This document shows, piece after piece, positions 1 to 64,000 of a DNA stretch of 64,000 nt. The translations under genes and the position numbers were made by a program. Source of the DNA: Pleionea litopenaei. GTDB taxonomy: Bacteria; Pseudomonadota; Gammaproteobacteria; Enterobacterales; Kangiellaceae. The number at the start of each line of letters is the position of its first letter. Within the stretch, counting starts at the first letter, position 1. The DNA lies in contig NZ_CP133548.1 of NCBI RefSeq assembly GCF_031198435.1, positions 1,924,501 to 1,988,500 on the forward strand, in the 5' to 3' direction. The notes beneath the pieces were generated by a model. The model was not told the DNA's origin. It saw nothing but the letters and a program-made list of their open reading frames with translations, and did not search any database.

Positions 1-753
1 TTCGACTTCGGGCGTTGCTAAAAGCTGCTCAACTTTAGGCATCCAGTTGTTATTTCTCACTTCAATTAAACTTTTATAAAATTCAGGCGTTTCTTCTTTC
101 ATTGGACCTAAAAAGTCATTAACAAATAGTTCTGTATCTCCTGCAAACAAGCCTCCGATCATTCCATCAAGCAATTCTTTAACATGCTCTGAATCACGAA
201 TGGTCGTTAAAATAATTTGATCTGGATTAACCTTGTCATTGAACAACGCATCAAACTGGTCTTTCACACTTTCTAGGGCATCGCGCTTTTTACCTTGCTC
301 TAATGCCTTTTTAGTGAAATACATATCAACACCTTCTGGTGAAACACCTTCGCGCAACATCATTGACATAACAATATTAATGCTAACCATCGTTGGCTTT
401 AAACGTAAGAATGAGTCCACAGGAAATTTATTCTTTTTACAAAACACCTCGAACTTAGCGAATACTTCTGGACTCAAGGCTTTGTCTAAGGTCATACCGT
501 CTTGGTAACGGCCCATCGCCATCATGCTCATTGCTGCTGAAGCCATCTCTTGAATATCGACCTCTGTCACCAACACATCAGCCTCTTTAAACGCGGTGTG
601 GTAAACCTCAGGAATGACATCTTGACCTCTAAGAACATGCACCGTACCACCGATGTAGGCATGTTTGCCGTCTTTCTCGACTTTCCAAACGAACGATTTG
701 GCATCGACCGTTGAGACTAACAATAACGCAATGATAACTAATAGATTTTTCAC
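1..753 (-). CDS. TraB/GumN family exported protein, 3' end cut off by the window edge
   Basis: The minus strand reads open from a GTG at 751-753 to base 1, giving 251 residues with no stop. AAGGA lies about eight bases before the GTG. The N-terminus is a hydrophobic signal peptide ending near VSTVDA. It is followed by YIGGTVHVLRGQD and, further on, ADVLVTEVDI, the pattern of the TraB/GumN (PF01963) family, where the GT-H segment and a Glu-containing strand form the presumed active site. The visible end (RNNNWMPKVEQLL) is also typical of the family's C-terminal half, so little is missing. Bacterial members are mostly uncharacterised and have been proposed to be metallohydrolases. No operon partner is visible; the next gene is divergent. 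Confidence 0.75.
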   Translation of the reverse strand, partial: MKNLLVIIALLLVSTVDAKSFVWKVEKDGKHAYIGGTVHVLRGQDVIPEVYHTAFKEADVLVTEVDIQEMASAAMSMMAMGRYQDGMTLDKALSPEVFAKFEVFCKKNKFPVDSFLRLKPTMVSINIVMSMMLREGVSPEGVDMYFTKKALEQGKKRDALESVKDQFDALFNDKVNPDQIILTTIRDSEHVKELLDGMIGGLFAGDTELFVNDFLGPMKEETPEFYKSLIEVRNNNWMPKVEQLLATPEVE

Positions 754-999
754 CGTAACATCCTTTCTGTTGCCTATAACAATTAACAAATAGCTTTCGG
801 GAAAAGGAGTCGGTGTTTTCGAGACTTTATTACAAAATTCTAAAATCTTGCATTTAAGCCACAAAATAGCCTTAAAGCCCTTTTAAAATAGGGGATCAGG
901 CGGTGAAAACCCTAGGAATTAACTGTTAACCGAGCGTGAAATTTGGCATAATACGCGACCATTTTTTAACCAGCTCCTCTTTGCTGTTTGAACGAGTCT

Positions 1000-3207
1000 A
1001 TGAAACAAGTCGCACCTCACATTAATGATTTTCCCAAATACTGGGCCGAGTGTTATGGCACAGCCCCCTATTTACCCATGTCTCGAGCCGAAATGGACGA
1101 GCTGGGATGGGACAGCTGCGACATCATTCTGGTGGTGGGCGATGCCTATGTCGACCATCCTAGCTTTGGGATGGCGGTGATTGGCCGCGTACTCGAAGCG
1201 CAAGGTTTTCGCGTTGGTATCATCGCGCAGCCCGACTGGAATAACCCAGCCGACTTTCAAGCACTCGGTACACCAAACTTATTCTTTGGTGTATCAGCAG
1301 GCAATATGGACTCGATGATTAATCGCTATACGGCTGACTTAAAAGTTCGTAACGACGATGCCTATACGCCTCATGGTAAAGCCGGCAAGCGACCCGATCG
1401 CGCACTAACCGTGTACTGTCAAAAACTCAAAGCTTTGTATAAAGAGGTTCCGATTGTAGCCGGAGGCATCGAGGCCAGCTTACGCCGAATCGCCCAATAC
1501 GATCATTGGTCTGGTAAAGTTCGTCGTTCAGTCCTACTCGATTCTGGTGCCGATATTGTTCTTTATGGTAACGCCGAGCGTGCCATCATCGAAATTGCAC
1601 ATGAACTAGCAATGGGCAAGCCGATCTCTGACTTGGTGAGTATTCGCGGTACTGCACTGGTTCGTGATGCTATTCCAGCAGGGTTTACCGAAGTTGATTC
1701 AACTCGAATTGACTGGCCGGGAAAAATTGACGCCTTACCTAACCCTTATGAGTATGTGCACAGCGAAGGAGAAAATAACCACTCTGATGCGGCTGGTTGC
1801 AGTCAAAAAGGCAAGCAAAGTGGCGATGACGTTCCAATTCGCGTGATACCCATGCCACTCACACGAAAAGAAAAATTGGATCCTGAGCATACGGTTATTC
1901 GATTACCGTCGTTTGAAAAAGTATCAAAAGATCCAGCATTGTACGCTCATGCGTCGCGTATTCTGCACCTTGAATCGAATCCTAACAATGCGCGCATTCT
2001 CGTTCAAAAGCACGGTTCAAAAGAAATTTGGGTTAATCGACCGCCCATTCCTCTCGAAACCGATGAGATGGACAGTGTGTTTGATTTGCCGTATCAACGT
2101 CGCCCGCATCCGAGCTACGGAGATGCGCACATTCCGGCGTATGAAATGATCAAGTTTTCGGTCAATATTATGCGCGGATGTTTTGGTGGTTGCACCTTTT
2201 GTTCAATCACCGAACACGAAGGTCGCGTTATTCAAAGTCGCTCAGAAGATTCGATTTTAAAAGAAATTGAGAATATTCGAGATAAAACACCAGGGTTTAC
2301 TGGAACCATTTCAGACTTAGGTGGACCGACGGCCAACATGTATCAACTCAATTGTGTTGACGATGACATCCAATCGAATTGCCGCAAGCTCTCATGTGTT
2401 TATCCTAGCATCTGCCCGAACTTAGTGACCGACCATAGCCCGACCACTCAGCTTTATCGTAAAGCACGAAAAATAGATGGCGTGAAACGTGTGGCCATTG
2501 CTTCAGGGTTACGCTACGACTTAGCGGTTGAAGATCCGGAATACGTTAAAGAGTTGGTCCAGCATCATGTTGGTGGTTATTTAAAAATTGCACCGGAACA
2601 TACCGAAAGCAATACGCTCGACAAAATGATGAAGCCGGGCATAGGAACCTACGATGCATTCAAAGCTATGTTTGATAAATTCTCCAAAGAAGTTGGCAAA
2701 GAGCAGTATCTGATTCCTTACTTCATAGCCGCTCACCCGGGCTGTACCGATGAAGACATGATTAATTTGGCTTTGTGGTGTAAGCAGAATGACTTTCGTC
2801 CCGATCAAGTACAGACGTTCTACCCGTCACCAATGGCATTAGCAACGGCTATGTATTATTCCGATCGCAACCCGTTAAGCAAAGTAACCTATAAAAGTGA
2901 TAAACTTTTTACGGCAAAAGAATTACCACAACGCCAACTGCACAAAGCGTTGTTACGTTATCATGATCCTAAAAACTGGCCGATTATTCGTAAAACTTTG
3001 CAAGAAAAAGGATTGACCCATCTTATTGGAGATGGCCCCAATCACCTTATTCCTTGGCAAGATGAAGATAATCAATACTCTTCGAAACGAACGCATGGCA
3101 AAAAGGCTGGTAGTAAAAAAGCGGGACCGTCGGCGAATAAGGTAAAACAAACCTCATCGCACAAGCGAGCAAAGTTTAATAAAAGAAAACGTCCTTCGCA
3201 ATTTTAG
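1000..3207 (+). CDS. ygiQ: YgiQ family radical SAM protein (UPF0313)
   Basis: A 735-residue protein, the usual length for YgiQ. The open frame begins at a TTG (988) but the ATG at 1000 gives the family N-terminus. An N-terminal B12-binding-like region with the [12 protein letters not shown] motif precedes the radical SAM core, whose 4Fe-4S cysteines are seen as C394-x3-C398-x2-C401 ([12 protein letters not shown]). The tail (last 50 residues) is very Lys/Arg-rich and low complexity, as is common in this family. The reaction is not known. It is followed nine bases later by the histidine kinase gene and could be cotranscribed with it. Identification is secure; the role is not. Confidence 0.93.
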
Positions 3208-3218
3208 AGCCTTGTGTG

Positions 3219-4481
3219 ATGAACAAATTTCACCAGCAACTCGTTGCTCAAACGTTTACTCGAACGTCACAGCTTCGAGTTCTGGTTAATGTCCGGTGGT
3301 TTTACATTGCCGTTCAAATCACAGCACTGTTTGCCGCTCCGCATTTATTTAATTTACAAGTTTCTCCTCTCGCTTTTCTGCCTTTTCTTCTGATACTCAT
3401 TATTTTTAACTTAGCAACGCTCAACTCCATTCGGCGTACTCAGTTTTCAAGTGAGAAGATAATTTGGTTACAACTGTTGCTCGACCTTTTATGCATTAGT
3501 CTATTGCTATTTTTCTCAGGCGGCGCCACCAATGCGTTAGTTTCCATTATGCTGTTACCCGTGACACTATCGGCATTACTTTGCAGTTCAACCAAAGCGT
3601 GGATAACGGCACTGATTGCCATTGGTTTGTATTCCTTTTTAATGTTTGGATATAACGAACCATCGATGGAGAACCACTCACATATGTCACCCGGGTGGTC
3701 GCATTATGTCGGCATGTGGATCACTTTTACGCTATCTGCACTCGTCCTGGTCTATTTTATCAATCGGCTGGTTAATAACTTAACGCAGCAGCATAACCAG
3801 TTAGCGGCGCTCACTGATCAGCAATTGCGAGATGAACATTTGATTACCCTCGCCAATCAGTCCGCGAATGCGGCGCATCGATTATCAACACCGTTAAATA
3901 CCATTGAGTTGTTGGTTGATGAGTTAAATGATTCTGCGATAAATCCGATGGTCCTAGACGAAATAAAACAGCAGCTCAACCGCTGTAAAGAGTCGCTGCA
4001 ATCGATACGGCAATCAGTCGATGAACACCTTCACGATCAAACCATTTCACTGACCGATTTTTTCGAACAACTGCAACAACAATGGCGTTTACTTCATCCG
4101 GAACATCAACTGTTGCTAACCGTGCAGAAGCTTCCTGTGTCTACCATTGAACATGCATCGCAGTTGCTGTCTGCGTTACTCAACCTCCTCGATAACGCAG
4201 CTCGTGAAAACCAGTTGCAAAAGATCGAGCAAACAGAAATGCAAGTAGAATTAGACGGTGAACAACTTCAAATACTCATTATCAATGGCAATTCTCGACA
4301 ACTGTCGGAACATGAACTTCCTCTTGGGGATTATTGGACCGGGCAGAAGTCGGGGCTAGGAATCGGTTACTATCTAGCTCATGCGACGCTGGAGCGTGTC
4401 GGCGGAGCCGCTCGTTTACTCGTTACTAATGATCAAATAAAAACCCAAGTAACGATACCTATTCAGTCTGGGGTTCAGTAA
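3219..4481 (+). CDS. regB: RegB/PrrB-type redox sensor histidine kinase
   Basis: A membrane sensor kinase of 421 codons from ATG 3219 (a GTG sits directly before it at 3216). Five to six hydrophobic segments fill roughly residues 25-190. Between them FFSGGATNALVS corresponds to the GGxxNP-type quinone-sensing stretch of RegB. The H-box AAHRLSTPLNT places the phospho-His at H220; it is the RegB-type box lacking the usual HELRTP. C256, in NRCKESL, occupies the place of the redox-active cysteine of RegB kinases. ATP-binding signatures are LLNLLDNAARE and GLGIGYYLAHA. In proteobacteria this family senses quinone/oxygen status and phosphorylates RegA. The response regulator begins two bases after the stop. 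Confidence 0.85.
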   Translation: MNKFHQQLVAQTFTRTSQLRVLVNVRWFYIAVQITALFAAPHLFNLQVSPLAFLPFLLILIIFNLATLNSIRRTQFSSEKIIWLQLLLDLLCISLLLFFSGGATNALVSIMLLPVTLSALLCSSTKAWITALIAIGLYSFLMFGYNEPSMENHSHMSPGWSHYVGMWITFTLSALVLVYFINRLVNNLTQQHNQLAALTDQQLRDEHLITLANQSANAAHRLSTPLNTIELLVDELNDSAINPMVLDEIKQQLNRCKESLQSIRQSVDEHLHDQTISLTDFFEQLQQQWRLLHPEHQLLLTVQKLPVSTIEHASQLLSALLNLLDNAARENQLQKIEQTEMQVELDGEQLQILIINGNSRQLSEHELPLGDYWTGQKSGLGIGYYLAHATLERVGGAARLLVTNDQIKTQVTIPIQSGVQ

Positions 4482-4483
4482 TT

Positions 4484-5047
4484 ATGGACTTAGAAAACGC
4501 TAGCCAACCTTGGTTACTCATCGACGACGATGCGGCATTTTTAAGTGCTTTATCACGTCGGCTGAGTCATCGAAATTTTACCGTCGATACCGCATTAGAT
4601 GGTTTTACTGCTCTACAGCGGGTCAAAAACCAAGAGTATTCAAATATCGTTTTAGATTTAAATTTAACCGAAGAGTCCGGCTTATCCTTATTGCCAGAAA
4701 TACGTTCATTTCAAACAACCGCAAAGATTTTAATTCTCACCGGTTATGCCAGCATAGCAACAGCGGTTCAAGCGATTAAATTAGGCGCTGACCAATACCT
4801 ACCAAAGCCAGCGACATTGCAACAGATTTTGTCTGCGTTGGCTGATACACCAGAGGTGTCTGACAATAAAAGTGCAGAAAGTATTTTAGTTAAAAGTCAT
4901 GAAGACTACTTAACACCAGAACAGCTAGAATGGGAACATATTCAAAGAACCTTGCACACTCACCATGGGAATGTTTCAGCGACCGCTAGAGCCTTAAATA
5001 TGCATCGTCGAACACTTCAAAGAAAACTGAATAAAAAGCGTGGATAA
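4484..5047 (+). CDS. regA: RegA/ActR-type response regulator
   Basis: A 187-residue regulator with an N-terminal receiver (acidic pocket D14-D16, phospho-Asp D58 in IVLDLNL, Thr in ILTGYAS, Lys in LPKPA) and a short C-terminal Fis-type helix-turn-helix (about 145-187, NVSATARALNMHRRTLQRKL). This two-domain layout without a sigma-54 ATPase module and the helix sequence are those of RegA/PrrA/ActR. It is translationally close to the kinase upstream, so the pair is an operon. Expected to control respiratory and redox genes; targets cannot be read here. Confidence 0.87.
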   Translation: MDLENASQPWLLIDDDAAFLSALSRRLSHRNFTVDTALDGFTALQRVKNQEYSNIVLDLNLTEESGLSLLPEIRSFQTTAKILILTGYASIATAVQAIKLGADQYLPKPATLQQILSALADTPEVSDNKSAESILVKSHEDYLTPEQLEWEHIQRTLHTHHGNVSATARALNMHRRTLQRKLNKKRG

Positions 5048-5071
5048 AAAAGCCCTTCGAAACTGAAGGGC
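5046..5071 (-). terminator. Rho-independent terminator of the TonB receptor gene
   Basis: A 7-bp stem GCCCTTC/GAAGGGC (5052-5058 with 5065-5071) and a six-base loop. On the minus strand it is followed by a run of T residues (5046-5051). It lies about 90 bases beyond the receptor stop and immediately after the regA stop, so it may also act weakly on the plus strand. Confidence 0.75.
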
Positions 5072-5158
5072 AATGGGTTGACATCTGTTGAGAACAAACG
5101 CGCAGATGTACTTTAAACTAGCTAATAACTTACTGGTTAACATTAATTTTTAGAGCAT

Positions 5159-7240
5159 TTAAAACTCGATCACAGCCGCCACGTAAGCTGAACGACCTAA
5201 TCCTGGTAGACGCTCCCCGGGTTGAACGGAATTCATCATAGTTCGATTAATTCCTGCTGTGTGGTCTTGATAAAACTTATTGAACAAGTTAACCACACCA
5301 AATTGCAATGATGAGCTTTCTGACACTCGCCATTCACCAGAGGCATTTACCAAAGAATAACCTCGACTTGACTGCTCTGATAGTGATGCAGCGACTCGAC
5401 TTTGGTCAGCCACGTACTGCAGCTCAATGTCGCCTGTCAGATGGGTATCAGTATAAGTCCAACGCCATTTAATATTATCCGGTACGATGCGATAGAGATC
5501 TTCATTAATATCATCACGCTCGCCACGCACCATTGTCAGTACAGTATTCATTTGCCATCGTTCACTCAGATCCCAAGTCAAATCTGCATCAAACCCGTAA
5601 ATCCAACCAGAGACATTTTCAAACTGATAAACAGGACCGGCATTCATCATTCCAGCAATCATGTTTAGCGCAGCATCATTGGTGACTCGACCTTGAATAT
5701 AATCATGAAGCTTATGAACATAGATTTGTGGTGAAAAACGCAGTGCACTTTGAGAGTAATCAAACCCAACTTCAAACTGATACACAACCTCTGAATCTAG
5801 CTCTAAGTTACCGACATAAACATTGCCATCGCCGAGTCCGCCAGTGGCTTGCAGCGGGATCCATAAGTACAGCTCTTGATAGGTTGGTGCTCGAGACTTA
5901 GAACCAACCCCGACATGCCAGTGCCAATCAGTGCTCGTTTTAATTTGATAATCGAGCGCAAAATCAATATTGCTAAAGTCGGTATTTCTATCGGCTTGAT
6001 TAAAACGCATTTGTACCGTGCTTATAGCCGGAGACATCATCGCCATAGAGTGGAATACGTCGTTGGCATTTTGTTCAGTATTTTTAAACCGAATGCCTGT
6101 CGTGATTAATTGACTAGAAGTCAGTTGGCGTGTTCCTTCAATGAAAGCCGACTGATTGTCACGTTCTACTTGATTAAAATTTTCAACGCGAAACATTGGA
6201 TTATTGGGATCCATTATAGTTGCGCTATGCTCCAAAGACTCCCACTCAATGCCCGCTTGTAATTGCCAATCTAATGCTTGCCAAGAATACTTAACCGTTG
6301 CGCCATCACCTTCACCAAAGGTTAAGTTTTCTCGCATCATCGTCGGCATTGGAGTGCGCACCTGATAATTATCCATCAGATGCTCAGCTTCTTGAGAATA
6401 AACATCGATAGACCACTGTGTATCATTTTTCTGCCATTGATAATTTAGCTGGTAACGATCGCTATCAACGTAAATGATATCCATCGGTAATGCGGGCGTT
6501 CCTGAAACGCCGGTATCGTTTCGAATTGAAGTGACGTCTATCGTATGCGCACCCAGTCGAACACCGTAGCCCAATAAATGAGAGCGCTTATCAAACTCAG
6601 TCCCTTTAACTTTCGCTTGCGCCGATGACCAGTCTTCGGCGTTTTGCACCGATCCGAACACGCGTAAACGTTGCTGCTGATTTGACCATCCGAGACGCGC
6701 AGAATGGTCATGAGCTGACATGTCTGGTTGAAACCCTAAACGTAAATCGCCAGATCCGTTCGACTGCTGCTCTAATTGAAACTCAGGTTGCCAATACTTA
6801 GCTTCAATAACACTTCCAATGGTCTCGCTTCCTGCTGATACAGGAGAAATACCTCGTAGCAGATGCACACTGTCGACCCAATGCGTATTCACTTGTCCTA
6901 ATGGTGCATCCATTAAATTCGGGCCTGCGGAGACAATTGCACTTTGCTCAAGTGTCACCAGCGTTCGTTTACCAATATGACCTCGATATTGCGGTAATTG
7001 AGTAATCGCACCATTCTTATTGACACTCGCCCCGGGAAGTTGCGTCAAAGCATCGCCTAAATCAGCGTTAGCTGGTGGGCTTTTTCTTTTTAAATCAATT
7101 TGTTGTGACGAAGTTTCCGCGCGAACGACGGTTATTTTATGATCGTCATCAGAAGCCGCTACCGCTCCAGTTGAGCACACCGTCACTCCCCACAGAGCTC
7201 CCCATAAAACTCGCCAAAGCACTTTTCTCTTAACCTGCAT
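5159..7240 (-). CDS. TonB-dependent outer-membrane receptor, copper-receptor-like
   Basis: The open frame starts at 7324 but the ATG at 7240 gives a proper signal peptide ([11 protein letters not shown]... ending AVAAS), so that start is chosen; about 693 residues. A plug domain (roughly 50-160: [18 protein letters not shown]) is followed by the beta-barrel, ending in an aromatic residue (AVIEF) as outer-membrane proteins do. The plug segment [10 protein letters not shown] resembles the CPNRMDPP stretch of OprC/NosA copper receptors, and putative loops are rich in methionine. The family's copper-binding cysteine is not there (Gly instead). Substrate is therefore inferred, not proven; iron or another metal is possible. 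Divergent from the chemoreceptor gene. Confidence 0.8.
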
Positions 7241-7409
7241 AATCAGACTCCAAACCTCAATTTGGCGCCATTCTACAAGAGCCGGTACCAACCTCCGCAA
7301 AGTGCGACATTTTGTCGCACCCAAGCTATTGAATTGTTTGATTTTTCACCGTAGACATCTACATTTATTAGTATTCTCAGAAAAAATAAAACGATTATTT
7401 GGAAGCAAA

Positions 7410-8993
7410 ATGAAAAAGAATTTGCCGGTAACTGACCGGGAAAACACCTACCGTGAAGATCTGCGGCTGGTGTCGACCACTGACTTGAAAGGCATTATCA
7501 CTCACGCCAACGATGCTTTTGCAGAAGTGGCTGGTTTTACACACGAAGAGCTCGTGGGTAAAAACCACAATCTCGTTCGTCATCCTGATATGCCGCCAAT
7601 AGCCTTTGATGATCTGTGGCAAACCATTAAAAAAGGTCAACCATGGATGGGTATGGTCAAAAACCGTTGCAAGTCTGGTGACTATTATTGGGTCGATGCC
7701 TTTGTTACGCCCATTTTCGAAAATCAAAAAATCATCGGCTATCAATCCGTTCGCGTTAAGCCTAACCGAGACTGTGTGGAACGAGCAGAAAAACTTTATC
7801 AAGAAGTTAATCAAGGCCCTTCTCTACTCAGTCGCTTTAACAACCTCTTACCAAAAAGTCTATTTGCTAAATCTTTTCTAAGCGGCACTCTTGGTGCAAT
7901 GGCGGCCTACTGGATAGCTCAATCCATTTCTAATGATCCGGCGATTGCAAACTGGGTATTTCTCGGCATTATGCTTATTGTGATGGCAAGCGTGAGCGCA
8001 TGGTTATCCTTACCGTGGCGGCAAGCCGTTGAACGCACCCAATCAATTTTCGACAATGCCATCGCGCAAAAGGTGTATACCGGCCGAAACGATGAGCTCG
8101 GTCAATTAGAGTCCGTGATTAAAATGCAGCAAAGCCAGCAAACCACTATTATTGTTCGGCTCGATGACGCCACTTTAAATCTCCAAAACGAGTCAGATCA
8201 CACTCAGTCAGTCACTCAGCGAACCGTTGCGCAAATGGAAAGCCAAAAACTCGAAATTGAACAGATCGCAACTGCGATAAATGAAATGACTTCAACCGTT
8301 CAGTCGGTCGCCAGTAGCACAAACAGCACTGCGACCGCGACCCAGGCAACCAACCAAAAGGTGCTCGAAGGCAAGTTAATTGTCGATGAAACCGTTGCGC
8401 AAATTAATTTACTCGCCGAGCGCGTTGAGGAGTCGACCAAAGTGATTGTTGACCTTGAACAGGTTAGTAATCAAATCAGTAAAATGGTTGATGTGATTCG
8501 TGGAATTGCTGAGCAAACGAATCTGCTAGCTTTAAATGCGGCTATCGAAGCGGCTCGGGCAGGTGAACAGGGTCGTGGGTTTGCCGTTGTTGCCGATGAA
8601 GTTCGAACACTTGCCAGTCGGACGCAAAGTTCAACCGAAGAAATTCAAAAAATGATCGAGTCACTGATCACCACAACCGACGATGCCGCCAAAGTGATGG
8701 AGCAAGGACAACAAGCCGCAAGAATTAGCGTAGAACACGCCGAGAAAGCCGGTCATGCACTCAACACCATAGCGGAAGCGGTCACCGATATCATGGATAT
8801 GAACACTCAGATAGCGACCGCTACCGAACAGCAATCCCATGTAACCGATGAAATCAATGGCAGTATTGATAAAATAAACCATACCGCAGAACAAACGCTT
8901 AATGCGACGGTTGAAGCCAGTCAGAGCAATCATCGTCTTAACCAAGAAATCAAGCGCTTGAAGACCATGGTTCGTCAATTTGGACTGCGTTAA
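7410..8993 (+). CDS. Aer-like PAS-containing methyl-accepting chemotaxis protein
   Basis: The open frame reaches back to 7302, but ATG 7410 preceded by GGAAG at a good distance is the likely start (527 residues). N-terminal PAS domain (about 15-115) with the Aer-type blocks [26 protein letters not shown] and GYQSVRVKP, which in Aer bind FAD and report redox state. Two hydrophobic segments (about 155-205) form a membrane hairpin. The C-terminal signalling domain has the MCP tip [19 protein letters not shown] and [10 protein letters not shown], which binds CheA/CheW. Cytoplasmic sensing with no periplasmic ligand domain. Probably an energy or aerotaxis receptor; no che genes are in the window. 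Confidence 0.9.
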
Positions 8994-9015
8994 GCGTCGT
9001 TTAAAATAGGCTACC

Positions 9016-9044
9016 GACAGACGGAAAATTCAGTTCCGTCTGTC
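9016..9044 (+). terminator. Perfect 11-bp hairpin after the chemoreceptor gene
   Basis: GACAGACGGAA (9016-9026) pairs perfectly with TTCCGTCTGTC (9034-9044) around a seven-base loop, 20 bases after the chemoreceptor stop. There is no T-run, so it is a terminator or mRNA-stabilising hairpin rather than a textbook intrinsic terminator. Confidence 0.5.
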
Positions 9045-9106
9045 ACTTCACAAATATTTCACACTCCCACCAATACACTGTAGTTTTTCGGCCTAGGAGA
9101 AGAACT

Positions 9107-10237
9107 ATGACCTTTTCACTTAAACGTTTACTGATCGCATCATTTACACTGCTACTCATAGCAATGTCGCCTCAGCTGTTCGCAGAAACACCCCCTTCAA
9201 AAACACCCCATGTCCTACTTGTGGTTAGTAGCTATGGAAAAGACCAAGGTAAAACTCAACCAGGCTTTGAGCAAGATGAGCTCAGCAAAGCCTATTGGAT
9301 GTTTGTTGACAATGGCGTTACGGTTGATATTGCGAGTCCCAACGGTGGTGCCGTAGAAGCGGACAACTTTGATCCGGAGCAGCCGTATAACAAGCGCTTT
9401 CTGAATGATCAAGTAGCGATGAAAAAGCTAAGCAAAACACTCAAAATCGAAAACTTAACATCCACACATTATCAAGGTGTGTTTGTCTTAGGCGGCAAAG
9501 GTGCAATGTTCGATTTACCTTTTCATCAACCGTTACAATCTTTAATCGCCAAGGTGTATCAGTCAGGAGGAAGCATCGGCGCGGTTTGCCACGGTCCTGC
9601 AGCGCTAGTCAATGTTAAACTGGATAATGGCAACTATTTAGTCGCGAACAAACCGGTTAATGGCTTTACCAATCAAGAAGAACAACTGTTTGGAAAGAAA
9701 TGGGCCAAAGAATTTAAGTTTTTGCTTGAGGACAAACTCAAACAACGCAACGCCCTGTTTGAATCTAGCCCGATGATGTTAAGTCATGTCGCCGTTGCCG
9801 ATCGCTTAATCACTGGACAAAACCCAACGTCAACGGTAGACACTGTGCAAGCAATGTTATCAAGTTTGAAAATTCAGAACACCGTGATTCATCAATACCA
9901 AGACGATCGGACACTCAATTGGGTATCACAATTTTTAAACAACTCAGAGCAAGCGATGGATGATTACGAAAACCTAAAATCAGGCTTTAAAATCCCGCTT
10001 ATCGCAATGTATGGGTACTACTTTTCACTCGCGACTGAGTCTAATGAAGACCAACATAGTGCACTGAAACTATTGTTATTGACTCAAGACGAAATGAAAC
10101 ATCCTCAACTAGATTTACAAATTGCAAAATCACAAACCAAATTGGGATTTGTTGACCAAGCTAAGGCTACATTGACTAAATTGATAGAAAAAAACCCAGA
10201 GCTTGAAGAAGCTAAGACCTTGTTGCAAACACTATAA
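9107..10237 (+). CDS. Exported DJ-1/PfpI family protein with C-terminal helical (TPR-like) extension
   Basis: 376 residues with a clear signal peptide (MTFSLKRLLIASFTLLL..., cleavage after LFA). The DJ-1/PfpI (Hsp31-like) domain spans about 35-260: the nucleophile elbow is GAVCHGPAA with C161-H162, and an acidic residue in FEQDEL (about 55-58) fits the Glu that polarises the cysteine. Such proteins act as glyoxalases, deglycases or chaperones, normally in the cytoplasm; export is unusual. The last 110 residues (LALKLLLLTQDEM..., QAKATLTKLIEKNPELEEA) look like a TPR repeat pair. GGAG lies just before the ATG. A strong terminator follows, so it is monocistronic. Confidence 0.85.
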   Translation: MTFSLKRLLIASFTLLLIAMSPQLFAETPPSKTPHVLLVVSSYGKDQGKTQPGFEQDELSKAYWMFVDNGVTVDIASPNGGAVEADNFDPEQPYNKRFLNDQVAMKKLSKTLKIENLTSTHYQGVFVLGGKGAMFDLPFHQPLQSLIAKVYQSGGSIGAVCHGPAALVNVKLDNGNYLVANKPVNGFTNQEEQLFGKKWAKEFKFLLEDKLKQRNALFESSPMMLSHVAVADRLITGQNPTSTVDTVQAMLSSLKIQNTVIHQYQDDRTLNWVSQFLNNSEQAMDDYENLKSGFKIPLIAMYGYYFSLATESNEDQHSALKLLLLTQDEMKHPQLDLQIAKSQTKLGFVDQAKATLTKLIEKNPELEEAKTLLQTL

Positions 10238-10258
10238 AATAAGCAAATTAATAGGTAG

Positions 10259-10297
10259 CGAAGGCAACCGTTAAAGAAGTTAAGTTGCCTTCGTTTT
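10259..10297 (+). terminator. Rho-independent terminator
   Basis: CGAAGGCAAC (10259-10268) pairs with GTTGCCTTCG (10284-10293), followed by TTTT, 21 bases after the DJ-1-like gene's stop. Confidence 0.8.
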
Positions 10298-10393
10298 GAC
10301 TACCCAAGAAAAGATAATTATCGAATTATTGATATTTGGCTTAGAATAAAAGCATAACGTCTTAATCTCTCAAAATCATGTAATGCGATCTGA

Positions 10394-11086
10394 ATGAAAT
10401 TATTGCTTATTGAAGACAATCAAGATCTCGCGACTAACCTTGTTCAGTTCTTTGAACATCATGGATTCGTCGTAGATTACGCGAATAACGGACAGCTAGG
10501 ATTGCAGCTTGCCGAAGAGCACTACTTCGACATTATTATACTCGATTTAATGCTACCTAAACTTGACGGCATTGAGGTTTGCAACCGACTTCGCGAAAAT
10601 GCTCAACGTCATATTCCTATCATCATGCTCACCGCGAGAGACTCCTTGCAAGATAAGCTATTGGGGTTTTCAAGCGGTGCAGATGATTACTTAACGAAAC
10701 CTTTCGAACTCAAAGAACTTCGAGCTCGCTGCCTGGCTATTTGCCAACGCATCAGTCCAAATACACAACTGAGTATACAACAACTAACGTTATCTCCAAG
10801 CAAGAAAACCGTAACCTTCAACAATATCGAGGTTAAGCTTAGTAGCATGGCTTTTAAGATTCTGCACATTCTAATGCAAGCTTATCCCAATATGGTTAGT
10901 CGCCGTGATCTGACGGAACAATTATGGCCCGATGAACCTACCCAATCCGATGCACTTCGCTCGCATATTTATCAATTGCGCAAGGCCTTTGATCAACATT
11001 GCAAAGAGGACATTATTAAAACCTATCACGGTGTGGGATTTGGCTTGCACTTGATAAAACCTGAGTTAAACAACAATGTCGACTAA
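10394..11086 (+). CDS. OmpR/PhoB-family response regulator
   Basis: 230 residues: receiver domain 1-118 (E7-D8 pocket, phospho-Asp D51 in IIILDLMLP, Thr in MLTARDS, Lys in LTKPF) and a winged-helix DNA-binding domain about 130-225 (LRSHIYQLRKAFD, the OmpR recognition helix). It overlaps the next gene, its kinase, by 11 bases, which implies translational coupling. The stimulus is unknown; the exported DJ-1-like protein upstream is separated by a terminator and is not obviously part of the system. Confidence 0.9.
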   Translation: MKLLLIEDNQDLATNLVQFFEHHGFVVDYANNGQLGLQLAEEHYFDIIILDLMLPKLDGIEVCNRLRENAQRHIPIIMLTARDSLQDKLLGFSSGADDYLTKPFELKELRARCLAICQRISPNTQLSIQQLTLSPSKKTVTFNNIEVKLSSMAFKILHILMQAYPNMVSRRDLTEQLWPDEPTQSDALRSHIYQLRKAFDQHCKEDIIKTYHGVGFGLHLIKPELNNNVD

Positions 11087-12344
11087 ACAGACCAGTATAA
11101 AACGACTGATCATTCTCTATTTCGTTTGCTTTGCCGTTTTTCTTTCTCTACTTTTCAGTGCTATCAGCTTTCTAAACCTCTATGCCATTGAAGATGAATA
11201 CTTCGAATTGCAGTTAAAAGAAGAAGCCGAGTATCTAAATCAAGAATTTCAACGAACAGGCATTTATGCAGAACCACGGGTTCCTTATATACAGATCGCA
11301 AACAGTCGCGATGAGTTTCCTGAAGATATTCGAGCGATAGCACTGGAGGAACCTCAAAGAGTTGAGTTCGATGGTTCAGCGCAACGCTACTATCATGTTT
11401 ATCCTTTAAATCAAGAGGGTGCTTATCTGGTTGCTGAAGTAAGCCAACGACTGTTGGTTCGATCGAGTCGTGACAGTATTTTTTGGTTGTTAGGCGTTGT
11501 ATCGACTTTGATGATAGGTATCGCGATACTGCTCGCAGTTATTGTCGGTAAAAAAAGCATACAGCCACTTTCTAATTTAACGAGAAAAGTAAAAGCACTT
11601 TCACCTGACGATATTCCAAAGAAATTACCCGTTGACTACCCCAACAATGAAGTCGGTGAGTTAGCCGATGCCTTTAATCAGTTACTTCAACGGATACATC
11701 AGTTTATTGTCCGTGAGCAGCACTTTACTCGAGATATTAGTCATGAGCTTAGAACGCCACTTGCCGTTATAAAAAGTTCCTGCGAACTCATTCTTTTAGA
11801 AAAAGCGGTATTAAGTGATAAACAGGTTGAACATCTACAAAAGATTGTTAATTCGAGTGATCAAATGCAACAGGTAATCACAACATTACTTTGCTTAGCG
11901 CGAGAAGATGAGAGTTTACTCAATGATAAAACCCGAGTTGTAAATGTGGTTGAAAAAGTATTGTTAGAGCAAATCAATAGTAAAAACGATGAGGTTGATA
12001 TTCAAATTGATATCGACGACTCTCTGTTCCTTCCTATTTCAGAAGTACCCTTATATATATTGCTCAGTAATCTCGTGAGTAATGCTATGCATTACACAGA
12101 GCATGGGTATATTAAGATATACGTTACTGATCACACGTTATGCATTGAAGACAGTGGAAAAGGCATCGATGCAAAGATAAAAGACAAAGCCACTGAACTA
12201 TTTATTAAATCACCACAAAGCCAAGGGTTCGGCATTGGTTTGTCACTCGTTGACCGACTATGTGAGCAACTCGGTTTGACGTTTCAACTACAACACTTAG
12301 CGCAAGGCACTCGTGCAGTCATCGTATTCAAAAAGGAAGTGTAA
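11076..12344 (+). CDS. Membrane sensor histidine kinase, EnvZ/QseC type
   Basis: 422 residues. TM1 about 9-37, a periplasmic region about 38-133 with no recognised ligand domain, TM2 about 134-158, HAMP-like linker 160-210, dimerisation domain with H223 in FTRDISHELRTPLA, and an ATPase domain with N-box LLSNLVSNAMHYT, G1 EDSGKGID and G2 GFGIGLSLVDRLC. Complete by length. It begins inside the regulator gene and forms a two-gene operon with it. Confidence 0.9.
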   Translation: MSTKQTSIKRLIILYFVCFAVFLSLLFSAISFLNLYAIEDEYFELQLKEEAEYLNQEFQRTGIYAEPRVPYIQIANSRDEFPEDIRAIALEEPQRVEFDGSAQRYYHVYPLNQEGAYLVAEVSQRLLVRSSRDSIFWLLGVVSTLMIGIAILLAVIVGKKSIQPLSNLTRKVKALSPDDIPKKLPVDYPNNEVGELADAFNQLLQRIHQFIVREQHFTRDISHELRTPLAVIKSSCELILLEKAVLSDKQVEHLQKIVNSSDQMQQVITTLLCLAREDESLLNDKTRVVNVVEKVLLEQINSKNDEVDIQIDIDDSLFLPISEVPLYILLSNLVSNAMHYTEHGYIKIYVTDHTLCIEDSGKGIDAKIKDKATELFIKSPQSQGFGIGLSLVDRLCEQLGLTFQLQHLAQGTRAVIVFKKEV

Positions 12345-12389
12345 GCACTCAAATTCAAACAATAAGAGTGCTTAACTTAAGGTTATCGA

Positions 12390-14396
12390 TTATTTTAACT
12401 TAACCGATGGCGTAAATGGCTTGACCCCCATTGCTTGATAAATTTTTTCAGGCTGAAACATTCGGTCCCCTTGTATAACTAAAGATGCCTTTCTGAGGTC
12501 GGAAATGTTATTCACAGGATTCCCATTAATCAGTACTAAATCAGCATCTTTGCCAACAGTGATAGAGCCAGTTGAACTGTCTTTACCAACCACTTTCGCT
12601 GAATTTAAACTACCAATTTTTAAAACTTCAATCGTTGGAATTCCTGCCATGGCATAGAGTTCAAGCTCACGAAGTAAAGTAAACCCAGTAAACGCATCAG
12701 TACCTGGAATAATAGGAACGCCTGCGTCATACAATTTTTTCGTCATGGTTAATAATGCCTTAGCACCTGCCTGATACGAAGCATCTTGCTCAGGCGAATC
12801 AATCTTCATGGTCGCTGTTTTTAAACCGCGTTGAAATAACGGAGGGAGGTGCTCGGCAATGGCAGCGTACTCAGGATCGATTTGCTTATCTCGAGTGAGT
12901 AGCAAGCTATTAAAAGTAGACACGGTTAAATCAACCTCAATGCCTTTATCAGCCAGCATTTTGATAAAGTCTTTCACTTCTTTACTGTCTAAGTCTAAGT
13001 CTTTTGCCTGCTCACCAATTAAGGTAAATCGTAACCGCTGGCGGGTATCAATTTTGTCGCCACCAAGAAAGTTTAAAAATAACATATTAACATGCTGAAT
13101 TTCGTCGAAACCGGCAGCAACGGCCTGCTCAGCTGACATAAATGCAGGGATATGCCCAGACAGACGCAGCCCTCGCTTATGAATATGCTGAGCTAAAGCT
13201 TTCATCCATTTAGGATCCATCGATGAATAGGTTTTTATTTGAATATAACCTCGGTCAGCATACCAATCGACAGCCTCTTTAGCCTCTTCGAGCGTCTCTA
13301 CGGTAATTCCATTACCCGCGGAGTATTCGCTTTTCTTATCGATAAAACCTGACTTATAGATTCGCGTGCCCAAATAACTTTTACGAAACAGTTTTTCAAT
13401 ATCTTCCATATTGCTAGGACTGTTACCTATATCTCTGACACTCGTGACCCCTGCAGCCAAATAATTGAAGCCGTCAGTCTTGGATAAATGACCATGCATA
13501 TCCCATAACCCAGGAATCAACGTTTGTCCCGATGCATCGATCTCTTGAACATTGTTGGGCGCTTTTAAATTCTTGCCAATCGCAGCTATCTTTTTTCCTT
13601 TGATCAGAACATCTGTGTCAGATAAGACTTGGTTACTTTCAAAATCAACAACCTTCGCATTGCGAATCATCAATGGTTGATTAAGAGGCGTTGTCAGTTC
13701 AGCTGATAAGTCAGAGAAATATTCTTGCTCCGCTTTTTCTGACAGTTGTTTTAATTGCTCAAAGGTTTCCATTCCCCAACCTTCACGAATACCACGAATG
13801 AATCCTGCGTTTAACGAAAATAGATAACCTTTATCATCAAACCAAAGAAACTGTGGCGTTAAATTAAGACCGGATAATGCGTATAAATGAACCGTCTGCT
13901 GTTGATCGGCACCCTTTAATACTTGAGTGGTGACTTTGGTCAGTTGAGCCTTGCCCGATGGAAATAAATCGAGCTGATTAAACGGCGCTTTGAGAAGCGC
14001 TCGAACCAATGCGGCATTATTAATTCCATCAACGGGAATATAAAACTGATCATCTTTAATTGATTCACGTCCATCATCGGCTCTGCTCGACCAAGTTGCG
14101 ATGCCGTCCTTTACCGAGAAGACCTCTTTGACAGGCGCCCCAAAGGCTGAGATGCCTTCCACTGTCACGCCAATCGGAAATCCTTGTGGATTCAATGTAT
14201 AATTTTCTTGTAAGGTTAAGCGGCGATTATTCCAACTTAACTCAATCGTTGAATTGAGTGATGATTCATTGGGAACATTAGTAATTTGTTTTCCCATCAA
14301 TCCTTTGTCGTTATACAGTTCTAATACGATGGTTTCACTTGCCCAAAGAGATGGCAACATCCATAGCGAAGCCAACAAACTCAAGAAATATTTCAT
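12390..14396 (-). CDS. Exported metal-dependent amidohydrolase
   Basis: The ATG at 14396, with AGGGG upstream and a good signal peptide (MKYFLSLLASLWMLPSLWAS), is preferred over the 20-residue longer frame; 668 residues. The first 240 residues are a beta-rich region unlike typical amidohydrolases. The catalytic TIM barrel (imidazolonepropionase/prolidase-like, COG1228 type) follows: H301/H303 in WDMHGH, a carboxylated-Lys candidate in YIQIKTYSS, His in LSGHIPA and EIQHVN, and metal-ligand D567 in IPGTDAF. The C-terminal beta-sandwich has GSITVGKDADLVLING. Secreted members hydrolyse dipeptides or other amides; the substrate is not readable. Convergent with the kinase gene. Confidence 0.87.
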   Translation of the reverse strand: MKYFLSLLASLWMLPSLWASETIVLELYNDKGLMGKQITNVPNESSLNSTIELSWNNRRLTLQENYTLNPQGFPIGVTVEGISAFGAPVKEVFSVKDGIATWSSRADDGRESIKDDQFYIPVDGINNAALVRALLKAPFNQLDLFPSGKAQLTKVTTQVLKGADQQQTVHLYALSGLNLTPQFLWFDDKGYLFSLNAGFIRGIREGWGMETFEQLKQLSEKAEQEYFSDLSAELTTPLNQPLMIRNAKVVDFESNQVLSDTDVLIKGKKIAAIGKNLKAPNNVQEIDASGQTLIPGLWDMHGHLSKTDGFNYLAAGVTSVRDIGNSPSNMEDIEKLFRKSYLGTRIYKSGFIDKKSEYSAGNGITVETLEEAKEAVDWYADRGYIQIKTYSSMDPKWMKALAQHIHKRGLRLSGHIPAFMSAEQAVAAGFDEIQHVNMLFLNFLGGDKIDTRQRLRFTLIGEQAKDLDLDSKEVKDFIKMLADKGIEVDLTVSTFNSLLLTRDKQIDPEYAAIAEHLPPLFQRGLKTATMKIDSPEQDASYQAGAKALLTMTKKLYDAGVPIIPGTDAFTGFTLLRELELYAMAGIPTIEVLKIGSLNSAKVVGKDSSTGSITVGKDADLVLINGNPVNNISDLRKASLVIQGDRMFQPEKIYQAMGVKPFTPSVKLK

Positions 14397-14580
14397 CTTT
14401 TGCCCCTTGTTGAATTTGGTGATTCTTAACTCTGATCCATCATCGATACAACGCAATTCGACTTTGCTAAGTGTACACCGAATTTAACCATCGTCGAGAT
14501 TGCCTTTGTAACAAGCAATTTAACTAAGATTTGCACTAAAAGAGAAATATCTAGAGGAGAAATGTAAATAATGGACTGTT

Positions 14581-14644
14581 GAGTGAGTAGCTATGGTAAT
14601 GTCTACTCACTCGGCAAAGCAGGTTCACTCTGGCCGGTGAACCT
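14581..14644 (-). other. Two tandem perfect hairpins downstream of the QueF-like gene
   Basis: GAGTGAGTAG (14581-14590) pairs with CTACTCACTC (14603-14612), and AGGTTCAC (14621-14628) pairs with GTGAACCT (14637-14644). Both lie just after the stop of the minus-strand QueF-like gene. Neither is followed by a T-run. They may be a 3' end processing or stabilising structure or a factor-dependent terminator. The rest of 14457-14651 shows nothing else. Confidence 0.5.
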
Positions 14645-14651
14645 AAGTCAG

Positions 14652-15086
14652 TTAAAGTACGACATCCCAAACATCGTCATTCGACATCCAATCACGATAT
14701 TTTTCATCACCGCCTCGAGCACCCCAATCAGAATCGATGGTTAGCCGCGAGCTGATTCCACCTCTTGGATTACAGATCATAACCAATCGCAGACGGTCAG
14801 GTTCATACACTTCCATAAGGTGTTCGTAGAACACATTAATCAAACGTTCATAAGACACCACAATATTACGCAATTGATACACGTATTGCTTTAAGGCTTT
14901 CAGCTCAATGATCTTATTGGTCGGATAAAAGGTTAAGTAGACCGTCGCAAAATCAGGCTGCTCTTGTACGCCCAGAAAAGTAAACTCAGGAATTTTTACT
15001 TTTATTTCATAAGCGCCATTGGATGGATTTGGCAGAGCTTTTAAAAGCCCTGAATCAATTTTTTCCCATGTTTGTACTTCACTCAT
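14652..15086 (-). CDS. QueF-family (T-fold) protein lacking the catalytic cysteine
   Basis: 144 residues. QueF reduces preQ0 to preQ1 in queuosine synthesis. The T-fold signatures are clear: EFTFLGVQEQPDFATVYL (34-51) around the proton-donor D45, the QueF motif ELKALKQYVY (61-70), a substrate-binding Glu at E80 (VVSYERL) and NPRGGISS (106-113). But the thioimide-forming cysteine, which precedes QPDFA by about seven residues in QueF (SLCPxTGQPD), is absent: the segment has Gly39 and is one residue shorter. The His next to the Glu is Tyr79. The only cysteine is C105. So the fold and probably purine binding are kept while reductase chemistry looks lost. Divergent from metH across a 330-base spacer. 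Confidence 0.8.
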   Translation of the reverse strand: MSEVQTWEKIDSGLLKALPNPSNGAYEIKVKIPEFTFLGVQEQPDFATVYLTFYPTNKIIELKALKQYVYQLRNIVVSYERLINVFYEHLMEVYEPDRLRLVMICNPRGGISSRLTIDSDWGARGGDEKYRDWMSNDDVWDVVL

Positions 15087-15117
15087 ATCAACTCTCTACG
15101 CTGGTGGGTGGTTCACG

Positions 15118-15187
15118 GTATTACTGTGATTTAACTTCTGTGATCTAACATCTTTGACCTAACATCTGTGACCGAACACCGTTGGTT
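15118..15187. repeat. Five degenerate 14-bp tandem repeats
   Basis: Units at 15118, 15132, 15146, 15160 and 15174, consensus TAACATCTGTGACC. The third and fourth units differ at one base; the outer ones are more diverged. They sit between the divergent QueF-like gene and metH and may overlap the QueF-like gene's promoter. Confidence 0.7.
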
Positions 15188-15371
15188 TAAGGTTCATCGC
15201 CTAATTATCGACAACAACATCGTTGCAATAACGCTCGGTTGGATTAAACGGTTAGGTTAACTATAGTCAAAGTTATAAACAGAAAGGTTGCTCCCTTTGC
15301 AAATAACCTATTGCTTTGTCTGGACAAATAAAGGTTTATCTTTGACTTTAAGTCATGGATAATACACTTCT

Positions 15372-15387
15372 TTACGTCTAGACGTCT
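15372..15387 (+). promoter_or_regulatory. MetJ operator (two adjacent met boxes)
   Basis: TTACGTCT followed directly by AGACGTCT. The second is a perfect 8-bp met box (consensus AGACGTCT) and the first matches six of eight bases. MetJ binds tandem boxes cooperatively with SAM as corepressor. The site lies 31 bases before the metH start codon, so repression of methionine synthase by SAM is expected. Confidence 0.75.
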
Positions 15388-15417
15388 ATAACAAATTAGG
15401 TCAATAAAGAATTTAAT

Positions 15418-18400
15418 ATGAAATCTGAAAAAGAAAGCCAATTAATTCAAATACTTAAAGAGCGCATATTGATATTAGACGGTGCGATGGGCACGATGAT
15501 TCAGCGTTTCAAGCTTTCTGAAAGCGACTATCGGGGGCTTCGTTTTGCTGGTTGGCCGAGCGATTTAAAAGGCAATAACGATCTTTTAACGTTAACTCGA
15601 CCCGACATTATTGAAGATATTCATCGACAATATTTAGCCGCTGGCGCCGATATTATTGAAACTAACACCTTCAATGGAAACGCCGCTTCAATGTCTGACT
15701 ACGGCATGGAGTCGCTGGTTGACGAATTAAATTATGAATCGGCTCGCCTTGCTCGAAGAATTGCCGACGAATTTACCGATCGTCCGCGTTTCGTCGCAGG
15801 TGTGCTTGGCCCGACCAACAAAACAGCCAGTATTTCTCCTGATGTAAATCGACCAGATTTTCGAAACATTCATTTTGATGATTTAAAAAACGATTACCTA
15901 GTTGCCGCAAGAGCCTTGGTTCGCGGTGGTGCAGACATACTTTTAATTGAAACCATCTTTGATACCTTAAATGCTAAGGCTTGTGCTTTTGCAGTATTGG
16001 AATTATTCGATGAACTTGGCTATCGCTTGCCCGTAATGATATCAGGCACAATAACCGACGCATCCGGGCGTACACTCACCGGACAGACAACGGCGGCATT
16101 TTATAACTCGTTACGTCACATCAAGCCCATTTCATTCGGGCTTAACTGTGCGCTCGGCGCCAAACAACTGCGCGCTTACGTCGAAGAACTGAGCAATATC
16201 TGTGAGTGCTTTGTTAGTGCTCACCCAAATGCCGGTTTGCCCAATGAGTTCGGGGAATACGATGAAACGGCGAACGCGATGGCAAACGACATTAGAGAGT
16301 GGGCAGACAGCGGTTTTCTGAACATTGTTGGTGGATGTTGCGGTACCACGCCAGAACACATAGCGGCCATTGCCAAAGCAGTGAATGACGCTACGCCCAG
16401 AGTTCGACCTACCATAGAGCCCGCGATGCGCCTTTCAGGACTGGAACCGTTAACCATCGATAAAAGCTCTCTGTTCGTCAACATTGGTGAGCGCACCAAC
16501 GTGACAGGCTCGGCAAAATTCTTGCGCTTAATAAAAGAAGATGACTACGAAACTGCACTAGAGGTCGCACTCGATCAAGTGAATAATGGCGCGCAACTGA
16601 TCGACATAAATATGGACGAAGGGATGTTAGATTCTGTCGCGGCAATGGAGCGCTTTTTAAAGCTGATCGCTTCTGAACCTGATATTAGCCGCGTGCCTAT
16701 CGTTTTAGATTCTTCAAAGTGGGAAGTCATTGAAGCTGGGCTAAAATGCATTCAAGGAAAAGGCGTGGTTAACTCTATCTCCCTTAAAGAGGGAGAAGAC
16801 AGTTTTATTCAGCAAGCGAAACTGGTTCAAAAGTACGGTGCAGCGGTTATCGTTATGGCGTTTGATGAACGAGGTCAAGCCGATACTTACCAACGCAAAA
16901 TAGATATTTGTCAGCGCGCCTATCAATTATTACTAAGTATCGATTTTCCTGCCGAAGATATCATTTTCGATCCCAACATCTTTGCTGTTGCGACGGGCAT
17001 CGAAGAACATAACCGCTATGGTCTCGACTTTATTGAAACGTGTGCTTGGATTAAACAGCATTTACCTCATGCGCTCATCAGTGGCGGTGTTTCAAATCTA
17101 TCGTTTTCATTTCGAGGGAACAACCCGGTTCGAGAGGCAATGCACGCCGTATTTTTGTACCACGCCATTCAAGCGGGCCTTACAATGGGCATTGTTAACG
17201 CAGGCCAGTTAGCTGTTTATTCGGATATTCCAGAGACGCTAAAAAACGCCTGTGAAGATGTCATTTTAAATCGTACTGAAAACGCAACAGAGCAACTTGT
17301 CTCGCTTGCCGAATCTTTTCGTGGTGATGGTGCTGAACAACAAAAACAACAACAAGAATGGCGCGACTGGCCGGTTTCAAAGCGACTCGAATACGCATTA
17401 GTTAAAGGCATCACTGAGTTCGTCGAAGTCGATACCGAAGAGGCTCGATTGGCCTCTGAAAAGCCACTGCATGTTATTGAAGGTCCATTAATGGATGGCA
17501 TGAATGTCGTCGGTGATTTATTTGGTTCAGGAAAAATGTTTTTGCCTCAAGTGGTTAAATCTGCTCGAGTGATGAAGAAAGCGGTCGCTTATCTGTTACC
17601 TTATATGGAACAAGATAAGTCGCAAAGTCAGTCTGCCGGAAAAGTGCTGATGGCAACCGTTAAAGGTGATGTTCACGATATTGGTAAGAACATTGTCGGT
17701 GTTGTTCTTCAGTGCAATGGATATGAGGTCATCGACTTGGGTGTTATGGTCGCTGCCGATAAAATACTGGCCACTGCAGCCGAGGAACAATGCGATATTA
17801 TTGGATTGTCAGGATTAATCACGCCTTCTCTCGATGAAATGGTGCACATTGCCAAAGAAATGCAACGCCTTGAACTCGATACTCCGCTATTGATAGGTGG
17901 TGCTACCACCTCGAGCATTCATACTGCGGTAAAAATAGATCCTCAATACCAACATGCTGTTATTCATGTTCAAGATGCTTCACGAGTTGTTAACGTTGCG
18001 GCGAAACTCTTATCAAAAGAGCAACGCTCTAACTTTATTCAAACCATGAAACATGAGTATCAAGATAAACGTGAACAACGCGCCAAACGCGATGATACAA
18101 AAGCATTGGTAAGCTTCGCCGAAGCCAACTCCAACGGAGCAAATATCGATTGGTCTAATTATCATTCAAGCGAGCCGTCTTTCCTTGGTACGAAAGTCTT
18201 TGAAGACTACCCACTCGACGACCTCATCGAACGAATCGACTGGACGCCTTTCTTTCGCTCTTGGGAGCTCGCGGGTCGCTACCCGAAAATTCTCGACGAC
18301 GAGGTTGTTGGCGAGTCTGCGCGAAAACTGTTTGACGATGCACAGCAGATGCTAGAGCGCATTGTGTCTGAAAAATGGTTAACCGCGCGAGCAGTCATCG

Positions 18401-19068
18401 GCTTTTACCCAGCGAGCTCTCAAGGCAACAGTATTGAGCTTGATGATCAAGAGAATAAGGTTAGCTTTCACTTTCTTCGGCAGCAAATTCGTAAAAAGAA
18501 TGGTGCCTATAATCAATGTTTAGCCGACTTCATTGCTCCTAAAAGTACTGGGCTCAAAGATTACCTTGGCGCTTTTGCCGTGACTGCAGGTATTGGTATC
18601 GATGAACATGTTGCTCGTTTTGAAGCAGAACACGATGACTATTCCGCCATCTTACTAAAAGCGTTAGCGGATCGCTTAGCGGAAGCTTTAGCCGAACGTA
18701 TGCATGAGAAAGTACGTAAAGAATATTGGGGCTACGCCAGTGAAGAGGCCTTGAACAACGATGCGTTAATTGCAGAGAAGTACCGAGGTATTCGACCAGC
18801 GCCCGGCTACCCAGCTTGCCCAGATCATACCGAAAAAGGGACCTTGTGGAAGCTACTTGATGTTGATCGAGCTATCGATTTACACTTAACGGAAAGCTAC
18901 GCAATGACACCAACGGCTGCCGTGAGCGGATTTTACTTTGCTCATCCCGACGCCAAATATTTTGGTGTCGGTAAAATCAATCGAGATCAAGTTGAAGATT
19001 ACGCGCAACGCAAGGGCCTAGATATAGCTACGGTTGAGCGTTGGTTGGCTCCGACTTTGGCTTATTAA
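15418..19068 (+). CDS. metH: Cobalamin-dependent methionine synthase
   Basis: 1216 residues, full length for MetH. It transfers methyl from 5-methyl-THF to homocysteine through B12. Domains in order: homocysteine methyltransferase (about 10-330; zinc cysteines in GLNCALG and [10 protein letters not shown]), pterin-binding domain (about 355-615; [11 protein letters not shown]), B12 cap and binding domains (about 650-890; [11 protein letters not shown] with cobalt ligand H753, then [11 protein letters not shown]) and the SAM-dependent reactivation domain (about 905-1210; [15 protein letters not shown]). Everything needed for activity is present. A MetJ operator lies just upstream. No cobalamin riboswitch is visible in the 330-base leader region. 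The histidine phosphatase gene follows after 28 bases. Confidence 0.98.
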
Positions 19069-19096
19069 CTTATCTGCAATACGAGTGTACTGTTGA

Positions 19097-19702
19097 GTGT
19101 TTAAAAAATTCTTCTTGTCATTGTTAACGCTCACCATTTTAATCGGAGGACCACTCTCTTTCGCAGGAACATTGTTTTCTGCTGGTGCATCGCTGTCGCC
19201 AGAAAAACACAGCGATCAAACCTCTACATTTACTTTATATTTAATGCGTCATGCTGAAAAAGAAAGCCAACAAGCCGACCCTCCGTTAACCATCGAAGGC
19301 CTCGCTAGAGCGACCGCTGTCGCAAATTTTTTAGCCAATAAATCCATTTATTCAGTCTACACAACGCCCTATCTACGCACCCAACAAACCGCTGAGCCTT
19401 TAAGCCGAAAGCTTAAGAAAGACAGCATCGAATACAACCCAAGGCTGCTCGAGTCGTTTGCGCAAAAATTATTAACCAACCAAGAGTCCGCACTCATCGT
19501 TGGGCATAGCAATACAACACCCCAACTGGCTCGACTACTTGGAGCGGAAGAAATACCCGATATGAATGAAAGTACATTTAATTGGCTGATTGAATTAACG
19601 GTGAATGATGGGGTAGTTAAGTGGCGAGTTATTGATACCGACAATCTTCTCGTAACGGACGGTCAAACCGATAACCCACCACTGCTTCAAGATAAGCTCT
19701 AA
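19097..19702 (+). CDS. Exported histidine phosphatase family protein (SixA/phosphoglycerate-mutase-like)
   Basis: 201 residues from a GTG start with an N-terminal hydrophobic segment ending near SFAG. The catalytic motif LYLMRHAEKE gives the RH(A)E signature, with a second conserved Arg in YLRTQQTAEPL and the second His in LIVGHSNTTPQ. The size and context resemble small exported phosphoesterases of the branch-1 family rather than glycolytic mutase. Substrate unknown. Close behind metH but probably functionally unrelated. Confidence 0.85.
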   Translation: MFKKFFLSLLTLTILIGGPLSFAGTLFSAGASLSPEKHSDQTSTFTLYLMRHAEKESQQADPPLTIEGLARATAVANFLANKSIYSVYTTPYLRTQQTAEPLSRKLKKDSIEYNPRLLESFAQKLLTNQESALIVGHSNTTPQLARLLGAEEIPDMNESTFNWLIELTVNDGVVKWRVIDTDNLLVTDGQTDNPPLLQDKL

Positions 19703-19705
19703 CCT

Positions 19706-20986
19706 TTAATGACTGTTCTTATCTAAATACATGGCTTGGTCAGCCCACTTTAACAAGGTCTCTGCATCCTTACCGTGTTTTGGGTATTGAGCAATTCCAT
19801 AACTGTAATTAAAGGGCAAAGAGCAATCTTCTGATACAAACGGGTCTGACAACGCCGTCACGCATCGTTCTAGTAAGTTATAAACCATTTCGTCATGTTC
19901 GAGGTTTTCTAATAACGCCACAAACTCATCACCGCCAAGTCGAGCGATCGTATCGGTGTCTCGAAAACCTATTTCCATGCGCTTCGCAAACGCCGCTAAA
20001 TAACGATCTCCGACATCATGACCATAATTATCATTAATTGTTTTAAATTTATCTAAATCAAAAAATAACAGAGCGATTGAACTACGATTTCGTCTCGCAC
20101 GATTGATAGCGTCATCTAGCTTTTCTTCAAAGCCAAAGCGATTATAAACTTGAGTTAAGGGATCTCGAATCGCCATATGACGTAGGCGTTCTTCTAGACT
20201 TTTCCGCTCAGTAATATTGCGAGCGACCCCTTCAACACCGATTAGTTGTCCATCTTCATCGTATCGAGCATAAGCGTGAGTCGATACCCAAACGATGGAA
20301 CCATCTCGATGTCGCAGACACGACTCAACCGGCACCATCGTTCCTTTCCCTTGAAGAATTTTACTGAGCGCCGCTTCGCGTTCTTCAGGACGAGCATAAA
20401 AGTCAGCAAGCGGCTGACCTATCAGTTCTTCTAATTCATAGCCCATGACTTTCGCTGCGTAAGGAGAAGCCATCACAATGCTACCTTTTGCATCGGTGCG
20501 ATAAAAAATATCGGGAAGGTTTTCTACAATCCTTCGAAATTCTTGCTCGGAATATTGCAATTGTTTTAACGCTCGTCGTTCTGCAGAAATATCCCGAGTG
20601 CTACCCACATTTACGATGGAGCCATCGGCAAGCATAAAAGTCGATACTTTGATATGAACCAAGAGCTCCGCGGCATCAGAGCGAATTAATGCAATTTCAT
20701 AATGATTAGGCGGATTTTCACCGTTTATTCGCGCTTTCGCGCGTTGCGTGACCATATCCCTGTGTCGTTCGGCTATTACTTCTAAAAATCGTTTCCCGAC
20801 TAACTCTTCTCGAGAGTAGCCCAGCAGCTCACATAGCGCAGGATTAGCTAAGATAAATCGATCGTCACCGATCGCAAAAACGCCTTCTTGCAGGCATTCA
20901 AATAAAGACCATAGAAATTCTTTGTTGAGGTTGGTCGCTTCCATTCTGACCAGCGCGCTGTGTATTCCAGACAAAATAAAATCCAT
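19706..20986 (-). CDS. PAS-PAS-GGDEF diguanylate cyclase
   Basis: 426 residues, cytoplasmic. PAS 1 about 22-135 (ALCELLGYSREELVGKRF), PAS 2 about 145-265 (AAKVMGYELEELIGQPL, GVARNITERK), GGDEF about 272-425. The active site is intact (RLGGDEFVAL), preceded five residues earlier by an RDTD inhibitory I-site (RxxD), so product inhibition by c-di-GMP is expected. Metal-binding FFDLDKFKTIND is present. No EAL domain. It is convergent with the phosphatase gene, four bases apart. Its signal through the PAS domains is unknown. Confidence 0.92.
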   Translation of the reverse strand: MDFILSGIHSALVRMEATNLNKEFLWSLFECLQEGVFAIGDDRFILANPALCELLGYSREELVGKRFLEVIAERHRDMVTQRAKARINGENPPNHYEIALIRSDAAELLVHIKVSTFMLADGSIVNVGSTRDISAERRALKQLQYSEQEFRRIVENLPDIFYRTDAKGSIVMASPYAAKVMGYELEELIGQPLADFYARPEEREAALSKILQGKGTMVPVESCLRHRDGSIVWVSTHAYARYDEDGQLIGVEGVARNITERKSLEERLRHMAIRDPLTQVYNRFGFEEKLDDAINRARRNRSSIALLFFDLDKFKTINDNYGHDVGDRYLAAFAKRMEIGFRDTDTIARLGGDEFVALLENLEHDEMVYNLLERCVTALSDPFVSEDCSLPFNYSYGIAQYPKHGKDAETLLKWADQAMYLDKNSH

Positions 20987-21110
20987 TTTTGCGATGTTTG
21001 GCGCGGAAGAATAACTGTTTTGAGATTAAAAAACCATCGATAATTCACCAAACTCGACCAACGACATTGTCCATAGGATAAGTGGTTAATTTCTTAAAGT
21101 AAGGCCTCTT

Positions 21111-22422
21111 TTACTGTTCGTTTTTTAACCAAAACTCTTGCAGCGCTTGCTGCAACTGATCCGTCGCTCGATAGCATTTAGGGGACCAATACTCAGGAGC
21201 CATACGCAGAAAGCGTGGTTCCGCAAAACGCTTGTCTAATAGCACGACCACGCCTTTATCGGATAACTGCCGAATCACGCGACCCGTCGTCTGAAAGACT
21301 CTTTGTAAGGCAGGATACCGATACGTCATATCGAATCCGCTTAACCCGAGCCCCTCAAAGTATTGAGTTAAATGCGCTTGCAACTGGTTCACCTGTGGCA
21401 TGCCGCTTCCTACCACAATAACACCATCTAAAGAGTCTCCTCGATAATCAACGCCTTCAGTATATACGCCGCCTAATATGACGAACCCTAGCACTGAACG
21501 TTGATTAAAAAATTGACTGATAAATTCCTCTTTTTGCTCTAATGTCGACGCCCGCTCCTGTTTGCTCAATACCGTTTTGGGAAATTGTTTCGCGAATTCT
21601 TCTGCCACTTTCTCAAGTAAGTGATAGCTGGAGAAAGCGACCATATAGTTTCCTGCTTTACTTTCAATGACTGCCTTTATATCGGCAACAATGGCTTGTA
21701 TAAAACCATCTCTATATCGATAACGAGTGTCAATACGAGTGGAGATAAAAACACCTAGTTGATTGTGTGAAAAAATGGATGGAACACGCTTAATTGGTAA
21801 CGCGTCTCTGAAACCTAAAGTTTCTGCGACATAGGTGTCGGGACGTAAGGTTCCGGAAAAGACAATTAGACTGCGTAAATTCTTATAGATTTGCTCTAAA
21901 TAATTAGCAGCGTTCAAGCAAATTAGATGCACATTTAAGGTATCAATTAACCCATTCGTTTGATGAGAAATGAAGAACTGATGAGCATCATCGCGTAATG
22001 ACAAAATCACGTTAAATCGAATAATTTGTTTTAACCAACTCATTTCTAACTCAGACAAGCTTTCAGAGAGAGAAAAATCAAACAGGTTGGCTTGAATACT
22101 TTGAGTGGTTGCATGGAGTTTTTCTATCAACGCAGAATCCAAAACACCCCCTCTCCATTCTGAGTTATCCTTAGCATTACCTCTCGACTGTTCAGTTGAC
22201 GTTGACTTGGCCAGCTCTTCAACAGCAACTAATACACTACTTAATCGGTTAATTTGTTTTGTAAAGAAAGTTTTATGCTGTGTTTCTTGAAGTACATTTA
22301 GGGCATCGGACTCAATAATGTCTGCCGAATACATTTGTCGAGATCGATCAATTAAATTATGACCTTCATCGACTAACACCACTTGGCTTTTACCAAACTG
22401 CTCAAAGTGAGCCAGTTGAATA
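21111..22422 (-). pseudogene. C-terminal part of a DinG/XPD-like helicase separated by IS insertion
   Basis: The original coding sequence on this side of the insertion is 437 codons. An ORF from an ATG inside the IS left end (22493) runs in the same frame and might still be translated. It carries the Walker B/motif II VVLVDEGHNLID and the helicase C-terminal domain (SLIVFSGTLRPDTYVAETLG, AFSSYHLL, QTTGRVIRQLSDKGVVVLLD). Deleting the IS and one 4-bp repeat joins this in frame to the N-terminal part at 23639-24919, giving an 862-residue protein with an uninterrupted motif ...YIFDPLIQLAHFEQFG.... Without the Walker A half it cannot be an active helicase. Confidence 0.85.
22419..22422. repeat. 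Left target-site duplication AATA of the IS
   Basis: AATA directly before the IS left end, repeated as AATA at 23639-23642 directly after the right end. It is a four-base duplication of the target within the helicase gene. Confidence 0.8.
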
Positions 22423-22486
22423 TGAGGCTTACCCAATTTAACGGATACAGATTTCTTAGTTACAATATCAGAAATGAGGTATCCAA

Positions 22487-22765
22487 ATGTCAAATAAAAA
22501 GTATTCTAAACAATTCAAGCTTGATGCGGTTCAGTTAGCGATATCAAGTGATCGCAGCACGGCTTCCATAGCACAAGAACTAGGCGTTAATCCAAACTCA
22601 CTCTATAGCTGGGTCACCAAGTATCGGAGTGAATTGTTAGCGTCAGAAGTCGAGCTTACGCCAGAGCAGGAATTAAAACAACTCAGAAAAGAGGTGGCAG
22701 AACTCAGGCAGGAAAAAGAAATATTAAAAAAGGCAGCTGCCTACTTTGCGAAGCACCAAGCGTAA
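22487..22765 (+). CDS. IS3-family transposase OrfA
   Basis: 92 residues: helix-turn-helix of the transposase-8 family (YSKQFKLDAVQLAI, STASIAQELGVNPNSLYSWV) followed by a leucine-zipper coiled coil (LKQLRKEVAELRQEKEILKKA). It provides binding to the IS ends and multimerisation. An A6G slippery run at 22726-22732 lies near its end and would shift ribosomes by -1 into orfB. Confidence 0.92.
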   Translation: MSNKKYSKQFKLDAVQLAISSDRSTASIAQELGVNPNSLYSWVTKYRSELLASEVELTPEQELKQLRKEVAELRQEKEILKKAAAYFAKHQA

Positions 22766-23607
22766 AATATCAGTTTATTGAAGAACACCCAGAGTTTAAT
22801 GTTTATTTACAGTGTCGAGCTCTGGGCGTCTCTTATTCGGGTTATTACGATTGGCGAAGTAGGCCTCCGAGTGCACGACAAATCGAAGATGAACGCCTGC
22901 TCGGCAAGCTTGTAGAGTGTTTTAACGATAACGAACAGACCTATGGTGTCCCAAGGCTTACGAAGGAGCTGAAGGAATCAGGAGAACCCGTTAATCATAA
23001 GCGAGTGGCTCGCCTGAAACGGGAGAATAATATCTACCCTAAGCAGTTTAAAGCGTTCGTTGTCACAACCGACTCGAGTCATGGTAAGCCAGTGGCTAAT
23101 AATTTGCTTAACCGAGAGTTTAAAGTTGAAGAAGCCAACCAAGTTTGGGTGAGTGATATTACTTATATTCCGACGAGCACGGGTTGGATTTATCTGGCTG
23201 TTATCATCGACTTATATTCACGAGCGGTTATCGGTTGGCAGCTCGCAGAACACATGAAAGCGGAGCTTGTCTGTGATGCGGTTAAAATGGCTCAAGCGCG
23301 TCGAGGTTGCTTACCGAAGCTTTTTCATTCAGACCGAGGATGCCAGTATGTTTCTGAAGAACTCGAATCGTTATTGGTTGGCGTCACTATCAGTATGAGC
23401 CGAAAAGGAAACTGCTGGGACAATGCCGTTGCTGAAAGCTTCTTTGGCACATTAAAAACCGAACATGTGAACTTCGAAAATTACTTCAATCTACGAGAAG
23501 CAAGAATGAGCTTGTTTAGATATATCGAAGGATTTTATAATCGAAAGCGTCGTCACTCTCATCTGGACTATAAAGCCCCGATGATATTTGAAGAGTCGGC
23601 AGCTTAA
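22732..23607 (+). CDS. IS3-family transposase OrfB (made by -1 frameshift as OrfAB)
   Basis: The frame is open from the A6G run (22726-22732) to 23607 with no suitable early ATG; the first internal start is a GTG at 23005, too late for a full enzyme. This supports production as an OrfAB fusion. The integrase core has all three acidic residues: D in WVSDITYIPT, D in HSDRGCQYVS, and E in NAVAESFFGTLKTE. An upstream HTH_21-like region (YGVPRLTKEL) is also intact. Confidence 0.9.
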   Translation, partial: GSCLLCEAPSVKYQFIEEHPEFNVYLQCRALGVSYSGYYDWRSRPPSARQIEDERLLGKLVECFNDNEQTYGVPRLTKELKESGEPVNHKRVARLKRENNIYPKQFKAFVVTTDSSHGKPVANNLLNREFKVEEANQVWVSDITYIPTSTGWIYLAVIIDLYSRAVIGWQLAEHMKAELVCDAVKMAQARRGCLPKLFHSDRGCQYVSEELESLLVGVTISMSRKGNCWDNAVAESFFGTLKTEHVNFENYFNLREARMSLFRYIEGFYNRKRRHSHLDYKAPMIFEESAA

Positions 23608-23638
23608 AACCTGTGTCTGTTATTTGGGGTAAAGGTCA

Positions 23639-24919
23639 AATAAGAGGATCAAAAATATAATTAACGTCTAGAACAACCAAATCAAACCATTTGGTTAATA
23701 TTAAACTTAAAGAAAATGGACATAGCTGAAAGTCTTCGGCTATTTCAAGTAACCGCGATTTATCTAAATTTGTCTCATCAAAACTTGTGTTCAATGCGTC
23801 TGGCAAGCGATCATAGAAGCCTCGCTTATACTTGCAGACTTCTCGCGTCCGTCCCTCTTCATCAGTGACCTGTACCATGCTATTTTTGGCATTCATTGCG
23901 CAGAAACAAGTAGAGTCTTTTGCAGAAATTGAAAGCGACTTGATACCTTTGCAACTGGCATTATTCTCACTATCTCTGTGTTTACTCGACGATAATTCTA
24001 AGCCAATTTGTTGGTTCAGTAGATCGCAGGTCTCTGACACGGCAACTCGTCCCGATTGTTTTGCCGTTGCAAAAATAACCTGATCAACAAATCCTTCGCC
24101 GTAAGATTTAAATGCGGGGAATAAAACACTGATGGTTTTCCCTATTCCGGTTGGTGCCTCAAACACTAAGCTCTGTTCACTTCGAATACGTCGAAATACT
24201 TCTGCACATAGAGCACGCTGATTTTCCCTAAAGCCAGAAAATGGAAACATCAATTCAGAACAACTTTTTCTTAAGTTTAATCGATGCTCTTCAACTTTAA
24301 CTAGCCAAGATAAATACCGCTGTACTCCTCTTTCAAAAAACGACGTTAACTCATCGATGTTAAACCGATAACTTTTGATCGTTTCTCGCTCACGAGGTAA
24401 ACGAATCCATACTAAACGAAGTTCAATTTCAGGCAACTCAAATTTGTTTGCAATCAAAAACCCATAATACTTTAGCTGAGCAAGCTGGATAGAAATTATA
24501 GCTTCGGTAAGCTGTTCTACTTCAACATACGTCGTTTTAATTTCTTCTATCCAAATAGGCCGCTGAGTCTCATTTTTCTCAGCGATTGCTTTCGAGACTA
24601 TTGTTTTAACAACCTCATTACCTGAGTGTTCGCCCTCAACATCCTCCTCATTTTCACAGTCACTTACTGGAGAAAAAAGTACACCATCAACCCGACCACC
24701 GACTCGGTAGTTATATCCAAGTTGACTACCGAAATGTTCGATACTGTATTCCGCTTGATAGTTACTTTCTTTTGTCTTTTGCTTTGCTTGCCAACGTTGA
24801 TGCCCTTGAATTCCTTCTTGTGCCGTAGGCCCCGCAACAGAAACCAGCTCCAAATCGCCACTTCGACCAGAGAAGTCGGCCAGTTCCTTTACTGAAAAGG
24901 AAAACGCTACGTCACTCAT
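23639..24919 (-). pseudogene. N-terminal part of a PD-(D/E)XK nuclease-helicase fusion, truncated by IS
   Basis: The remaining ORF (427 residues, stop inside the IS end at 23636) carries two modules. Residues about 60-155 look like a Cas4/RecB-type nuclease: GRVDG (D78), EEIKT (E126, K128) and a QxxxY (Q148-Y152). Residues 250-427 are the start of a DinG/XPD helicase: Walker A APTGIGKT (255-262), then cysteines C338, C340, C362 and C400, candidates for the 4Fe-4S cluster, and LDVNYIFDP. The start overlaps the end of the FAN1 gene by eight bases, so the pair was translationally coupled. The gene is now split from its C-terminal half. Confidence 0.85.
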
Positions 24920-26627
24920 GGTAATCCACGCGTATTACTTGATGAGGTACCTTATTTTTACTGAAAAAATCCATCCATATTTTTTGATTATTCTGCAAAC
25001 GGTCACCGGGACCTTTGACTTCGACCAGCCGATAACCAGATCTATCGAAAACAATTAAATCAGGAAGACCGCTTCGATGTTCTTTGGGGTCTTTCAATAT
25101 ATGCGTCACAATTGCAGCAATGTGCGACAGAGGAATTTTATTTAAGGCTAACTCAAATAAGCTAACACTTGAATGTTCTTGTACAAAATCACAACTTTCT
25201 AACGCCTGCGTATCAAACCAGTCTTCAACCCGTTGCTCTAAGCATCCCCAATGAATGAAGCGACAATGTTGGCCGTAAAACTGCGTGTAATTTTCAAGAA
25301 GTCTTTTTCGATAAAGCGTTTCATCTTGCATTTCAGAGAAAATCCTATCGAACACAACTTCTCGTCGCTTAGTAAAATCATGTTCATACAAATCACTTGG
25401 TTGACTTTGAAATGGATTATAAAAAGCACCATCAATATCAAGAAACATCGCCTCCCAGAAGGTTAAAGCAAAAAGGGAATTCATTAATGCGTTTTCACTC
25501 CAAAAACTGAGCGCATTATTCGATAGATAATGGTTTGCTACATCTAACTCTACCGAATGCATAACTTTGCAAAGTTGAATTCTGTCTTCTTCTTTTACTT
25601 GTAATTTATCAGCTAAAAATTCGACATCTAACTTTTTAGCGAGTTTAGGGCCAAAAACGCGAGTGAAGTGTTGTTCTGAAGAAGACGATGATAAGAGAGT
25701 TGTTTCCTGAAGCCTTTGCCAGGCTAAAGCGTATTCTCCCATATAATCAAGGCACCGAATAAGTCGCTCATTCGAAGGAATTGCATCGCTTAATTGATAG
25801 AGTTCAATGGCTTTAGAATAATTTTTATTTCGCTCGAACTCGCGACCTAATCGATTAGCTAATCGATCATATCGTCGTTTGACTAAGCTTGAACTAGGAG
25901 TGACAGATGTTAGTCGAGAAGTGAACTCAATTAGTACATCGTCAGATAAGTCTTTCGCGTCGTATAATTGTTCACTCATTTCATGCAGAACAAACAGATC
26001 GGTTAACGCTTGCCGAGATTGAATGGGTAAGTTTACATCACTAATAACGTAACTAGGGTAAGTAACAATGCCCAAGTCTTGTAATACGAATTCCGTTAAA
26101 TCTTGGTGGAGATTACCAAAAAATAACAATCTAAAGACATCAAAGATATTGGAAGATATTTTTAAAACCGGACATTCAAACAATCGCTCAACTGACTGCA
26201 AACTCGCTGGTGAGGAAGAAAACAGGCTAATCAAGTAGTCGTCCATCTCTTTTCGTTTTAAGGTTTTAATCGGGAGTTCGGCAAAGTAGTCGATGAGTTC
26301 GGTCCGTGTAAACAGCCGGAGAATTTCAGGAAAGTCTGATACCTCGCCCAGTGATGAAAAACCAACGGATAGCAGCTCATCAAAAGCTTGCTCGCGATTG
26401 CTAATTTCAGAATATTGGAGCTTATTTAGCCGAAACCACTCACCTTTTCGCATTAAACAGCGCGTATAAAGTCGTTGCGCATCGTCAGACAACGAAGAGA
26501 AAGTCTCATAGTAATTGAGTTCGCTTTCATTCAGTAAAAATTGATATCGTTCGACGACAAACTTAAGCATCACACGAACATTGTGCAAATAATAATCACC
26601 TTCGAGGGTGACTGCTGCCTTAGACAT
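24912..26627 (-). CDS. FAN1-type VRR-NUC structure-specific nuclease
   Basis: 571 residues, close to bacterial FAN1 (about 560). The C-terminal VRR-NUC domain (about 455-571) has the PD-(D/E)XK set SGLPDLIVF (D523) and LVEVKGPGD (E536, K538). The N-terminal part carries the SAP-like region and helical repeats of the family (AIELYQLSDAIPSNERLIRCLDYMGEYALAW region is TPR-like). FAN1 trims 5' flaps and can unhook DNA crosslinks. It heads a two-gene operon with the nuclease-helicase, now disrupted by the IS, so it has probably lost its partner while remaining intact. Confidence 0.88.
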   Translation of the reverse strand: MSKAAVTLEGDYYLHNVRVMLKFVVERYQFLLNESELNYYETFSSLSDDAQRLYTRCLMRKGEWFRLNKLQYSEISNREQAFDELLSVGFSSLGEVSDFPEILRLFTRTELIDYFAELPIKTLKRKEMDDYLISLFSSSPASLQSVERLFECPVLKISSNIFDVFRLLFFGNLHQDLTEFVLQDLGIVTYPSYVISDVNLPIQSRQALTDLFVLHEMSEQLYDAKDLSDDVLIEFTSRLTSVTPSSSLVKRRYDRLANRLGREFERNKNYSKAIELYQLSDAIPSNERLIRCLDYMGEYALAWQRLQETTLLSSSSSEQHFTRVFGPKLAKKLDVEFLADKLQVKEEDRIQLCKVMHSVELDVANHYLSNNALSFWSENALMNSLFALTFWEAMFLDIDGAFYNPFQSQPSDLYEHDFTKRREVVFDRIFSEMQDETLYRKRLLENYTQFYGQHCRFIHWGCLEQRVEDWFDTQALESCDFVQEHSSVSLFELALNKIPLSHIAAIVTHILKDPKEHRSGLPDLIVFDRSGYRLVEVKGPGDRLQNNQKIWMDFFSKNKVPHQVIRVDYHE

Positions 26628-27125
26628 CGTTAGACTTCACTAATATTGATCAAGATGACATCTCGCTTTCGATTGTAAGAGCTCTTTCTATCTTTCAATG
26701 GTTTTCTTTAAATCACTAGTTTTAAATCATTTTCTTTCTTCAAAACACTCTGAGCAATGGAAGGAAGTAATCAGCGCATTTAAACCCAAGTATGATTAAG
26801 GTATTCTGTCGAGCTATTAATTGACAAAGATTTGCTCATAGACTTGGATACGCTTCGGCACCATGAACTCATTTACACCTACTTGCCGATCGCGAAGAGC
26901 ACAAAGACAGAGAATTGGCCCTGTTACAACAGAGTTTTCAATCTCTTCGAAGAAATCACCTCGCGCGAGTCTAAACAGTAAGTTTCAATATTCTTGGGTT
27001 ATGTGTCTTGCGATTGAACAACGACTTAAACCGTGGATACATCCAGTCTGGTTAAACATACAGCAATCGCATTACCTACTCAAGCAGTTAGTAGTTGACC
27101 CAGCACTTTAAACGTAAGGAGTGCC
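26628..27125. other. Intergenic space without a confident gene
   Basis: About 500 bases between the divergent FAN1 gene and the EamA transporter gene. AT-rich first half. In 26832-27110 there are short open frames: an 82-codon frame from ATG 26863 with poor codon choice, and two short overlapping frames (LRHHELIYTYL, then ADREEHKDRELALLQQSF after a one-base shift) that read like one small protein broken by a frameshift. I could not identify it. A TTGACA at 26821 could be a -35 element but has no good -10. Confidence 0.4.
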
Positions 27126-28040
27126 ATGAATTCGCACTTAAAAGCCGCTTTGGCTCTCATAGTGACTATTTTTTTTGCTGCGCTAGTCATCGTATTGGCG
27201 AAGGTGTCATTAGAGCGAATATCGCCATTTACCTTTAACTGGTTACAAATTCTGGTTGCTTTGGTTTTTCTTACTCTCTATACCTTCCTCTGGAAAAAAG
27301 AACCTTTTCCACGCACGCTTACCCCTGTGCAGTGGTTTTATCCCGTTGCGATTGGATTAGCAAACTTTACTCTTGTTCGTTATTTGTTCTTGGCGGGGCT
27401 AGAGCATTTGCCCGTTACTACTCATGCTTATTTAGTCAATTTTGTTGGCCTAGTAACCATGATATTAAGTATTTTCATTATGCAGGAGCGGCCATTTTTG
27501 ATTCAGGCCTTAGGGTGTATTGTGGCATTATCTGGTCTTACGGTTTACTTCGAGCAGTTACCAGCTCCGGAAGAAATGAATGGAATATTTTTGGTTAGCG
27601 CCGGCGTCTTTTTCTTGGCTCTAACCAACAATTTAATTCGCCGCTTTATGGTTTACCATCCGCAGGCCTTGTCACCGGTTATGCTGTCAACGATCGCCAT
27701 TTGGATCGGAGGAATGCCGCTTGTCGTTTGGGGAATCAGCGAAGATGGCTTGCACTTTAACCATTCACTGTACGATTGGATCGTCATTTTGGCGAATGGT
27801 ATCATCGGCTTAGCGCTCACATTAATTGTTTTTAATCAGGTGCTTAAAGTCCTTAGAAGTTACGAGGCGAGTATTCTTGCTTCAACGGGCATCGTATTTG
27901 TTGGTGTCTTAGCCATTCCCATAGCAGGCGAAACCTTAAGCAGTAATAAGATTATTGGAATCGCCATTTTGCTCACGGGAATATTATTAACTCAATTTAA
28001 AATTCCACTACATTCGCTACTCAACGGTTTTAAAAGGTAA
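27126..28040 (+). CDS. EamA/DMT family transporter
   Basis: 304 residues with ten hydrophobic segments arranged as two EamA repeats (about 5-140 and 150-295), the layout of drug/metabolite exporters such as RhaT- or YdcZ-like proteins. Motifs: LERISPFTFNWLQ in TM2, SIFIMQERPFLIQALG in TM5 and the mirrored VLAIPIAGETLSSNKIIG. A strong RBS (AAGGAG) precedes the ATG. The thioesterase gene follows after three bases, so they are cotranscribed. Substrate unknown. Confidence 0.88.
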   Translation: MNSHLKAALALIVTIFFAALVIVLAKVSLERISPFTFNWLQILVALVFLTLYTFLWKKEPFPRTLTPVQWFYPVAIGLANFTLVRYLFLAGLEHLPVTTHAYLVNFVGLVTMILSIFIMQERPFLIQALGCIVALSGLTVYFEQLPAPEEMNGIFLVSAGVFFLALTNNLIRRFMVYHPQALSPVMLSTIAIWIGGMPLVVWGISEDGLHFNHSLYDWIVILANGIIGLALTLIVFNQVLKVLRSYEASILASTGIVFVGVLAIPIAGETLSSNKIIGIAILLTGILLTQFKIPLHSLLNGFKR

Positions 28041-28043
28041 GTT

Positions 28044-28490
28044 ATGTCTTTAAGTCTTCAAGAGTTTATTGAGCAGTATCCAATTATCATTGATATTCCT
28101 GTGCAATGGGGAGAAATGGACGCATTCAATCATGTTAATAACGTGGTCTATTTTCGCTACTTTGAAAGTGCGCGCATTGCCTATATGGAACAAACCAAGA
28201 TCATGTCTGAAATGCAAGAAACTCAAGTGGGCCCCATCTTGGCCAACACAGAATGTCGATATCGACGCCCTGTTACTTACCCAGATCAATTGAAGGTTGG
28301 GTGTCGCACGTTAGAGCTTGGCGATCAGGAAATTATTCAAGAATACGCGGTTTTCAGTCTGCAGCAGCAAACAATAACGACACTAGGCAAAGCACGAGTA
28401 GTCATGGTCGACTACAAAACAGGCCAGAAAGTTGCCGTCAGTGACACCATCAAAGCCGCCATTGTTAAACAACAACCAGAACTGGACTAG
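28044..28490 (+). CDS. 4-hydroxybenzoyl-CoA-thioesterase-like (hotdog) acyl-CoA thioesterase
   Basis: 148 residues, single hotdog domain. The active-site segment QWGEMDAFNHVNNVVYFRYFE carries the Asp (in place of nucleophile), His and Asn typical of the 4HBT/YbgC/FadM group. It would hydrolyse acyl-CoA thioesters in the cytoplasm. Second gene of the operon with the EamA transporter; no link between the two activities is evident. Confidence 0.88.
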   Translation: MSLSLQEFIEQYPIIIDIPVQWGEMDAFNHVNNVVYFRYFESARIAYMEQTKIMSEMQETQVGPILANTECRYRRPVTYPDQLKVGCRTLELGDQEIIQEYAVFSLQQQTITTLGKARVVMVDYKTGQKVAVSDTIKAAIVKQQPELD

Positions 28491-28568
28491 CCAATCTAGA
28501 CAACGCCGGACATGTTAAATCTAATGGTTTGAAAGCATCACTCAGTTTGAGGCCCCTAAGACTCCATT

Positions 28569-28592
28569 GAATCGCGTTTAGGAACGCGATTC
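28569..28592 (+). terminator. Perfect 10-bp hairpin after the thioesterase gene
   Basis: GAATCGCGTT (28569-28578), four-base loop TAGG, AACGCGATTC (28583-28592). No T-run follows, so it may be a factor-dependent terminator or an mRNA 3' end stabiliser. Confidence 0.5.
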
Positions 28593-28802
28593 TACTAAAG
28601 ACTCAGGCTGTGATAACTGAAACGTATAAAAATTGACAAAAGTGACGTCCTGCGTATTACGCCTAAATTCTTGGCGCGATTTTTTCCGCGCCCTTATTAA
28701 ACTCGGGACAATCTCTCACACGTTTTATTGAACTTTGCGATAGTGCAATTTTCAACCACGCACTACACTTTACTTATCGGTAATAACTGTAAGGAACTGG
28801 TT

Positions 28803-28973
28803 ATGTTTGTACACCGTCACTTGGCTTACCCTGTTGAAGAAGGGTCGATGGAAGATTTTTTAGCAGCAATCGCTCAACAAAAATCAAAGGCTCCGAAAAA
28901 TGAGCCTTCGCAATACAATTATTTAGAACAACGATTTGCCGAAGAACAAACGCAGCTTAAAACGAATCGTTAA
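28803..28973 (+). CDS. Small uncharacterised protein, 56 residues
   Basis: ATG 28803 has AAGGA at a good distance. The protein (MFVHRHLAYPVEEGSMEDFL..., ending QLKTNR) is hydrophilic with no membrane segment, probably cytoplasmic, with a likely helical C-terminal half. The frame reaches back to 28728 but the ribosome site supports the shorter form. It is followed by about 300 bases and a bidirectional terminator. I do not recognise the family. Confidence 0.55.
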   Translation: MFVHRHLAYPVEEGSMEDFLAAIAQQKSKAPKNEPSQYNYLEQRFAEEQTQLKTNR

Positions 28974-28999
28974 CTTGCTTGTTGCTGTGCCCTAGATGA

Positions 29000-29054
29000 C
29001 ATTCATTTAAAAATGAATGGATACATAGTTATACGCTCATAACCTGTTATGGGC
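29000..29054. other. Two adjacent hairpins downstream of the small ORF
   Basis: CATTCATTT (29000-29008) pairs with AAATGAATG (29011-29019), and GCTCATAAC (29035-29043) pairs with GTTATGGGC (29046-29054, one G-T pair). Both have two-base loops, so cruciform or protein-binding palindromes are as likely as RNA hairpins. Confidence 0.35.
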
Positions 29055-29090
29055 GGACTTTATGTTGGGTGTATTTTTTATTTTGTTAAG

Positions 29091-29189
29091 AGTGTTAAGT
29101 TAAGAGTATTCGAAAGAGTTTTGCGCAGAGCTTTGTAAAGTATTTTGTGAGGTGCTTTTGTGAAGAGCTTTGTTAGGTGTTTTATAAAG
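29091..29189. repeat. Degenerate 11-14 bp tandem repeats
   Basis: About eight imperfect units resembling AGAGCTTTGTRA, for example AGAGTTTTGCGC (from 29115), AGAGCTTTGTAA (from 29127) and a later AGAGCTTTGTT. It is T/G-rich on the plus strand and non-coding, in the gap before the purA terminator. Confidence 0.55.
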
Positions 29190-29282
29190 AATCTCGTACG
29201 TGTCTGCGTCCCGGCTTATTTAAGAACCACTCTGCTTTACTGTGAGCATTGATCACCTTGACCGCTCTTATTCCAACTCAAC

Positions 29283-29314
29283 AAAAAAGGGGCTTTTCAG
29301 CCCCTTATTTTTTT
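29283..29314. terminator. Bidirectional Rho-independent terminator
   Basis: AAGGGGCT (29287-29294), loop TTTC, AGCCCCTT (29299-29306), then ATTTTTTTT on the plus strand; an A-run at 29283-29288 gives a T-run on the minus strand. It can end both purA transcription from the right and transcripts from the left. Confidence 0.88.
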
Positions 29315-29481
29315 AGAATCAAGAATACTTTTGAGTCAATGATTCCTTTCATTCAATGGCACCTTTAAATCAATAATGTCGTGTTGATTACCTACCAATA
29401 CGACATTCTAACCTGTTGGCAGTATCGAGTTTAGATTTTACTGCCACAGCAGAGGTTAACCACCACACTCTAAAACCACGG

Positions 29482-31024
<1,543 letters not shown>

Positions 31025-31213
31025 TTAAAAAGAAGCGAGACTCCAGGCAACCATAATTCCGCTCAGCATTAATGCAGCGCCAAGATAACGCAAGTTGGCG
31101 TCGGATTGAGCTGCGAGAGCTAACATGGCTGCACGCCATAATTGCGGATTAACAAATGGCAAAATCCCCTCAAACACCATCATCAGGGCAATCGCCGTTA
31201 AAATTGAGTGCAT
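31025..31213 (-). CDS. DUF2065 family small inner-membrane protein (YjeT-like)
   Basis: 62 residues from ATG 31213 with AGGTG six bases before; an in-frame GTG at 31222 is less likely. Two hydrophobic segments (about 3-22 and 42-60), with the family motif MVFEGILPFVNPQLWR. Position between hflC and purA is the conserved location of yjeT. Function unknown. Confidence 0.88.
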   Translation of the reverse strand: MHSILTAIALMMVFEGILPFVNPQLWRAAMLALAAQSDANLRYLGAALMLSGIMVAWSLASF

Positions 31214-31278
31214 AAAATTCACCTAGCCAGAAATTCGCAGATTAAGCCAATGTGCGATCTTAATAAGATTGTAACAAC

Positions 31279-31310
31279 AAAAAGCCCAGCACTAAGGCTG
31301 GGCTTTTATT
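31279..31310. terminator. Bidirectional Rho-independent terminator after hflC
   Basis: AAAAGCCCAG (31281-31290) pairs with CTGGGCTTTT (31299-31308) around an eight-base loop, with A/T runs on both sides. It separates the hfl genes from the DUF2065-purA part. Confidence 0.88.
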
Positions 31311-31328
31311 TCGATAGCGGTTTTAGTG

Positions 31329-32216
31329 CTACTTTCCGCTGGAGTCTTTCAAGTACTTGAAGAACTCACTATCAGGCTTAATAACCAGTACATCATCTTT
31401 GTTGCTGAATGACTTTTTATAGGCATCAAGACTACGTAAGAACGCGTAAAACTCAGGGTTCTTATTGTAAGTTTCAGCATAGATTCGCGCGACTTCAGCA
31501 TCCGCTTCACCACGTGTTGTACGAGCATACTCATCGGCTTCTGCAATGATTCGTTGAACATCAGCATCCGTTTTAGCCTTCAAGATATTTCCTTCTTTTT
31601 GCCCTTGCGAACGAATATCAATCGCTGTAGCCCGTCGCTCAGATTTGATTTGCTCGTATACATCAAGCACAACTTCAGGTGTGTAATTAACTTTCTTAAC
31701 TCGAATATCCACCACCTCTATACCATACTCTGGCACACGTTGATTGACGTCTGAGCGAATCTCTTCCATCAAATCCTGGCGTTGCTCTGAAATTGAATCT
31801 TGTAAGGTTCGTTGACCAAACTGATCTCGCAGACCATTGTCAACGAGCCGTTCTATCAGCTTTTCCGCTTCGCGGAACTGCCCGTTAGTACGCAAATAAA
31901 ACTGAGAAAAATCATTCACTCGCCAGAGAACATAGGTATCAACATTTAAAAACTGCTTATTCGATGTTGTGAATACGTCCGGACGAGGATCCATAGTTTG
32001 CACGCGCGCGTCGAGCTTTATCATGTTCTCAAAAAATGGAAGCTTAAAGTGAAGTCCTGGCTCGAACACAACTGGTAAGTCATTCGCATCTCGCTCAACT
32101 TTTCCGAAACGCAGCTTCAATGCTCTCTCAGCTTCATTGACTCTGAAGATTGAGTTTGCGCCTGTAATGACTAACAAGCCAACTAGAGCAACGATAAATA
32201 CGGTTCTAAATTGCAT
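31329..32216 (-). CDS. hflC: FtsH protease modulator HflC
   Basis: 295 residues: one N-terminal membrane anchor (3-21) and a periplasmic SPFH/prohibitin domain (about 22-190: EAERALKLRFGKVE, EPGLHFKLPFFENMI), then a coiled coil (KSERRATAIDIRSQGQKE, EADEYARTTRGEADAEVARIYAE). HflC with HflK forms the cage around FtsH and limits its proteolysis. It starts one base after the hflK stop. Confidence 0.97.
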   Translation of the reverse strand: MQFRTVFIVALVGLLVITGANSIFRVNEAERALKLRFGKVERDANDLPVVFEPGLHFKLPFFENMIKLDARVQTMDPRPDVFTTSNKQFLNVDTYVLWRVNDFSQFYLRTNGQFREAEKLIERLVDNGLRDQFGQRTLQDSISEQRQDLMEEIRSDVNQRVPEYGIEVVDIRVKKVNYTPEVVLDVYEQIKSERRATAIDIRSQGQKEGNILKAKTDADVQRIIAEADEYARTTRGEADAEVARIYAETYNKNPEFYAFLRSLDAYKKSFSNKDDVLVIKPDSEFFKYLKDSSGK

Positions 32217-32217
32217 T

Positions 32218-33243
32218 CTATTGCTCCTTCTTCTTTTTCATTATTTGATCAAGAGGCAAATACATCATGTTGTTACCCCCATCAACATCAACCATTACTT
32301 TGGTCGAGTTAGACAAAATCTGCTCTAAAGTCTCAATGTACAACCGGTCACGAGTCACTCGAGGTGCAGCTTCATATTGAGGCAATAACTTTGCGAAACG
32401 AGCTACTTCACCATTTGCCTGAGCGAGCGTTCGAGCTTTATAAGCATCAGCTTGTTGTCTTAGCTGCTCAGCATTAGCAGTTGCTTTCGGAAGCTCTTCA
32501 TTACGATAGGCTTCGGCATTCTGCACTTCTTTCTTTGCATCTTGTTCAGCACTGTTCACGTCAGCAAAAACTTCATTAAGAGCCGGAGGAGGGTTCGCTT
32601 TTTCTAAAGTTACCTGCTCGATCTTCAACCCAGTCTGGTAAGAATCTAGAATTCGAATTAACTCAACCGATAACTCGTTACGAATTCGTGTTTTTTCGGT
32701 GGTTAGAAGGTCATCTACTTGGCTATCACCGACAACTTGACGTAATGCACTTTCTGCGGCTTGCACAAGGGTAAAATCAGGTGTCGATAAGTTAAACAGA
32801 AAGTCTTTCGGATCATCGATACGATATTGAATACCAATTTCAACATCAATAATGTTTAAGTCTTTCGTCAACATGCTACCGTCGACACGTTTCTGATCTA
32901 CCTTATTAACGTTAACCTTTGTCAAAGTCGAAATACCATAAGGTACCCAGTTAATTCCTGGCCCAACAATGTCTCGAAATTTCCCAAACGTCAGAACAAC
33001 ACCACGCTCTTGTTCATTGACGGTGTGAATTCCGGCAATTACCCAAAACACAAATCCCACCACCAAACCTATAAACACAAAAGGCTTCATGCTGGCTGGC
33101 TTTTGATTGCCGCCATTGCCATTGCCTCCAGAAATCTTTTTCCAAAGATTTTTTATGGCTTCGTCCATATCTGGCGGTCCATTTTGTTTGTTCCGGTTAC
33201 CCCAAGGGTCTTTATTGTTTCCGCCCGGCGAATTCCAGGTCAT
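32218..33243 (-). CDS. hflK: FtsH protease modulator HflK
   Basis: 341 residues. The Gly/Asn/Pro-rich cytoplasmic N-terminus (about 1-50, GGNNKDPWGNRN) and membrane segment (about 52-68) are typical of HflK. The SPFH domain (about 75-260) has NEQERGVVLTFGKF and GPGINWVPYGI, followed by a coiled coil (LRQQADAYKARTLAQANGEVARF). Translated with hflC. Located 25 bases after hflX, so all three are one operon. Confidence 0.97.
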   Translation of the reverse strand: MTWNSPGGNNKDPWGNRNKQNGPPDMDEAIKNLWKKISGGNGNGGNQKPASMKPFVFIGLVVGFVFWVIAGIHTVNEQERGVVLTFGKFRDIVGPGINWVPYGISTLTKVNVNKVDQKRVDGSMLTKDLNIIDVEIGIQYRIDDPKDFLFNLSTPDFTLVQAAESALRQVVGDSQVDDLLTTEKTRIRNELSVELIRILDSYQTGLKIEQVTLEKANPPPALNEVFADVNSAEQDAKKEVQNAEAYRNEELPKATANAEQLRQQADAYKARTLAQANGEVARFAKLLPQYEAAPRVTRDRLYIETLEQILSNSTKVMVDVDGGNNMMYLPLDQIMKKKKEQ

Positions 33244-33268
33244 ATTGATCTCCAGTTTCTTATCAAAG

Positions 33269-34570
33269 TTAAGTTAAGAGGTTGGAGTCATGCTCCAACC
33301 TTTTTAAATCAATCTCATTTTTTCGTTCAAGGCGCTTCCAGTCAGCAATCGTCATTCTGACTTCAATAATAAACTCGCCCTGGTCTGTGATACGCTCTGA
33401 CTGAACACATTTTAAATCGTACAACTGCCCGCGCAGTGCCATTTCAGCGGGTGACAAGCGCAAAACGGTCTCAACCCAATCTTGCTGCAATAATGCTGCA
33501 ATAGTTTCAAACAATCCGTCGAGCCCTACACCTGTAACCGCAGAACAATATACACGATAGCGCTCAGTTTCAGGATCTTTCTCGACTCGTGCTGCCATAC
33601 CATCGACTTTATCAGACTTATTGTACACTTCTACTAAAGGGCTGTCGTTAGCACCAATTTCATCTAGAACTAGGTAAACCTGTTCTTTATTATCTTCTCT
33701 TCGTTCGTCCGATGCATCAATAACATGTAACAAAATATCGGCTTCACGGCTTTCTTGCAATGTCGCTTTAAAGGCAGCAACCAAGTCATGTGGCAAGTGC
33801 CGAATAAACCCAACGGTATCGGCCAATATCACGCTTTGTTGTTCGTTGATGTTAATACGTCTGTGAGTTGGATCTAGAGTCGCAAATAACTGATCGGCAG
33901 CGAGTACCCGAGACTCGGTTAAGCGATTGAACAAGGTCGACTTTCCAGCATTGGTGTACCCAACGAGAGACACCGTCGGTACATTCGCACGTTTACGCGA
34001 ACGGCGGCCTTGTTCTCGTTGACGCTCAACCTTTTCTAAACGTTTACGAATCGTCTTTATACGCTCTCTTAGTAAACGACGGTCAGTCTCTAACTGAGTT
34101 TCGCCCGGTCCTCGCAGACCGATACCGCCCTTTTGGCGCTCTAAGTGAGTCCATCCACGAACCAATCGAGTGGAGATGTGTTGCAGCTGAGCCAGTTCGA
34201 CTTGAAGCTTCCCTTCATGAGTATGGGCTCGCTGGGCAAAAATATCGAGAATCAACCCGGTCCGGTCAACCACACGGCATTTAGTTAAATATTCAATATT
34301 ACGTTCTTGAGAGGGTGAGAGACTGTGATTGAACAGCACGACATCGGCTTTCTCTTGCTCCACTAAATCGGCCACTTCTTCTATTTTTCCCGTGCCGACA
34401 AAATATTTCGGCTGCGGAGACGAACGACTGGTGGTGATTATTCCCAGAATCTCAAGGCCTGCAGAAGTGGTTAAATCTACAAATTCGGTAAGGTCTTCCT
34501 GATTATTTTGGTCAGGAAAGTCAACATGGACAAGGACAGCGCGCTCGCCACCCTGATAACGGTCAAACAC
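33269..34570 (-). CDS. hflX: Ribosome-splitting GTPase HflX
   Basis: 433 residues from a GTG start; the N-terminus MFDRYQGGERAVLVHVDF matches the family. N-terminal HflX domain (about 1-195, GPGETQLETDRRLLRERI) and GTPase domain (about 200-370): G1 GYTNAGKSTLFN, G3 DTVGFIRHLP, G4 NKSDKV, G5 CSAVTG. HflX rescues stalled or stressed ribosomes and splits 70S particles. Between hfq and hflK as in E. coli and Pseudomonas. Confidence 0.97.
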   Translation of the reverse strand: MFDRYQGGERAVLVHVDFPDQNNQEDLTEFVDLTTSAGLEILGIITTSRSSPQPKYFVGTGKIEEVADLVEQEKADVVLFNHSLSPSQERNIEYLTKCRVVDRTGLILDIFAQRAHTHEGKLQVELAQLQHISTRLVRGWTHLERQKGGIGLRGPGETQLETDRRLLRERIKTIRKRLEKVERQREQGRRSRKRANVPTVSLVGYTNAGKSTLFNRLTESRVLAADQLFATLDPTHRRININEQQSVILADTVGFIRHLPHDLVAAFKATLQESREADILLHVIDASDERREDNKEQVYLVLDEIGANDSPLVEVYNKSDKVDGMAARVEKDPETERYRVYCSAVTGVGLDGLFETIAALLQQDWVETVLRLSPAEMALRGQLYDLKCVQSERITDQGEFIIEVRMTIADWKRLERKNEIDLKRLEHDSNLLT

Positions 34571-34671
34571 TCTGTGAAGCTACCTGTATAAAGTTGTAAA
34601 AGATCGGAGCAATATTATACCAAGACAACGTAGGCGGTTGCCTTGGTTTATGTGCAAAAACTTAATGATGA

Positions 34672-34935
34672 TTACGCGTTGTGACCCGCGTCTTCGTCAC
34701 CGTTACCATTTTCACCGGTGTGTGGTAAGCGAACATTACGCGCCGGAACGATGGTCGAAATTGCATGCTTGTAAACCATTTGGCTAACAGTGTTTTTAAG
34801 TAACACTACAAACTGATCAAATGACTCTACCTGCCCTTGTAATTTAATGCCGTTCACCAAGTAAATCGCGACTGGAACGCGTTCGCGGCGTAAAGCATTT
34901 AAGAAAGGGTCTTGTAAAGATTGCCCTTTTGGCAT
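34672..34935 (-). CDS. hfq: RNA chaperone Hfq
   Basis: 87 residues, short-tailed. Sm1 and Sm2 motifs are complete: [19 protein letters not shown] at the start with Q8, the YKHAIS motif in the proximal-face pocket, and DQFVVLL. The C-terminal tail is short and acidic ([13 protein letters not shown]). It pairs small RNAs with mRNAs and binds A-rich sequence on its distal face. GGAG precedes the ATG. About 200 bases separate it from miaA, room for its own promoter. Confidence 0.98.
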
Positions 34936-35134
34936 GGTAACTCTCCTTATACTGTTATTGTTCTAATCCCGTTTTCTTATTCTCGGGAGCTCTTGCAGAC
35001 ATAAAACCCAAAAAATTTGGTTTAAATATAACTCGAAGACAGAAGCAAGTAATCACTTACTCGACTTGCATCGAGTCAAAAAAATTACGACGCGCGCAAC
35101 TTCCATAATAGTGTAGCATGCCTTCACCAAACTG

Positions 35135-36085
35135 CTATATGGAGATATTACCCATTTTTTTCAATAGTTTGTGACAATTATTTGCGGCCAACGAGTCCAT
35201 CCACTCAACCCCTTCCCAACTGCGTAACCAAGTGAACTGTCGTTTTGCCAACTGACGTGTCGCGACGATCCCTCGAAAACGCGCTTCTTCGAGAGACAGC
35301 TCACCGCTTAAATATTGCCACATTTGACGATAACCGACACACCGAATGGATGGGTGCTCTAGGGTCAGATCTCCCCGTTCATATAGCTTGCGGACCTCTT
35401 CTTCAAATCCTGCGGCTAGCATCTGATCAAAACGTTTTTCTATACGCTGATGCAAAACATCTCGCTCGGTGGGCGCGATGGCCACTTGTAACAAAGGGTA
35501 AGGAAAAGAATACTGTTCTTGCTCGGCGTGATATTGAGAAAGAGGTTTACCCGACATTAAATACACTTCAACGGCTCTTGACACTCTTTGTGTGTCGGTA
35601 GCGTGCAGTCGCTCAGCCGTCTTCGGGTCAAACGTCGCCAAATAGGCATGCAACTGTTCAATCCCATGTTCGCGAATTCGTTGTTGAACCTGTTGTCGAA
35701 CCTGTTCATCGGTTGCGGGAAGATCCGCCAAACCGGCCACCAACGCTTTAAAGTACAACATGGTGCCACCGGCAAGAATTGGCGAACGACCACGCGCTTT
35801 TATGTCATCAATGAGTCGAAAAGTATCCGCCAGGAAGTCTGCCGCTGAATAGCTTTCGGCAGGATCGCAAATATCCAGTAAATGATGAGGAATGCCTGCT
35901 TGTTCTTCTTTCGTTGGTTTCGCAGTGCCTATATCCATACCGCGGTAGATCAAGGCTGAATCGACGCTGATGATCTCGCCGTCAATGGCTTGCGCTAGCC
36001 CAATGGACAAGTCAGTTTTGCCCGACGCTGTCGGCCCCATAATCGATACTATCGGCAACTCGCGGGAAGCTTTCGGTAGAGTCAT
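35135..36085 (-). CDS. miaA: tRNA dimethylallyltransferase
   Basis: 316 residues. P-loop [11 protein letters not shown], the [16 protein letters not shown] substrate segment, and [15 protein letters not shown] and [13 protein letters not shown] are the MiaA signatures. It puts the isopentenyl group on A37 of UNN-reading tRNAs. Usual order mutL-miaA-hfq; 13 bases after the mutL stop. Confidence 0.97.
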
Positions 36086-36098
36086 CGAAGTTCACTCA

Positions 36099-38003
36099 TC
36101 AAAGTTGACTCCCCAATCGCTTTGCCACGACATCGCTGGATATCGACAAGATATGTTGAGAAGAGATTTCACCGCGGGTTAACGCTTGACGCCCCCAATC
36201 CACTAACCCATCGAAAACAGCCGCTTGCTCACTCGGCTCAATCTTGAGTAATGCATCGAGTAGACGCTGTCGAACTTGCTCTAACGAAAGCTCGGGAACC
36301 ACCGTCGACATGAGCATAGTCGTCAGCCCTTGAACCCACCAAGTTACCGGTAGATTAATCGGCAGCTCTGGAAGCTTACGCAGCATGAGCTGCTGCTCGC
36401 CAGCGGGTGATAACTCAATACCAAGCTGCACCAGTGAAGAATAGAGTTCCGCTTGCTCGATCCAGTCGGTGCTTTGTACTGCAAAAACTTGCGGAATCAG
36501 TAATGGCTTGGTGGGTATCGACGTATGACTTAACTGCTGAGCTAAATATTCGATGTAAGCTCCCCAAACATCGACCAGGAGTAATTGAGCGCTCGAACGG
36601 TCGATCCAATAGCGACCAAGCCACAAAGCTTCGCCTTGGTTTGTCGAAATAACTTTGGCAGACTGATTCCCGATTTGACGGTCATTCTCTTCTGAGTGCG
36701 GCTGACGATGCGCTGAAGGTAATGGATTGGATGCTTGCTGAGCGCTCGCATACACCGACCGACTCGCCTGAACCACGGCCGGCGAAGGGCGATAATTTGG
36801 TTGGTAACTTGATTGAGAACTTGATCGAGAACTTGATCGATAATGCCTTGGTGAGTCAGCCGCCGAGGCATCAATCGCGCTGCCTCCCGAGTTTTCAGTC
36901 CATGTTGCTTGCTGACTCAACGCATTCGCCTCACTTGGCACGCTTGGAGCTTCATTTGCACTAGAAGCGGCAACACTTGAGTCAAATAGAGTCGCTTCAG
37001 AAGCCAAACATTGTTGCAACAACTTCACTAAAAAATCGTGTACAAACCGGGGATTACGAAAACGAACTTCATGTTTGGTTGGGTGAACGTTCACATCCAC
37101 TTCGCTCGGTGGGCAATCAATGTAAATGACATAAGACGCGAATCGCCCTGTCGGTATCAATCCTGAATAGCTTTGTCGAATAGCGTGACTGAGTAATCGA
37201 TCTTTAACCGGTCGTTGATTGATAAAAATAAATTGAGTGTCTGATTCACTGCGATGATAATTGGGAGATGCCAGCCACCCATAAATCTTCAGCTGTTCTA
37301 ACTCACCCGAAAAGGCAATGGCCGCTTTGCAAAAAGCACTGCCACACACGGCTTTCAGTTTTACTTCTGGGTTATTGGTTGCCGCCGGAAAACGTCGCAC
37401 CACTTTGCCGTTGTGCTTTAACACCAAGGCAACATCGGGGTTGGCCAAAGCGACTCGTTTAACGACGTCTTCGATATGAGTAAACTCGGTTTTTTCGGTG
37501 CGTAAAAACTTTCTGCGAGCCGGCGTATTAAAAAATAAGTCAGCAACTTCAATACAAGTACCTACAACCGCTGCAGCCGGAGAAACCTTTACCGCCATGT
37601 CGCGGCCTTCAGTCACAGCCTGCCAGCCAATATCCTGTCCCTCTTGACGACTGCGTAATAGCAGCCGAGAGACTGACGCAATACTGGCTAACGCTTCACC
37701 ACGAAATCCCATACTCGCAACCGCACATAAATCATCAAATGAACGAATTTTACTGGTTGCGTGACGGCTCAAGGCCAGGGGAAGATCATCTTTGTGAATA
37801 CCGCGACCATTATCAACAATTCGGATCAGTCGCGCTCCGCCACGTTCAATGTCAATATCGATTCGGGTCGCCTCAGCATCCACACTGTTTTCTAATAATT
37901 CCTTAACCACAGAAGCGGGTCTTTCGACCACTTCTCCTGCAGCTATCTGGTTGGCTAGCTGATTATCAAGCTGATGGATTCGTTCCGATGTTTGCTTGGT
38001 CAT
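36099..38003 (-). CDS. mutL: DNA mismatch repair protein MutL
   Basis: 634 residues. GHKL ATPase at the N-terminus (1-330): [23 protein letters not shown] (E in the metal site), [21 protein letters not shown]; transducer domain with [13 protein letters not shown] Ser/Gln/Pro-rich linker about 345-440 and the C-terminal dimerisation domain about 450-634. The linker contains a repeat of three tetrapeptides encoded by a 12-bp tandem repeat. No DQHA(X)2E(X)4E endonuclease motif is visible, consistent with a dam/MutH-type gammaproteobacterium. Confidence 0.97.
36806..36841. repeat. Three 12-bp tandem repeats within the mutL linker
   Basis: AACTTGATTGAG, AACTTGATCGAG and AACTTGATCGAT in direct succession (36806, 36818, 36830). 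On the coding strand they encode repeated Arg/Gln-Ser-Ser-Ser units in the flexible linker, so copy changes would keep frame. Confidence 0.85.
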
Positions 38004-38007
38004 ATGA

Positions 38008-39312
38008 CTAACGAGTTAATTTCAATCGTTGACCAATTCGAATGTCATCGCCGTTCAGTTTATTCAATTGTTTTAACTCTGCGATGCTCAAATTAAATCG
38101 CGATGCTATTCCAGATAAAGTGTCACCACTTTTTATGGTGTAGTGAGTGGGCTTTTTTCGCTGAGACGCAAACAGGGTTCCGTCGGGAGGATTGTCTTTA
38201 AAGTATACGTGCAATCCATCATAAATCGCGTTAGCAAGCTTTTGTCGATGCGATGAACTGCGAAGTAATTTTTCTTCTTGAGGATTAGAAATAAACGCTA
38301 ACTCGACCAACATGGCAGGTATATCTGGCATTTTTAAAACCACAAATGCCGCTCGCTCAACGCGCTTTTTATGCATCTTCGGCGCAACTCGTGCCATTTT
38401 ATGATGCACATGAGTAGCGGCATCAAGGCTTGCACTAACAGAGTAAGACGTAGATAAATCGAGAAGTACTTTTGCCAATAATGGATCTTTGTTGCTTAAA
38501 CTTTCTACGCCACCGAGCAAATCCGATTCATTTTCTCGTTGCTCTAACCAGCGCCCCATTTCTGACTCTGCACCTTTCGGAGAAACAACCCAAACCGAAG
38601 AGCCTCGTGCTCGCTTATCGTGGAACCCATCGGCGTGTATTGATACAAAGATATCCGCTTGGTTTTGCCGCGCGATTTGGGTTCGTTTACGTAAATTAAT
38701 AAAGTAGTCACCCTTACGAACCAACACCGCTTTCATCCCCGGTGTTGCATCGACTTTTTTTGCCAACTCTTTAGCAACACTCAACGCAATGGTCTTTTCA
38801 AGAGTACCTTTCGCTCCTACCGCACCCGGATCATCCCCACCATGTCCGGCGTCAATGGCAACCACAATATCGCGTTTTCCTGTGGTGGTGGCGGCCTTAG
38901 GTTTCGGTGGCTCTTCTTGGTTACTTTCATCCAACAGGTCGACAACCAGTCGATGCCCATAACTTTGGTAGGGTTCTAACTCAAATGACTTAAACGACAC
39001 AGTGCGCTTGAGATCTAAAACAACACGAACTGAATTATCTTTTTCACTGGTTCTAACGTGCTGTACCAAGGACGATTTAATATCGAGATCGGCGGGATCA
39101 AAACTTAATGCTGCGCCTTTTAAGTCGATCACCATACGGTCAGGATCTTTCAGGGTAAAGATACTGTGTTCAGCAGGCCCGGTTAGGTCAACCACCACGC
39201 GAGTGCTATCAGGCGACTGCCAAAAGCGCATGCCTTTGATATTTGCAGCGAAAAGATTGGCTGCCAGCAATGACGCTAAAATAAGCACCGTTCTTATCAT
39301 TAATTTTTCCAT
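38008..39312 (-). CDS. amiB: N-acetylmuramoyl-L-alanine amidase, AmiB/AmiC type with LysM
   Basis: About 434 residues from ATG 39312 (an internal ATG at 39300 is also possible). Signal peptide ([13 protein letters not shown]), AMIN domain about 24-135 (targets septal peptidoglycan), amidase_3 domain about 150-370 with zinc ligands in [14 protein letters not shown] and SIHADGF, and one C-terminal LysM ([19 protein letters not shown]). It splits daughter-cell peptidoglycan and is normally activated by EnvC or NlpD. Four bases before the mutL start, so cotranscribed. Confidence 0.96.
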
Positions 39313-39434
39313 CAACTACAACATCTTTATTTTATGGACTGGCTGACACTTCAGCTCTTGATCTTGCTCTAGCGACGTAATGCTAGGCTCCCCTATTCTT
39401 TATTGGACACTAAAAGTGCCTATAGTTCCACAGC

Positions 39435-39926
39435 TTATGACTGTTCCGCTGACTCTGAACTTAACCGGCGCTCCCAACGTTGAGTGATATGCTGTATCAA
39501 CTCTGAGTCACCGGTCATGGTAAGCTCCCGCCCACGTGAGAGATACGCTAGATTGATCACTAACTCTGGCTCCGGCAACCAACCCGCACCACGCTCCGGC
39601 CACTCGATCAAAGAGGCCGCATTAGGTTGGTTTAAATACTCATCAACGCCAATAAACTCCAATTCTTCTGGGTCACTAATGCGGTATAAGTCAAAATGAT
39701 ACACTACCCAACCGTCTAACTCATAGGGTTCGACCAAGGTGTAGGTTGGGCTTTTGGTGGAACCTTGAAAACCAACGCCACGTAATACACCTCGAACTAA
39801 CGTGGTTTTTCCGGCACCCAAATCACCGTTTAAAAAGACCAGCGTCTGCCGACCTTTCAATTCGGCGCCCAGTAGACCACCAAACGCTAATGTATCTGTC
39901 TCGTCATGTAACAAAACCGTCGTCAC
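39435..39926 (-). CDS. tsaE: tRNA threonylcarbamoyladenosine synthesis ATPase TsaE
   Basis: 163 residues from a GTG. Walker A LNGDLGAGKTTLVRG; SPTYTLVEPYE and VYHFDLYRI are family signatures; EWPERG precedes the C-terminal end. It works with TsaB and TsaD to make t6A37. The start is two bases from the end of nnr and a 120-base gap leads to amiB. Confidence 0.95.
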   Translation of the reverse strand: MTTVLLHDETDTLAFGGLLGAELKGRQTLVFLNGDLGAGKTTLVRGVLRGVGFQGSTKSPTYTLVEPYELDGWVVYHFDLYRISDPEELEFIGVDEYLNQPNAASLIEWPERGAGWLPEPELVINLAYLSRGRELTMTGDSELIQHITQRWERRLSSESAEQS

Positions 39927-39928
39927 GA

Positions 39929-41467
39929 TTATTCGCCCATCGGATTAACAAGGCGGCGAATATACGGGAAAAGGTCTGAGGCTAACAAGCCTCTTTCTTG
40001 TCGAGTACCGTCAATATTAACCGCTAATTCCGCAGCTTCGCCATGAATGGCTACGCCGAGTCGAGCCGCGTCGAGCAAAGACAGCCCCTGTGCAATAAGG
40101 CCCGCGATGATTCCGGTTAAGGTATCGCCCATGCCGCCAGTTGCCATCCCGGGGTTGCCGACATTAATCACATAAATTTGTTCGGCGTCGGCGACTAAGG
40201 TGCCGTACCCCTTCAATATTGCTACTCCGCCGTACCGTTTAGCCAGTTCCGCAACCGCCGAAAATCGATCGGCTTCAATTTTAGCAACGCTAGTATTCAG
40301 CAAACGAGCCGCTTCACCTGGGTGCGGAGTAATCACTCGATTTTCAATCACGTGTGGACGTTGCGCGAGTAAATTTAACGCATCCGCATCCCAAACCGTC
40401 GGCGGTGCTTTGGCCTTTCCGGCGGCGAGATAATCGTCGAGCAAAGCCAGTGCATTTTTGCCCCACTTTAATTGGCCCATACCTGGCCCGACGGCAATCA
40501 CGGTCGCTGCTTCTAATAAACGGCGAAAGCTGTCTTTTGTGGCTGTTTCACTCAACCCATGCGCCATTATCTCTGGCCTTTGCGAAACAATGCTATGTAC
40601 GTGCTCGGGATGAGTGAGCAAGCTCACTAAACCAGCGCCCGTTCGGGCTGCGGCTTCAGAGCACAGTCGAGCAGCACCGGGAAAGCCCAAGGTACCGCCC
40701 AACACTAAACAATGGCCAAAATGCCCCTTATGACTGTGTCTCAGTCGCGGCTTGAGCCACTGTTTTCCTTGGAGGTAATTAAAACGATGGACGTTGGGAT
40801 TCACTAATGAGAAAACGCCTTGTCCGCACTTTAGGTCATTGAGCACCAGCTCTCCGCAAAACTCGGCTGCAATGCCCGTCAACAACCCACGTTTTAAGGC
40901 GATAAAGGTCACGGTAATTGTTGCTCGGATGGCCGCGCCCGCAATGCTGCCAGTATCGGCGATGAGCCCGCTCGGAAGATCCACTGCCACCACTGGCGAA
41001 GAACAGCGGTTAACTTGAGCGATGGCCTCGTCGAAGGGCGCGCGAATATCACCACTGACACCGGTCCCTAGCAGTGCATCCACAATAACGCTGTTATCTT
41101 TATCGTGATGACTTTGAAAGGTCTCAATATGCCAAGGCAGCTGTTCGACACCAATCGATTTTAAACGCATTAATGCGCGCTCAGCATCGCCTTGGCTACT
41201 GTCAGCTCCGGGCATAACCAAAACACTGACCGATAGCCCTGCTTGTGCCGCTAAACGAGCAACAACAAAGCCATCGCCACCGTTATTGCCCTTTCCGCAC
41301 AATACTAATAAATGTCGACGATCTGGCCATCGATCGCGAATTTCACTATAGACAGCGGCTCCTGCTCGCTCCATCAGAGGATAAGTGGAGCCATCATGAA
41401 ATCGCGCATAGAGCTGCTCTAAGCGCTTAACTTCTTCGGCAGTGTAAAGACCTGAGCCGTCCAACAT
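39929..41467 (-). CDS. nnr: Bifunctional NAD(P)H-hydrate repair enzyme Nnr
   Basis: 512 residues. N-terminal epimerase (YjeF_N/NnrE, about 1-215: LCGKGNNGGDGFVVAR, VDALLGTGVSG, VAVDLPSGL) fused to the C-terminal ADP/ATP-dependent dehydratase (NnrD, about 225-505: VLGGTLGFPGAARL, VWDADALNLL, ITPHPGEAARL, NPGMATGGMGDTLTG). Repairs damaged R- and S-NADHX. The gene queG, often next to it, is not present here; orn follows instead. Confidence 0.96.
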   Translation of the reverse strand: MLDGSGLYTAEEVKRLEQLYARFHDGSTYPLMERAGAAVYSEIRDRWPDRRHLLVLCGKGNNGGDGFVVARLAAQAGLSVSVLVMPGADSSQGDAERALMRLKSIGVEQLPWHIETFQSHHDKDNSVIVDALLGTGVSGDIRAPFDEAIAQVNRCSSPVVAVDLPSGLIADTGSIAGAAIRATITVTFIALKRGLLTGIAAEFCGELVLNDLKCGQGVFSLVNPNVHRFNYLQGKQWLKPRLRHSHKGHFGHCLVLGGTLGFPGAARLCSEAAARTGAGLVSLLTHPEHVHSIVSQRPEIMAHGLSETATKDSFRRLLEAATVIAVGPGMGQLKWGKNALALLDDYLAAGKAKAPPTVWDADALNLLAQRPHVIENRVITPHPGEAARLLNTSVAKIEADRFSAVAELAKRYGGVAILKGYGTLVADAEQIYVINVGNPGMATGGMGDTLTGIIAGLIAQGLSLLDAARLGVAIHGEAAELAVNIDGTRQERGLLASDLFPYIRRLVNPMGE

Positions 41468-41501
41468 GGTGCCAACGATTCCTTTGTTATCCCAAATTCA
41501 C

Positions 41502-42065
41502 TTAAATTTTAAACACTTTTTCACGATAAAACTTAAGCTCTTCTATCGACTCTCTAATATCATCTAACGCCAGGTGAGCACCTTTTTTGGTAAATCCATC
41601 AAGGGCCTCAGGCTGCCACCGTCTGGCAAGCTCTTTAACCGTGCTCACATCGATATGACGGTAATGGAAAAATCGCTCTAGTGTTGGCATGTGGCGCGCT
41701 AAAAAGCGTCTATCTTGGCAAATCGAATTACCACACATGGGCGATTTACCTGCAGGCACCCACTGTTCTAAAAAAGCAATGGTTTGCTCCGCGGCTTGAA
41801 TTTCACTTATCTGGCTGTCTTTAACGCGTTGAGTTAATCCGGAATCGCCATGATGCTTGGTATTCCACTCATCCATGGCGGCTAACGTTTGGTCGCTTTG
41901 GTGAATCGCAAGTACCGGCCCTTCGGCAAGCGTATTTAGCTCTTTATCGGTTACAATCGTCGCAATTTCGATGATCTTATCGGAGTCTGGCTCAAGCCCA
42001 GTCATTTCTAAATCAATCCATATCAAGTTATCGGCATGACTTTGCGGTGTACTTGAATTACTCAT
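41502..42065 (-). CDS. orn: Oligoribonuclease
   Basis: 187 residues. DEDDh exonuclease: WIDLEMTGL (D, E), [11 protein letters not shown], HxAxDD seen as [11 protein letters not shown] with catalytic His and Asp, and IDVSTVKEL. It degrades 2-5 nt RNA, including pGpG from c-di-GMP turnover. Divergent from the dehydratase/rsgA genes across 170 bases. Confidence 0.97.
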
Positions 42066-42236
42066 AGTTCTCCCCTATCTGATCGGATATTGCTCACGAC
42101 GGTTGAATATTACCATCATGATCGCGCAAAATAGCGCATCTTTGCAATCAAGCATTTCGAAAGTTGCTGATTGAGTCTTACTGCAAATAGGCTTGCGACT
42201 GAATTTATTGCAACTTAACGTAATTATAGGAAACTT

Positions 42237-42605
42237 ATGATGAGTCAACTAACCCAACAACAATGCCGTTATGACGACGAAGGAAAGCGTCCGCTTGAAT
42301 TAGACGAAATCAAATCACTGAGTGAACAAGTTGCCGCATGGACTATCAACTCAGAAGGCACGCGTATCGTTCGCCAGTTCAATTTCAAAAACTACTACCA
42401 CACCATGAACTTTGTAAACGCCATCGCCTGGATTGCCAACAAAGAAGCCCATCATCCCGATTTACAAGTCAGCTATGGCCATTGCGAAGTGACTTTCACC
42501 ACGCACGATTCTGGTAATCGACTAACCATTAATGACTTTATCTGCGCTGCGAAAGTCGATGCTTTAATGGACGCAGGTAATTTTGGTCCTAAGTTAGTTG
42601 ACTAG
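42237..42605 (+). CDS. phhB: Pterin-4a-carbinolamine dehydratase
   Basis: 122 residues. The motif KEAHHPDLQVSYGHCEVTFTTH is the [EDKH]-x(3)-H-[HN]-[PCS] dehydratase signature with the catalytic His pair. It recycles pterin for aromatic amino-acid hydroxylases and can act as a transcription cofactor (DCoH). Preceded by AGGAA. No phhA is nearby. rsgA follows after 14 bases. Confidence 0.95.
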   Translation: MMSQLTQQQCRYDDEGKRPLELDEIKSLSEQVAAWTINSEGTRIVRQFNFKNYYHTMNFVNAIAWIANKEAHHPDLQVSYGHCEVTFTTHDSGNRLTINDFICAAKVDALMDAGNFGPKLVD

Positions 42606-42619
42606 AGTAACAACGACCT

Positions 42620-43603
42620 ATGGCGAAACGACAAAAATTAACCTTGCAACAAAAGCGTCGCGTCGCCAAAAGCCAACGCAAAAAACTGCAAGACATTCCT
42701 GTCGACGATAATGACTTGGGCCCTGGCATTGAGGGGATAGTGGTCAGTCGTTTTGGAGAACAGGCCGACGTAGCAGAACCGAGCGGCCAAGTTCATCGCG
42801 TTTATTTACGTCAAAATCTGGGCAGTTGTGTCAGTGGCGACCGCATCATCTTCCGACTCGGAAAAGACGGTGGCGTGATTGAAGCTATCGAGGAACGACG
42901 TTCTGAGTTAACGCGCCCTACTCCCCATTCAGGTATTAAAACCATTGTCGCTAATATTGACCGAATCTTTATTGTTGTTGCACCATTTCCAGACTATTCA
43001 TCGACCATACTCGATCGTTACCTAGTGGCCTGCGAGCTTGCCGGTATACCGACCCAAATTGTCTTTAACAAACAAGATTTGATCACACCAGAACAACACG
43101 ATTTTTTTACCCAGCAAATTCAACTTTATCAATCGATTGGCTACACCGTTCATACCGTCAGTGCAAAATCGGATTTGGGTGTTGAAGAGTTAAAGCAACA
43201 AATGCTTGGTCATGAAAGCATTTTGGTTGGACAGAGCGGTGTGGGAAAATCCTCACTGATCAATAAAATTCTCCCTTCTTCACAAATAGCGACCGGTGAA
43301 GTTTCAGAAAATTCTCGTTTAGGTACGCATACCACGACGGCTTCGCGCGTTTACTTTTTCGACAGTGGTCACATTATTGACTCGCCCGGTGTTCGCGAAT
43401 TCGGACTAACTCATATGGAAGCCGACCAAATAATCTATGGCTTTCGCGACTTGCTCCCCTTTGCAGCCGAGTGTAAGTTTAGAAATTGTCGACACCTCAA
43501 TGAAAAAGGATGCGCCATTGCTCAAGCGGTAGAAACCAAAGCCGTTTCTAAACAACGACTTTCCAACTATCAAAGCATTATTAACAGTATTGCTACTTCG
43601 TAA
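42620..43603 (+). CDS. rsgA: Small ribosomal subunit biogenesis GTPase RsgA
   Basis: 327 residues. N-terminal OB fold (about 30-95), circularly permuted GTPase (G4 NKQD, G5 SAKS, G1 GQSGVGKSSLIN, G3 DSPGVREFG) and the zinc knuckle C-x4-C-x-H-x6-C in CKFRNCRHLNEKGC. It checks late 30S assembly. The K-rich N-terminus (MAKRQKLTLQQKRRVAKSQ) is typical. Confidence 0.97.
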   Translation: MAKRQKLTLQQKRRVAKSQRKKLQDIPVDDNDLGPGIEGIVVSRFGEQADVAEPSGQVHRVYLRQNLGSCVSGDRIIFRLGKDGGVIEAIEERRSELTRPTPHSGIKTIVANIDRIFIVVAPFPDYSSTILDRYLVACELAGIPTQIVFNKQDLITPEQHDFFTQQIQLYQSIGYTVHTVSAKSDLGVEELKQQMLGHESILVGQSGVGKSSLINKILPSSQIATGEVSENSRLGTHTTTASRVYFFDSGHIIDSPGVREFGLTHMEADQIIYGFRDLLPFAAECKFRNCRHLNEKGCAIAQAVETKAVSKQRLSNYQSIINSIATS

Positions 43604-43636
43604 GTCCTAACGGTAAACGCGGCTTTAAAAATCGGT

Positions 43637-43786
43637 TTAACGCTTCTCTGATTTCTTGAAGCTCGTCTCATCTAAGATTAACGCACACGTTTGATCGCCA
43701 TAGTAATTATTTAAATAATTACATTGATAGTGCGATGAATGAGTCTGAGAACTGACTTTTTTAATAGTAGACAATAAGGTTTGCAT
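43637..43786 (-). CDS. Short uncharacterised ORF, 49 residues
   Basis: ATG at 43784-43786 with GAGAGGA eight bases before it. The product begins MQTLLSTIKKVSSQ, contains two cysteines within a Tyr/Asn-rich stretch (HYQCNYLNNYYGDQTCALI) and ends KKSEKR. No membrane segment. A perfect TATAAT lies about 40 bases upstream of the start. Convergent with rsgA, 33 bases apart. I do not recognise the family; it could be a small cytoplasmic regulator. Confidence 0.5.
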   Translation of the reverse strand: MQTLLSTIKKVSSQTHSSHYQCNYLNNYYGDQTCALILDETSFKKSEKR

Positions 43787-43826
43787 GGTGAAAATCCTCT
43801 CAAAAACTTTTCAATAATCTTAAGTG

Positions 43827-43832
43827 ATTATA
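43827..43832 (-). promoter_or_regulatory. Candidate -10 box (TATAAT) for the 49-residue ORF
   Basis: A perfect minus-strand TATAAT, about 40 bases before the ATG at 43786. The best -35 is a weak TTAGAG about 18 bases further upstream. The remaining sequence up to 44063 has no gene that I can support. Confidence 0.4.
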
Positions 43833-44063
43833 GGAGGAATGCGAAACAGACTCTAATGAGTAAAATCTATCTTAATCTTCGTTACTGACGATTAAAAAAT
43901 CAGGCGTTTGCGTCCTTTTAGACTAGTAGTTAGGCGTTGAGCTAAATATGAAGATTTATAAAGTCCTTTCGAAATGGTTTCGCGCCGAGTTGAATAAATC
44001 TACTAGTTGCCTGGCGGGATAAGATCTCTGTCTTTTGCTGCGGTATGTTACTTGAGCCTATTG

Positions 44064-44573
44064 TTAATCTTTGGCCAAAAATGCCCCATGATAAGAAACT
44101 TTACCTACAGGCAAATCACCATGAATGACTAAAGCTTGAAAATACTCTGCGGGCACATCTGGAAGTATCAATCCCTCCTTGGAAGAAAAACCAAATCGAT
44201 GATAATAGTTAGGGTCGCCTAATACGACACAACCTTGAGCTCCGATTATTTTTAGCGCTTCAAGCGCAGTAGTTATAAGTTTTTTGCCAACGCCTTTACC
44301 CTGACATTTCGGAAGAACTGAGATAGGACCAAGACCATACCAATTATCTGAGCCATCCGAGATTACCACATGAGGAACAGCTACGTGACCAACAATTTCG
44401 CCTTCATTTTCAGCAACAATAGATAGTGTCAATGCGTTCGATTTACGAAGCTCTCTGGCAATATATTGCTCTCTATGATCAGTATGAGGGGCGTCAAGAA
44501 ACGCAGCAACCGTAACATCATGAATACTTTGAATGTCGTCAAGTTGCTCATGTCGAATTTCAATATTCAACAT
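44064..44573 (-). CDS. GNAT family N-acetyltransferase (YhbS-like)
   Basis: 169 residues. Acetyl-CoA binding motif A is VLPKCQGKGVGKKLITTALEAL, followed by the YhbS-type GCVVLGDPNYYHRFGF and SYHGAFL tail. Cytoplasmic; the substrate is unknown. AAAGGAG precedes the ATG. Together with the next gene it lies in the segment inserted between rsgA and motB. Confidence 0.85.
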   Translation of the reverse strand: MLNIEIRHEQLDDIQSIHDVTVAAFLDAPHTDHREQYIARELRKSNALTLSIVAENEGEIVGHVAVPHVVISDGSDNWYGLGPISVLPKCQGKGVGKKLITTALEALKIIGAQGCVVLGDPNYYHRFGFSSKEGLILPDVPAEYFQALVIHGDLPVGKVSYHGAFLAKD

Positions 44574-44623
44574 TAACTCCTTTTGGCTGCTTATTTGCTA
44601 TGATACAGAGCGTTGCCCAAGTT

Positions 44624-45322
44624 TTAATGGCCACTAAAATCAACCAGTAATTTTTGAATCGTTTCAAGATCGCTGTTGTTTGTGTACGTTTTAGTAGCAT
44701 TAAATATTAATATTTTTTCATCTCTTAGAACGATGTTGGAGGCAGTAACTTCTGTTATGAGTACAACATCATCTTCAGTTTGAACCTGCATTTTTCGTAT
44801 CAAAGCAAACGCGATGTTATCTTCGGTGTTAGAAAATACTCCCAAGGGTATAATTCCTTCTAACTCCAGTTCGACAGCAGATGACAATAATTTCGAAGCC
44901 GTTTTTGATGCATTTTTTATGATCTTTCTAGCAGCTTCGGGCATCCCTTCAAACATCTGATCTTGCTGAGAAACCACACTAGCGCGAAACTGCTCAAACT
45001 CATTCTTAGTTATATTTCGATTTATCAAGGACTTTAGAGTTTGAACCTGAAGATAAGGATTGTCAGCAGTGTGATCAACATCAGGAAACAGTGCAAACTC
45101 TTTATTTTCTATAAAGCATGCGATTAGAGTGTGGGTTGGCGGCAATGATGAAGAAAACATTTGCTTGAAATCTTCTGATTTTTCACAAGCATTGATGTAT
45201 CCATCAGGCTGAACAATTGTCAATCCCTTGCCACCAACAAATACCTCCAACCTCTTATTAGCAGCAGCAACAGGAATTGCGACAAGCAATAGAAAGGTTA
45301 ATATATACTTAAATGCGTTCAA
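44624..45322 (-). CDS. Exported protein of unknown function
   Basis: 232 residues with a signal peptide (MNAFKYILTFLLLVAIPVAAA). Two cysteines (in INACEKS and LIACFIE) could pair after export. The rest is alpha/beta with KIIKNASKTASKLLSSAVELELEG and a C-terminal beta-rich segment. No family recognised. The stop is followed 50 bases later by the acetyltransferase start. Confidence 0.7.
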   Translation of the reverse strand: MNAFKYILTFLLLVAIPVAAANKRLEVFVGGKGLTIVQPDGYINACEKSEDFKQMFSSSLPPTHTLIACFIENKEFALFPDVDHTADNPYLQVQTLKSLINRNITKNEFEQFRASVVSQQDQMFEGMPEAARKIIKNASKTASKLLSSAVELELEGIIPLGVFSNTEDNIAFALIRKMQVQTEDDVVLITEVTASNIVLRDEKILIFNATKTYTNNSDLETIQKLLVDFSGH

Positions 45323-45471
45323 AATATACTCCGTTAACTTATGTCATTCAAAGTCTGCTGACTTAGCGGCAGATGAGTTGATGTTTTTTGTGCCCATAGT
45401 TCAAATAGTCCCGTAGTAAACGGTCTAAAAAACTTATTGCTCTGAATTATTAATGAAACTCAAAAGGTTAT

Positions 45472-45527
45472 TGAACGCTCAATCAAAAGGCAGCTATAAG
45501 CCATCCATTTTCAATTTTTCGTTATGT
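45472..45527 (-). other. attC-like imperfect palindrome next to the tRNA-like gene
   Basis: On the minus strand CATAACGAAAAATTGAAAAT... leads through a TTAT loop to ...TTTTGATTGAGCGTTCAA. The arms (AACG...GGCT and the complement of AGCTGCC...CGTT) pair imperfectly, as in integron attC sites, but the right-hand core is not the usual GTTRRRY. Only weak support. Confidence 0.3.
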
Positions 45528-45533
45528 GTAAAT

Positions 45534-45644
45534 TGGGAAGAAAGGGCAGGATTCGAACCTGCGTTCTGCGATACGACTAATCGAACACAAAAGAGCAGTC
45601 CATAAATGGAGCTGCCCACCTTCAGCCACTCAGTCACCTTTCTT
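45534..45644 (-). tRNA. Non-canonical tRNA-Ser-like gene with enlarged anticodon loop
   Basis: The minus strand folds as a class II tRNA of 111 nt. An 8-bp acceptor AAGAAAGG/CCTTTCTT, discriminator C and encoded CCA (45534-45536). The D arm is serine-like (GACTGAGTGGCTGAAGGT). Perfect T arm GCAGG-TTCGAAT-CCTGC. A long variable region of about 31 nt can form GTTC/GAAC plus GAT/ATC. The anticodon stem GGCAG/CTGCT closes a 13-nt loop (45599-45611), not 7, and inside it TCCA can pair with TGGA leaving a TTTA tetraloop. So no normal anticodon is presented. It may be a decayed tRNA, an allo-tRNA-like molecule, or a tRNA mimic with another role. Confidence 0.65.
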
Positions 45645-45828
45645 AGATTCAATATTATTCAAAATCTTTATAAACCATTATTGCATTAAATACCATCGCT
45701 CCAACTGTTTTTCTCACCTATCAATATCGAATTTTACCATTACGTACAATGTGTACCTTGGCTGTCTACCACTCAAAGTAATATTAAGGCTTCAACATAA
45801 ACTTTCAGAACATATTTGACTGACTCTT

Positions 45829-45860
45829 GTATCGTCCTAACTTATTTTCGTATCGTCCTA
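45829..45860. repeat. Pair of 11-bp direct repeats spaced by two helical turns
   Basis: GTATCGTCCTA at 45829-45839 and again at 45850-45860, start-to-start 21 bp. The two are embedded in TCTTGTATCG...CCTACAAGA, giving partial dyad symmetry around the pair. This looks like a protein-binding site. Confidence 0.6.
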
Positions 45861-45884
45861 CAAGAGTGCCTTAGACTAAGAAAC

Positions 45885-45949
45885 TGTGTTATGGGGATCT
45901 GCTAGATGGTTCTGCTAGAGGGTTGTGTTAGTTGATTGTGTTAGAAGGT
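45885..45949. repeat. Five 13-bp tandem repeats
   Basis: Units at 45885 (TGTGTTATGGGGA), 45898 (TCTGCTAGATGGT), 45911 (TCTGCTAGAGGGT), 45924 (TGTGTTAGTTGAT) and 45937 (TGTGTTAGAAGGT). They lie just downstream of the DUF924 gene and show no ORF. Confidence 0.8.
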
Positions 45950-45968
45950 TTTGACGTAGGCATTGCAA

Positions 45969-46508
45969 CTAAAATGATGAGCCCGGTTGCTTAAGAAAAT
46001 CTATTTCTTCAGCGGTGCTGGTTCGATTGAGCAGTTTATTTCGATGCGGATAGCGGCCAAACCGGTCAATGATTTTTTTGTGTTTTAATTCGAAATCTAA
46101 ATTATTTTCTAAACCCGGTTCTGAGAAAAGTTCAACGGCTCGCTGATGAATCGCTTTTGATTCACTGTGCATGAATGGCATATATAAAAAGGCTTTCCGG
46201 GTAGCCGATAAACCAGCATGTTTGTTCTGCGCAATCGCTTCTTGACTAAGTATCAACGCCATTCCGTCGTAGGCAAAAGCGCGCGCTTGATCTCTGAACA
46301 TATTCCGCGAAAATTGATCGAGTACAATTATCTCGGCTAAAGCACCTAGTGCGCTATTTCGCCAGTCGACTAGCTCACCCATACTTGCGGCGCGATGTAC
46401 ATCGCTAAATAACTCGATAATTTTTTGGTCATACTGACTATTTTTCTGAAACCAATCTTTCGCTTCACTCTGTTCAAACCAAAAGCTTATGACTCTTTGA
46501 TATTCCAT
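45969..46508 (-). CDS. DUF924 family protein
   Basis: 179 residues, all-helical. Family hallmarks: VISFWFEQSEAKDWF at the N-terminus, LAEIIVLDQFSRNMFR, YMPFMHSES and DRFGRYPHRNKLLNR. The function is unknown in bacteria. It is the first gene after the motAB operon on this strand. Confidence 0.9.
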   Translation of the reverse strand: MEYQRVISFWFEQSEAKDWFQKNSQYDQKIIELFSDVHRAASMGELVDWRNSALGALAEIIVLDQFSRNMFRDQARAFAYDGMALILSQEAIAQNKHAGLSATRKAFLYMPFMHSESKAIHQRAVELFSEPGLENNLDFELKHKKIIDRFGRYPHRNKLLNRTSTAEEIDFLKQPGSSF

Positions 46509-46527
46509 CGTCTTTTATTATCCCAAT

Positions 46528-46560
46528 CGACTTGCTAATCAACTTGCTAATCAACTTGGC
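46528..46560. repeat. 12-bp tandem repeat between motB and the DUF924 gene
   Basis: CGACTTGCTAAT (46528), CAACTTGCTAAT (46540) and a partial third copy CAACTTGG (46552). Confidence 0.75.
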
Positions 46561-46576
46561 TTGGTCGCAGCATACG

Positions 46577-47428
46577 CTAAGGTTTGTTCGTCTTCAAACC
46601 ACCCGCGGACTCTTTAATGGCGTCGGCAATGTTTTGTTTTAAGACAATAATCGCTATTCGACGATTGATTGGCGCGCGCGGATTTTTAGTATCGAACAAT
46701 ACCGAGTCTGCAAAACCTTCGACACGAGCAACCTTTTGTCCGGGGATTCCTCCGCGAATCAAGGCTCGGCGTGCTGCATTAGCACGATCGGAAGACAACT
46801 CCCAGTTGCCGTAATTTCCAAGATCAAAAGGCGTAGCGTCGGTATGACCCGTGATACTCAAGCTGTTAGGCACTTTTTTAAGAACTTCAGCAAGACTGAA
46901 CAGTATTCTGCGAGAGTAAATTTTTAGCTCACTGCTACCACTATCAAACATTGGTCGCTTGTCTTTATCAACAATTTGAATTCTTAGACCTTCGGGCGTG
47001 ATGTCGATCAAAATCTGATCGCGATAAGCGGAAAAGGCAGCACTGGTTTCGACCATTTGCTCTAACTGAAGTTTTAACGCTTCGAGTCGTTTGCGCTCAT
47101 TTTCTTCTGCGAGATCATCAATGGACGTTTCATCTAACTTTATTTCGGGTGCCGGCATATTAATCACGGCAGTGTTGGCACCGCCTTCACCAATAGGAAC
47201 ATTGTTAGCGCCTGGCGTTAACGTTGAACCCGCGGGATCGATAAAGTAGCCAGAAATGGCCTGTTTCTCTTCTTCTGATGTGTTGCCCATTAGCCATAAC
47301 AATAAGAAAAAAGCCATCATTGCCGTGGCAAAGTCAGCGAATGCGACCTTCCAACTGCCGCCATGAAAATCATGCCCGCCTTTCTTGACCTTCTTGATAA
47401 TAATGGGGCGCTTTTGACCGTCTTCCAT
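46577..47428 (-). CDS. motB: Flagellar motor stator protein MotB
   Basis: About 283 residues from ATG 47428 (a GTG directly before it extends the frame by one codon). One membrane segment with the proton-carrying Asp, D32 in FADFATAMMAFFLLLW. Plug and linker follow (about 55-120), then the OmpA-like peptidoglycan-binding domain (about 150-270; LSITGHTDATPFD, LSSDRANAARRALI). Couples ion flow to flagellar rotation. Eight bases after motA; likely H+-driven by resemblance. Confidence 0.96.
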   Translation of the reverse strand: MEDGQKRPIIIKKVKKGGHDFHGGSWKVAFADFATAMMAFFLLLWLMGNTSEEEKQAISGYFIDPAGSTLTPGANNVPIGEGGANTAVINMPAPEIKLDETSIDDLAEENERKRLEALKLQLEQMVETSAAFSAYRDQILIDITPEGLRIQIVDKDKRPMFDSGSSELKIYSRRILFSLAEVLKKVPNSLSITGHTDATPFDLGNYGNWELSSDRANAARRALIRGGIPGQKVARVEGFADSVLFDTKNPRAPINRRIAIIVLKQNIADAIKESAGGLKTNKP

Positions 47429-47438
47429 CACGCGTCAC

Positions 47439-48290
47439 CTAGCGTCCACGAACGCGAGCTTCTAATTCTTGAAACCCTGGGCGAATTTTATGTGGCAAGG
47501 TTTTACGACCAAATTCAACGGCCACTTGTGGCGGTACGCCGTTTACCGTTGCAATGATTGCGGCTTTCATGCACTCAAAATATTGAGCTTCTTCGTGCGC
47601 TCGATGCTCCATGGCAGTCGCAAAGGGACCGACAAATCCATAGGCCAGTAAAATACCTAAAAACGTTCCTACTAGAGCCGCCGCCACATGGTAACCAATT
47701 TCTTCTGGCGGGCCTCCTAACGACTGCATCGTAATCACAATTCCGAGTACGGCAGCGACGATACCAAAACCTGGCAGTGCATCGGCGACTTTACCCAATG
47801 CCATTCCGGGCGCTAGCTGATCATGGTGATGGGTCTCTAACTCTGCGTCCATCAAGTTCTCGAGTTCGTAGGCGGTCATATCTCCGATAATCATCAAGCG
47901 TAGATAATCGCAAATAAATTCTATAGCCTTGTCGTCTTTCCGGATTAATGGGAATTTAGTGAATACATTACTCGTCTTAGGTTCTTCGATATGCGCCTCA
48001 ATGGCAATTAAGCCTTCTTTACGCATCACGTTAAATAAATCGTAAAGCATGGCGAGTAATTCTAAATATAAATACTTATTAAAGCGCGAACTGCCCAATA
48101 ACTTAGGCAGGCGACGAAACACCTCAAGAGTAGTTTTCATGGGATTCGCGATGACAAAAGCCCCAAAGGCCGCGCCACCTATGATCAATAGCTCAAATGG
48201 TTGCCACAATGCGATGAGTTGACCATGCGATAACACGTACCCACCCAACACAGCAGCAACAACAATAATCACCCCAATAATAATCGGCAT
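47439..48290 (-). CDS. motA: Flagellar motor stator protein MotA
   Basis: 283 residues with four membrane segments (two near the N-terminus, two about 170-225), separated by the large cytoplasmic loop. Conserved blocks include GGYVLSHGQLIALWQPFELLIIGGAAFG and the proline-containing ALPGFGIVAAVLGIVITM. Pairs with MotB in one operon. Divergent from psd. Confidence 0.97.
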   Translation of the reverse strand: MPIIIGVIIVVAAVLGGYVLSHGQLIALWQPFELLIIGGAAFGAFVIANPMKTTLEVFRRLPKLLGSSRFNKYLYLELLAMLYDLFNVMRKEGLIAIEAHIEEPKTSNVFTKFPLIRKDDKAIEFICDYLRLMIIGDMTAYELENLMDAELETHHHDQLAPGMALGKVADALPGFGIVAAVLGIVITMQSLGGPPEEIGYHVAAALVGTFLGILLAYGFVGPFATAMEHRAHEEAQYFECMKAAIIATVNGVPPQVAVEFGRKTLPHKIRPGFQELEARVRGR

Positions 48291-48423
48291 GCATAAATCC
48301 TGTTTATTTTTGTTTCAAGTTACTGAATTAACTATAGTTTAAAGTTAAAACTTCGCGAGTTTCGCGGTAAAAAATAGTCAAATTCGTCTTGCTCGGGTAA
48401 AATTCGCGGTTTATTCAGATTAA

Positions 48424-49290
48424 ATGCATGTTATGAGCTTACTTGATCACCTAAAAACCATTCCGCAGTACCTTATTCCACAGCATGGGCTTTCACAGCT
48501 GGCGGGACGACTCGCGGATCGCGAAAATCACCCTTGGAAAGACTGGGTAATTAAAAAGTTTGCCGAACATTACAAGGTCGATATGTCGATCGCGGTAGAG
48601 CCTGATTTAACCGCCTACGCCAGCTTCAACGACTTTTTTACCCGAGCCATTCGGCCAGAAACGCGACCAATTTGTGATGAGCCAAATACCATGGCTTGCC
48701 CTGTCGACGGTGCCGTCAGTCAATTTGGAGCCATCACCTCTGGTAAAATCGTGCAAGCCAAGGGCCATGATTACACCGTGCAAGACTTGTTAGGTGGAGA
48801 TGCCGAGTTGGCTCAAGCCTTCGAAGGTGGTGAATTCTGTACCATTTATCTATCACCGCGCGATTACCATCGTTATCACATGCCAATCGACGGTCAACTG
48901 ACTCGTATGATTCACGTTCCAGGTAAGCTGTTCAGCGTTAACCCACTCACCGCTCGCACCGTGCCAAACCTGTTTGCTCGTAATGAGCGGGTCGTCGCCA
49001 TGTTTGATACTGAGTGGGGCCCCATCGCTTACGTCGCGGTTGGCGCCACCATCGTCGGCAGTATGGAAATGGTTTGGTCTGGTGTCGTCACACCACCAAC
49101 TAAAAAAGACGTCACGGTAACCGACTACGCCGCCGGCGAAGTATCGTTAGCACGTGGCGATGAAGTTGGACGCTTCCGACTTGGTTCAACCGTCATTATG
49201 TTACTTCCAAAAGGTGACTATCAGTGGGATGAAGCGATTCAGCTAGGCGCTGCAACTCAACTGGGTCAACCATTGATCAAACGCCGCTAG
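48424..49290 (+). CDS. psd: Phosphatidylserine decarboxylase proenzyme
   Basis: 288 residues from ATG 48424; a second ATG at 48433 gives the more usual MSLLDHL start, and the ribosome site does not decide. FFTRAIRPETRPI and CPVDGAVSQFG precede the core; YHRYHMP holds a catalytic His. The self-cleavage motif is LGST (RFRLGSTVIMLL), whose Ser becomes the pyruvoyl group. Makes phosphatidylethanolamine at the inner membrane. Confidence 0.97.
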   Translation: MHVMSLLDHLKTIPQYLIPQHGLSQLAGRLADRENHPWKDWVIKKFAEHYKVDMSIAVEPDLTAYASFNDFFTRAIRPETRPICDEPNTMACPVDGAVSQFGAITSGKIVQAKGHDYTVQDLLGGDAELAQAFEGGEFCTIYLSPRDYHRYHMPIDGQLTRMIHVPGKLFSVNPLTARTVPNLFARNERVVAMFDTEWGPIAYVAVGATIVGSMEMVWSGVVTPPTKKDVTVTDYAAGEVSLARGDEVGRFRLGSTVIMLLPKGDYQWDEAIQLGAATQLGQPLIKRR

Positions 49291-49326
49291 ATTGATTTTT
49301 TAAACGTCTTTTAAGAGTGTCGCGCT

Positions 49327-49345
49327 GAGCCTCATTAAGAGGCTC
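49327..49345 (+). terminator. Hairpin after psd
   Basis: GAGCCTC, loop ATTAA, GAGGCTC, 36 bases after the psd stop. No strong T-run; a moderate-confidence terminator. Confidence 0.45.
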
Positions 49346-49422
49346 AACCAGTACTTTTAAGCAGCGGGTTCAGCGAAACTCTTGAAGCCGCTTTTCGAGA
49401 GATTAAATCAAAGAGTCTCTGA

Positions 49423-50535
49423 TTACTTTTTCGGAACTAAGCGCTTCACACCAACACCATCCACCGAAACATACAAGTACCCATCCGATAGTTGTCGAAC
49501 ATTGCGGGTGCGACCGATGCCCTCGAAGACAATTTCTTGTTCAATCACTTTATCGCCGTCAACGGTGAGTAAGACAAGGTATCCAAACTTAAGCGAGCCC
49601 ACCAAGACCTTCCCTTTAAATTCGGGGTAACGGTCACTGGTTACAAAAACCATGCCTGACGGCGCGATAGACGGCACCCAATACCACGCGGGTTGAGTCA
49701 TTCCTTCCTTTTCAGTGAGTTCGGTAAATTTTGTTCCGTTGTAATTAATGCCATAACTCACGACTGGCCAACCGTAATTGGCTCCTGCTTTGATAACATT
49801 GATTTCATCGCCACCACGCGGCCCATGCTCATGAACCCAGATATTACCAGTCACAGGGTTCAAAGCCATTCCTTGAGGATTACGATGGCCGTATGAGTAA
49901 ATGGCTGGTTTTCCTTCCTTCACAAATGGATTATCGCTGGGAATAGCACCGTCAGGTTTAACACGATAGATTTTTCCTCCATCGCGCTGAATATCTTGCG
50001 GGTTTTGATCTCGCGCACCGCGATCACCAATTGAGAAAAACAAGTCACCGTTTTTATCAAACTCAATTCGGCTACCATAGTGATAACGACTATCGGTATT
50101 CGGGCTGCCTTTATAAATAACTTCGACGTTACTCAATTGCTGCTCTTTTAATTGACCGCGAATGATCGCCGTATTATTGCCAGCACCGTCACCTTGCGGG
50201 CTAGACAGTGACAGATAGATCCAACCACTTTTGGCGTAATCAGGCGCCAATTCAATATCGAGCAAACCACCTTGTCCATTGCTTTCAATCGCGGGCAACC
50301 CGCTCACTTCTTGGCGAGTTTTACCATCCGATGAAACTAAGAATAATTGACCCGCTCGCTCTGAAACCAAAAAGCGACCGTCCGGAAGTTGCGCTAACCC
50401 CCAAGGCACATTGATTCCTTCGATAAACACATCGGCTTGATAAGGATAATTCGATGGTGCAGCTTTTTCTTCCGCTATTAGGTTGGTACTGACACTGACC
50501 GACAAGGCCAATAATACTTTAAACACCCATTTCAT
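49423..50535 (-). CDS. Exported PQQ-dependent aldose sugar dehydrogenase (YliI-like)
   Basis: 370 residues with a signal peptide (VFKVLLALSVSVSTNLIA). Six-bladed beta-propeller of the soluble glucose/sorbosone dehydrogenase family: VPWGLAQLPDGRFLVSERAG, GQGGLLDIELAPDY, HYGSRIEFDKNGDLFFSIGDRG, YGHRNPQGMALNP and EHGPRGGDEIN, which include the PQQ/Ca2+ ligands. Oxidises aldoses in the periplasm if PQQ is available; no pqq genes are here. Convergent with psd. Confidence 0.92.
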   Translation of the reverse strand: MKWVFKVLLALSVSVSTNLIAEEKAAPSNYPYQADVFIEGINVPWGLAQLPDGRFLVSERAGQLFLVSSDGKTRQEVSGLPAIESNGQGGLLDIELAPDYAKSGWIYLSLSSPQGDGAGNNTAIIRGQLKEQQLSNVEVIYKGSPNTDSRYHYGSRIEFDKNGDLFFSIGDRGARDQNPQDIQRDGGKIYRVKPDGAIPSDNPFVKEGKPAIYSYGHRNPQGMALNPVTGNIWVHEHGPRGGDEINVIKAGANYGWPVVSYGINYNGTKFTELTEKEGMTQPAWYWVPSIAPSGMVFVTSDRYPEFKGKVLVGSLKFGYLVLLTVDGDKVIEQEIVFEGIGRTRNVRQLSDGYLYVSVDGVGVKRLVPKK

Positions 50536-50578
50536 AATCTACTCCTACCCAATTTTAGTCTGTGGTCATTTTAACAAC

Positions 50579-51511
50579 TCACAAGGCAAAAGGAACTACC
50601 TTCGCGATATCCGACTCGCCTAACGCGATCATCAGTAATCGGTCGACTCCTAAAGCGACGCCACTGCACTCCGGGAGCCCTTGCTCAAGTGCAGAAAGAA
50701 ACGACTCATCGATATCGACGGCCTCTTTACCCATCTGCTTTCGTTGCTTATTGTCTTGCTCAAAACGCTGCCGTTGCTGCTTAGCGTCGGTCAACTCCCA
50801 AAAGCCATTGGCAAGTTCGATTCCTCGACAATAACACTCAAATCGAGCGGCGGTTTGTCGATCGGGATTCAATCGGGCCAGCGCTGCTTGACTGGCAGGA
50901 AAGTCATACACCAAAACGATGCTATCTTGCCCTAATTGTGGTTCAATTTTACTGGCGAATAACAAGGATAAGTAATCATCCCGCTGCAAGTCATCGGGTA
51001 GCTGCCCTAACTGTTGTTGCGCGAGTTCGATGAGTCGCGACGCTTCGATGGTTAACGGGTCGAATTGCAAAAACTCTAAGAAGCACTCTCGATACGACAC
51101 ATTTTCGCGCGCATCAATTCCGGTGATCTCGCTGACTAATTGAAACACTTCATCCATCAGCTGGTGATGGTCCCATCCCAACCGGTACCATTCGAGCATG
51201 GTAAATTCAGGCTGATGTTTTCTCCCCCGTTCTTCTGCACGAACATTTTTTGCTAATTGATAAATATCGCCACTGCCAGCACACAGTAATCGTTTCATCG
51301 CGTATTCAGGCGATGTCTGTAAAAAATAGGTTTGTCCCATATTCTGCACCTGCAGTGCAGTCATATAAGGATCAGTAACGCTGTGCGTCATGATCAAGGG
51401 AGTATCAACTTCTAAAACACCGCGTTGGAAAAAAAACTCACGAATGTGCCGTAAGATTTTCGCGCGCTGATTCAAGTTATCGATGGGAGCGGAGGGTTTC
51501 CATGCACTCAT
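50579..51511 (-). CDS. epmA: EF-P--(R)-beta-lysine ligase
   Basis: 310 residues, a truncated class II lysyl-tRNA synthetase-like enzyme without the anticodon domain. Motif 2 NVRAEERGRKHQPEFTMLEWYRL and motif 3 SGVALGVDRLLMIALG are present. It attaches (R)-beta-lysine to Lys34 of EF-P. Located beside efp, with epmB on the other side, forming a modification module. Confidence 0.96.
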   Translation of the reverse strand: MSAWKPSAPIDNLNQRAKILRHIREFFFQRGVLEVDTPLIMTHSVTDPYMTALQVQNMGQTYFLQTSPEYAMKRLLCAGSGDIYQLAKNVRAEERGRKHQPEFTMLEWYRLGWDHHQLMDEVFQLVSEITGIDARENVSYRECFLEFLQFDPLTIEASRLIELAQQQLGQLPDDLQRDDYLSLLFASKIEPQLGQDSIVLVYDFPASQAALARLNPDRQTAARFECYCRGIELANGFWELTDAKQQRQRFEQDNKQRKQMGKEAVDIDESFLSALEQGLPECSGVALGVDRLLMIALGESDIAKVVPFAL

Positions 51512-51601
51512 AAAGACCTGTTAACCTGCTAAGAAAAAGTCGTCATTCAAACCATAGTCCAATAAATAGCACAAATTAGAATCGCTAAATATCACTACCA
51601 C

Positions 51602-51631
51602 AAAAAAAGGCAGCGATATCGCTGCCTTTTT
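51602..51631 (-). terminator. Rho-independent terminator after efp
   Basis: A perfect 18-bp palindrome GGCAGCGATATCGCTGCC (51609-51626) bounded by T/A runs on both sides. It lies between efp and epmA on the minus strand, so epmA likely has its own promoter or depends on readthrough. Confidence 0.85.
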
Positions 51632-51638
51632 CAAACAT

Positions 51639-51674
51639 AGATTCTCTCAGAAAAATAGAATCTCTCAGAAAAAT
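51639..51674. repeat. 18-bp tandem duplication downstream of efp
   Basis: AGATTCTCTCAGAAAAAT (51639) and AGAATCTCTCAGAAAAAT (51657), differing at one base, then a decayed third copy running towards the efp stop. Confidence 0.8.
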
Positions 51675-51689
51675 GGATTTTCTTAAAAA

Positions 51690-52256
51690 CTACTTCGCTC
51701 GACCTGCGTATTCACCAGAACGCGTATCTACTTTAATTTTCTCACCGATTTGCACGAACAAAGGAACGTTGACTACCGCACCAGTGTTCACGGTTGCTGG
51801 CTTACTACCACCGCTCGATGTATCGCCTTTAAGGCCAGGATCAGTCTCTGTCACTTCAACGATCACCATATTAGGCGGCGTTACCGCAATCGGGTTTCCA
51901 TTCCACGTGGTAATTTGCACTGAGTCTTGCTCAATTAGCCACTTAGCATTGTCACCAACGGCCTTTGCATCCGCCGCAACCTGCTCAAAAGATGCCGGAT
52001 CCATAAAGTGCCAAAATTCACCATCGGTATACAGATATTCCATGTCTTGATCCATGACATCGGCGCCTTCAACTGAGTCTCCAGATTTAAAGGTTCGCTC
52101 AACGACACGACCAGTCAACAAATAACGCAACTTTGCTCGAGCAAATGCCTGGCCTTTTCCAGGTCGAACAAATTCATTTTCGACAATGACGCAAGGCTCT
52201 CCATCTTGCATTATTTTTAGGCCATTGCGAAATTCATTGGTACTATAGTTCGCCAT
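51690..52256 (-). CDS. efp: Translation elongation factor P
   Basis: 188 residues, three OB-like domains. The modified lysine is K34 in [10 protein letters not shown]. Domain II and III blocks include [23 protein letters not shown] at the C-terminus. Relieves ribosome stalling at polyproline. Divergent from epmB, 40 bases apart. Confidence 0.97.
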
Positions 52257-52296
52257 TAACTTACCTCAGCTTAATTCGGATTAATTCAGTCAATTT

Positions 52297-53316
52297 ATGA
52301 AGAACGCAATAATACCCTGTTCGAACAGCATTTGTCACAAAATAGACTGGAAAAAACAGGTGGCTACAGCAATTACCGACCCGCAAGAACTGCTTAACTT
52401 GCTAAAGTTGCCCTCCGATGTTTTGGGCGATGGCCAAGCAACAGAGTTATTCAAGTTAAAAGTGCCGTTAGCCTATCTTCAACGCATGCGAGTGGGTGAC
52501 CCGAATGACCCCTTGTTTCGTCAAGTTTGGCCGGCAAAAGAAGAGTTTGTACAAACCTCTGGCTACGTCGATGACCCTTTGCAAGAACAGCAAAGCAATC
52601 CGATTCCGGGACTGTTGCACAAATATGGTTCGCGAGTACTTACTATTACTACAGCTAGCTGTGCGATTAACTGTCGATATTGCTTTCGACGTGCATTTAA
52701 TTATCAAGAACAAAACTATGGACCTCAGGCATGGCAGCCTTGGATCAATTATCTGAAAGAGAACCCTTCGGTAAACGAAGTCATTTTAAGCGGTGGCGAT
52801 CCACTGCTACTCAGCGACCAAAAACTTGCTCAGTTTATCGAGCAAATAGAACAGTTACCGCAGGTTACTCGCCTGCGCATTCACAGTCGGCTACCACTGG
52901 TGATCCCCGATCGCATTACGGAGCAGTTTCTAGCGATGGCAGAAAACAGTCGGTTAAAGTGGATTCTGGTTTGGCACATCAACCACCCGCAAGAAATCGA
53001 TGAGGCGGTGGTAGAAGCGGCCAAACAATGCGCGAACGTCGGTATTTTCCAATTGAATCAATCGGTGCTTCTGCGCGGCATCAACAATGACGCATCCGTT
53101 TTAGCTTCGCTCAGCGAGAAACTTTTTGCTGCCGACATCCAACCCTATTATCTACATCTCTTAGACAAAGTGAGCGGCATTGCTCACTTCGACGAGCAAC
53201 CAGAGCAAGCGCATCAAATCTACCGGGAACTCATGGCCCAATTGCCCGGCTACCTAGTCCCAAAGTTAGCGCAAGAGGTACCAGGCTTAAGCTCGAAGCA
53301 ATTTACTTTCAATTAA
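52297..53316 (+). CDS. epmB: EF-P beta-lysylation protein EpmB (lysine 2,3-aminomutase)
   Basis: 339 residues. Radical SAM cluster C122-x3-C126-x2-C129 in SCAINCRYCFRR. PLP-binding and substrate segments include EVILSGGDPLLLSD, LRIHSRLPLVIPDRI and HPQEIDEAVVEAAKQ. Converts L-lysine to (R)-beta-lysine for EpmA. No epmC hydroxylase gene is seen in the window. Confidence 0.96.
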   Translation: MKNAIIPCSNSICHKIDWKKQVATAITDPQELLNLLKLPSDVLGDGQATELFKLKVPLAYLQRMRVGDPNDPLFRQVWPAKEEFVQTSGYVDDPLQEQQSNPIPGLLHKYGSRVLTITTASCAINCRYCFRRAFNYQEQNYGPQAWQPWINYLKENPSVNEVILSGGDPLLLSDQKLAQFIEQIEQLPQVTRLRIHSRLPLVIPDRITEQFLAMAENSRLKWILVWHINHPQEIDEAVVEAAKQCANVGIFQLNQSVLLRGINNDASVLASLSEKLFAADIQPYYLHLLDKVSGIAHFDEQPEQAHQIYRELMAQLPGYLVPKLAQEVPGLSSKQFTFN

Positions 53317-53582
53317 AAAGTAACCCAGATAATCGAGTAAACTGAGTGACATACCTGTTTTCTACCGCTAGAGGCGGTAAATAAAGCCTAAAAGCAAGTA
53401 CTTACTTACTCTTTAAAAGCTATTAATTATTCGACTTTCACTCAATTTTGAACTATTACTTAAAATATAAGATAATATTCGACATTGAGATTGAAACTCA
53501 GATGACAGGCTGTAATATAGGCAGTTTACGGCTGCGCCAGTCGCCGCTATACTTTATGCGTACTTTCAAGGAATGAGGTAGT
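53317..53582 (+). promoter_or_regulatory. Upstream region of the PilZ-like gene with a candidate promoter
   Basis: TTTACG (53525-53530) and TATACT (53548-53553) spaced 17 bases, about 27 bases before the ATG, form a reasonable sigma-70 promoter. A TACCGC/GCGGTA hairpin near 53365 may end epmB transcription. The rest is AT-rich with nothing recognised. Confidence 0.4.
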
Positions 53583-55409
53583 ATGATCCAGGGTCAATTG
53601 GGATTAAGCATTCGGGCACCTGAACCGATCAAGCCAGCGTTGGTTGCAAAACTTTCGCCGCGTCATGTCGCCAAGTGGATAGACTCTCTTCCTATCGCGA
53701 ATGTTAGCGATTCATCCAAACGCATCTACCAAATGCTCCTCGATTGCAACAAGTCTGCTCTCGATGACGACGAGCGTTTTAAAATATTAATGAGTCTGCA
53801 CGGCCCCGTTCAAACCGTCCTCAAATCATTGTCGAAAAACTTCACCGGGCACACCTTGAACTTAACCGAACGGCAAAAGAAAGTCGCAGCCCTGGTTCAA
53901 GCGATTCATACCGAAATGGCTATTGGTTTTAAGATTATCATCGAGCATCAAGCTGAATCGCCGAGTCTGCTGAAAAAATCGATGCTACACGTTGCGCTGT
54001 TTAATGCTCTTGAGTACCTGTCACTGACAGTCGTACGCTGCTACCAAGTTTATACCGATGTGCCACGACGAATCTGGAAAGAAATTAACAGTATCTTCAA
54101 ATTCTCAATCAGTCAGAAACTCGACAGCAAGCACTGTTCCATTGAAGGATTTCAACAAGAACACTCCATTCGCGACATTTATAAGAAAGTCTGCTTGCTT
54201 TCGGTCGCCAATCCTTACCAGTTGCGTCAGCAAGAAATTGAGTCCGTTTTTAATGGCTTGCAAAAATACGTTAATGATTGCGAGCTCGATTTATCCACTC
54301 GATTTGATAATCGCTTCGTGGTCGATCTCAATCAAGCAATGCCGCCGATGCACCAAGGATTGATAAAAACCCGTCCGAGCCAATTCACATTCTCGCTGAA
54401 TCTAGATCGGGTGGTGCATGAGTTACAAAACGATTTGAAGGCCAAAAAAGATGCCAGCCGGAATGTCGCCATTGGTGGATTGAGTGCGCGGCTAACCCGC
54501 CACCTACTGCAAAGTTGGGCGCACCTATCGTCGCGCAACTTCGCAAGAACGCCTTGCTCGGGTAACTTAAAAGTCGCGGTAGGACTCAGCGCGACGCATC
54601 AGCTGATGAGTGGCGACGACGAGCCTAGTCAATCAGCAACGAACACTCTAGAGCAATATGAAGGAAGCCTTCACAACGCAACATTACTCGATAATCACTC
54701 CACCATGGAGATGTTGAGTAATTTCGGAAACGATAGTTTCTACACGGCGCCTAGAGATGAAGATGTTTGGGCCAAATTATATCGTCCAAAACAAGCCATT
54801 CCCGATGACAACCAGATTGACTATGCCACAGCTTTTGGTAAGCAAGATTCTCTCGCCAACAGCCACTACCAACTTATCGATGCGGATATCGTTAACATGA
54901 GTCCTGGCGGTTATTGCATTCAGTTGGGAGAAAATCCTCCGCTGAATACTCAAACCGGTGAAGTCGTTGGTTTAGTCGAGACCGAAGGCAACGGTCAAGA
55001 AACTTGGCATGTGGGTGTCATTCGCTGGCTCAAACGAATTAAAGGCGAACCGCAAGTGCAGCTAGGCGTGCAACTGATCGCACCGGGTGCAAAACCAGTG
55101 ACCTCGATGACGCTCGCCCAAGGCAATCAGAAAGCCAAGGTGATGAAAGCCTTACTGCTCCCGGAGTTAAAAGGCATTGGTCAACCGACCACCCTCTTAA
55201 CCAATCCTAACTTTTTCAACCCGCAGCAAAAAGTGACCATTCGCGATGGCGAAGAGGAATTTACCGCTCGCCTCACCCAGCTGGTTTCATCTTCTCAAGG
55301 CTATCGCCAGTTCTACTTCGAACTGATGGAGGGAACACCTAATCGCAGTGCGAATTCTGACCACGATAGCAAGGACGGTGGGTTCGATAATGTATGGGAT
55401 TTGATCTAG
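53583..55409 (+). CDS. Large cytoplasmic protein with C-terminal PilZ-like domain
   Basis: 608 residues, no signal peptide or membrane segments. Residues 1-430 are helical and unrecognised, starting ...GLSIRAPEPIKPAL. Residues about 440-590 look like a PilZ-type beta-barrel: YQLIDADIVNMSPGGYCIQL, GEVVGLVE, WHVGVIRWLKRIK and VQLGVQLIAPGAKP. The classical RxxxR c-di-GMP motif is not evident. It directly precedes fimX, in the position occupied by an uncharacterised gene in Pseudomonas. A role with FimX in type IV pilus control is inferred from place only. Confidence 0.7.
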   Translation: MIQGQLGLSIRAPEPIKPALVAKLSPRHVAKWIDSLPIANVSDSSKRIYQMLLDCNKSALDDDERFKILMSLHGPVQTVLKSLSKNFTGHTLNLTERQKKVAALVQAIHTEMAIGFKIIIEHQAESPSLLKKSMLHVALFNALEYLSLTVVRCYQVYTDVPRRIWKEINSIFKFSISQKLDSKHCSIEGFQQEHSIRDIYKKVCLLSVANPYQLRQQEIESVFNGLQKYVNDCELDLSTRFDNRFVVDLNQAMPPMHQGLIKTRPSQFTFSLNLDRVVHELQNDLKAKKDASRNVAIGGLSARLTRHLLQSWAHLSSRNFARTPCSGNLKVAVGLSATHQLMSGDDEPSQSATNTLEQYEGSLHNATLLDNHSTMEMLSNFGNDSFYTAPRDEDVWAKLYRPKQAIPDDNQIDYATAFGKQDSLANSHYQLIDADIVNMSPGGYCIQLGENPPLNTQTGEVVGLVETEGNGQETWHVGVIRWLKRIKGEPQVQLGVQLIAPGAKPVTSMTLAQGNQKAKVMKALLLPELKGIGQPTTLLTNPNFFNPQQKVTIRDGEEEFTARLTQLVSSSQGYRQFYFELMEGTPNRSANSDHDSKDGGFDNVWDLI

Positions 55410-55570
55410 CTCACAAAATTGTACATATCACCGACTAAATTTAATTGTTTTGCGGTTCCTAAGCGGCGAGTTCTCGGCTACAATCATTGTAATCGCTTGG
55501 TTTTTATTGAGTTTTTCCGTTCATCAAGCGTTTTGCAGCAAAACTAAAAAGAAAGGAACATTGACGCTTA

Positions 55571-57637
55571 ATGGCAAACGACCTGAAACCTGTCCATCTT
55601 CTGCTTTTAGAACCGTCTTCAAACGATGCAGAAACCATGATCACGACGTTAAGAAACCACGGCTACGCAGTACGCGCGACCCAGGTGGTTTCTGAAGACA
55701 AGCTGCAAGAGCTGCTCTCTCAGCAGTCTTGGGACTTGTGCTTAACGAGAGCCGAAGTAAAGGGCTTGAATGCTAATCGCGTTATTGAACTGATCGACGA
55801 GTTCGGACGTGATGTTCCGGTTATTCTGATCACCGATGAAGACAACGAAGTCGATTTGGTGTCGGCATTAAAAGTTGGTATTAAAGATTCTGTTCCTTTC
55901 AAAAGCCAAGAACGCTTATTTTTGGTTGCAAAACGAGAACTCAATAACCTTGAACAACGTAAGTTACGCAAAAAAGCCGAAGCCAAATGGGCCGAGACCG
56001 AAAAACGTTGTAGCTTACTGCTAGACAGTTCTCAAGATGCCATTGCTTACATTCATGATGGCATGCATATCTACGCCAACCAAGCCTACGTTGATTTATT
56101 CGGCTTCGAAGATCCAGACGACCTGCTCGCAATGCCTGTTATGGACATGATTGCCAGTGAGTGTCACAGTGATTTTAAAGAGTTTTTACGCCAATACGCT
56201 AAAAACCCCAATAACAATAACTTTGCCTGCCAAGGCACCAAAAATGATTTGTCTAACTTCGATGCTATGTTGACTCTGTCGAATGCAACCTATGACAACG
56301 AAGCCTGCACACAAGTTTTAATCAAAACCACCACCGACAGTGCAGAACTGGAAGCCAAGGTAAAAGAGCTTTCTGCGCAAGATGTTCTTACTGGCTTATA
56401 CAATCAAAATTACTTCCAAGAAGAACTCGATAGAATGATTTCTTCGGGTTTTGAGTCTGGCCAGAGCCGACACTTAATGTTCATCGAAATCGATCAATAC
56501 GAAAGTATCGAGAAGGAGTTCGGACTAACTGGAACCGATGAGATCATCACAGGCGTTGCGCATTGGTTAAAATCAAAAGCCGACAAAGACGCATTATTAG
56601 CTCGATACGGTAATGACTCTTTCATGGTTTTGATCGATGAAGATTCACCTGAAAAAGCCAAAGCGTTCGCCGAGTCACTGTGCAAAGAGGTCAAAAGCCA
56701 CCTATTTGAAATTGAAGGTAAAACGCAGAAGTTATCCTTCAGTATTGGTGTCACCCCTGTTGGCGATCAAGCCAGTAACGCGAAAGATCTGATCTCTAAT
56801 GCCCACAGCGCATGCGTTCGAGCGAACAAGAATAAAGGCGACAATGTCAAAGTTTACAACAAGATGATTGATGCCGATCGCTCTGAGAACAGTGAGCTGG
56901 TTGAGAAGCTTCATGAAGCAATTGAAAGTGGCAACATGAAACTCTTGTTCCAACCCATCGTAAAATTACACGGTGATGAGCGAGCGTTATATCAGTCTTT
57001 GTTAAGAATCAAAACCAAAGATGCCGAAATGTCAGCGGCTGAAATCTTTCCCGTTGCCGAAGCATCTGGCCTTGCGGCGAAACTGGACCGCTGGGTGTTA
57101 ATGCAATCACTGAAACAGTTACATGCCGATAAATCCAAAGCCTCTTTGTTCGTTCATTTATCAGCAGCGTCTTTAACGGACGAAGGTATTTCGCAATTTA
57201 TTGCCGACTTGTTCCGATCAACTAAGCTACCGCCGACCTCATTGGTTATTGTGGTGAAAGCTGATGACGCATTAACCTATCTTAAACGTGTGATTGTGCT
57301 GAAGAATAATTTGGCCAAAATTAAAGTACAAATGGCATTGAGTCATGTCAAAAACAACGCAGAGCACTTTACTTTGCTTGATCAAGTATTACCGGCTTAC
57401 TCAATCAGTGATGGAGAGCTAACCATTCAGCTTTCTACCGGAGGCGACGCCGTTAGTGACATCACCAATATTTGTTCTGAAGCGCACCATAGAGATATTG
57501 TCACCATTACCCCTAAAGTTGAAGACGCAGCAAGCCTAGCAGCTCTATGGCCTTTAGGTATCGGTTATATTCAAGGCTATTACTTACAGGCTCCAATGCC
57601 TAGCCTAAGTTTCGACTTCTCCTCTTCGGAGTTTTAA
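55571..57637 (+). CDS. fimX: FimX-like c-di-GMP effector (REC-PAS-GGDEF-EAL, degenerate)
   Basis: 688 residues, nearly the same as P. aeruginosa FimX (691). REC-like about 1-125 with no proper phospho-Asp pocket, PAS about 145-265, GGDEF about 275-430 degenerate (YGNDSF instead of GGDEF), EAL about 445-680 with degenerate signature (YQSLLRI for ExLLR) and conserved LFQPIVKL and GIGYIQGYYLQAP. Such an EAL binds c-di-GMP without hydrolysing it and controls type IV pilus assembly. It overlaps the convergent serB stop by four bases. Confidence 0.9.
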   Translation: MANDLKPVHLLLLEPSSNDAETMITTLRNHGYAVRATQVVSEDKLQELLSQQSWDLCLTRAEVKGLNANRVIELIDEFGRDVPVILITDEDNEVDLVSALKVGIKDSVPFKSQERLFLVAKRELNNLEQRKLRKKAEAKWAETEKRCSLLLDSSQDAIAYIHDGMHIYANQAYVDLFGFEDPDDLLAMPVMDMIASECHSDFKEFLRQYAKNPNNNNFACQGTKNDLSNFDAMLTLSNATYDNEACTQVLIKTTTDSAELEAKVKELSAQDVLTGLYNQNYFQEELDRMISSGFESGQSRHLMFIEIDQYESIEKEFGLTGTDEIITGVAHWLKSKADKDALLARYGNDSFMVLIDEDSPEKAKAFAESLCKEVKSHLFEIEGKTQKLSFSIGVTPVGDQASNAKDLISNAHSACVRANKNKGDNVKVYNKMIDADRSENSELVEKLHEAIESGNMKLLFQPIVKLHGDERALYQSLLRIKTKDAEMSAAEIFPVAEASGLAAKLDRWVLMQSLKQLHADKSKASLFVHLSAASLTDEGISQFIADLFRSTKLPPTSLVIVVKADDALTYLKRVIVLKNNLAKIKVQMALSHVKNNAEHFTLLDQVLPAYSISDGELTIQLSTGGDAVSDITNICSEAHHRDIVTITPKVEDAASLAALWPLGIGYIQGYYLQAPMPSLSFDFSSSEF

Positions 57638-58605
57638 CCAACCAAGAGCTTTACCAATTCGGACATGTCGGCCTTGTGGATACCCGCATAGGCCGCAGCA
57701 CGAACCTTCGGCTTCGCATCAAAAGCAACACCTAACCCAGCTTCTGCAAGCATGGGTAAATCGTTTGCACCGTCACCGACAGCCCAAACTTCATGCTCAG
57801 TCAAACCAAGTTCTTCGCGCAACGCCATTAAAATTTGTCGTTTCCGCCCTCCATCAACAATCTCGCCGACCACTTCGCCGGTTAATTTTTCTTGCTCTAC
57901 CGCTAACTCATTGGCAAACGCATAATCCAATCCAAGTTTGTTTTTCAGAGCTTCGACAAAAGGAATAAACCCGCCTGACACAACCGCCACTTGGCACTGA
58001 TGAGCTTTGGCCCATGCGACCATTTCAGTAACCCCTTTTGTTACCGGCAGGCTATGCGTTAACGCAAGGAATTCAGATTCAGGTAAGCCGTTTAGAAGAG
58101 CCACTCTGGCTCGCAGACTTTGCGCAAAGTCGAGCTCTCCTTGCATTGCACGTTCAGTGATTTCAGCGACCTGTTCAAAACAACCACATCGTCGTGCAAT
58201 CTCGTCGATACACTCCATCTGAATTAAGGTCGAGTCCATATCAAACACCATTAAACGAGGTTTGATTGCACGATAAGCGTTGTCCATAAGAGCAAAATTT
58301 ACATCCATCTTCGAAAGCTCTGACACAATCATTTCGCGTATTTTTGATAACCCTTGTTGCCGCTCATCCACGGAGCACTCAATGATTAGCTCACTGATTT
58401 CGCTCACTGAGTCAGTACACAGCACAAAGCGCTCAATGCCTAACGTCTGTAAAGCTTTTTGAATTTGCACTAAGTGCTCTTGTCTTAGTGGCCAAACTCT
58501 TAAACTCGCTCCCTCTACGGAGGCCAGACGACTATCTAACAAAGTAGATGTTTGCCAACCTTGCTCAGAACCCGGTTGATAAAGATACTCTTGAAATTGA
58601 CTCAT
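57634..58605 (-). CDS. serB: Phosphoserine phosphatase
   Basis: 323 residues. HAD phosphatase with nucleophile D122 and acid D124 in VFDMDSTLIQMECID, then SGGFIPFVEALK and GDGANDLPMLAEAG. N-terminal ACT-like region about 40-110. Last step of serine synthesis. Divergent from the YtjB-like gene, as in E. coli and Pseudomonas. Confidence 0.97.
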   Translation of the reverse strand: MSQFQEYLYQPGSEQGWQTSTLLDSRLASVEGASLRVWPLRQEHLVQIQKALQTLGIERFVLCTDSVSEISELIIECSVDERQQGLSKIREMIVSELSKMDVNFALMDNAYRAIKPRLMVFDMDSTLIQMECIDEIARRCGCFEQVAEITERAMQGELDFAQSLRARVALLNGLPESEFLALTHSLPVTKGVTEMVAWAKAHQCQVAVVSGGFIPFVEALKNKLGLDYAFANELAVEQEKLTGEVVGEIVDGGRKRQILMALREELGLTEHEVWAVGDGANDLPMLAEAGLGVAFDAKPKVRAAAYAGIHKADMSELVKLLVG

Positions 58606-58720
58606 AATTGAATGTGTTCGCCATCATTTTCGTGCCAGTTTATCACCATCGACAACGAATTGCTCTCTGACAGATTTGTATTCATAATGCCCATTAAATT
58701 CTCAAACGTCTTTTTGATAT

Positions 58721-60052
58721 ATGTCAGAACCCATTGATCAAGTACAGGTGCCTCAACCCACCCTCGGCAAATTGTGGCTGAAGCTTTTGGTCTTCATTTT
58801 GAGTGCGCTCATCGTCTTTGGCTGCGCTTGGTTTTGGCTGACACTGCAATTAAAAGACATCTTGAGTTCAAAAATCGATGAGACTGGGCAACAGCTCTCG
58901 CAAATTGCGGCTATTGCAGCAGCAGAACCGGTATTGTCAGAAGATGTCACTTATCTAGAAAAGTTAACAGAAGCATTACTAAAAGAACCCTTCATTGAAA
59001 AAGTAGCTATATATCGTCCGAATGGAACCGAGTTAATCAGTCGCCCTATCCAGCCGGTAGACTCCACCGATGGATTATTAAACGGGTCGACTGAGCCAAA
59101 AGAAAGCACTGCAGAGGCGACTTGGCGCGACTGGCTAACGGCACATCTGCCAAAGTACCAATCTCGCAGCATTGTATTTATGCCAGAAATTAACTGGGAC
59201 CAGCAATCTGTCGGTTGGATTCAATTGACCATCGATCGAAAGTTTTTAGAGCAAGGCATTCGAGATAACAGTTACCAAATCACACTGAGTTGTTTATTAG
59301 CCTTTGGGATCACCCTAGTGATAGGTCTGGCATTTATTTTAAGAAGTCACTGGAAACAATTTAAAGCGAAAAAGGTGCTTACACCAATCAACCTCGATGA
59401 TGAAAGCGAAACGCACCTTCATGCCATCGCCCTGCAAGCCAAGAAAAAAACATTATCGAGTCAAACTAGGTTTCGAGAACTCAAAGTAGCCGGTCATTCG
59501 TCTACTCAACCCGTTATTCAAGAATACAGCGGCGTATACGCGATTCTTAAATTTGACCTCAAGCCGCAAGATCCCTTTGATTCGATCGAATTATCAAATG
59601 CTTGGTTACACTGGTTAACTATTTTTGATGAGTTAAAAAACCTACATCAAATTAAAATAGAAACGCTTGAATCTAACACCTTCTTAATCACTCCTCGCGG
59701 TAACGATGTTAAGCGTTTAATCAGTTTCGGTTACTGCGTTAACCGACTCGCTCCGTTTTTTAGTTACTACAACAAAGCCAGACTACTGGTCGAACAAGGC
59801 TCGTTAATAAAAGGTATACAAGGCGTCAGTGTCACCATGCTCGACACGAACACTCTAAAGCGTCTCAATCATTTATTGTCGCAAGAAACTGAATCAATAA
59901 TTCTAACCGACAATGTTTTACACGAGCTTAATTTGAAGCCGACGAGTGAAACTGAATCAACCTTGTTTGAGCAATTATTAGAAATGAGTGAAAGGGAACT
60001 CATTGAGCGACAAGTGGCTACGTTTAAACAGCGACTTCAGACTCAAGAATGA
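58721..60052 (+). CDS. AhpA/YtjB (Smp) family inner-membrane protein
   Basis: 443 residues. TM1 about 18-40, periplasmic stretch about 41-185, TM2 about 186-208, and a C-terminal cytoplasmic part with repeated alpha/beta segments. The family is the one next to serB in E. coli (ytjB/smp). Function is poorly defined. No catalytic motif seen. The start is 115 bases from serB. Confidence 0.8.
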   Translation: MSEPIDQVQVPQPTLGKLWLKLLVFILSALIVFGCAWFWLTLQLKDILSSKIDETGQQLSQIAAIAAAEPVLSEDVTYLEKLTEALLKEPFIEKVAIYRPNGTELISRPIQPVDSTDGLLNGSTEPKESTAEATWRDWLTAHLPKYQSRSIVFMPEINWDQQSVGWIQLTIDRKFLEQGIRDNSYQITLSCLLAFGITLVIGLAFILRSHWKQFKAKKVLTPINLDDESETHLHAIALQAKKKTLSSQTRFRELKVAGHSSTQPVIQEYSGVYAILKFDLKPQDPFDSIELSNAWLHWLTIFDELKNLHQIKIETLESNTFLITPRGNDVKRLISFGYCVNRLAPFFSYYNKARLLVEQGSLIKGIQGVSVTMLDTNTLKRLNHLLSQETESIILTDNVLHELNLKPTSETESTLFEQLLEMSERELIERQVATFKQRLQTQE

Positions 60053-60249
60053 TGCTCTCACATGGATTAGTGTGAACGATTAGTCTGGATAACCACGATC
60101 GTTTCAGATTGATAGAGTTTAATTTAATCCTGCTATCTACCTTCGATAAATAGATTACTAAGGAATTCGGCTGTAATTTGAGTTGTGAACAACGTCCCTC
60201 GCTACTCAACGAGAACGTAGTTAGTTATTTTGAATTTATAAGGGAATTT

Positions 60250-61749
60250 ATGTTAAGTCACGTAAACAAAGTTTATCCATTTTGCTATACATTGCTTTTA
60301 TTTTTTGGTTCCATTGCTATGCAAGCTAATGCATCAGCTTCTGTCAAAGCAGATAAAATTGATAAATACTTATCTCAAAATATCCATAGAGGGGTTTCTG
60401 CTTCAATTTTAGTTGCCCAAGATAACCGCATCTTGATCAATAAAGGCTATGGTTTAGCTGAAAGAGAGGCGAAGCTATCTAACACGCCGTCAACAGTCTT
60501 TGATATAGGCTCACTGACAAAACAGTTTACAGCGGCCGCAATACTCAAGCTAGCGGAAGAAGACAAGCTTAAGTTAACCGATACGCTGAATACCTATTTT
60601 AAAGAACTGCCGAATGATAAAAAGCAGATAACAATACATCAATTGTTAACTCATACAGCTGGGTTTAAAGAATATCCAGGAAGAGATTTTGATCTTGTTT
60701 CAAGAGATACCTATTTTCAAACTGTTTTTTCGAGCAAATTGCAGTTCACCCCCGGCGAACGTTACGAGTATTCAAATGTGGGGTATAGCATTCTTTCTGC
60801 AGTCATTGAACAAGTCTCTGAAACAGATTATGAAACATTTTTAAATCAGGCATTTTTTAAGCCGTTACAGATGACAAGTACAGGATACCTGTTACCTGAT
60901 TGGAATACCTTGAATCTTGCGCATGGATATTATGAAGACTTCTATGATCGAGGGACATCGATTGAAAGATATAGAAAAAATGGTGTGTCGCCTATTCTCG
61001 TGGGAAATGGAGGCTTGCAATCCACTGTATCCGATTTACACAAATGGCTTGTAGCTCTCAATGGTTACGATATCTTGAGTGAAAAATCTATTCGACTGTT
61101 GACTTCAAAGCATGTTGAAACTCCCGCCCAAGTTGATGCCTTTCAGAGTTCAACATTTTATGGATATGGTTGGAAAATAGGCGCTACCTCTTATTCAAAA
61201 CGAGTTATTTCTCATAATGGTAATAATGGAACATTCAGAACTTCTATAGTTTGGCGTCCGAATGAAAGTGTATTCATTATTTTTTTATCCAATACGGAAT
61301 CAAAAGGGACATTATGGTTAGCTTACGAAATTGACAAAATGCTAGCCGAAAATGATTACCTGCCTGAACCTGTTGAACCAAACCCATACAGAGTCATTGA
61401 TGAATACATAAAAAAAACAAAAACAGTATCTAGTGCTCAATTGCTGGATCATTATCAACAAGCTACAGGCGATAAAATTATCAGTTCAGCGGTAATTAAT
61501 CGACTGGCGAGGATCTACTTCCATTTCAATAAACATACAGACTGGGCACTTGAGCTATTAAAGTTGAATGTAAAAATGTTTCCCGATGACGGCAATCTAT
61601 GGGATAGCTTGGGTGAAGGTTATTTAAAAGTTGGGCAAAAAAAATTGGCGCTTACCAGCTTTAAAAAGTCATTGAAGTTGGCACCTGACGAAAATTGTCA
61701 TTGGTGCAATAATGCACGTGAAAAAATAAGACAACTAACGATAAATTAG
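60250..61749 (+). CDS. Exported serine beta-lactamase-like hydrolase with C-terminal TPR
   Basis: About 499 residues from ATG 60250, preceded by AAGGGA; the frame opens earlier at 60178 but this start gives a clean signal peptide (FCYTLLLFFGSIAMQANAS). Class C beta-lactamase/esterase fold about 35-350: SLTKQF (Ser-x-x-Lys), YSNVGY (Tyr-x-Asn) and HNGNNG (HxG). The C-terminal 100 residues form TPR-like helices (LGEGYLKVGQKKLALTSFKKSLKLAPDE). Such proteins are usually peptidases or esterases and should not be read as antibiotic resistance. AT-richer than the genes to its left, near the cassette region. Confidence 0.85.
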   Translation: MLSHVNKVYPFCYTLLLFFGSIAMQANASASVKADKIDKYLSQNIHRGVSASILVAQDNRILINKGYGLAEREAKLSNTPSTVFDIGSLTKQFTAAAILKLAEEDKLKLTDTLNTYFKELPNDKKQITIHQLLTHTAGFKEYPGRDFDLVSRDTYFQTVFSSKLQFTPGERYEYSNVGYSILSAVIEQVSETDYETFLNQAFFKPLQMTSTGYLLPDWNTLNLAHGYYEDFYDRGTSIERYRKNGVSPILVGNGGLQSTVSDLHKWLVALNGYDILSEKSIRLLTSKHVETPAQVDAFQSSTFYGYGWKIGATSYSKRVISHNGNNGTFRTSIVWRPNESVFIIFLSNTESKGTLWLAYEIDKMLAENDYLPEPVEPNPYRVIDEYIKKTKTVSSAQLLDHYQQATGDKIISSAVINRLARIYFHFNKHTDWALELLKLNVKMFPDDGNLWDSLGEGYLKVGQKKLALTSFKKSLKLAPDENCHWCNNAREKIRQLTIN

Positions 61750-61808
61750 ATTCATAACAAGTTGCTTTATATCAAAGCCAATTGGTGAGCAAAGTATTAA
61801 ATGCAAAT

Positions 61809-62072
61809 ATGATATTTACTGACACGCATGTAAATAAAGAAAAGAGGTATTCTTTAGGAATTGAAAAGAATTCAGGTGAGTTCTATATTTCCTTTCCCGT
61901 TTACAATGGGCTGGTTGAGTACGAAGAATACTATCAGCTCACAACAGAGCAATATGACGGCTACCCTGAAAATTCTGTCGAGTTGGAACAGTTCCTCAAT
62001 GAATGCAAAAGTCAGAAAAAAGATGAGCTATTATTACAAAAAGCTGGCAAGATTCGTGGCCATGCCACTTAA
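61809..62072 (+). CDS. Small uncharacterised protein, 87 residues
   Basis: ATG 61809 (GTG 61785 possible). Acidic, Tyr/Glu-rich: FYISFPVYNGLVEYEEYYQL, then LEQFLNECKSQKKDE. Soluble, no domain recognised; resembles small immunity-type proteins only in size and charge. The stop TAA lies inside ACTTAACAAC, a pattern seen at the ends of integron cassettes, but no complete attC follows. Confidence 0.6.
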   Translation: MIFTDTHVNKEKRYSLGIEKNSGEFYISFPVYNGLVEYEEYYQLTTEQYDGYPENSVELEQFLNECKSQKKDELLLQKAGKIRGHAT

Positions 62073-62363
62073 CAACCAAAACACTATTTTGTCAGTTCGA
62101 ATTTAAACGACTACATCTCACAAGCCACACTCTTGTATTCCGTTTGCACGTCATCTACTCGCTCTATTTGTATTATCATATCTTAAGGACATTCATCCTT
62201 CATCTTCACAACTACTCATGATGATAGTAATGTTTACCATGATGAGAAAGATTAAATTTAAAGCATTGGACTAATCGCATACTTTACATTTCAGCTTTCG
62301 CCAATTGCTGACCCAAGAAAAAGCAGCGCTTGCTTTCTTAATTCTTACAAAGCGGACATCTGG
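62073..62363. other. Non-coding stretch at the edge of the cassette array
   Basis: About 290 bases between the plus-strand small gene and the first attC-like site. No ORF above 40 codons with a ribosome site. It holds a short segment AAAGCGGACATC near 62348 of a kind that is common in intergenic DNA. I see no gene here. Confidence 0.4.
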
Positions 62364-62477
62364 AATAACGCCCGGCTCAGCCGAGCACAACGCGGAAGTT
62401 GCCTTGTGTTAAATTGGGAGCTCAGCGAAACACATGATTGTGGAACCTAGTTGGTTTCCGTGTACTGCATTGTTAGC
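62364..62477 (-). other. Probable attC site (D) after the 122-residue cassette gene
   Basis: On the minus strand CTAACAATGCAGTAC (from about 62475) or the inner TTTAACACAAGGC begins a palindromic region ending GAGCCGGGCGTTATT (to 62366). The right core GGGCGTTAT matches the Vibrio-type attC end. Internal pairings include CACAA...TTGTG and CGGCT...AGCCG. The left boundary is ambiguous. Confidence 0.45.
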
Positions 62478-62490
62478 AGATGGTCGGAGA

Positions 62491-62859
62491 TCAAAATATA
62501 TCACTAAATTTTTCCAAGATTTCACCGTGAAATCTTGGTTCACTTGCATACTTTGCGACCCAGGGCACATATGGATGTTTTGAGCTTGAATATTTGGAAG
62601 CCTCATCAATTGCTGGCGCACCAAGATTAATTATCAACGCGCTTATAAAGTCAATGAAGAGGAAAAAGCCCGCTACTGTTTTTTCGTCATAGTCATCTTG
62701 GCAATACTCACTTGGATCATCAAGTATATTAACCGCATCTATTAGAGCTTCGACGTCATCACTACCAACTTCAGACGCTAAATTTCGAAGAGAATCCTTT
62801 GATACATTAGACGAAATAAACTGCTCGAAAACTTGTTTTAATTCCTTAGAAAGACTCAC
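62491..62859 (-). CDS. Cassette-borne unknown protein, 122 residues
   Basis: GTG start with AGAGGA seven bases upstream. Acidic, helical: MSLSKELKQVFEQFISSN, and a hydrophobic stretch AGFFLFIDFISALIINLG in the middle. Family not recognised; the size and composition suit an immunity or effector-neutralising protein but that is only a guess. It lies between two attC-like sites in the same orientation as the array. Confidence 0.6.
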   Translation of the reverse strand: MSLSKELKQVFEQFISSNVSKDSLRNLASEVGSDDVEALIDAVNILDDPSEYCQDDYDEKTVAGFFLFIDFISALIINLGAPAIDEASKYSSSKHPYVPWVAKYASEPRFHGEILEKFSDIF

Positions 62860-62875
62860 AATATTTCCTCTTGTA

Positions 62876-63001
62876 GCTAACGCCTATAGCATTGAAAATT
62901 AAGCGCGATCAGCGGTTAAGCCAGATAATGATATTAGCAATATAATAAAGGTTGTGTATTTCATATTTCTATTAACTCCGTGCACAGAGGCTTGTTAAAT
63001 T
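62876..63001 (-). other. Probable attC site (B), hybrid or enlarged
   Basis: The right half (minus strand AACCGCTGATCGCG...TATAGGCGTTAGC) is clearly the same kind as sites A and C. The left end TTTAACAAGCCTCTG begins directly after the stop of the 114-residue gene and can pair with the right end (GCCT/AGGC). About 60 bases between hold a short signal-peptide-like ORF (62899-62964, minus). Total about 126 bp, in the size range of long attC sites. Confidence 0.5.
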
Positions 63002-63002
63002 T

Positions 63003-63347
63003 TTACTCAACTATTAGCTCCAGCCCCATAGAACCTAGCCCAAAAAGTTGCTCATGATCTATGGGCCTGATGCTGAACACAGAACTAACAGTAGTATCTG
63101 ATGGCATGGAAACTAAACTATATAGCTCGTTTTTAGATGCCTCTGAATATTGAATAGCAACCTTATCATGTGTGCAGGAAATCTCTACTTTCATGCCATT
63201 GCAAATAAGCTCGATAGTTCCTTGGTCAGTCCCTATCTCTTTAACGGTACCATGTTTAGACTTTTTGATATCTCTAGCCAACGCCGCAATTTCACTAGCA
63301 GAACCAGAGATATTTGTAGCTAGTTTATTAGAACTAACTTTCAACAT
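63003..63347 (-). CDS. Cassette-borne unknown protein, 114 residues
   Basis: ATG 63347, 13 bases after the end of attC A. Starts MLKVSSNKLATNISGSASEI, has a helical first third and a beta-rich remainder (GTIELICNGMKVEISC). No signal peptide. Its stop is followed immediately by AATTTAACAAG of site B. Family not recognised. Confidence 0.6.
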   Translation of the reverse strand: MLKVSSNKLATNISGSASEIAALARDIKKSKHGTVKEIGTDQGTIELICNGMKVEISCTHDKVAIQYSEASKNELYSLVSMPSDTTVSSVFSIRPIDHEQLFGLGSMGLELIVE

Positions 63348-63354
63348 GATGAAA

Positions 63355-63450
63355 TTTAACGCCCCTAAGCAGAGGCAAATTTGTTTTTAGCGCGCAGCGC
63401 GTTAATTTGTCCAGCCAGTTCGCTGGCGAACTGACTTGGTTTGTTATAAG
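63355..63450 (-). other. attC recombination site (A)
   Basis: Minus strand: CTTATAACAAACCAAGTCAG at the left and TGCTTAGGGGCGTTAAAT at the right, with inner hairpins (CCAGC...GCTGG and a GCGCGC palindrome). The left core TTATAAC contains the TAA stop of the 145-residue gene. The order AAGTCAG - GGACAAAT - AAC(C)GC - ... - CTGCTTA - GCGTTA is shared with site C. About 96 bp. Confidence 0.75.
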
Positions 63451-63881
63451 TCTTCAATGGTTGCCGAAATGTATGTTAATTTTAAAAGGTACTTCCGTGT
63501 AATTTCACTACCATCTTTTCGATAATTTATAGATTTAAGCGTTATTTCTGGCTCAGACTCATCCCAATTCAATACTTCCCACTTATGAGCTTCAGGAAGC
63601 TGATAGATTGACATTACAGGTGCTTCTTCTCCATCCGCTTCTGTTGTCACAACATAAATTTTTTCTAGCGCTCTACATTCGTAAAGAATTGCACATGAGT
63701 CCATGCTTGAGGTTTTGTAAAGACGTGCTTCGAAATCGTATTTCTCAAATCGCTGTCTTTCGCCAGTCCATACAAGTTTATTCAGGACAAATTCAAGCTC
63801 ACTATTTACTGCACGCTCAAGCGGACCCGAATGTACGGAAAACGAAATCAATACGATAGAAAATAGAATTAGCCTAATCAT
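63444..63881 (-). CDS. Cassette-borne exported protein of unknown function
   Basis: 145 residues with a signal peptide (MIRLILFSIVLISFSVHS). Two cysteines in SCAILYEC. Beta-rich mature part (KIYVVTTEADGEEAPVMSIYQL). Ends in EDL with its stop codon inside attC A, the classical cassette arrangement; ATG lies 13 bases after attC C. Confidence 0.65.
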   Translation of the reverse strand: MIRLILFSIVLISFSVHSGPLERAVNSELEFVLNKLVWTGERQRFEKYDFEARLYKTSSMDSCAILYECRALEKIYVVTTEADGEEAPVMSIYQLPEAHKWEVLNWDESEPEITLKSINYRKDGSEITRKYLLKLTYISATIEDL

Positions 63882-63890
63882 TTAATTGCC

Positions 63891-63963
63891 TTATAACGCT
63901 TTTAAGCAGTGGTAATTGACCGCAATAAGCGGTTATTTGTCCTGCTGACTTTGATTGTTATGA
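63891..63963 (-). other. attC recombination site (C)
   Basis: Minus strand: ATAACAATCAAAGTCAGCAG, then GGACAAATAACCGC-TTAT-TGCGGTCAATT, then CCACTGCTTAAAAGCGTTAT. The halves pair imperfectly around a perfect ACCGC/GCGGT inner stem, as attC sites do in single-stranded form. Strongest of the four sites. Length about 70 bp. Confidence 0.8.
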
Positions 63964-63998
63964 TTAACCAATTTGAACCATCTTGGTTCGTAACAATA
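63933..63998 (-). CDS. C-terminal end of a cassette gene running off the window
   Basis: A minus-strand frame open from the right edge ends at a TAA within site C. The tail contains YEPRWFKLVNHNN, which reads like real protein. A competing frame stops earlier (VQIG then TAA at about 63966). Too short to identify. Confidence 0.35.
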   Translation of the reverse strand, partial: YCYEPRWFKLVNHNNQSQQDK

Positions 63999-64000
63999 CT

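Follow-up and report, generated by a model that had tools for sequence, protein, structure and literature searches.

A putative integron gene cassette carrying a tRNA-Ser-like RNA with a 13-nt anticodon loop in Pleionea litopenaei

The window analysed here is a stretch of 64,000 nucleotides of the genome of Pleionea litopenaei (G000). A tRNA-Ser-like RNA of 111 nt, including an encoded CCA, was recognised on its minus strand (45534..45644) from its sequence, its fold and a comparison with R1, a model of this RNA. It lies within a putative integron gene cassette of 246 bp (45476..45721, minus strand), delimited from the block of homology with a cassette of the congener G001, which holds the second copy of the RNA, and from the boundaries and attC site of that cassette. 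An attC remnant (45476..45528, minus strand), identified by comparison with G001, includes an R'' box, CACATAAC, and the end TTGAGCG^TT; the complementarity of its R' partner is lost. The cassette is solitary, between a DUF924 gene and an ORF of 232 amino acids (44624-45322). This ORF has no Pfam or NCBIfam match; it and a GNAT (44064-44573) occupy 44064-45322, and no clear attC site is found alongside them. The cassette, the 232-aa ORF and the GNAT are all comprised in a segment from the DUF924 gene to rsgA (43604..45968) that is absent from genome G004 according to tblastn; there, the matches to DUF924 and rsgA are about 57 bp apart, and 43604-45968 is therefore extra relative to G004. Short imperfect repeats (CTAACACAATCAACTAACACAA; CTAGCAGAACCATCTAGCAGATCC) occur at 45722-45968, between the DUF924 gene and the cassette. 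Elsewhere in the window, cassettes of a chromosomal integron array, detected by IntI and cassette scan, were traced as far as 62881 (62881..64000, minus strand). The IntI of this array is encoded about 10.5 kb past the right end of the window (L030 10593-11513), and the array (window 62881-64000 and L030 400-11513) has classical attC sites (GCATAACAAGTTGCTCAA...TTAGCAAAGCG^TTATGCG).

Read on the minus strand from 45644 to 45534, the parts of the RNA follow one another in the order AAGAAAGG-UG-ACU-GAGUGGCUGAA-GGU-G-GGCAG-CUCCAUUUAUGGA-CUGCU-31 nt-GCAGG-UUCGAAU-CCUGC-CCUUUCUU-C-CCA. In brief, the sequence and the fold define, all on the minus strand: (i) the 5' strand of the acceptor stem, AAGAAAGG (45637..45644), which pairs over 8 bp with the 3' strand CCUUUCUU (45538..45545), i.e. 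AAGAAAGG/CCTTTCTT, the length of 8 bp following from the position of the 3' CCA; (ii) a D arm (45618..45634) with a 3-bp stem ACU/GGU and the loop GAGUGGCUGAA; (iii) an anticodon arm (45594..45616), the same in G001, in which GGCAG/CUGCU closes a 13-nt loop CUCCAUUUAUGGA (45599-45611) and which, with a bulged C, the TCCA/TGGA pairing and a UUUA tip, is in effect a 9-pair hairpin; (iv) a 31-nt variable region (45563..45593) able to fold into an arm of 11 pairs, flanked on either side by a single unpaired base; (v) a T arm GCAGG-UUCGAAU-CCUGC with a 5-bp stem (45546..45562); and (vi) a discriminator C, replaced by A in G001, followed by the encoded CCA (45534..45537). The structure described in the original prediction, namely the 8-bp acceptor, the Ser-type D arm, GGCAG/CTGCT with its 13-nt loop, TCCA/TGGA, the long variable region, the T arm and CCA, was thus found again. 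A search pattern made of these elements had a single match in the window and none in 100 shuffles.

The D loop shows one mismatch with that of the genome's own tRNA-Ser GCU, and the variable arm is spaced as in its own tRNA-Ser GGA gene, a single base being left unpaired on either side; R1 gives scores of 55-61 bits to the three normal tRNA-Ser genes of the genome. Besides the loop, the 8-bp acceptor, the long variable arm and the C at base 73 are further oddities. Recognition by SerRS had been suggested from the sequence: the D arm and the variable-arm spacing are Ser-like, but base 73 is C in G000 and A in G001, as against G in all three normal tRNA-Ser of the genome, which makes serylation doubtful. 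A charged, non-decoding tRNA-Ser, loaded by SerRS with a serine that would be donated outside the ribosome, or serving to tie up serine or SerRS, is one of the readings to be weighed, and a rather improbable one. It would agree with the Ser-type D arm, the spacing of the variable arm, the encoded CCA and a 13-bp acceptor/T branch as in tRNA-Sec, a SerRS substrate according to passages of one study (PMC7609411). It is opposed by base 73 and by the 10 window proteins and 7 G001 neighbours, among which no known serine-transferring enzyme is encoded; the sole protein of an acyl-transferase kind near the RNA is the window GNAT.

In the predicted folding of the G000 copy, pair probabilities are 0.59-1.0 for the acceptor (lowest for the outermost pair), 0.99 for the T arm, 0.66-0.95 for the anticodon arm including TCCA/TGGA, 0.02 for the D stem and at most 0.13 for the variable arm. 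The anticodon arm of the G001 copy is less certain (0.46-0.67), and its variable arm reaches 0.58-0.92 with one pair at 0. The cloverleaf is the minimum-energy fold in neither copy (-32.0 vs -36.1 kcal/mol in G000 and -27.6 vs -31.5 kcal/mol in G001), and the fold z-score is -1.66, 11 of 200 shuffles being at least equally stable. The case for the fold rests mostly on the tRNA signature and on conservation, energy by itself being no proof. A tRNA-model search and a structure prediction had been proposed as checks on the sequence reading: the latter predicts the acceptor, the anticodon hairpin and the T arm well in G000, and the former lists 44 RF00005 matches for the genome, none of them at this locus (150 of 311 candidates scored). 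Likewise, ARAGORN found 0 tRNAs in the window, and the only result of comparing 38000-54000 with Rfam was a single weak match of no relation to tRNA.

Decoding with a 13-nt loop is unlikely, barring some processing step. Anticodon loops of tRNAs often begin with CU, as does the present loop, and a 7-nt loop could be imagined to arise if 6 nt were excised or if bases paired in an unusual way. Nevertheless, ARAGORN with introns allowed and its usual threshold reports nothing on L001 or L002, and bacterial splicing of so short an insert is not known, so that decoding after all is held to be very improbable. A relaxed ARAGORN search with short introns yielded many spurious cloverleaves and was left out of the evidence.

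The same RNA is present in G001 at another locus, with 105 of 111 nt identical; the search for a homologue with the same loop, another check proposed beforehand, thus succeeded. The block shared by the two genomes is about 247 bp long, and the remainder of the 20-kb stretch of G001 around its cassette (L003) has no blastn match to the window (E 1e-5). In the remainder of the shared cassette, 106 of 137 columns are identical; with gaps counted, differences thus affect 31 of these 137 columns and 6 of the 111 positions of the RNA (Fisher p=1.3e-4). The RNA has changed about four times more slowly than this remainder, as estimated from one pair of sequences. The first 51 nt, the whole anticodon arm included, show 0 differences between the two copies. 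The six differences comprise four in the variable region, one in the T stem (G-C to G-U) and one at base 73, and among the 36 proposed pairs a single one is broken, in one sequence only. TCCA/TGGA is identical in both copies, so that these two sequences provide no covariation. In four genes (motB, motA, psd and that of DUF924), 241 of 339 4-fold sites differ between G000 and G001; therefore, the whole cassette was either exchanged after the species split or constrained, and its conservation could partly reflect recent horizontal exchange.

A pseudogene would be expected to change as fast as its surroundings, which is not the case for this RNA. Simple decay appears unlikely because the RNA changes more slowly than the cassette and is intact in the worn window cassette, and the view that this is not a simply decayed tRNA is strengthened by a relative with an identical anticodon arm. 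According to the original prediction, close relatives with a normal 7-nt loop at the same locus would have pointed to decay; neither such a copy nor any copy of the cassette was found in the stretches around the DUF924 gene of four congeners (that of G001 stopping short of rsgA). It is nevertheless conceivable that an ordinary tRNA-Ser was captured as a cassette with its loop already altered and that both copies inherited it without selection. The existence of two known copies only, the other searched genomes being devoid of it apart from weak tRNA-sized matches in G003 and G009, and the wear of the cassette in G000 speak for this scenario, whereas the slower change, the nearly unbroken pairing and the intact 8-bp acceptor, encoded CCA and extended hairpin speak against it, and it is regarded as unlikely. 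The RNA could also have another regulatory or structural role (small RNA, source of tRNA fragments or cassette insulator), the tRNA fold serving only for stability and processing. Such a role would be consistent with the anticodon hairpin as a strong internal element (pair probability up to 0.95 in G000 and 0.67 in G001) and with the invariant 51-nt 5' part; however, no target or partner was identified and the T arm and CCA would need no keeping, and this possibility is given a low probability. From the comparison of the two copies known, a selected, non-decoding tRNA mimic is likely.

In G001, the RNA is clustered with small genes that share its strand and are accompanied by attC sites: (i) the cassette extends from L003 10118 (G^TTATGTG) to 9873 (GAGCG^TTATACC), its R'' box CACATAAC lies 5 nt after CCA and complements the cassette's own start GTTATGTG, and it ends with GCG^TT, where a CdiI-immunity cassette begins, (ii) this next cassette starts with TTATACC, has the R'' box GGTATAAC (pairing with GTTATACC) and ends with GGTG^TT, and (iii) the third one starts with TTATGCG and has the R'' box GCATAAC (pairing with GTTATGC). 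In these three consecutive cassettes, each R'' box is complementary to the first bases of its own cassette. In a cassette-grammar scan, 40 resampled versions of L003 gave 0.65 rows on average and never more than 2, against 5 for L003 itself, including 3 from the opposite strand; in the window, 4 of its 8 rows were dropped for negative lengths, and single matches carry little weight. Judged on sequence features, it is the chain of three G001 cassettes that counts. A Drt3a and Drt3b reverse-transcriptase defence pair is encoded near the G001 cassette cluster (L003 2731-5951).

The attC site of the G001 cassette resembles those of the host integrons. An attC sequence model (R2) was built from seven other attC sites (5 from G000 and 2 from G001), the site of the tRNA-like cassette being excluded; RNAalifold found no consensus pairs in these seven sites, and R2 is therefore a sequence-only model. 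R2 matches the end of the G001 cassette (L003:9868-9923, E=0.003 in 181 kb); among the 9 matches listed, which include the model's own 7 source sites, this one is the weakest. Furthermore, IntI is found over the curated cut-off in 4 of the 5 genomes of the genus, among them G000 (2 IntI) and G001 (1 IntI). The G^TT boundaries and the R'' box complementary to the cassette's own start are thus observed in G001 and no longer in the window copy, on which R2 has no match: its 5' boundary is mutated (G^ATAGGTG vs G^TTATGTG in the congener), its 3' end reads GCG^TTCAATAACC and the R'' pairing is lost. From these worn ends, despite which the RNA is intact, the window cassette is predicted to be probably immobile by now, and the GTT at the 3' junction would fit an insertion at a secondary site. 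On the whole, the shared block is, by these features, an integron gene cassette, and the tRNA-Ser-like RNA is the only cargo recognised in it; its nature as a cassette was absent from the original prediction.

The distribution of this RNA is narrow. Among 61 genomes searched (the own genome, 4 congeners and 56 of the family and order), matches were obtained in G000 and G001 only, and an expanded pattern, aimed at Ser-like RNAs whose centre is enlarged, retrieved the same two among 394 genomes of the order. R1, searched over 40 family genomes, detected, besides G000 and G001, tRNA-sized matches of 32-37 bits in G003 and G009; this search is weak as a negative, its first pass having missed even the normal G000 tRNA-Ser. 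A pattern combining the Ser D arm with the anticodon hairpin had 0 matches in genome_contigs (84,980 species by its description, the genome of the window and its near kin being possibly outside it), 0 in viral_contigs and 0 in plasmids; its sole phage match was short, to a tRNA-Met, and was rejected. With an 8-bp acceptor, the Ser-like enlarged-centre pattern had two matches in genome_contigs, both discarded: L064 is a tRNA-Sec according to ARAGORN, and L065, in which ARAGORN reports no tRNA, looks like a chance match.

In viral contigs, the pattern with a 7- or 8-bp acceptor gave 17 matches, 5 of which, of three kinds, read as single Ser-type tRNA-likes, while the remaining 12 resemble adjacent tRNAs or other kinds of sequence. 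One of the five (L051 4615-4713) is a viral tRNA-Ser-like in which a 12-bp hairpin fills a 33-nt anticodon loop. It lies beside a tRNA cluster, ARAGORN reporting five tRNAs in the 6.5 kb examined of its 315-kb contig, and a near-exact pattern retrieved L051 alone and no second copy. The others (L063 7747-7839; L049 2970-3065; L059; L061) are viral Ser-type tRNA-likes with enlarged centres and uncertain anticodon arms.

Several tRNAs with cassette-like or odd features were set aside. A tRNA followed by CCA, TAAC and GCGTTA was found in 13 of the 394 genomes; from 80 letters each, these appear to be ordinary tRNAs, 8 of the 13 being followed by a terminator-like hairpin and a T run, and the pattern, which demanded a 7-bp acceptor, is blind to the 8-bp RNA described here. 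An odd tRNA of G000 (C1:1850731-1850793; L012, L035), with a 6-nt loop and GCATAAC after CCA, reads as a decayed tandem tRNA, with no cassette seen around it, and five odd tRNA-family matches in G001, G003 and G004 appear to correspond to contig edges, phage-like sequences or remnants. In the open-licence literature, as judged by titles and the starts of abstracts, no tRNA-bearing integron cassette was found, and decoy or enlarged-loop tRNAs were represented by work on frameshift, mitochondrial, PARIS and tRNA-elbow subjects, with nothing of the present kind. A superintegron figure marks non-coding RNAs, and the passages found of that article do not mention a tRNA cassette (PMC11551772).

Taken as a whole, these data are read, tentatively and with a confidence somewhat short of even, as a cassette-borne, selected, non-decoding tRNA-Ser-like RNA acting as a tRNA mimic. 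From tRNA biology, the cassette RNA would be transcribed, would have its 8-bp acceptor trimmed by RNase P, would fold as a class II tRNA and would be unable to decode. A consensus scan detected no sigma-70-like promoter in either copy (shuffles average 1.3). The mimic could bind proteins that recognise the acceptor, the elbow or the long variable arm and, as a decoy, might draw away toxins that cleave or modify tRNA, or else a synthetase; such a decoy would be the RNA counterpart of the cassette-borne immunity genes of the same genomes. The cassette adjoining the tRNA-like one in G001 encodes a CdiI_3 immunity protein (L003 9459-9848, E=2.3e-29) weakly similar to the CdiI of PDB 5j5v (E=0.002); the toxin in that complex, CdiA-CT UPEC536, cleaves tRNAs within the anticodon loop, as described in one article (PMC9086364). 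CdiI_3 is encoded in 2 of 5 congeners, the two with the tRNA-like gene. The G000 protein (G000:C1:1993962-1994240), encoded in the integron array 24 kb away, shares 42% identity over 101 aa with that of the G001 cassette, and a second CdiI_3 of G001 is encoded on another contig. Five genomes are too few for this co-occurrence to be significant, and cassette neighbours reshuffle.

Because of this cassette neighbour and of the co-occurrence with the tRNA-like gene, protection by a decoy is the first choice of mechanism and serine donation the second; taken by itself, the decoy is possible without being probable. One point against it is that a normal loop would be expected in a decoy directed at an anticodon nuclease. 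In a more specific version, judged to have little probability, the RNA would be a mobile RNA immunity gene, no longer able to decode, whose anticodon hairpin has been extended so as to occupy effectors with which competitors or phages cleave or modify tRNA; it would belong to the same cassette pool as CdiI-type genes, and the hairpin-filled tRNA-Ser-likes of phages would be an independent version of it.

Integron cassettes are mostly regarded as a reservoir of genes for proteins, and the genes for tRNAs as a fixed part of decoding. If the mimic reading is true, a mobile, non-decoding tRNA-shaped RNA would represent a class of non-coding cargo for integron cassettes and, with its 111 self-contained nucleotides, a small and testable case in which a tRNA is maintained for a role outside translation.

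Compared with known types, the RNA resembles tRNA-Ser by its D-loop sequence, its long variable arm with Ser-type spacing, its T arm and its CCA, and a cloverleaf with these elements can be drawn even if it is not the minimum-energy fold. It differs by its hairpin-capable loop, 13 nt in both copies instead of 7 nt with a serine anticodon, which rules out an ordinary tRNA overlooked by software, and by its 8-bp acceptor, its base 73 other than G and its longer variable arm. Selenocysteine tRNA (SelC) has a UCA anticodon and a 6-bp D stem. The present RNA shares with it the 8 + 5 bp acceptor/T branch, as had been pointed out from the sequence, and the long variable arm; its identity as tRNA-Sec is ruled out by the 3-bp D stem, by the lack of a UCA anticodon and by the absence of the locus among the 12 G000 matches listed for RF01852, none of which is over the cut-off (150 of 249 candidates scored). 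Allo-tRNAs also exist in an 8/4 form and have a normal anticodon loop. They too are Ser-like tRNAs of unusual architecture, as described in two studies (PMC7609411; PMC7590224), with an acceptor branch of 12 bp in the 9/3 form (PMC7590224), whereas that of the present RNA measures 13 bp (8 + 5) and an anticodon is lacking; the earlier suggestion of an allo-tRNA-like molecule is contradicted by this architecture. The viral tRNA-Ser-likes (L051, L063 and L049/L059/L061) also have Ser-type arms around an enlarged centre, filled in L051 by a 12-bp hairpin, but theirs are 7-bp acceptors, other sequences and viral contigs. Finally, the cassette itself is similar to integron cassettes by its attC site with R'' and R' boxes, its G^TT boundaries and its clustered same-strand neighbours, and differs from them in that its cargo is a tRNA-like RNA and not a protein gene.
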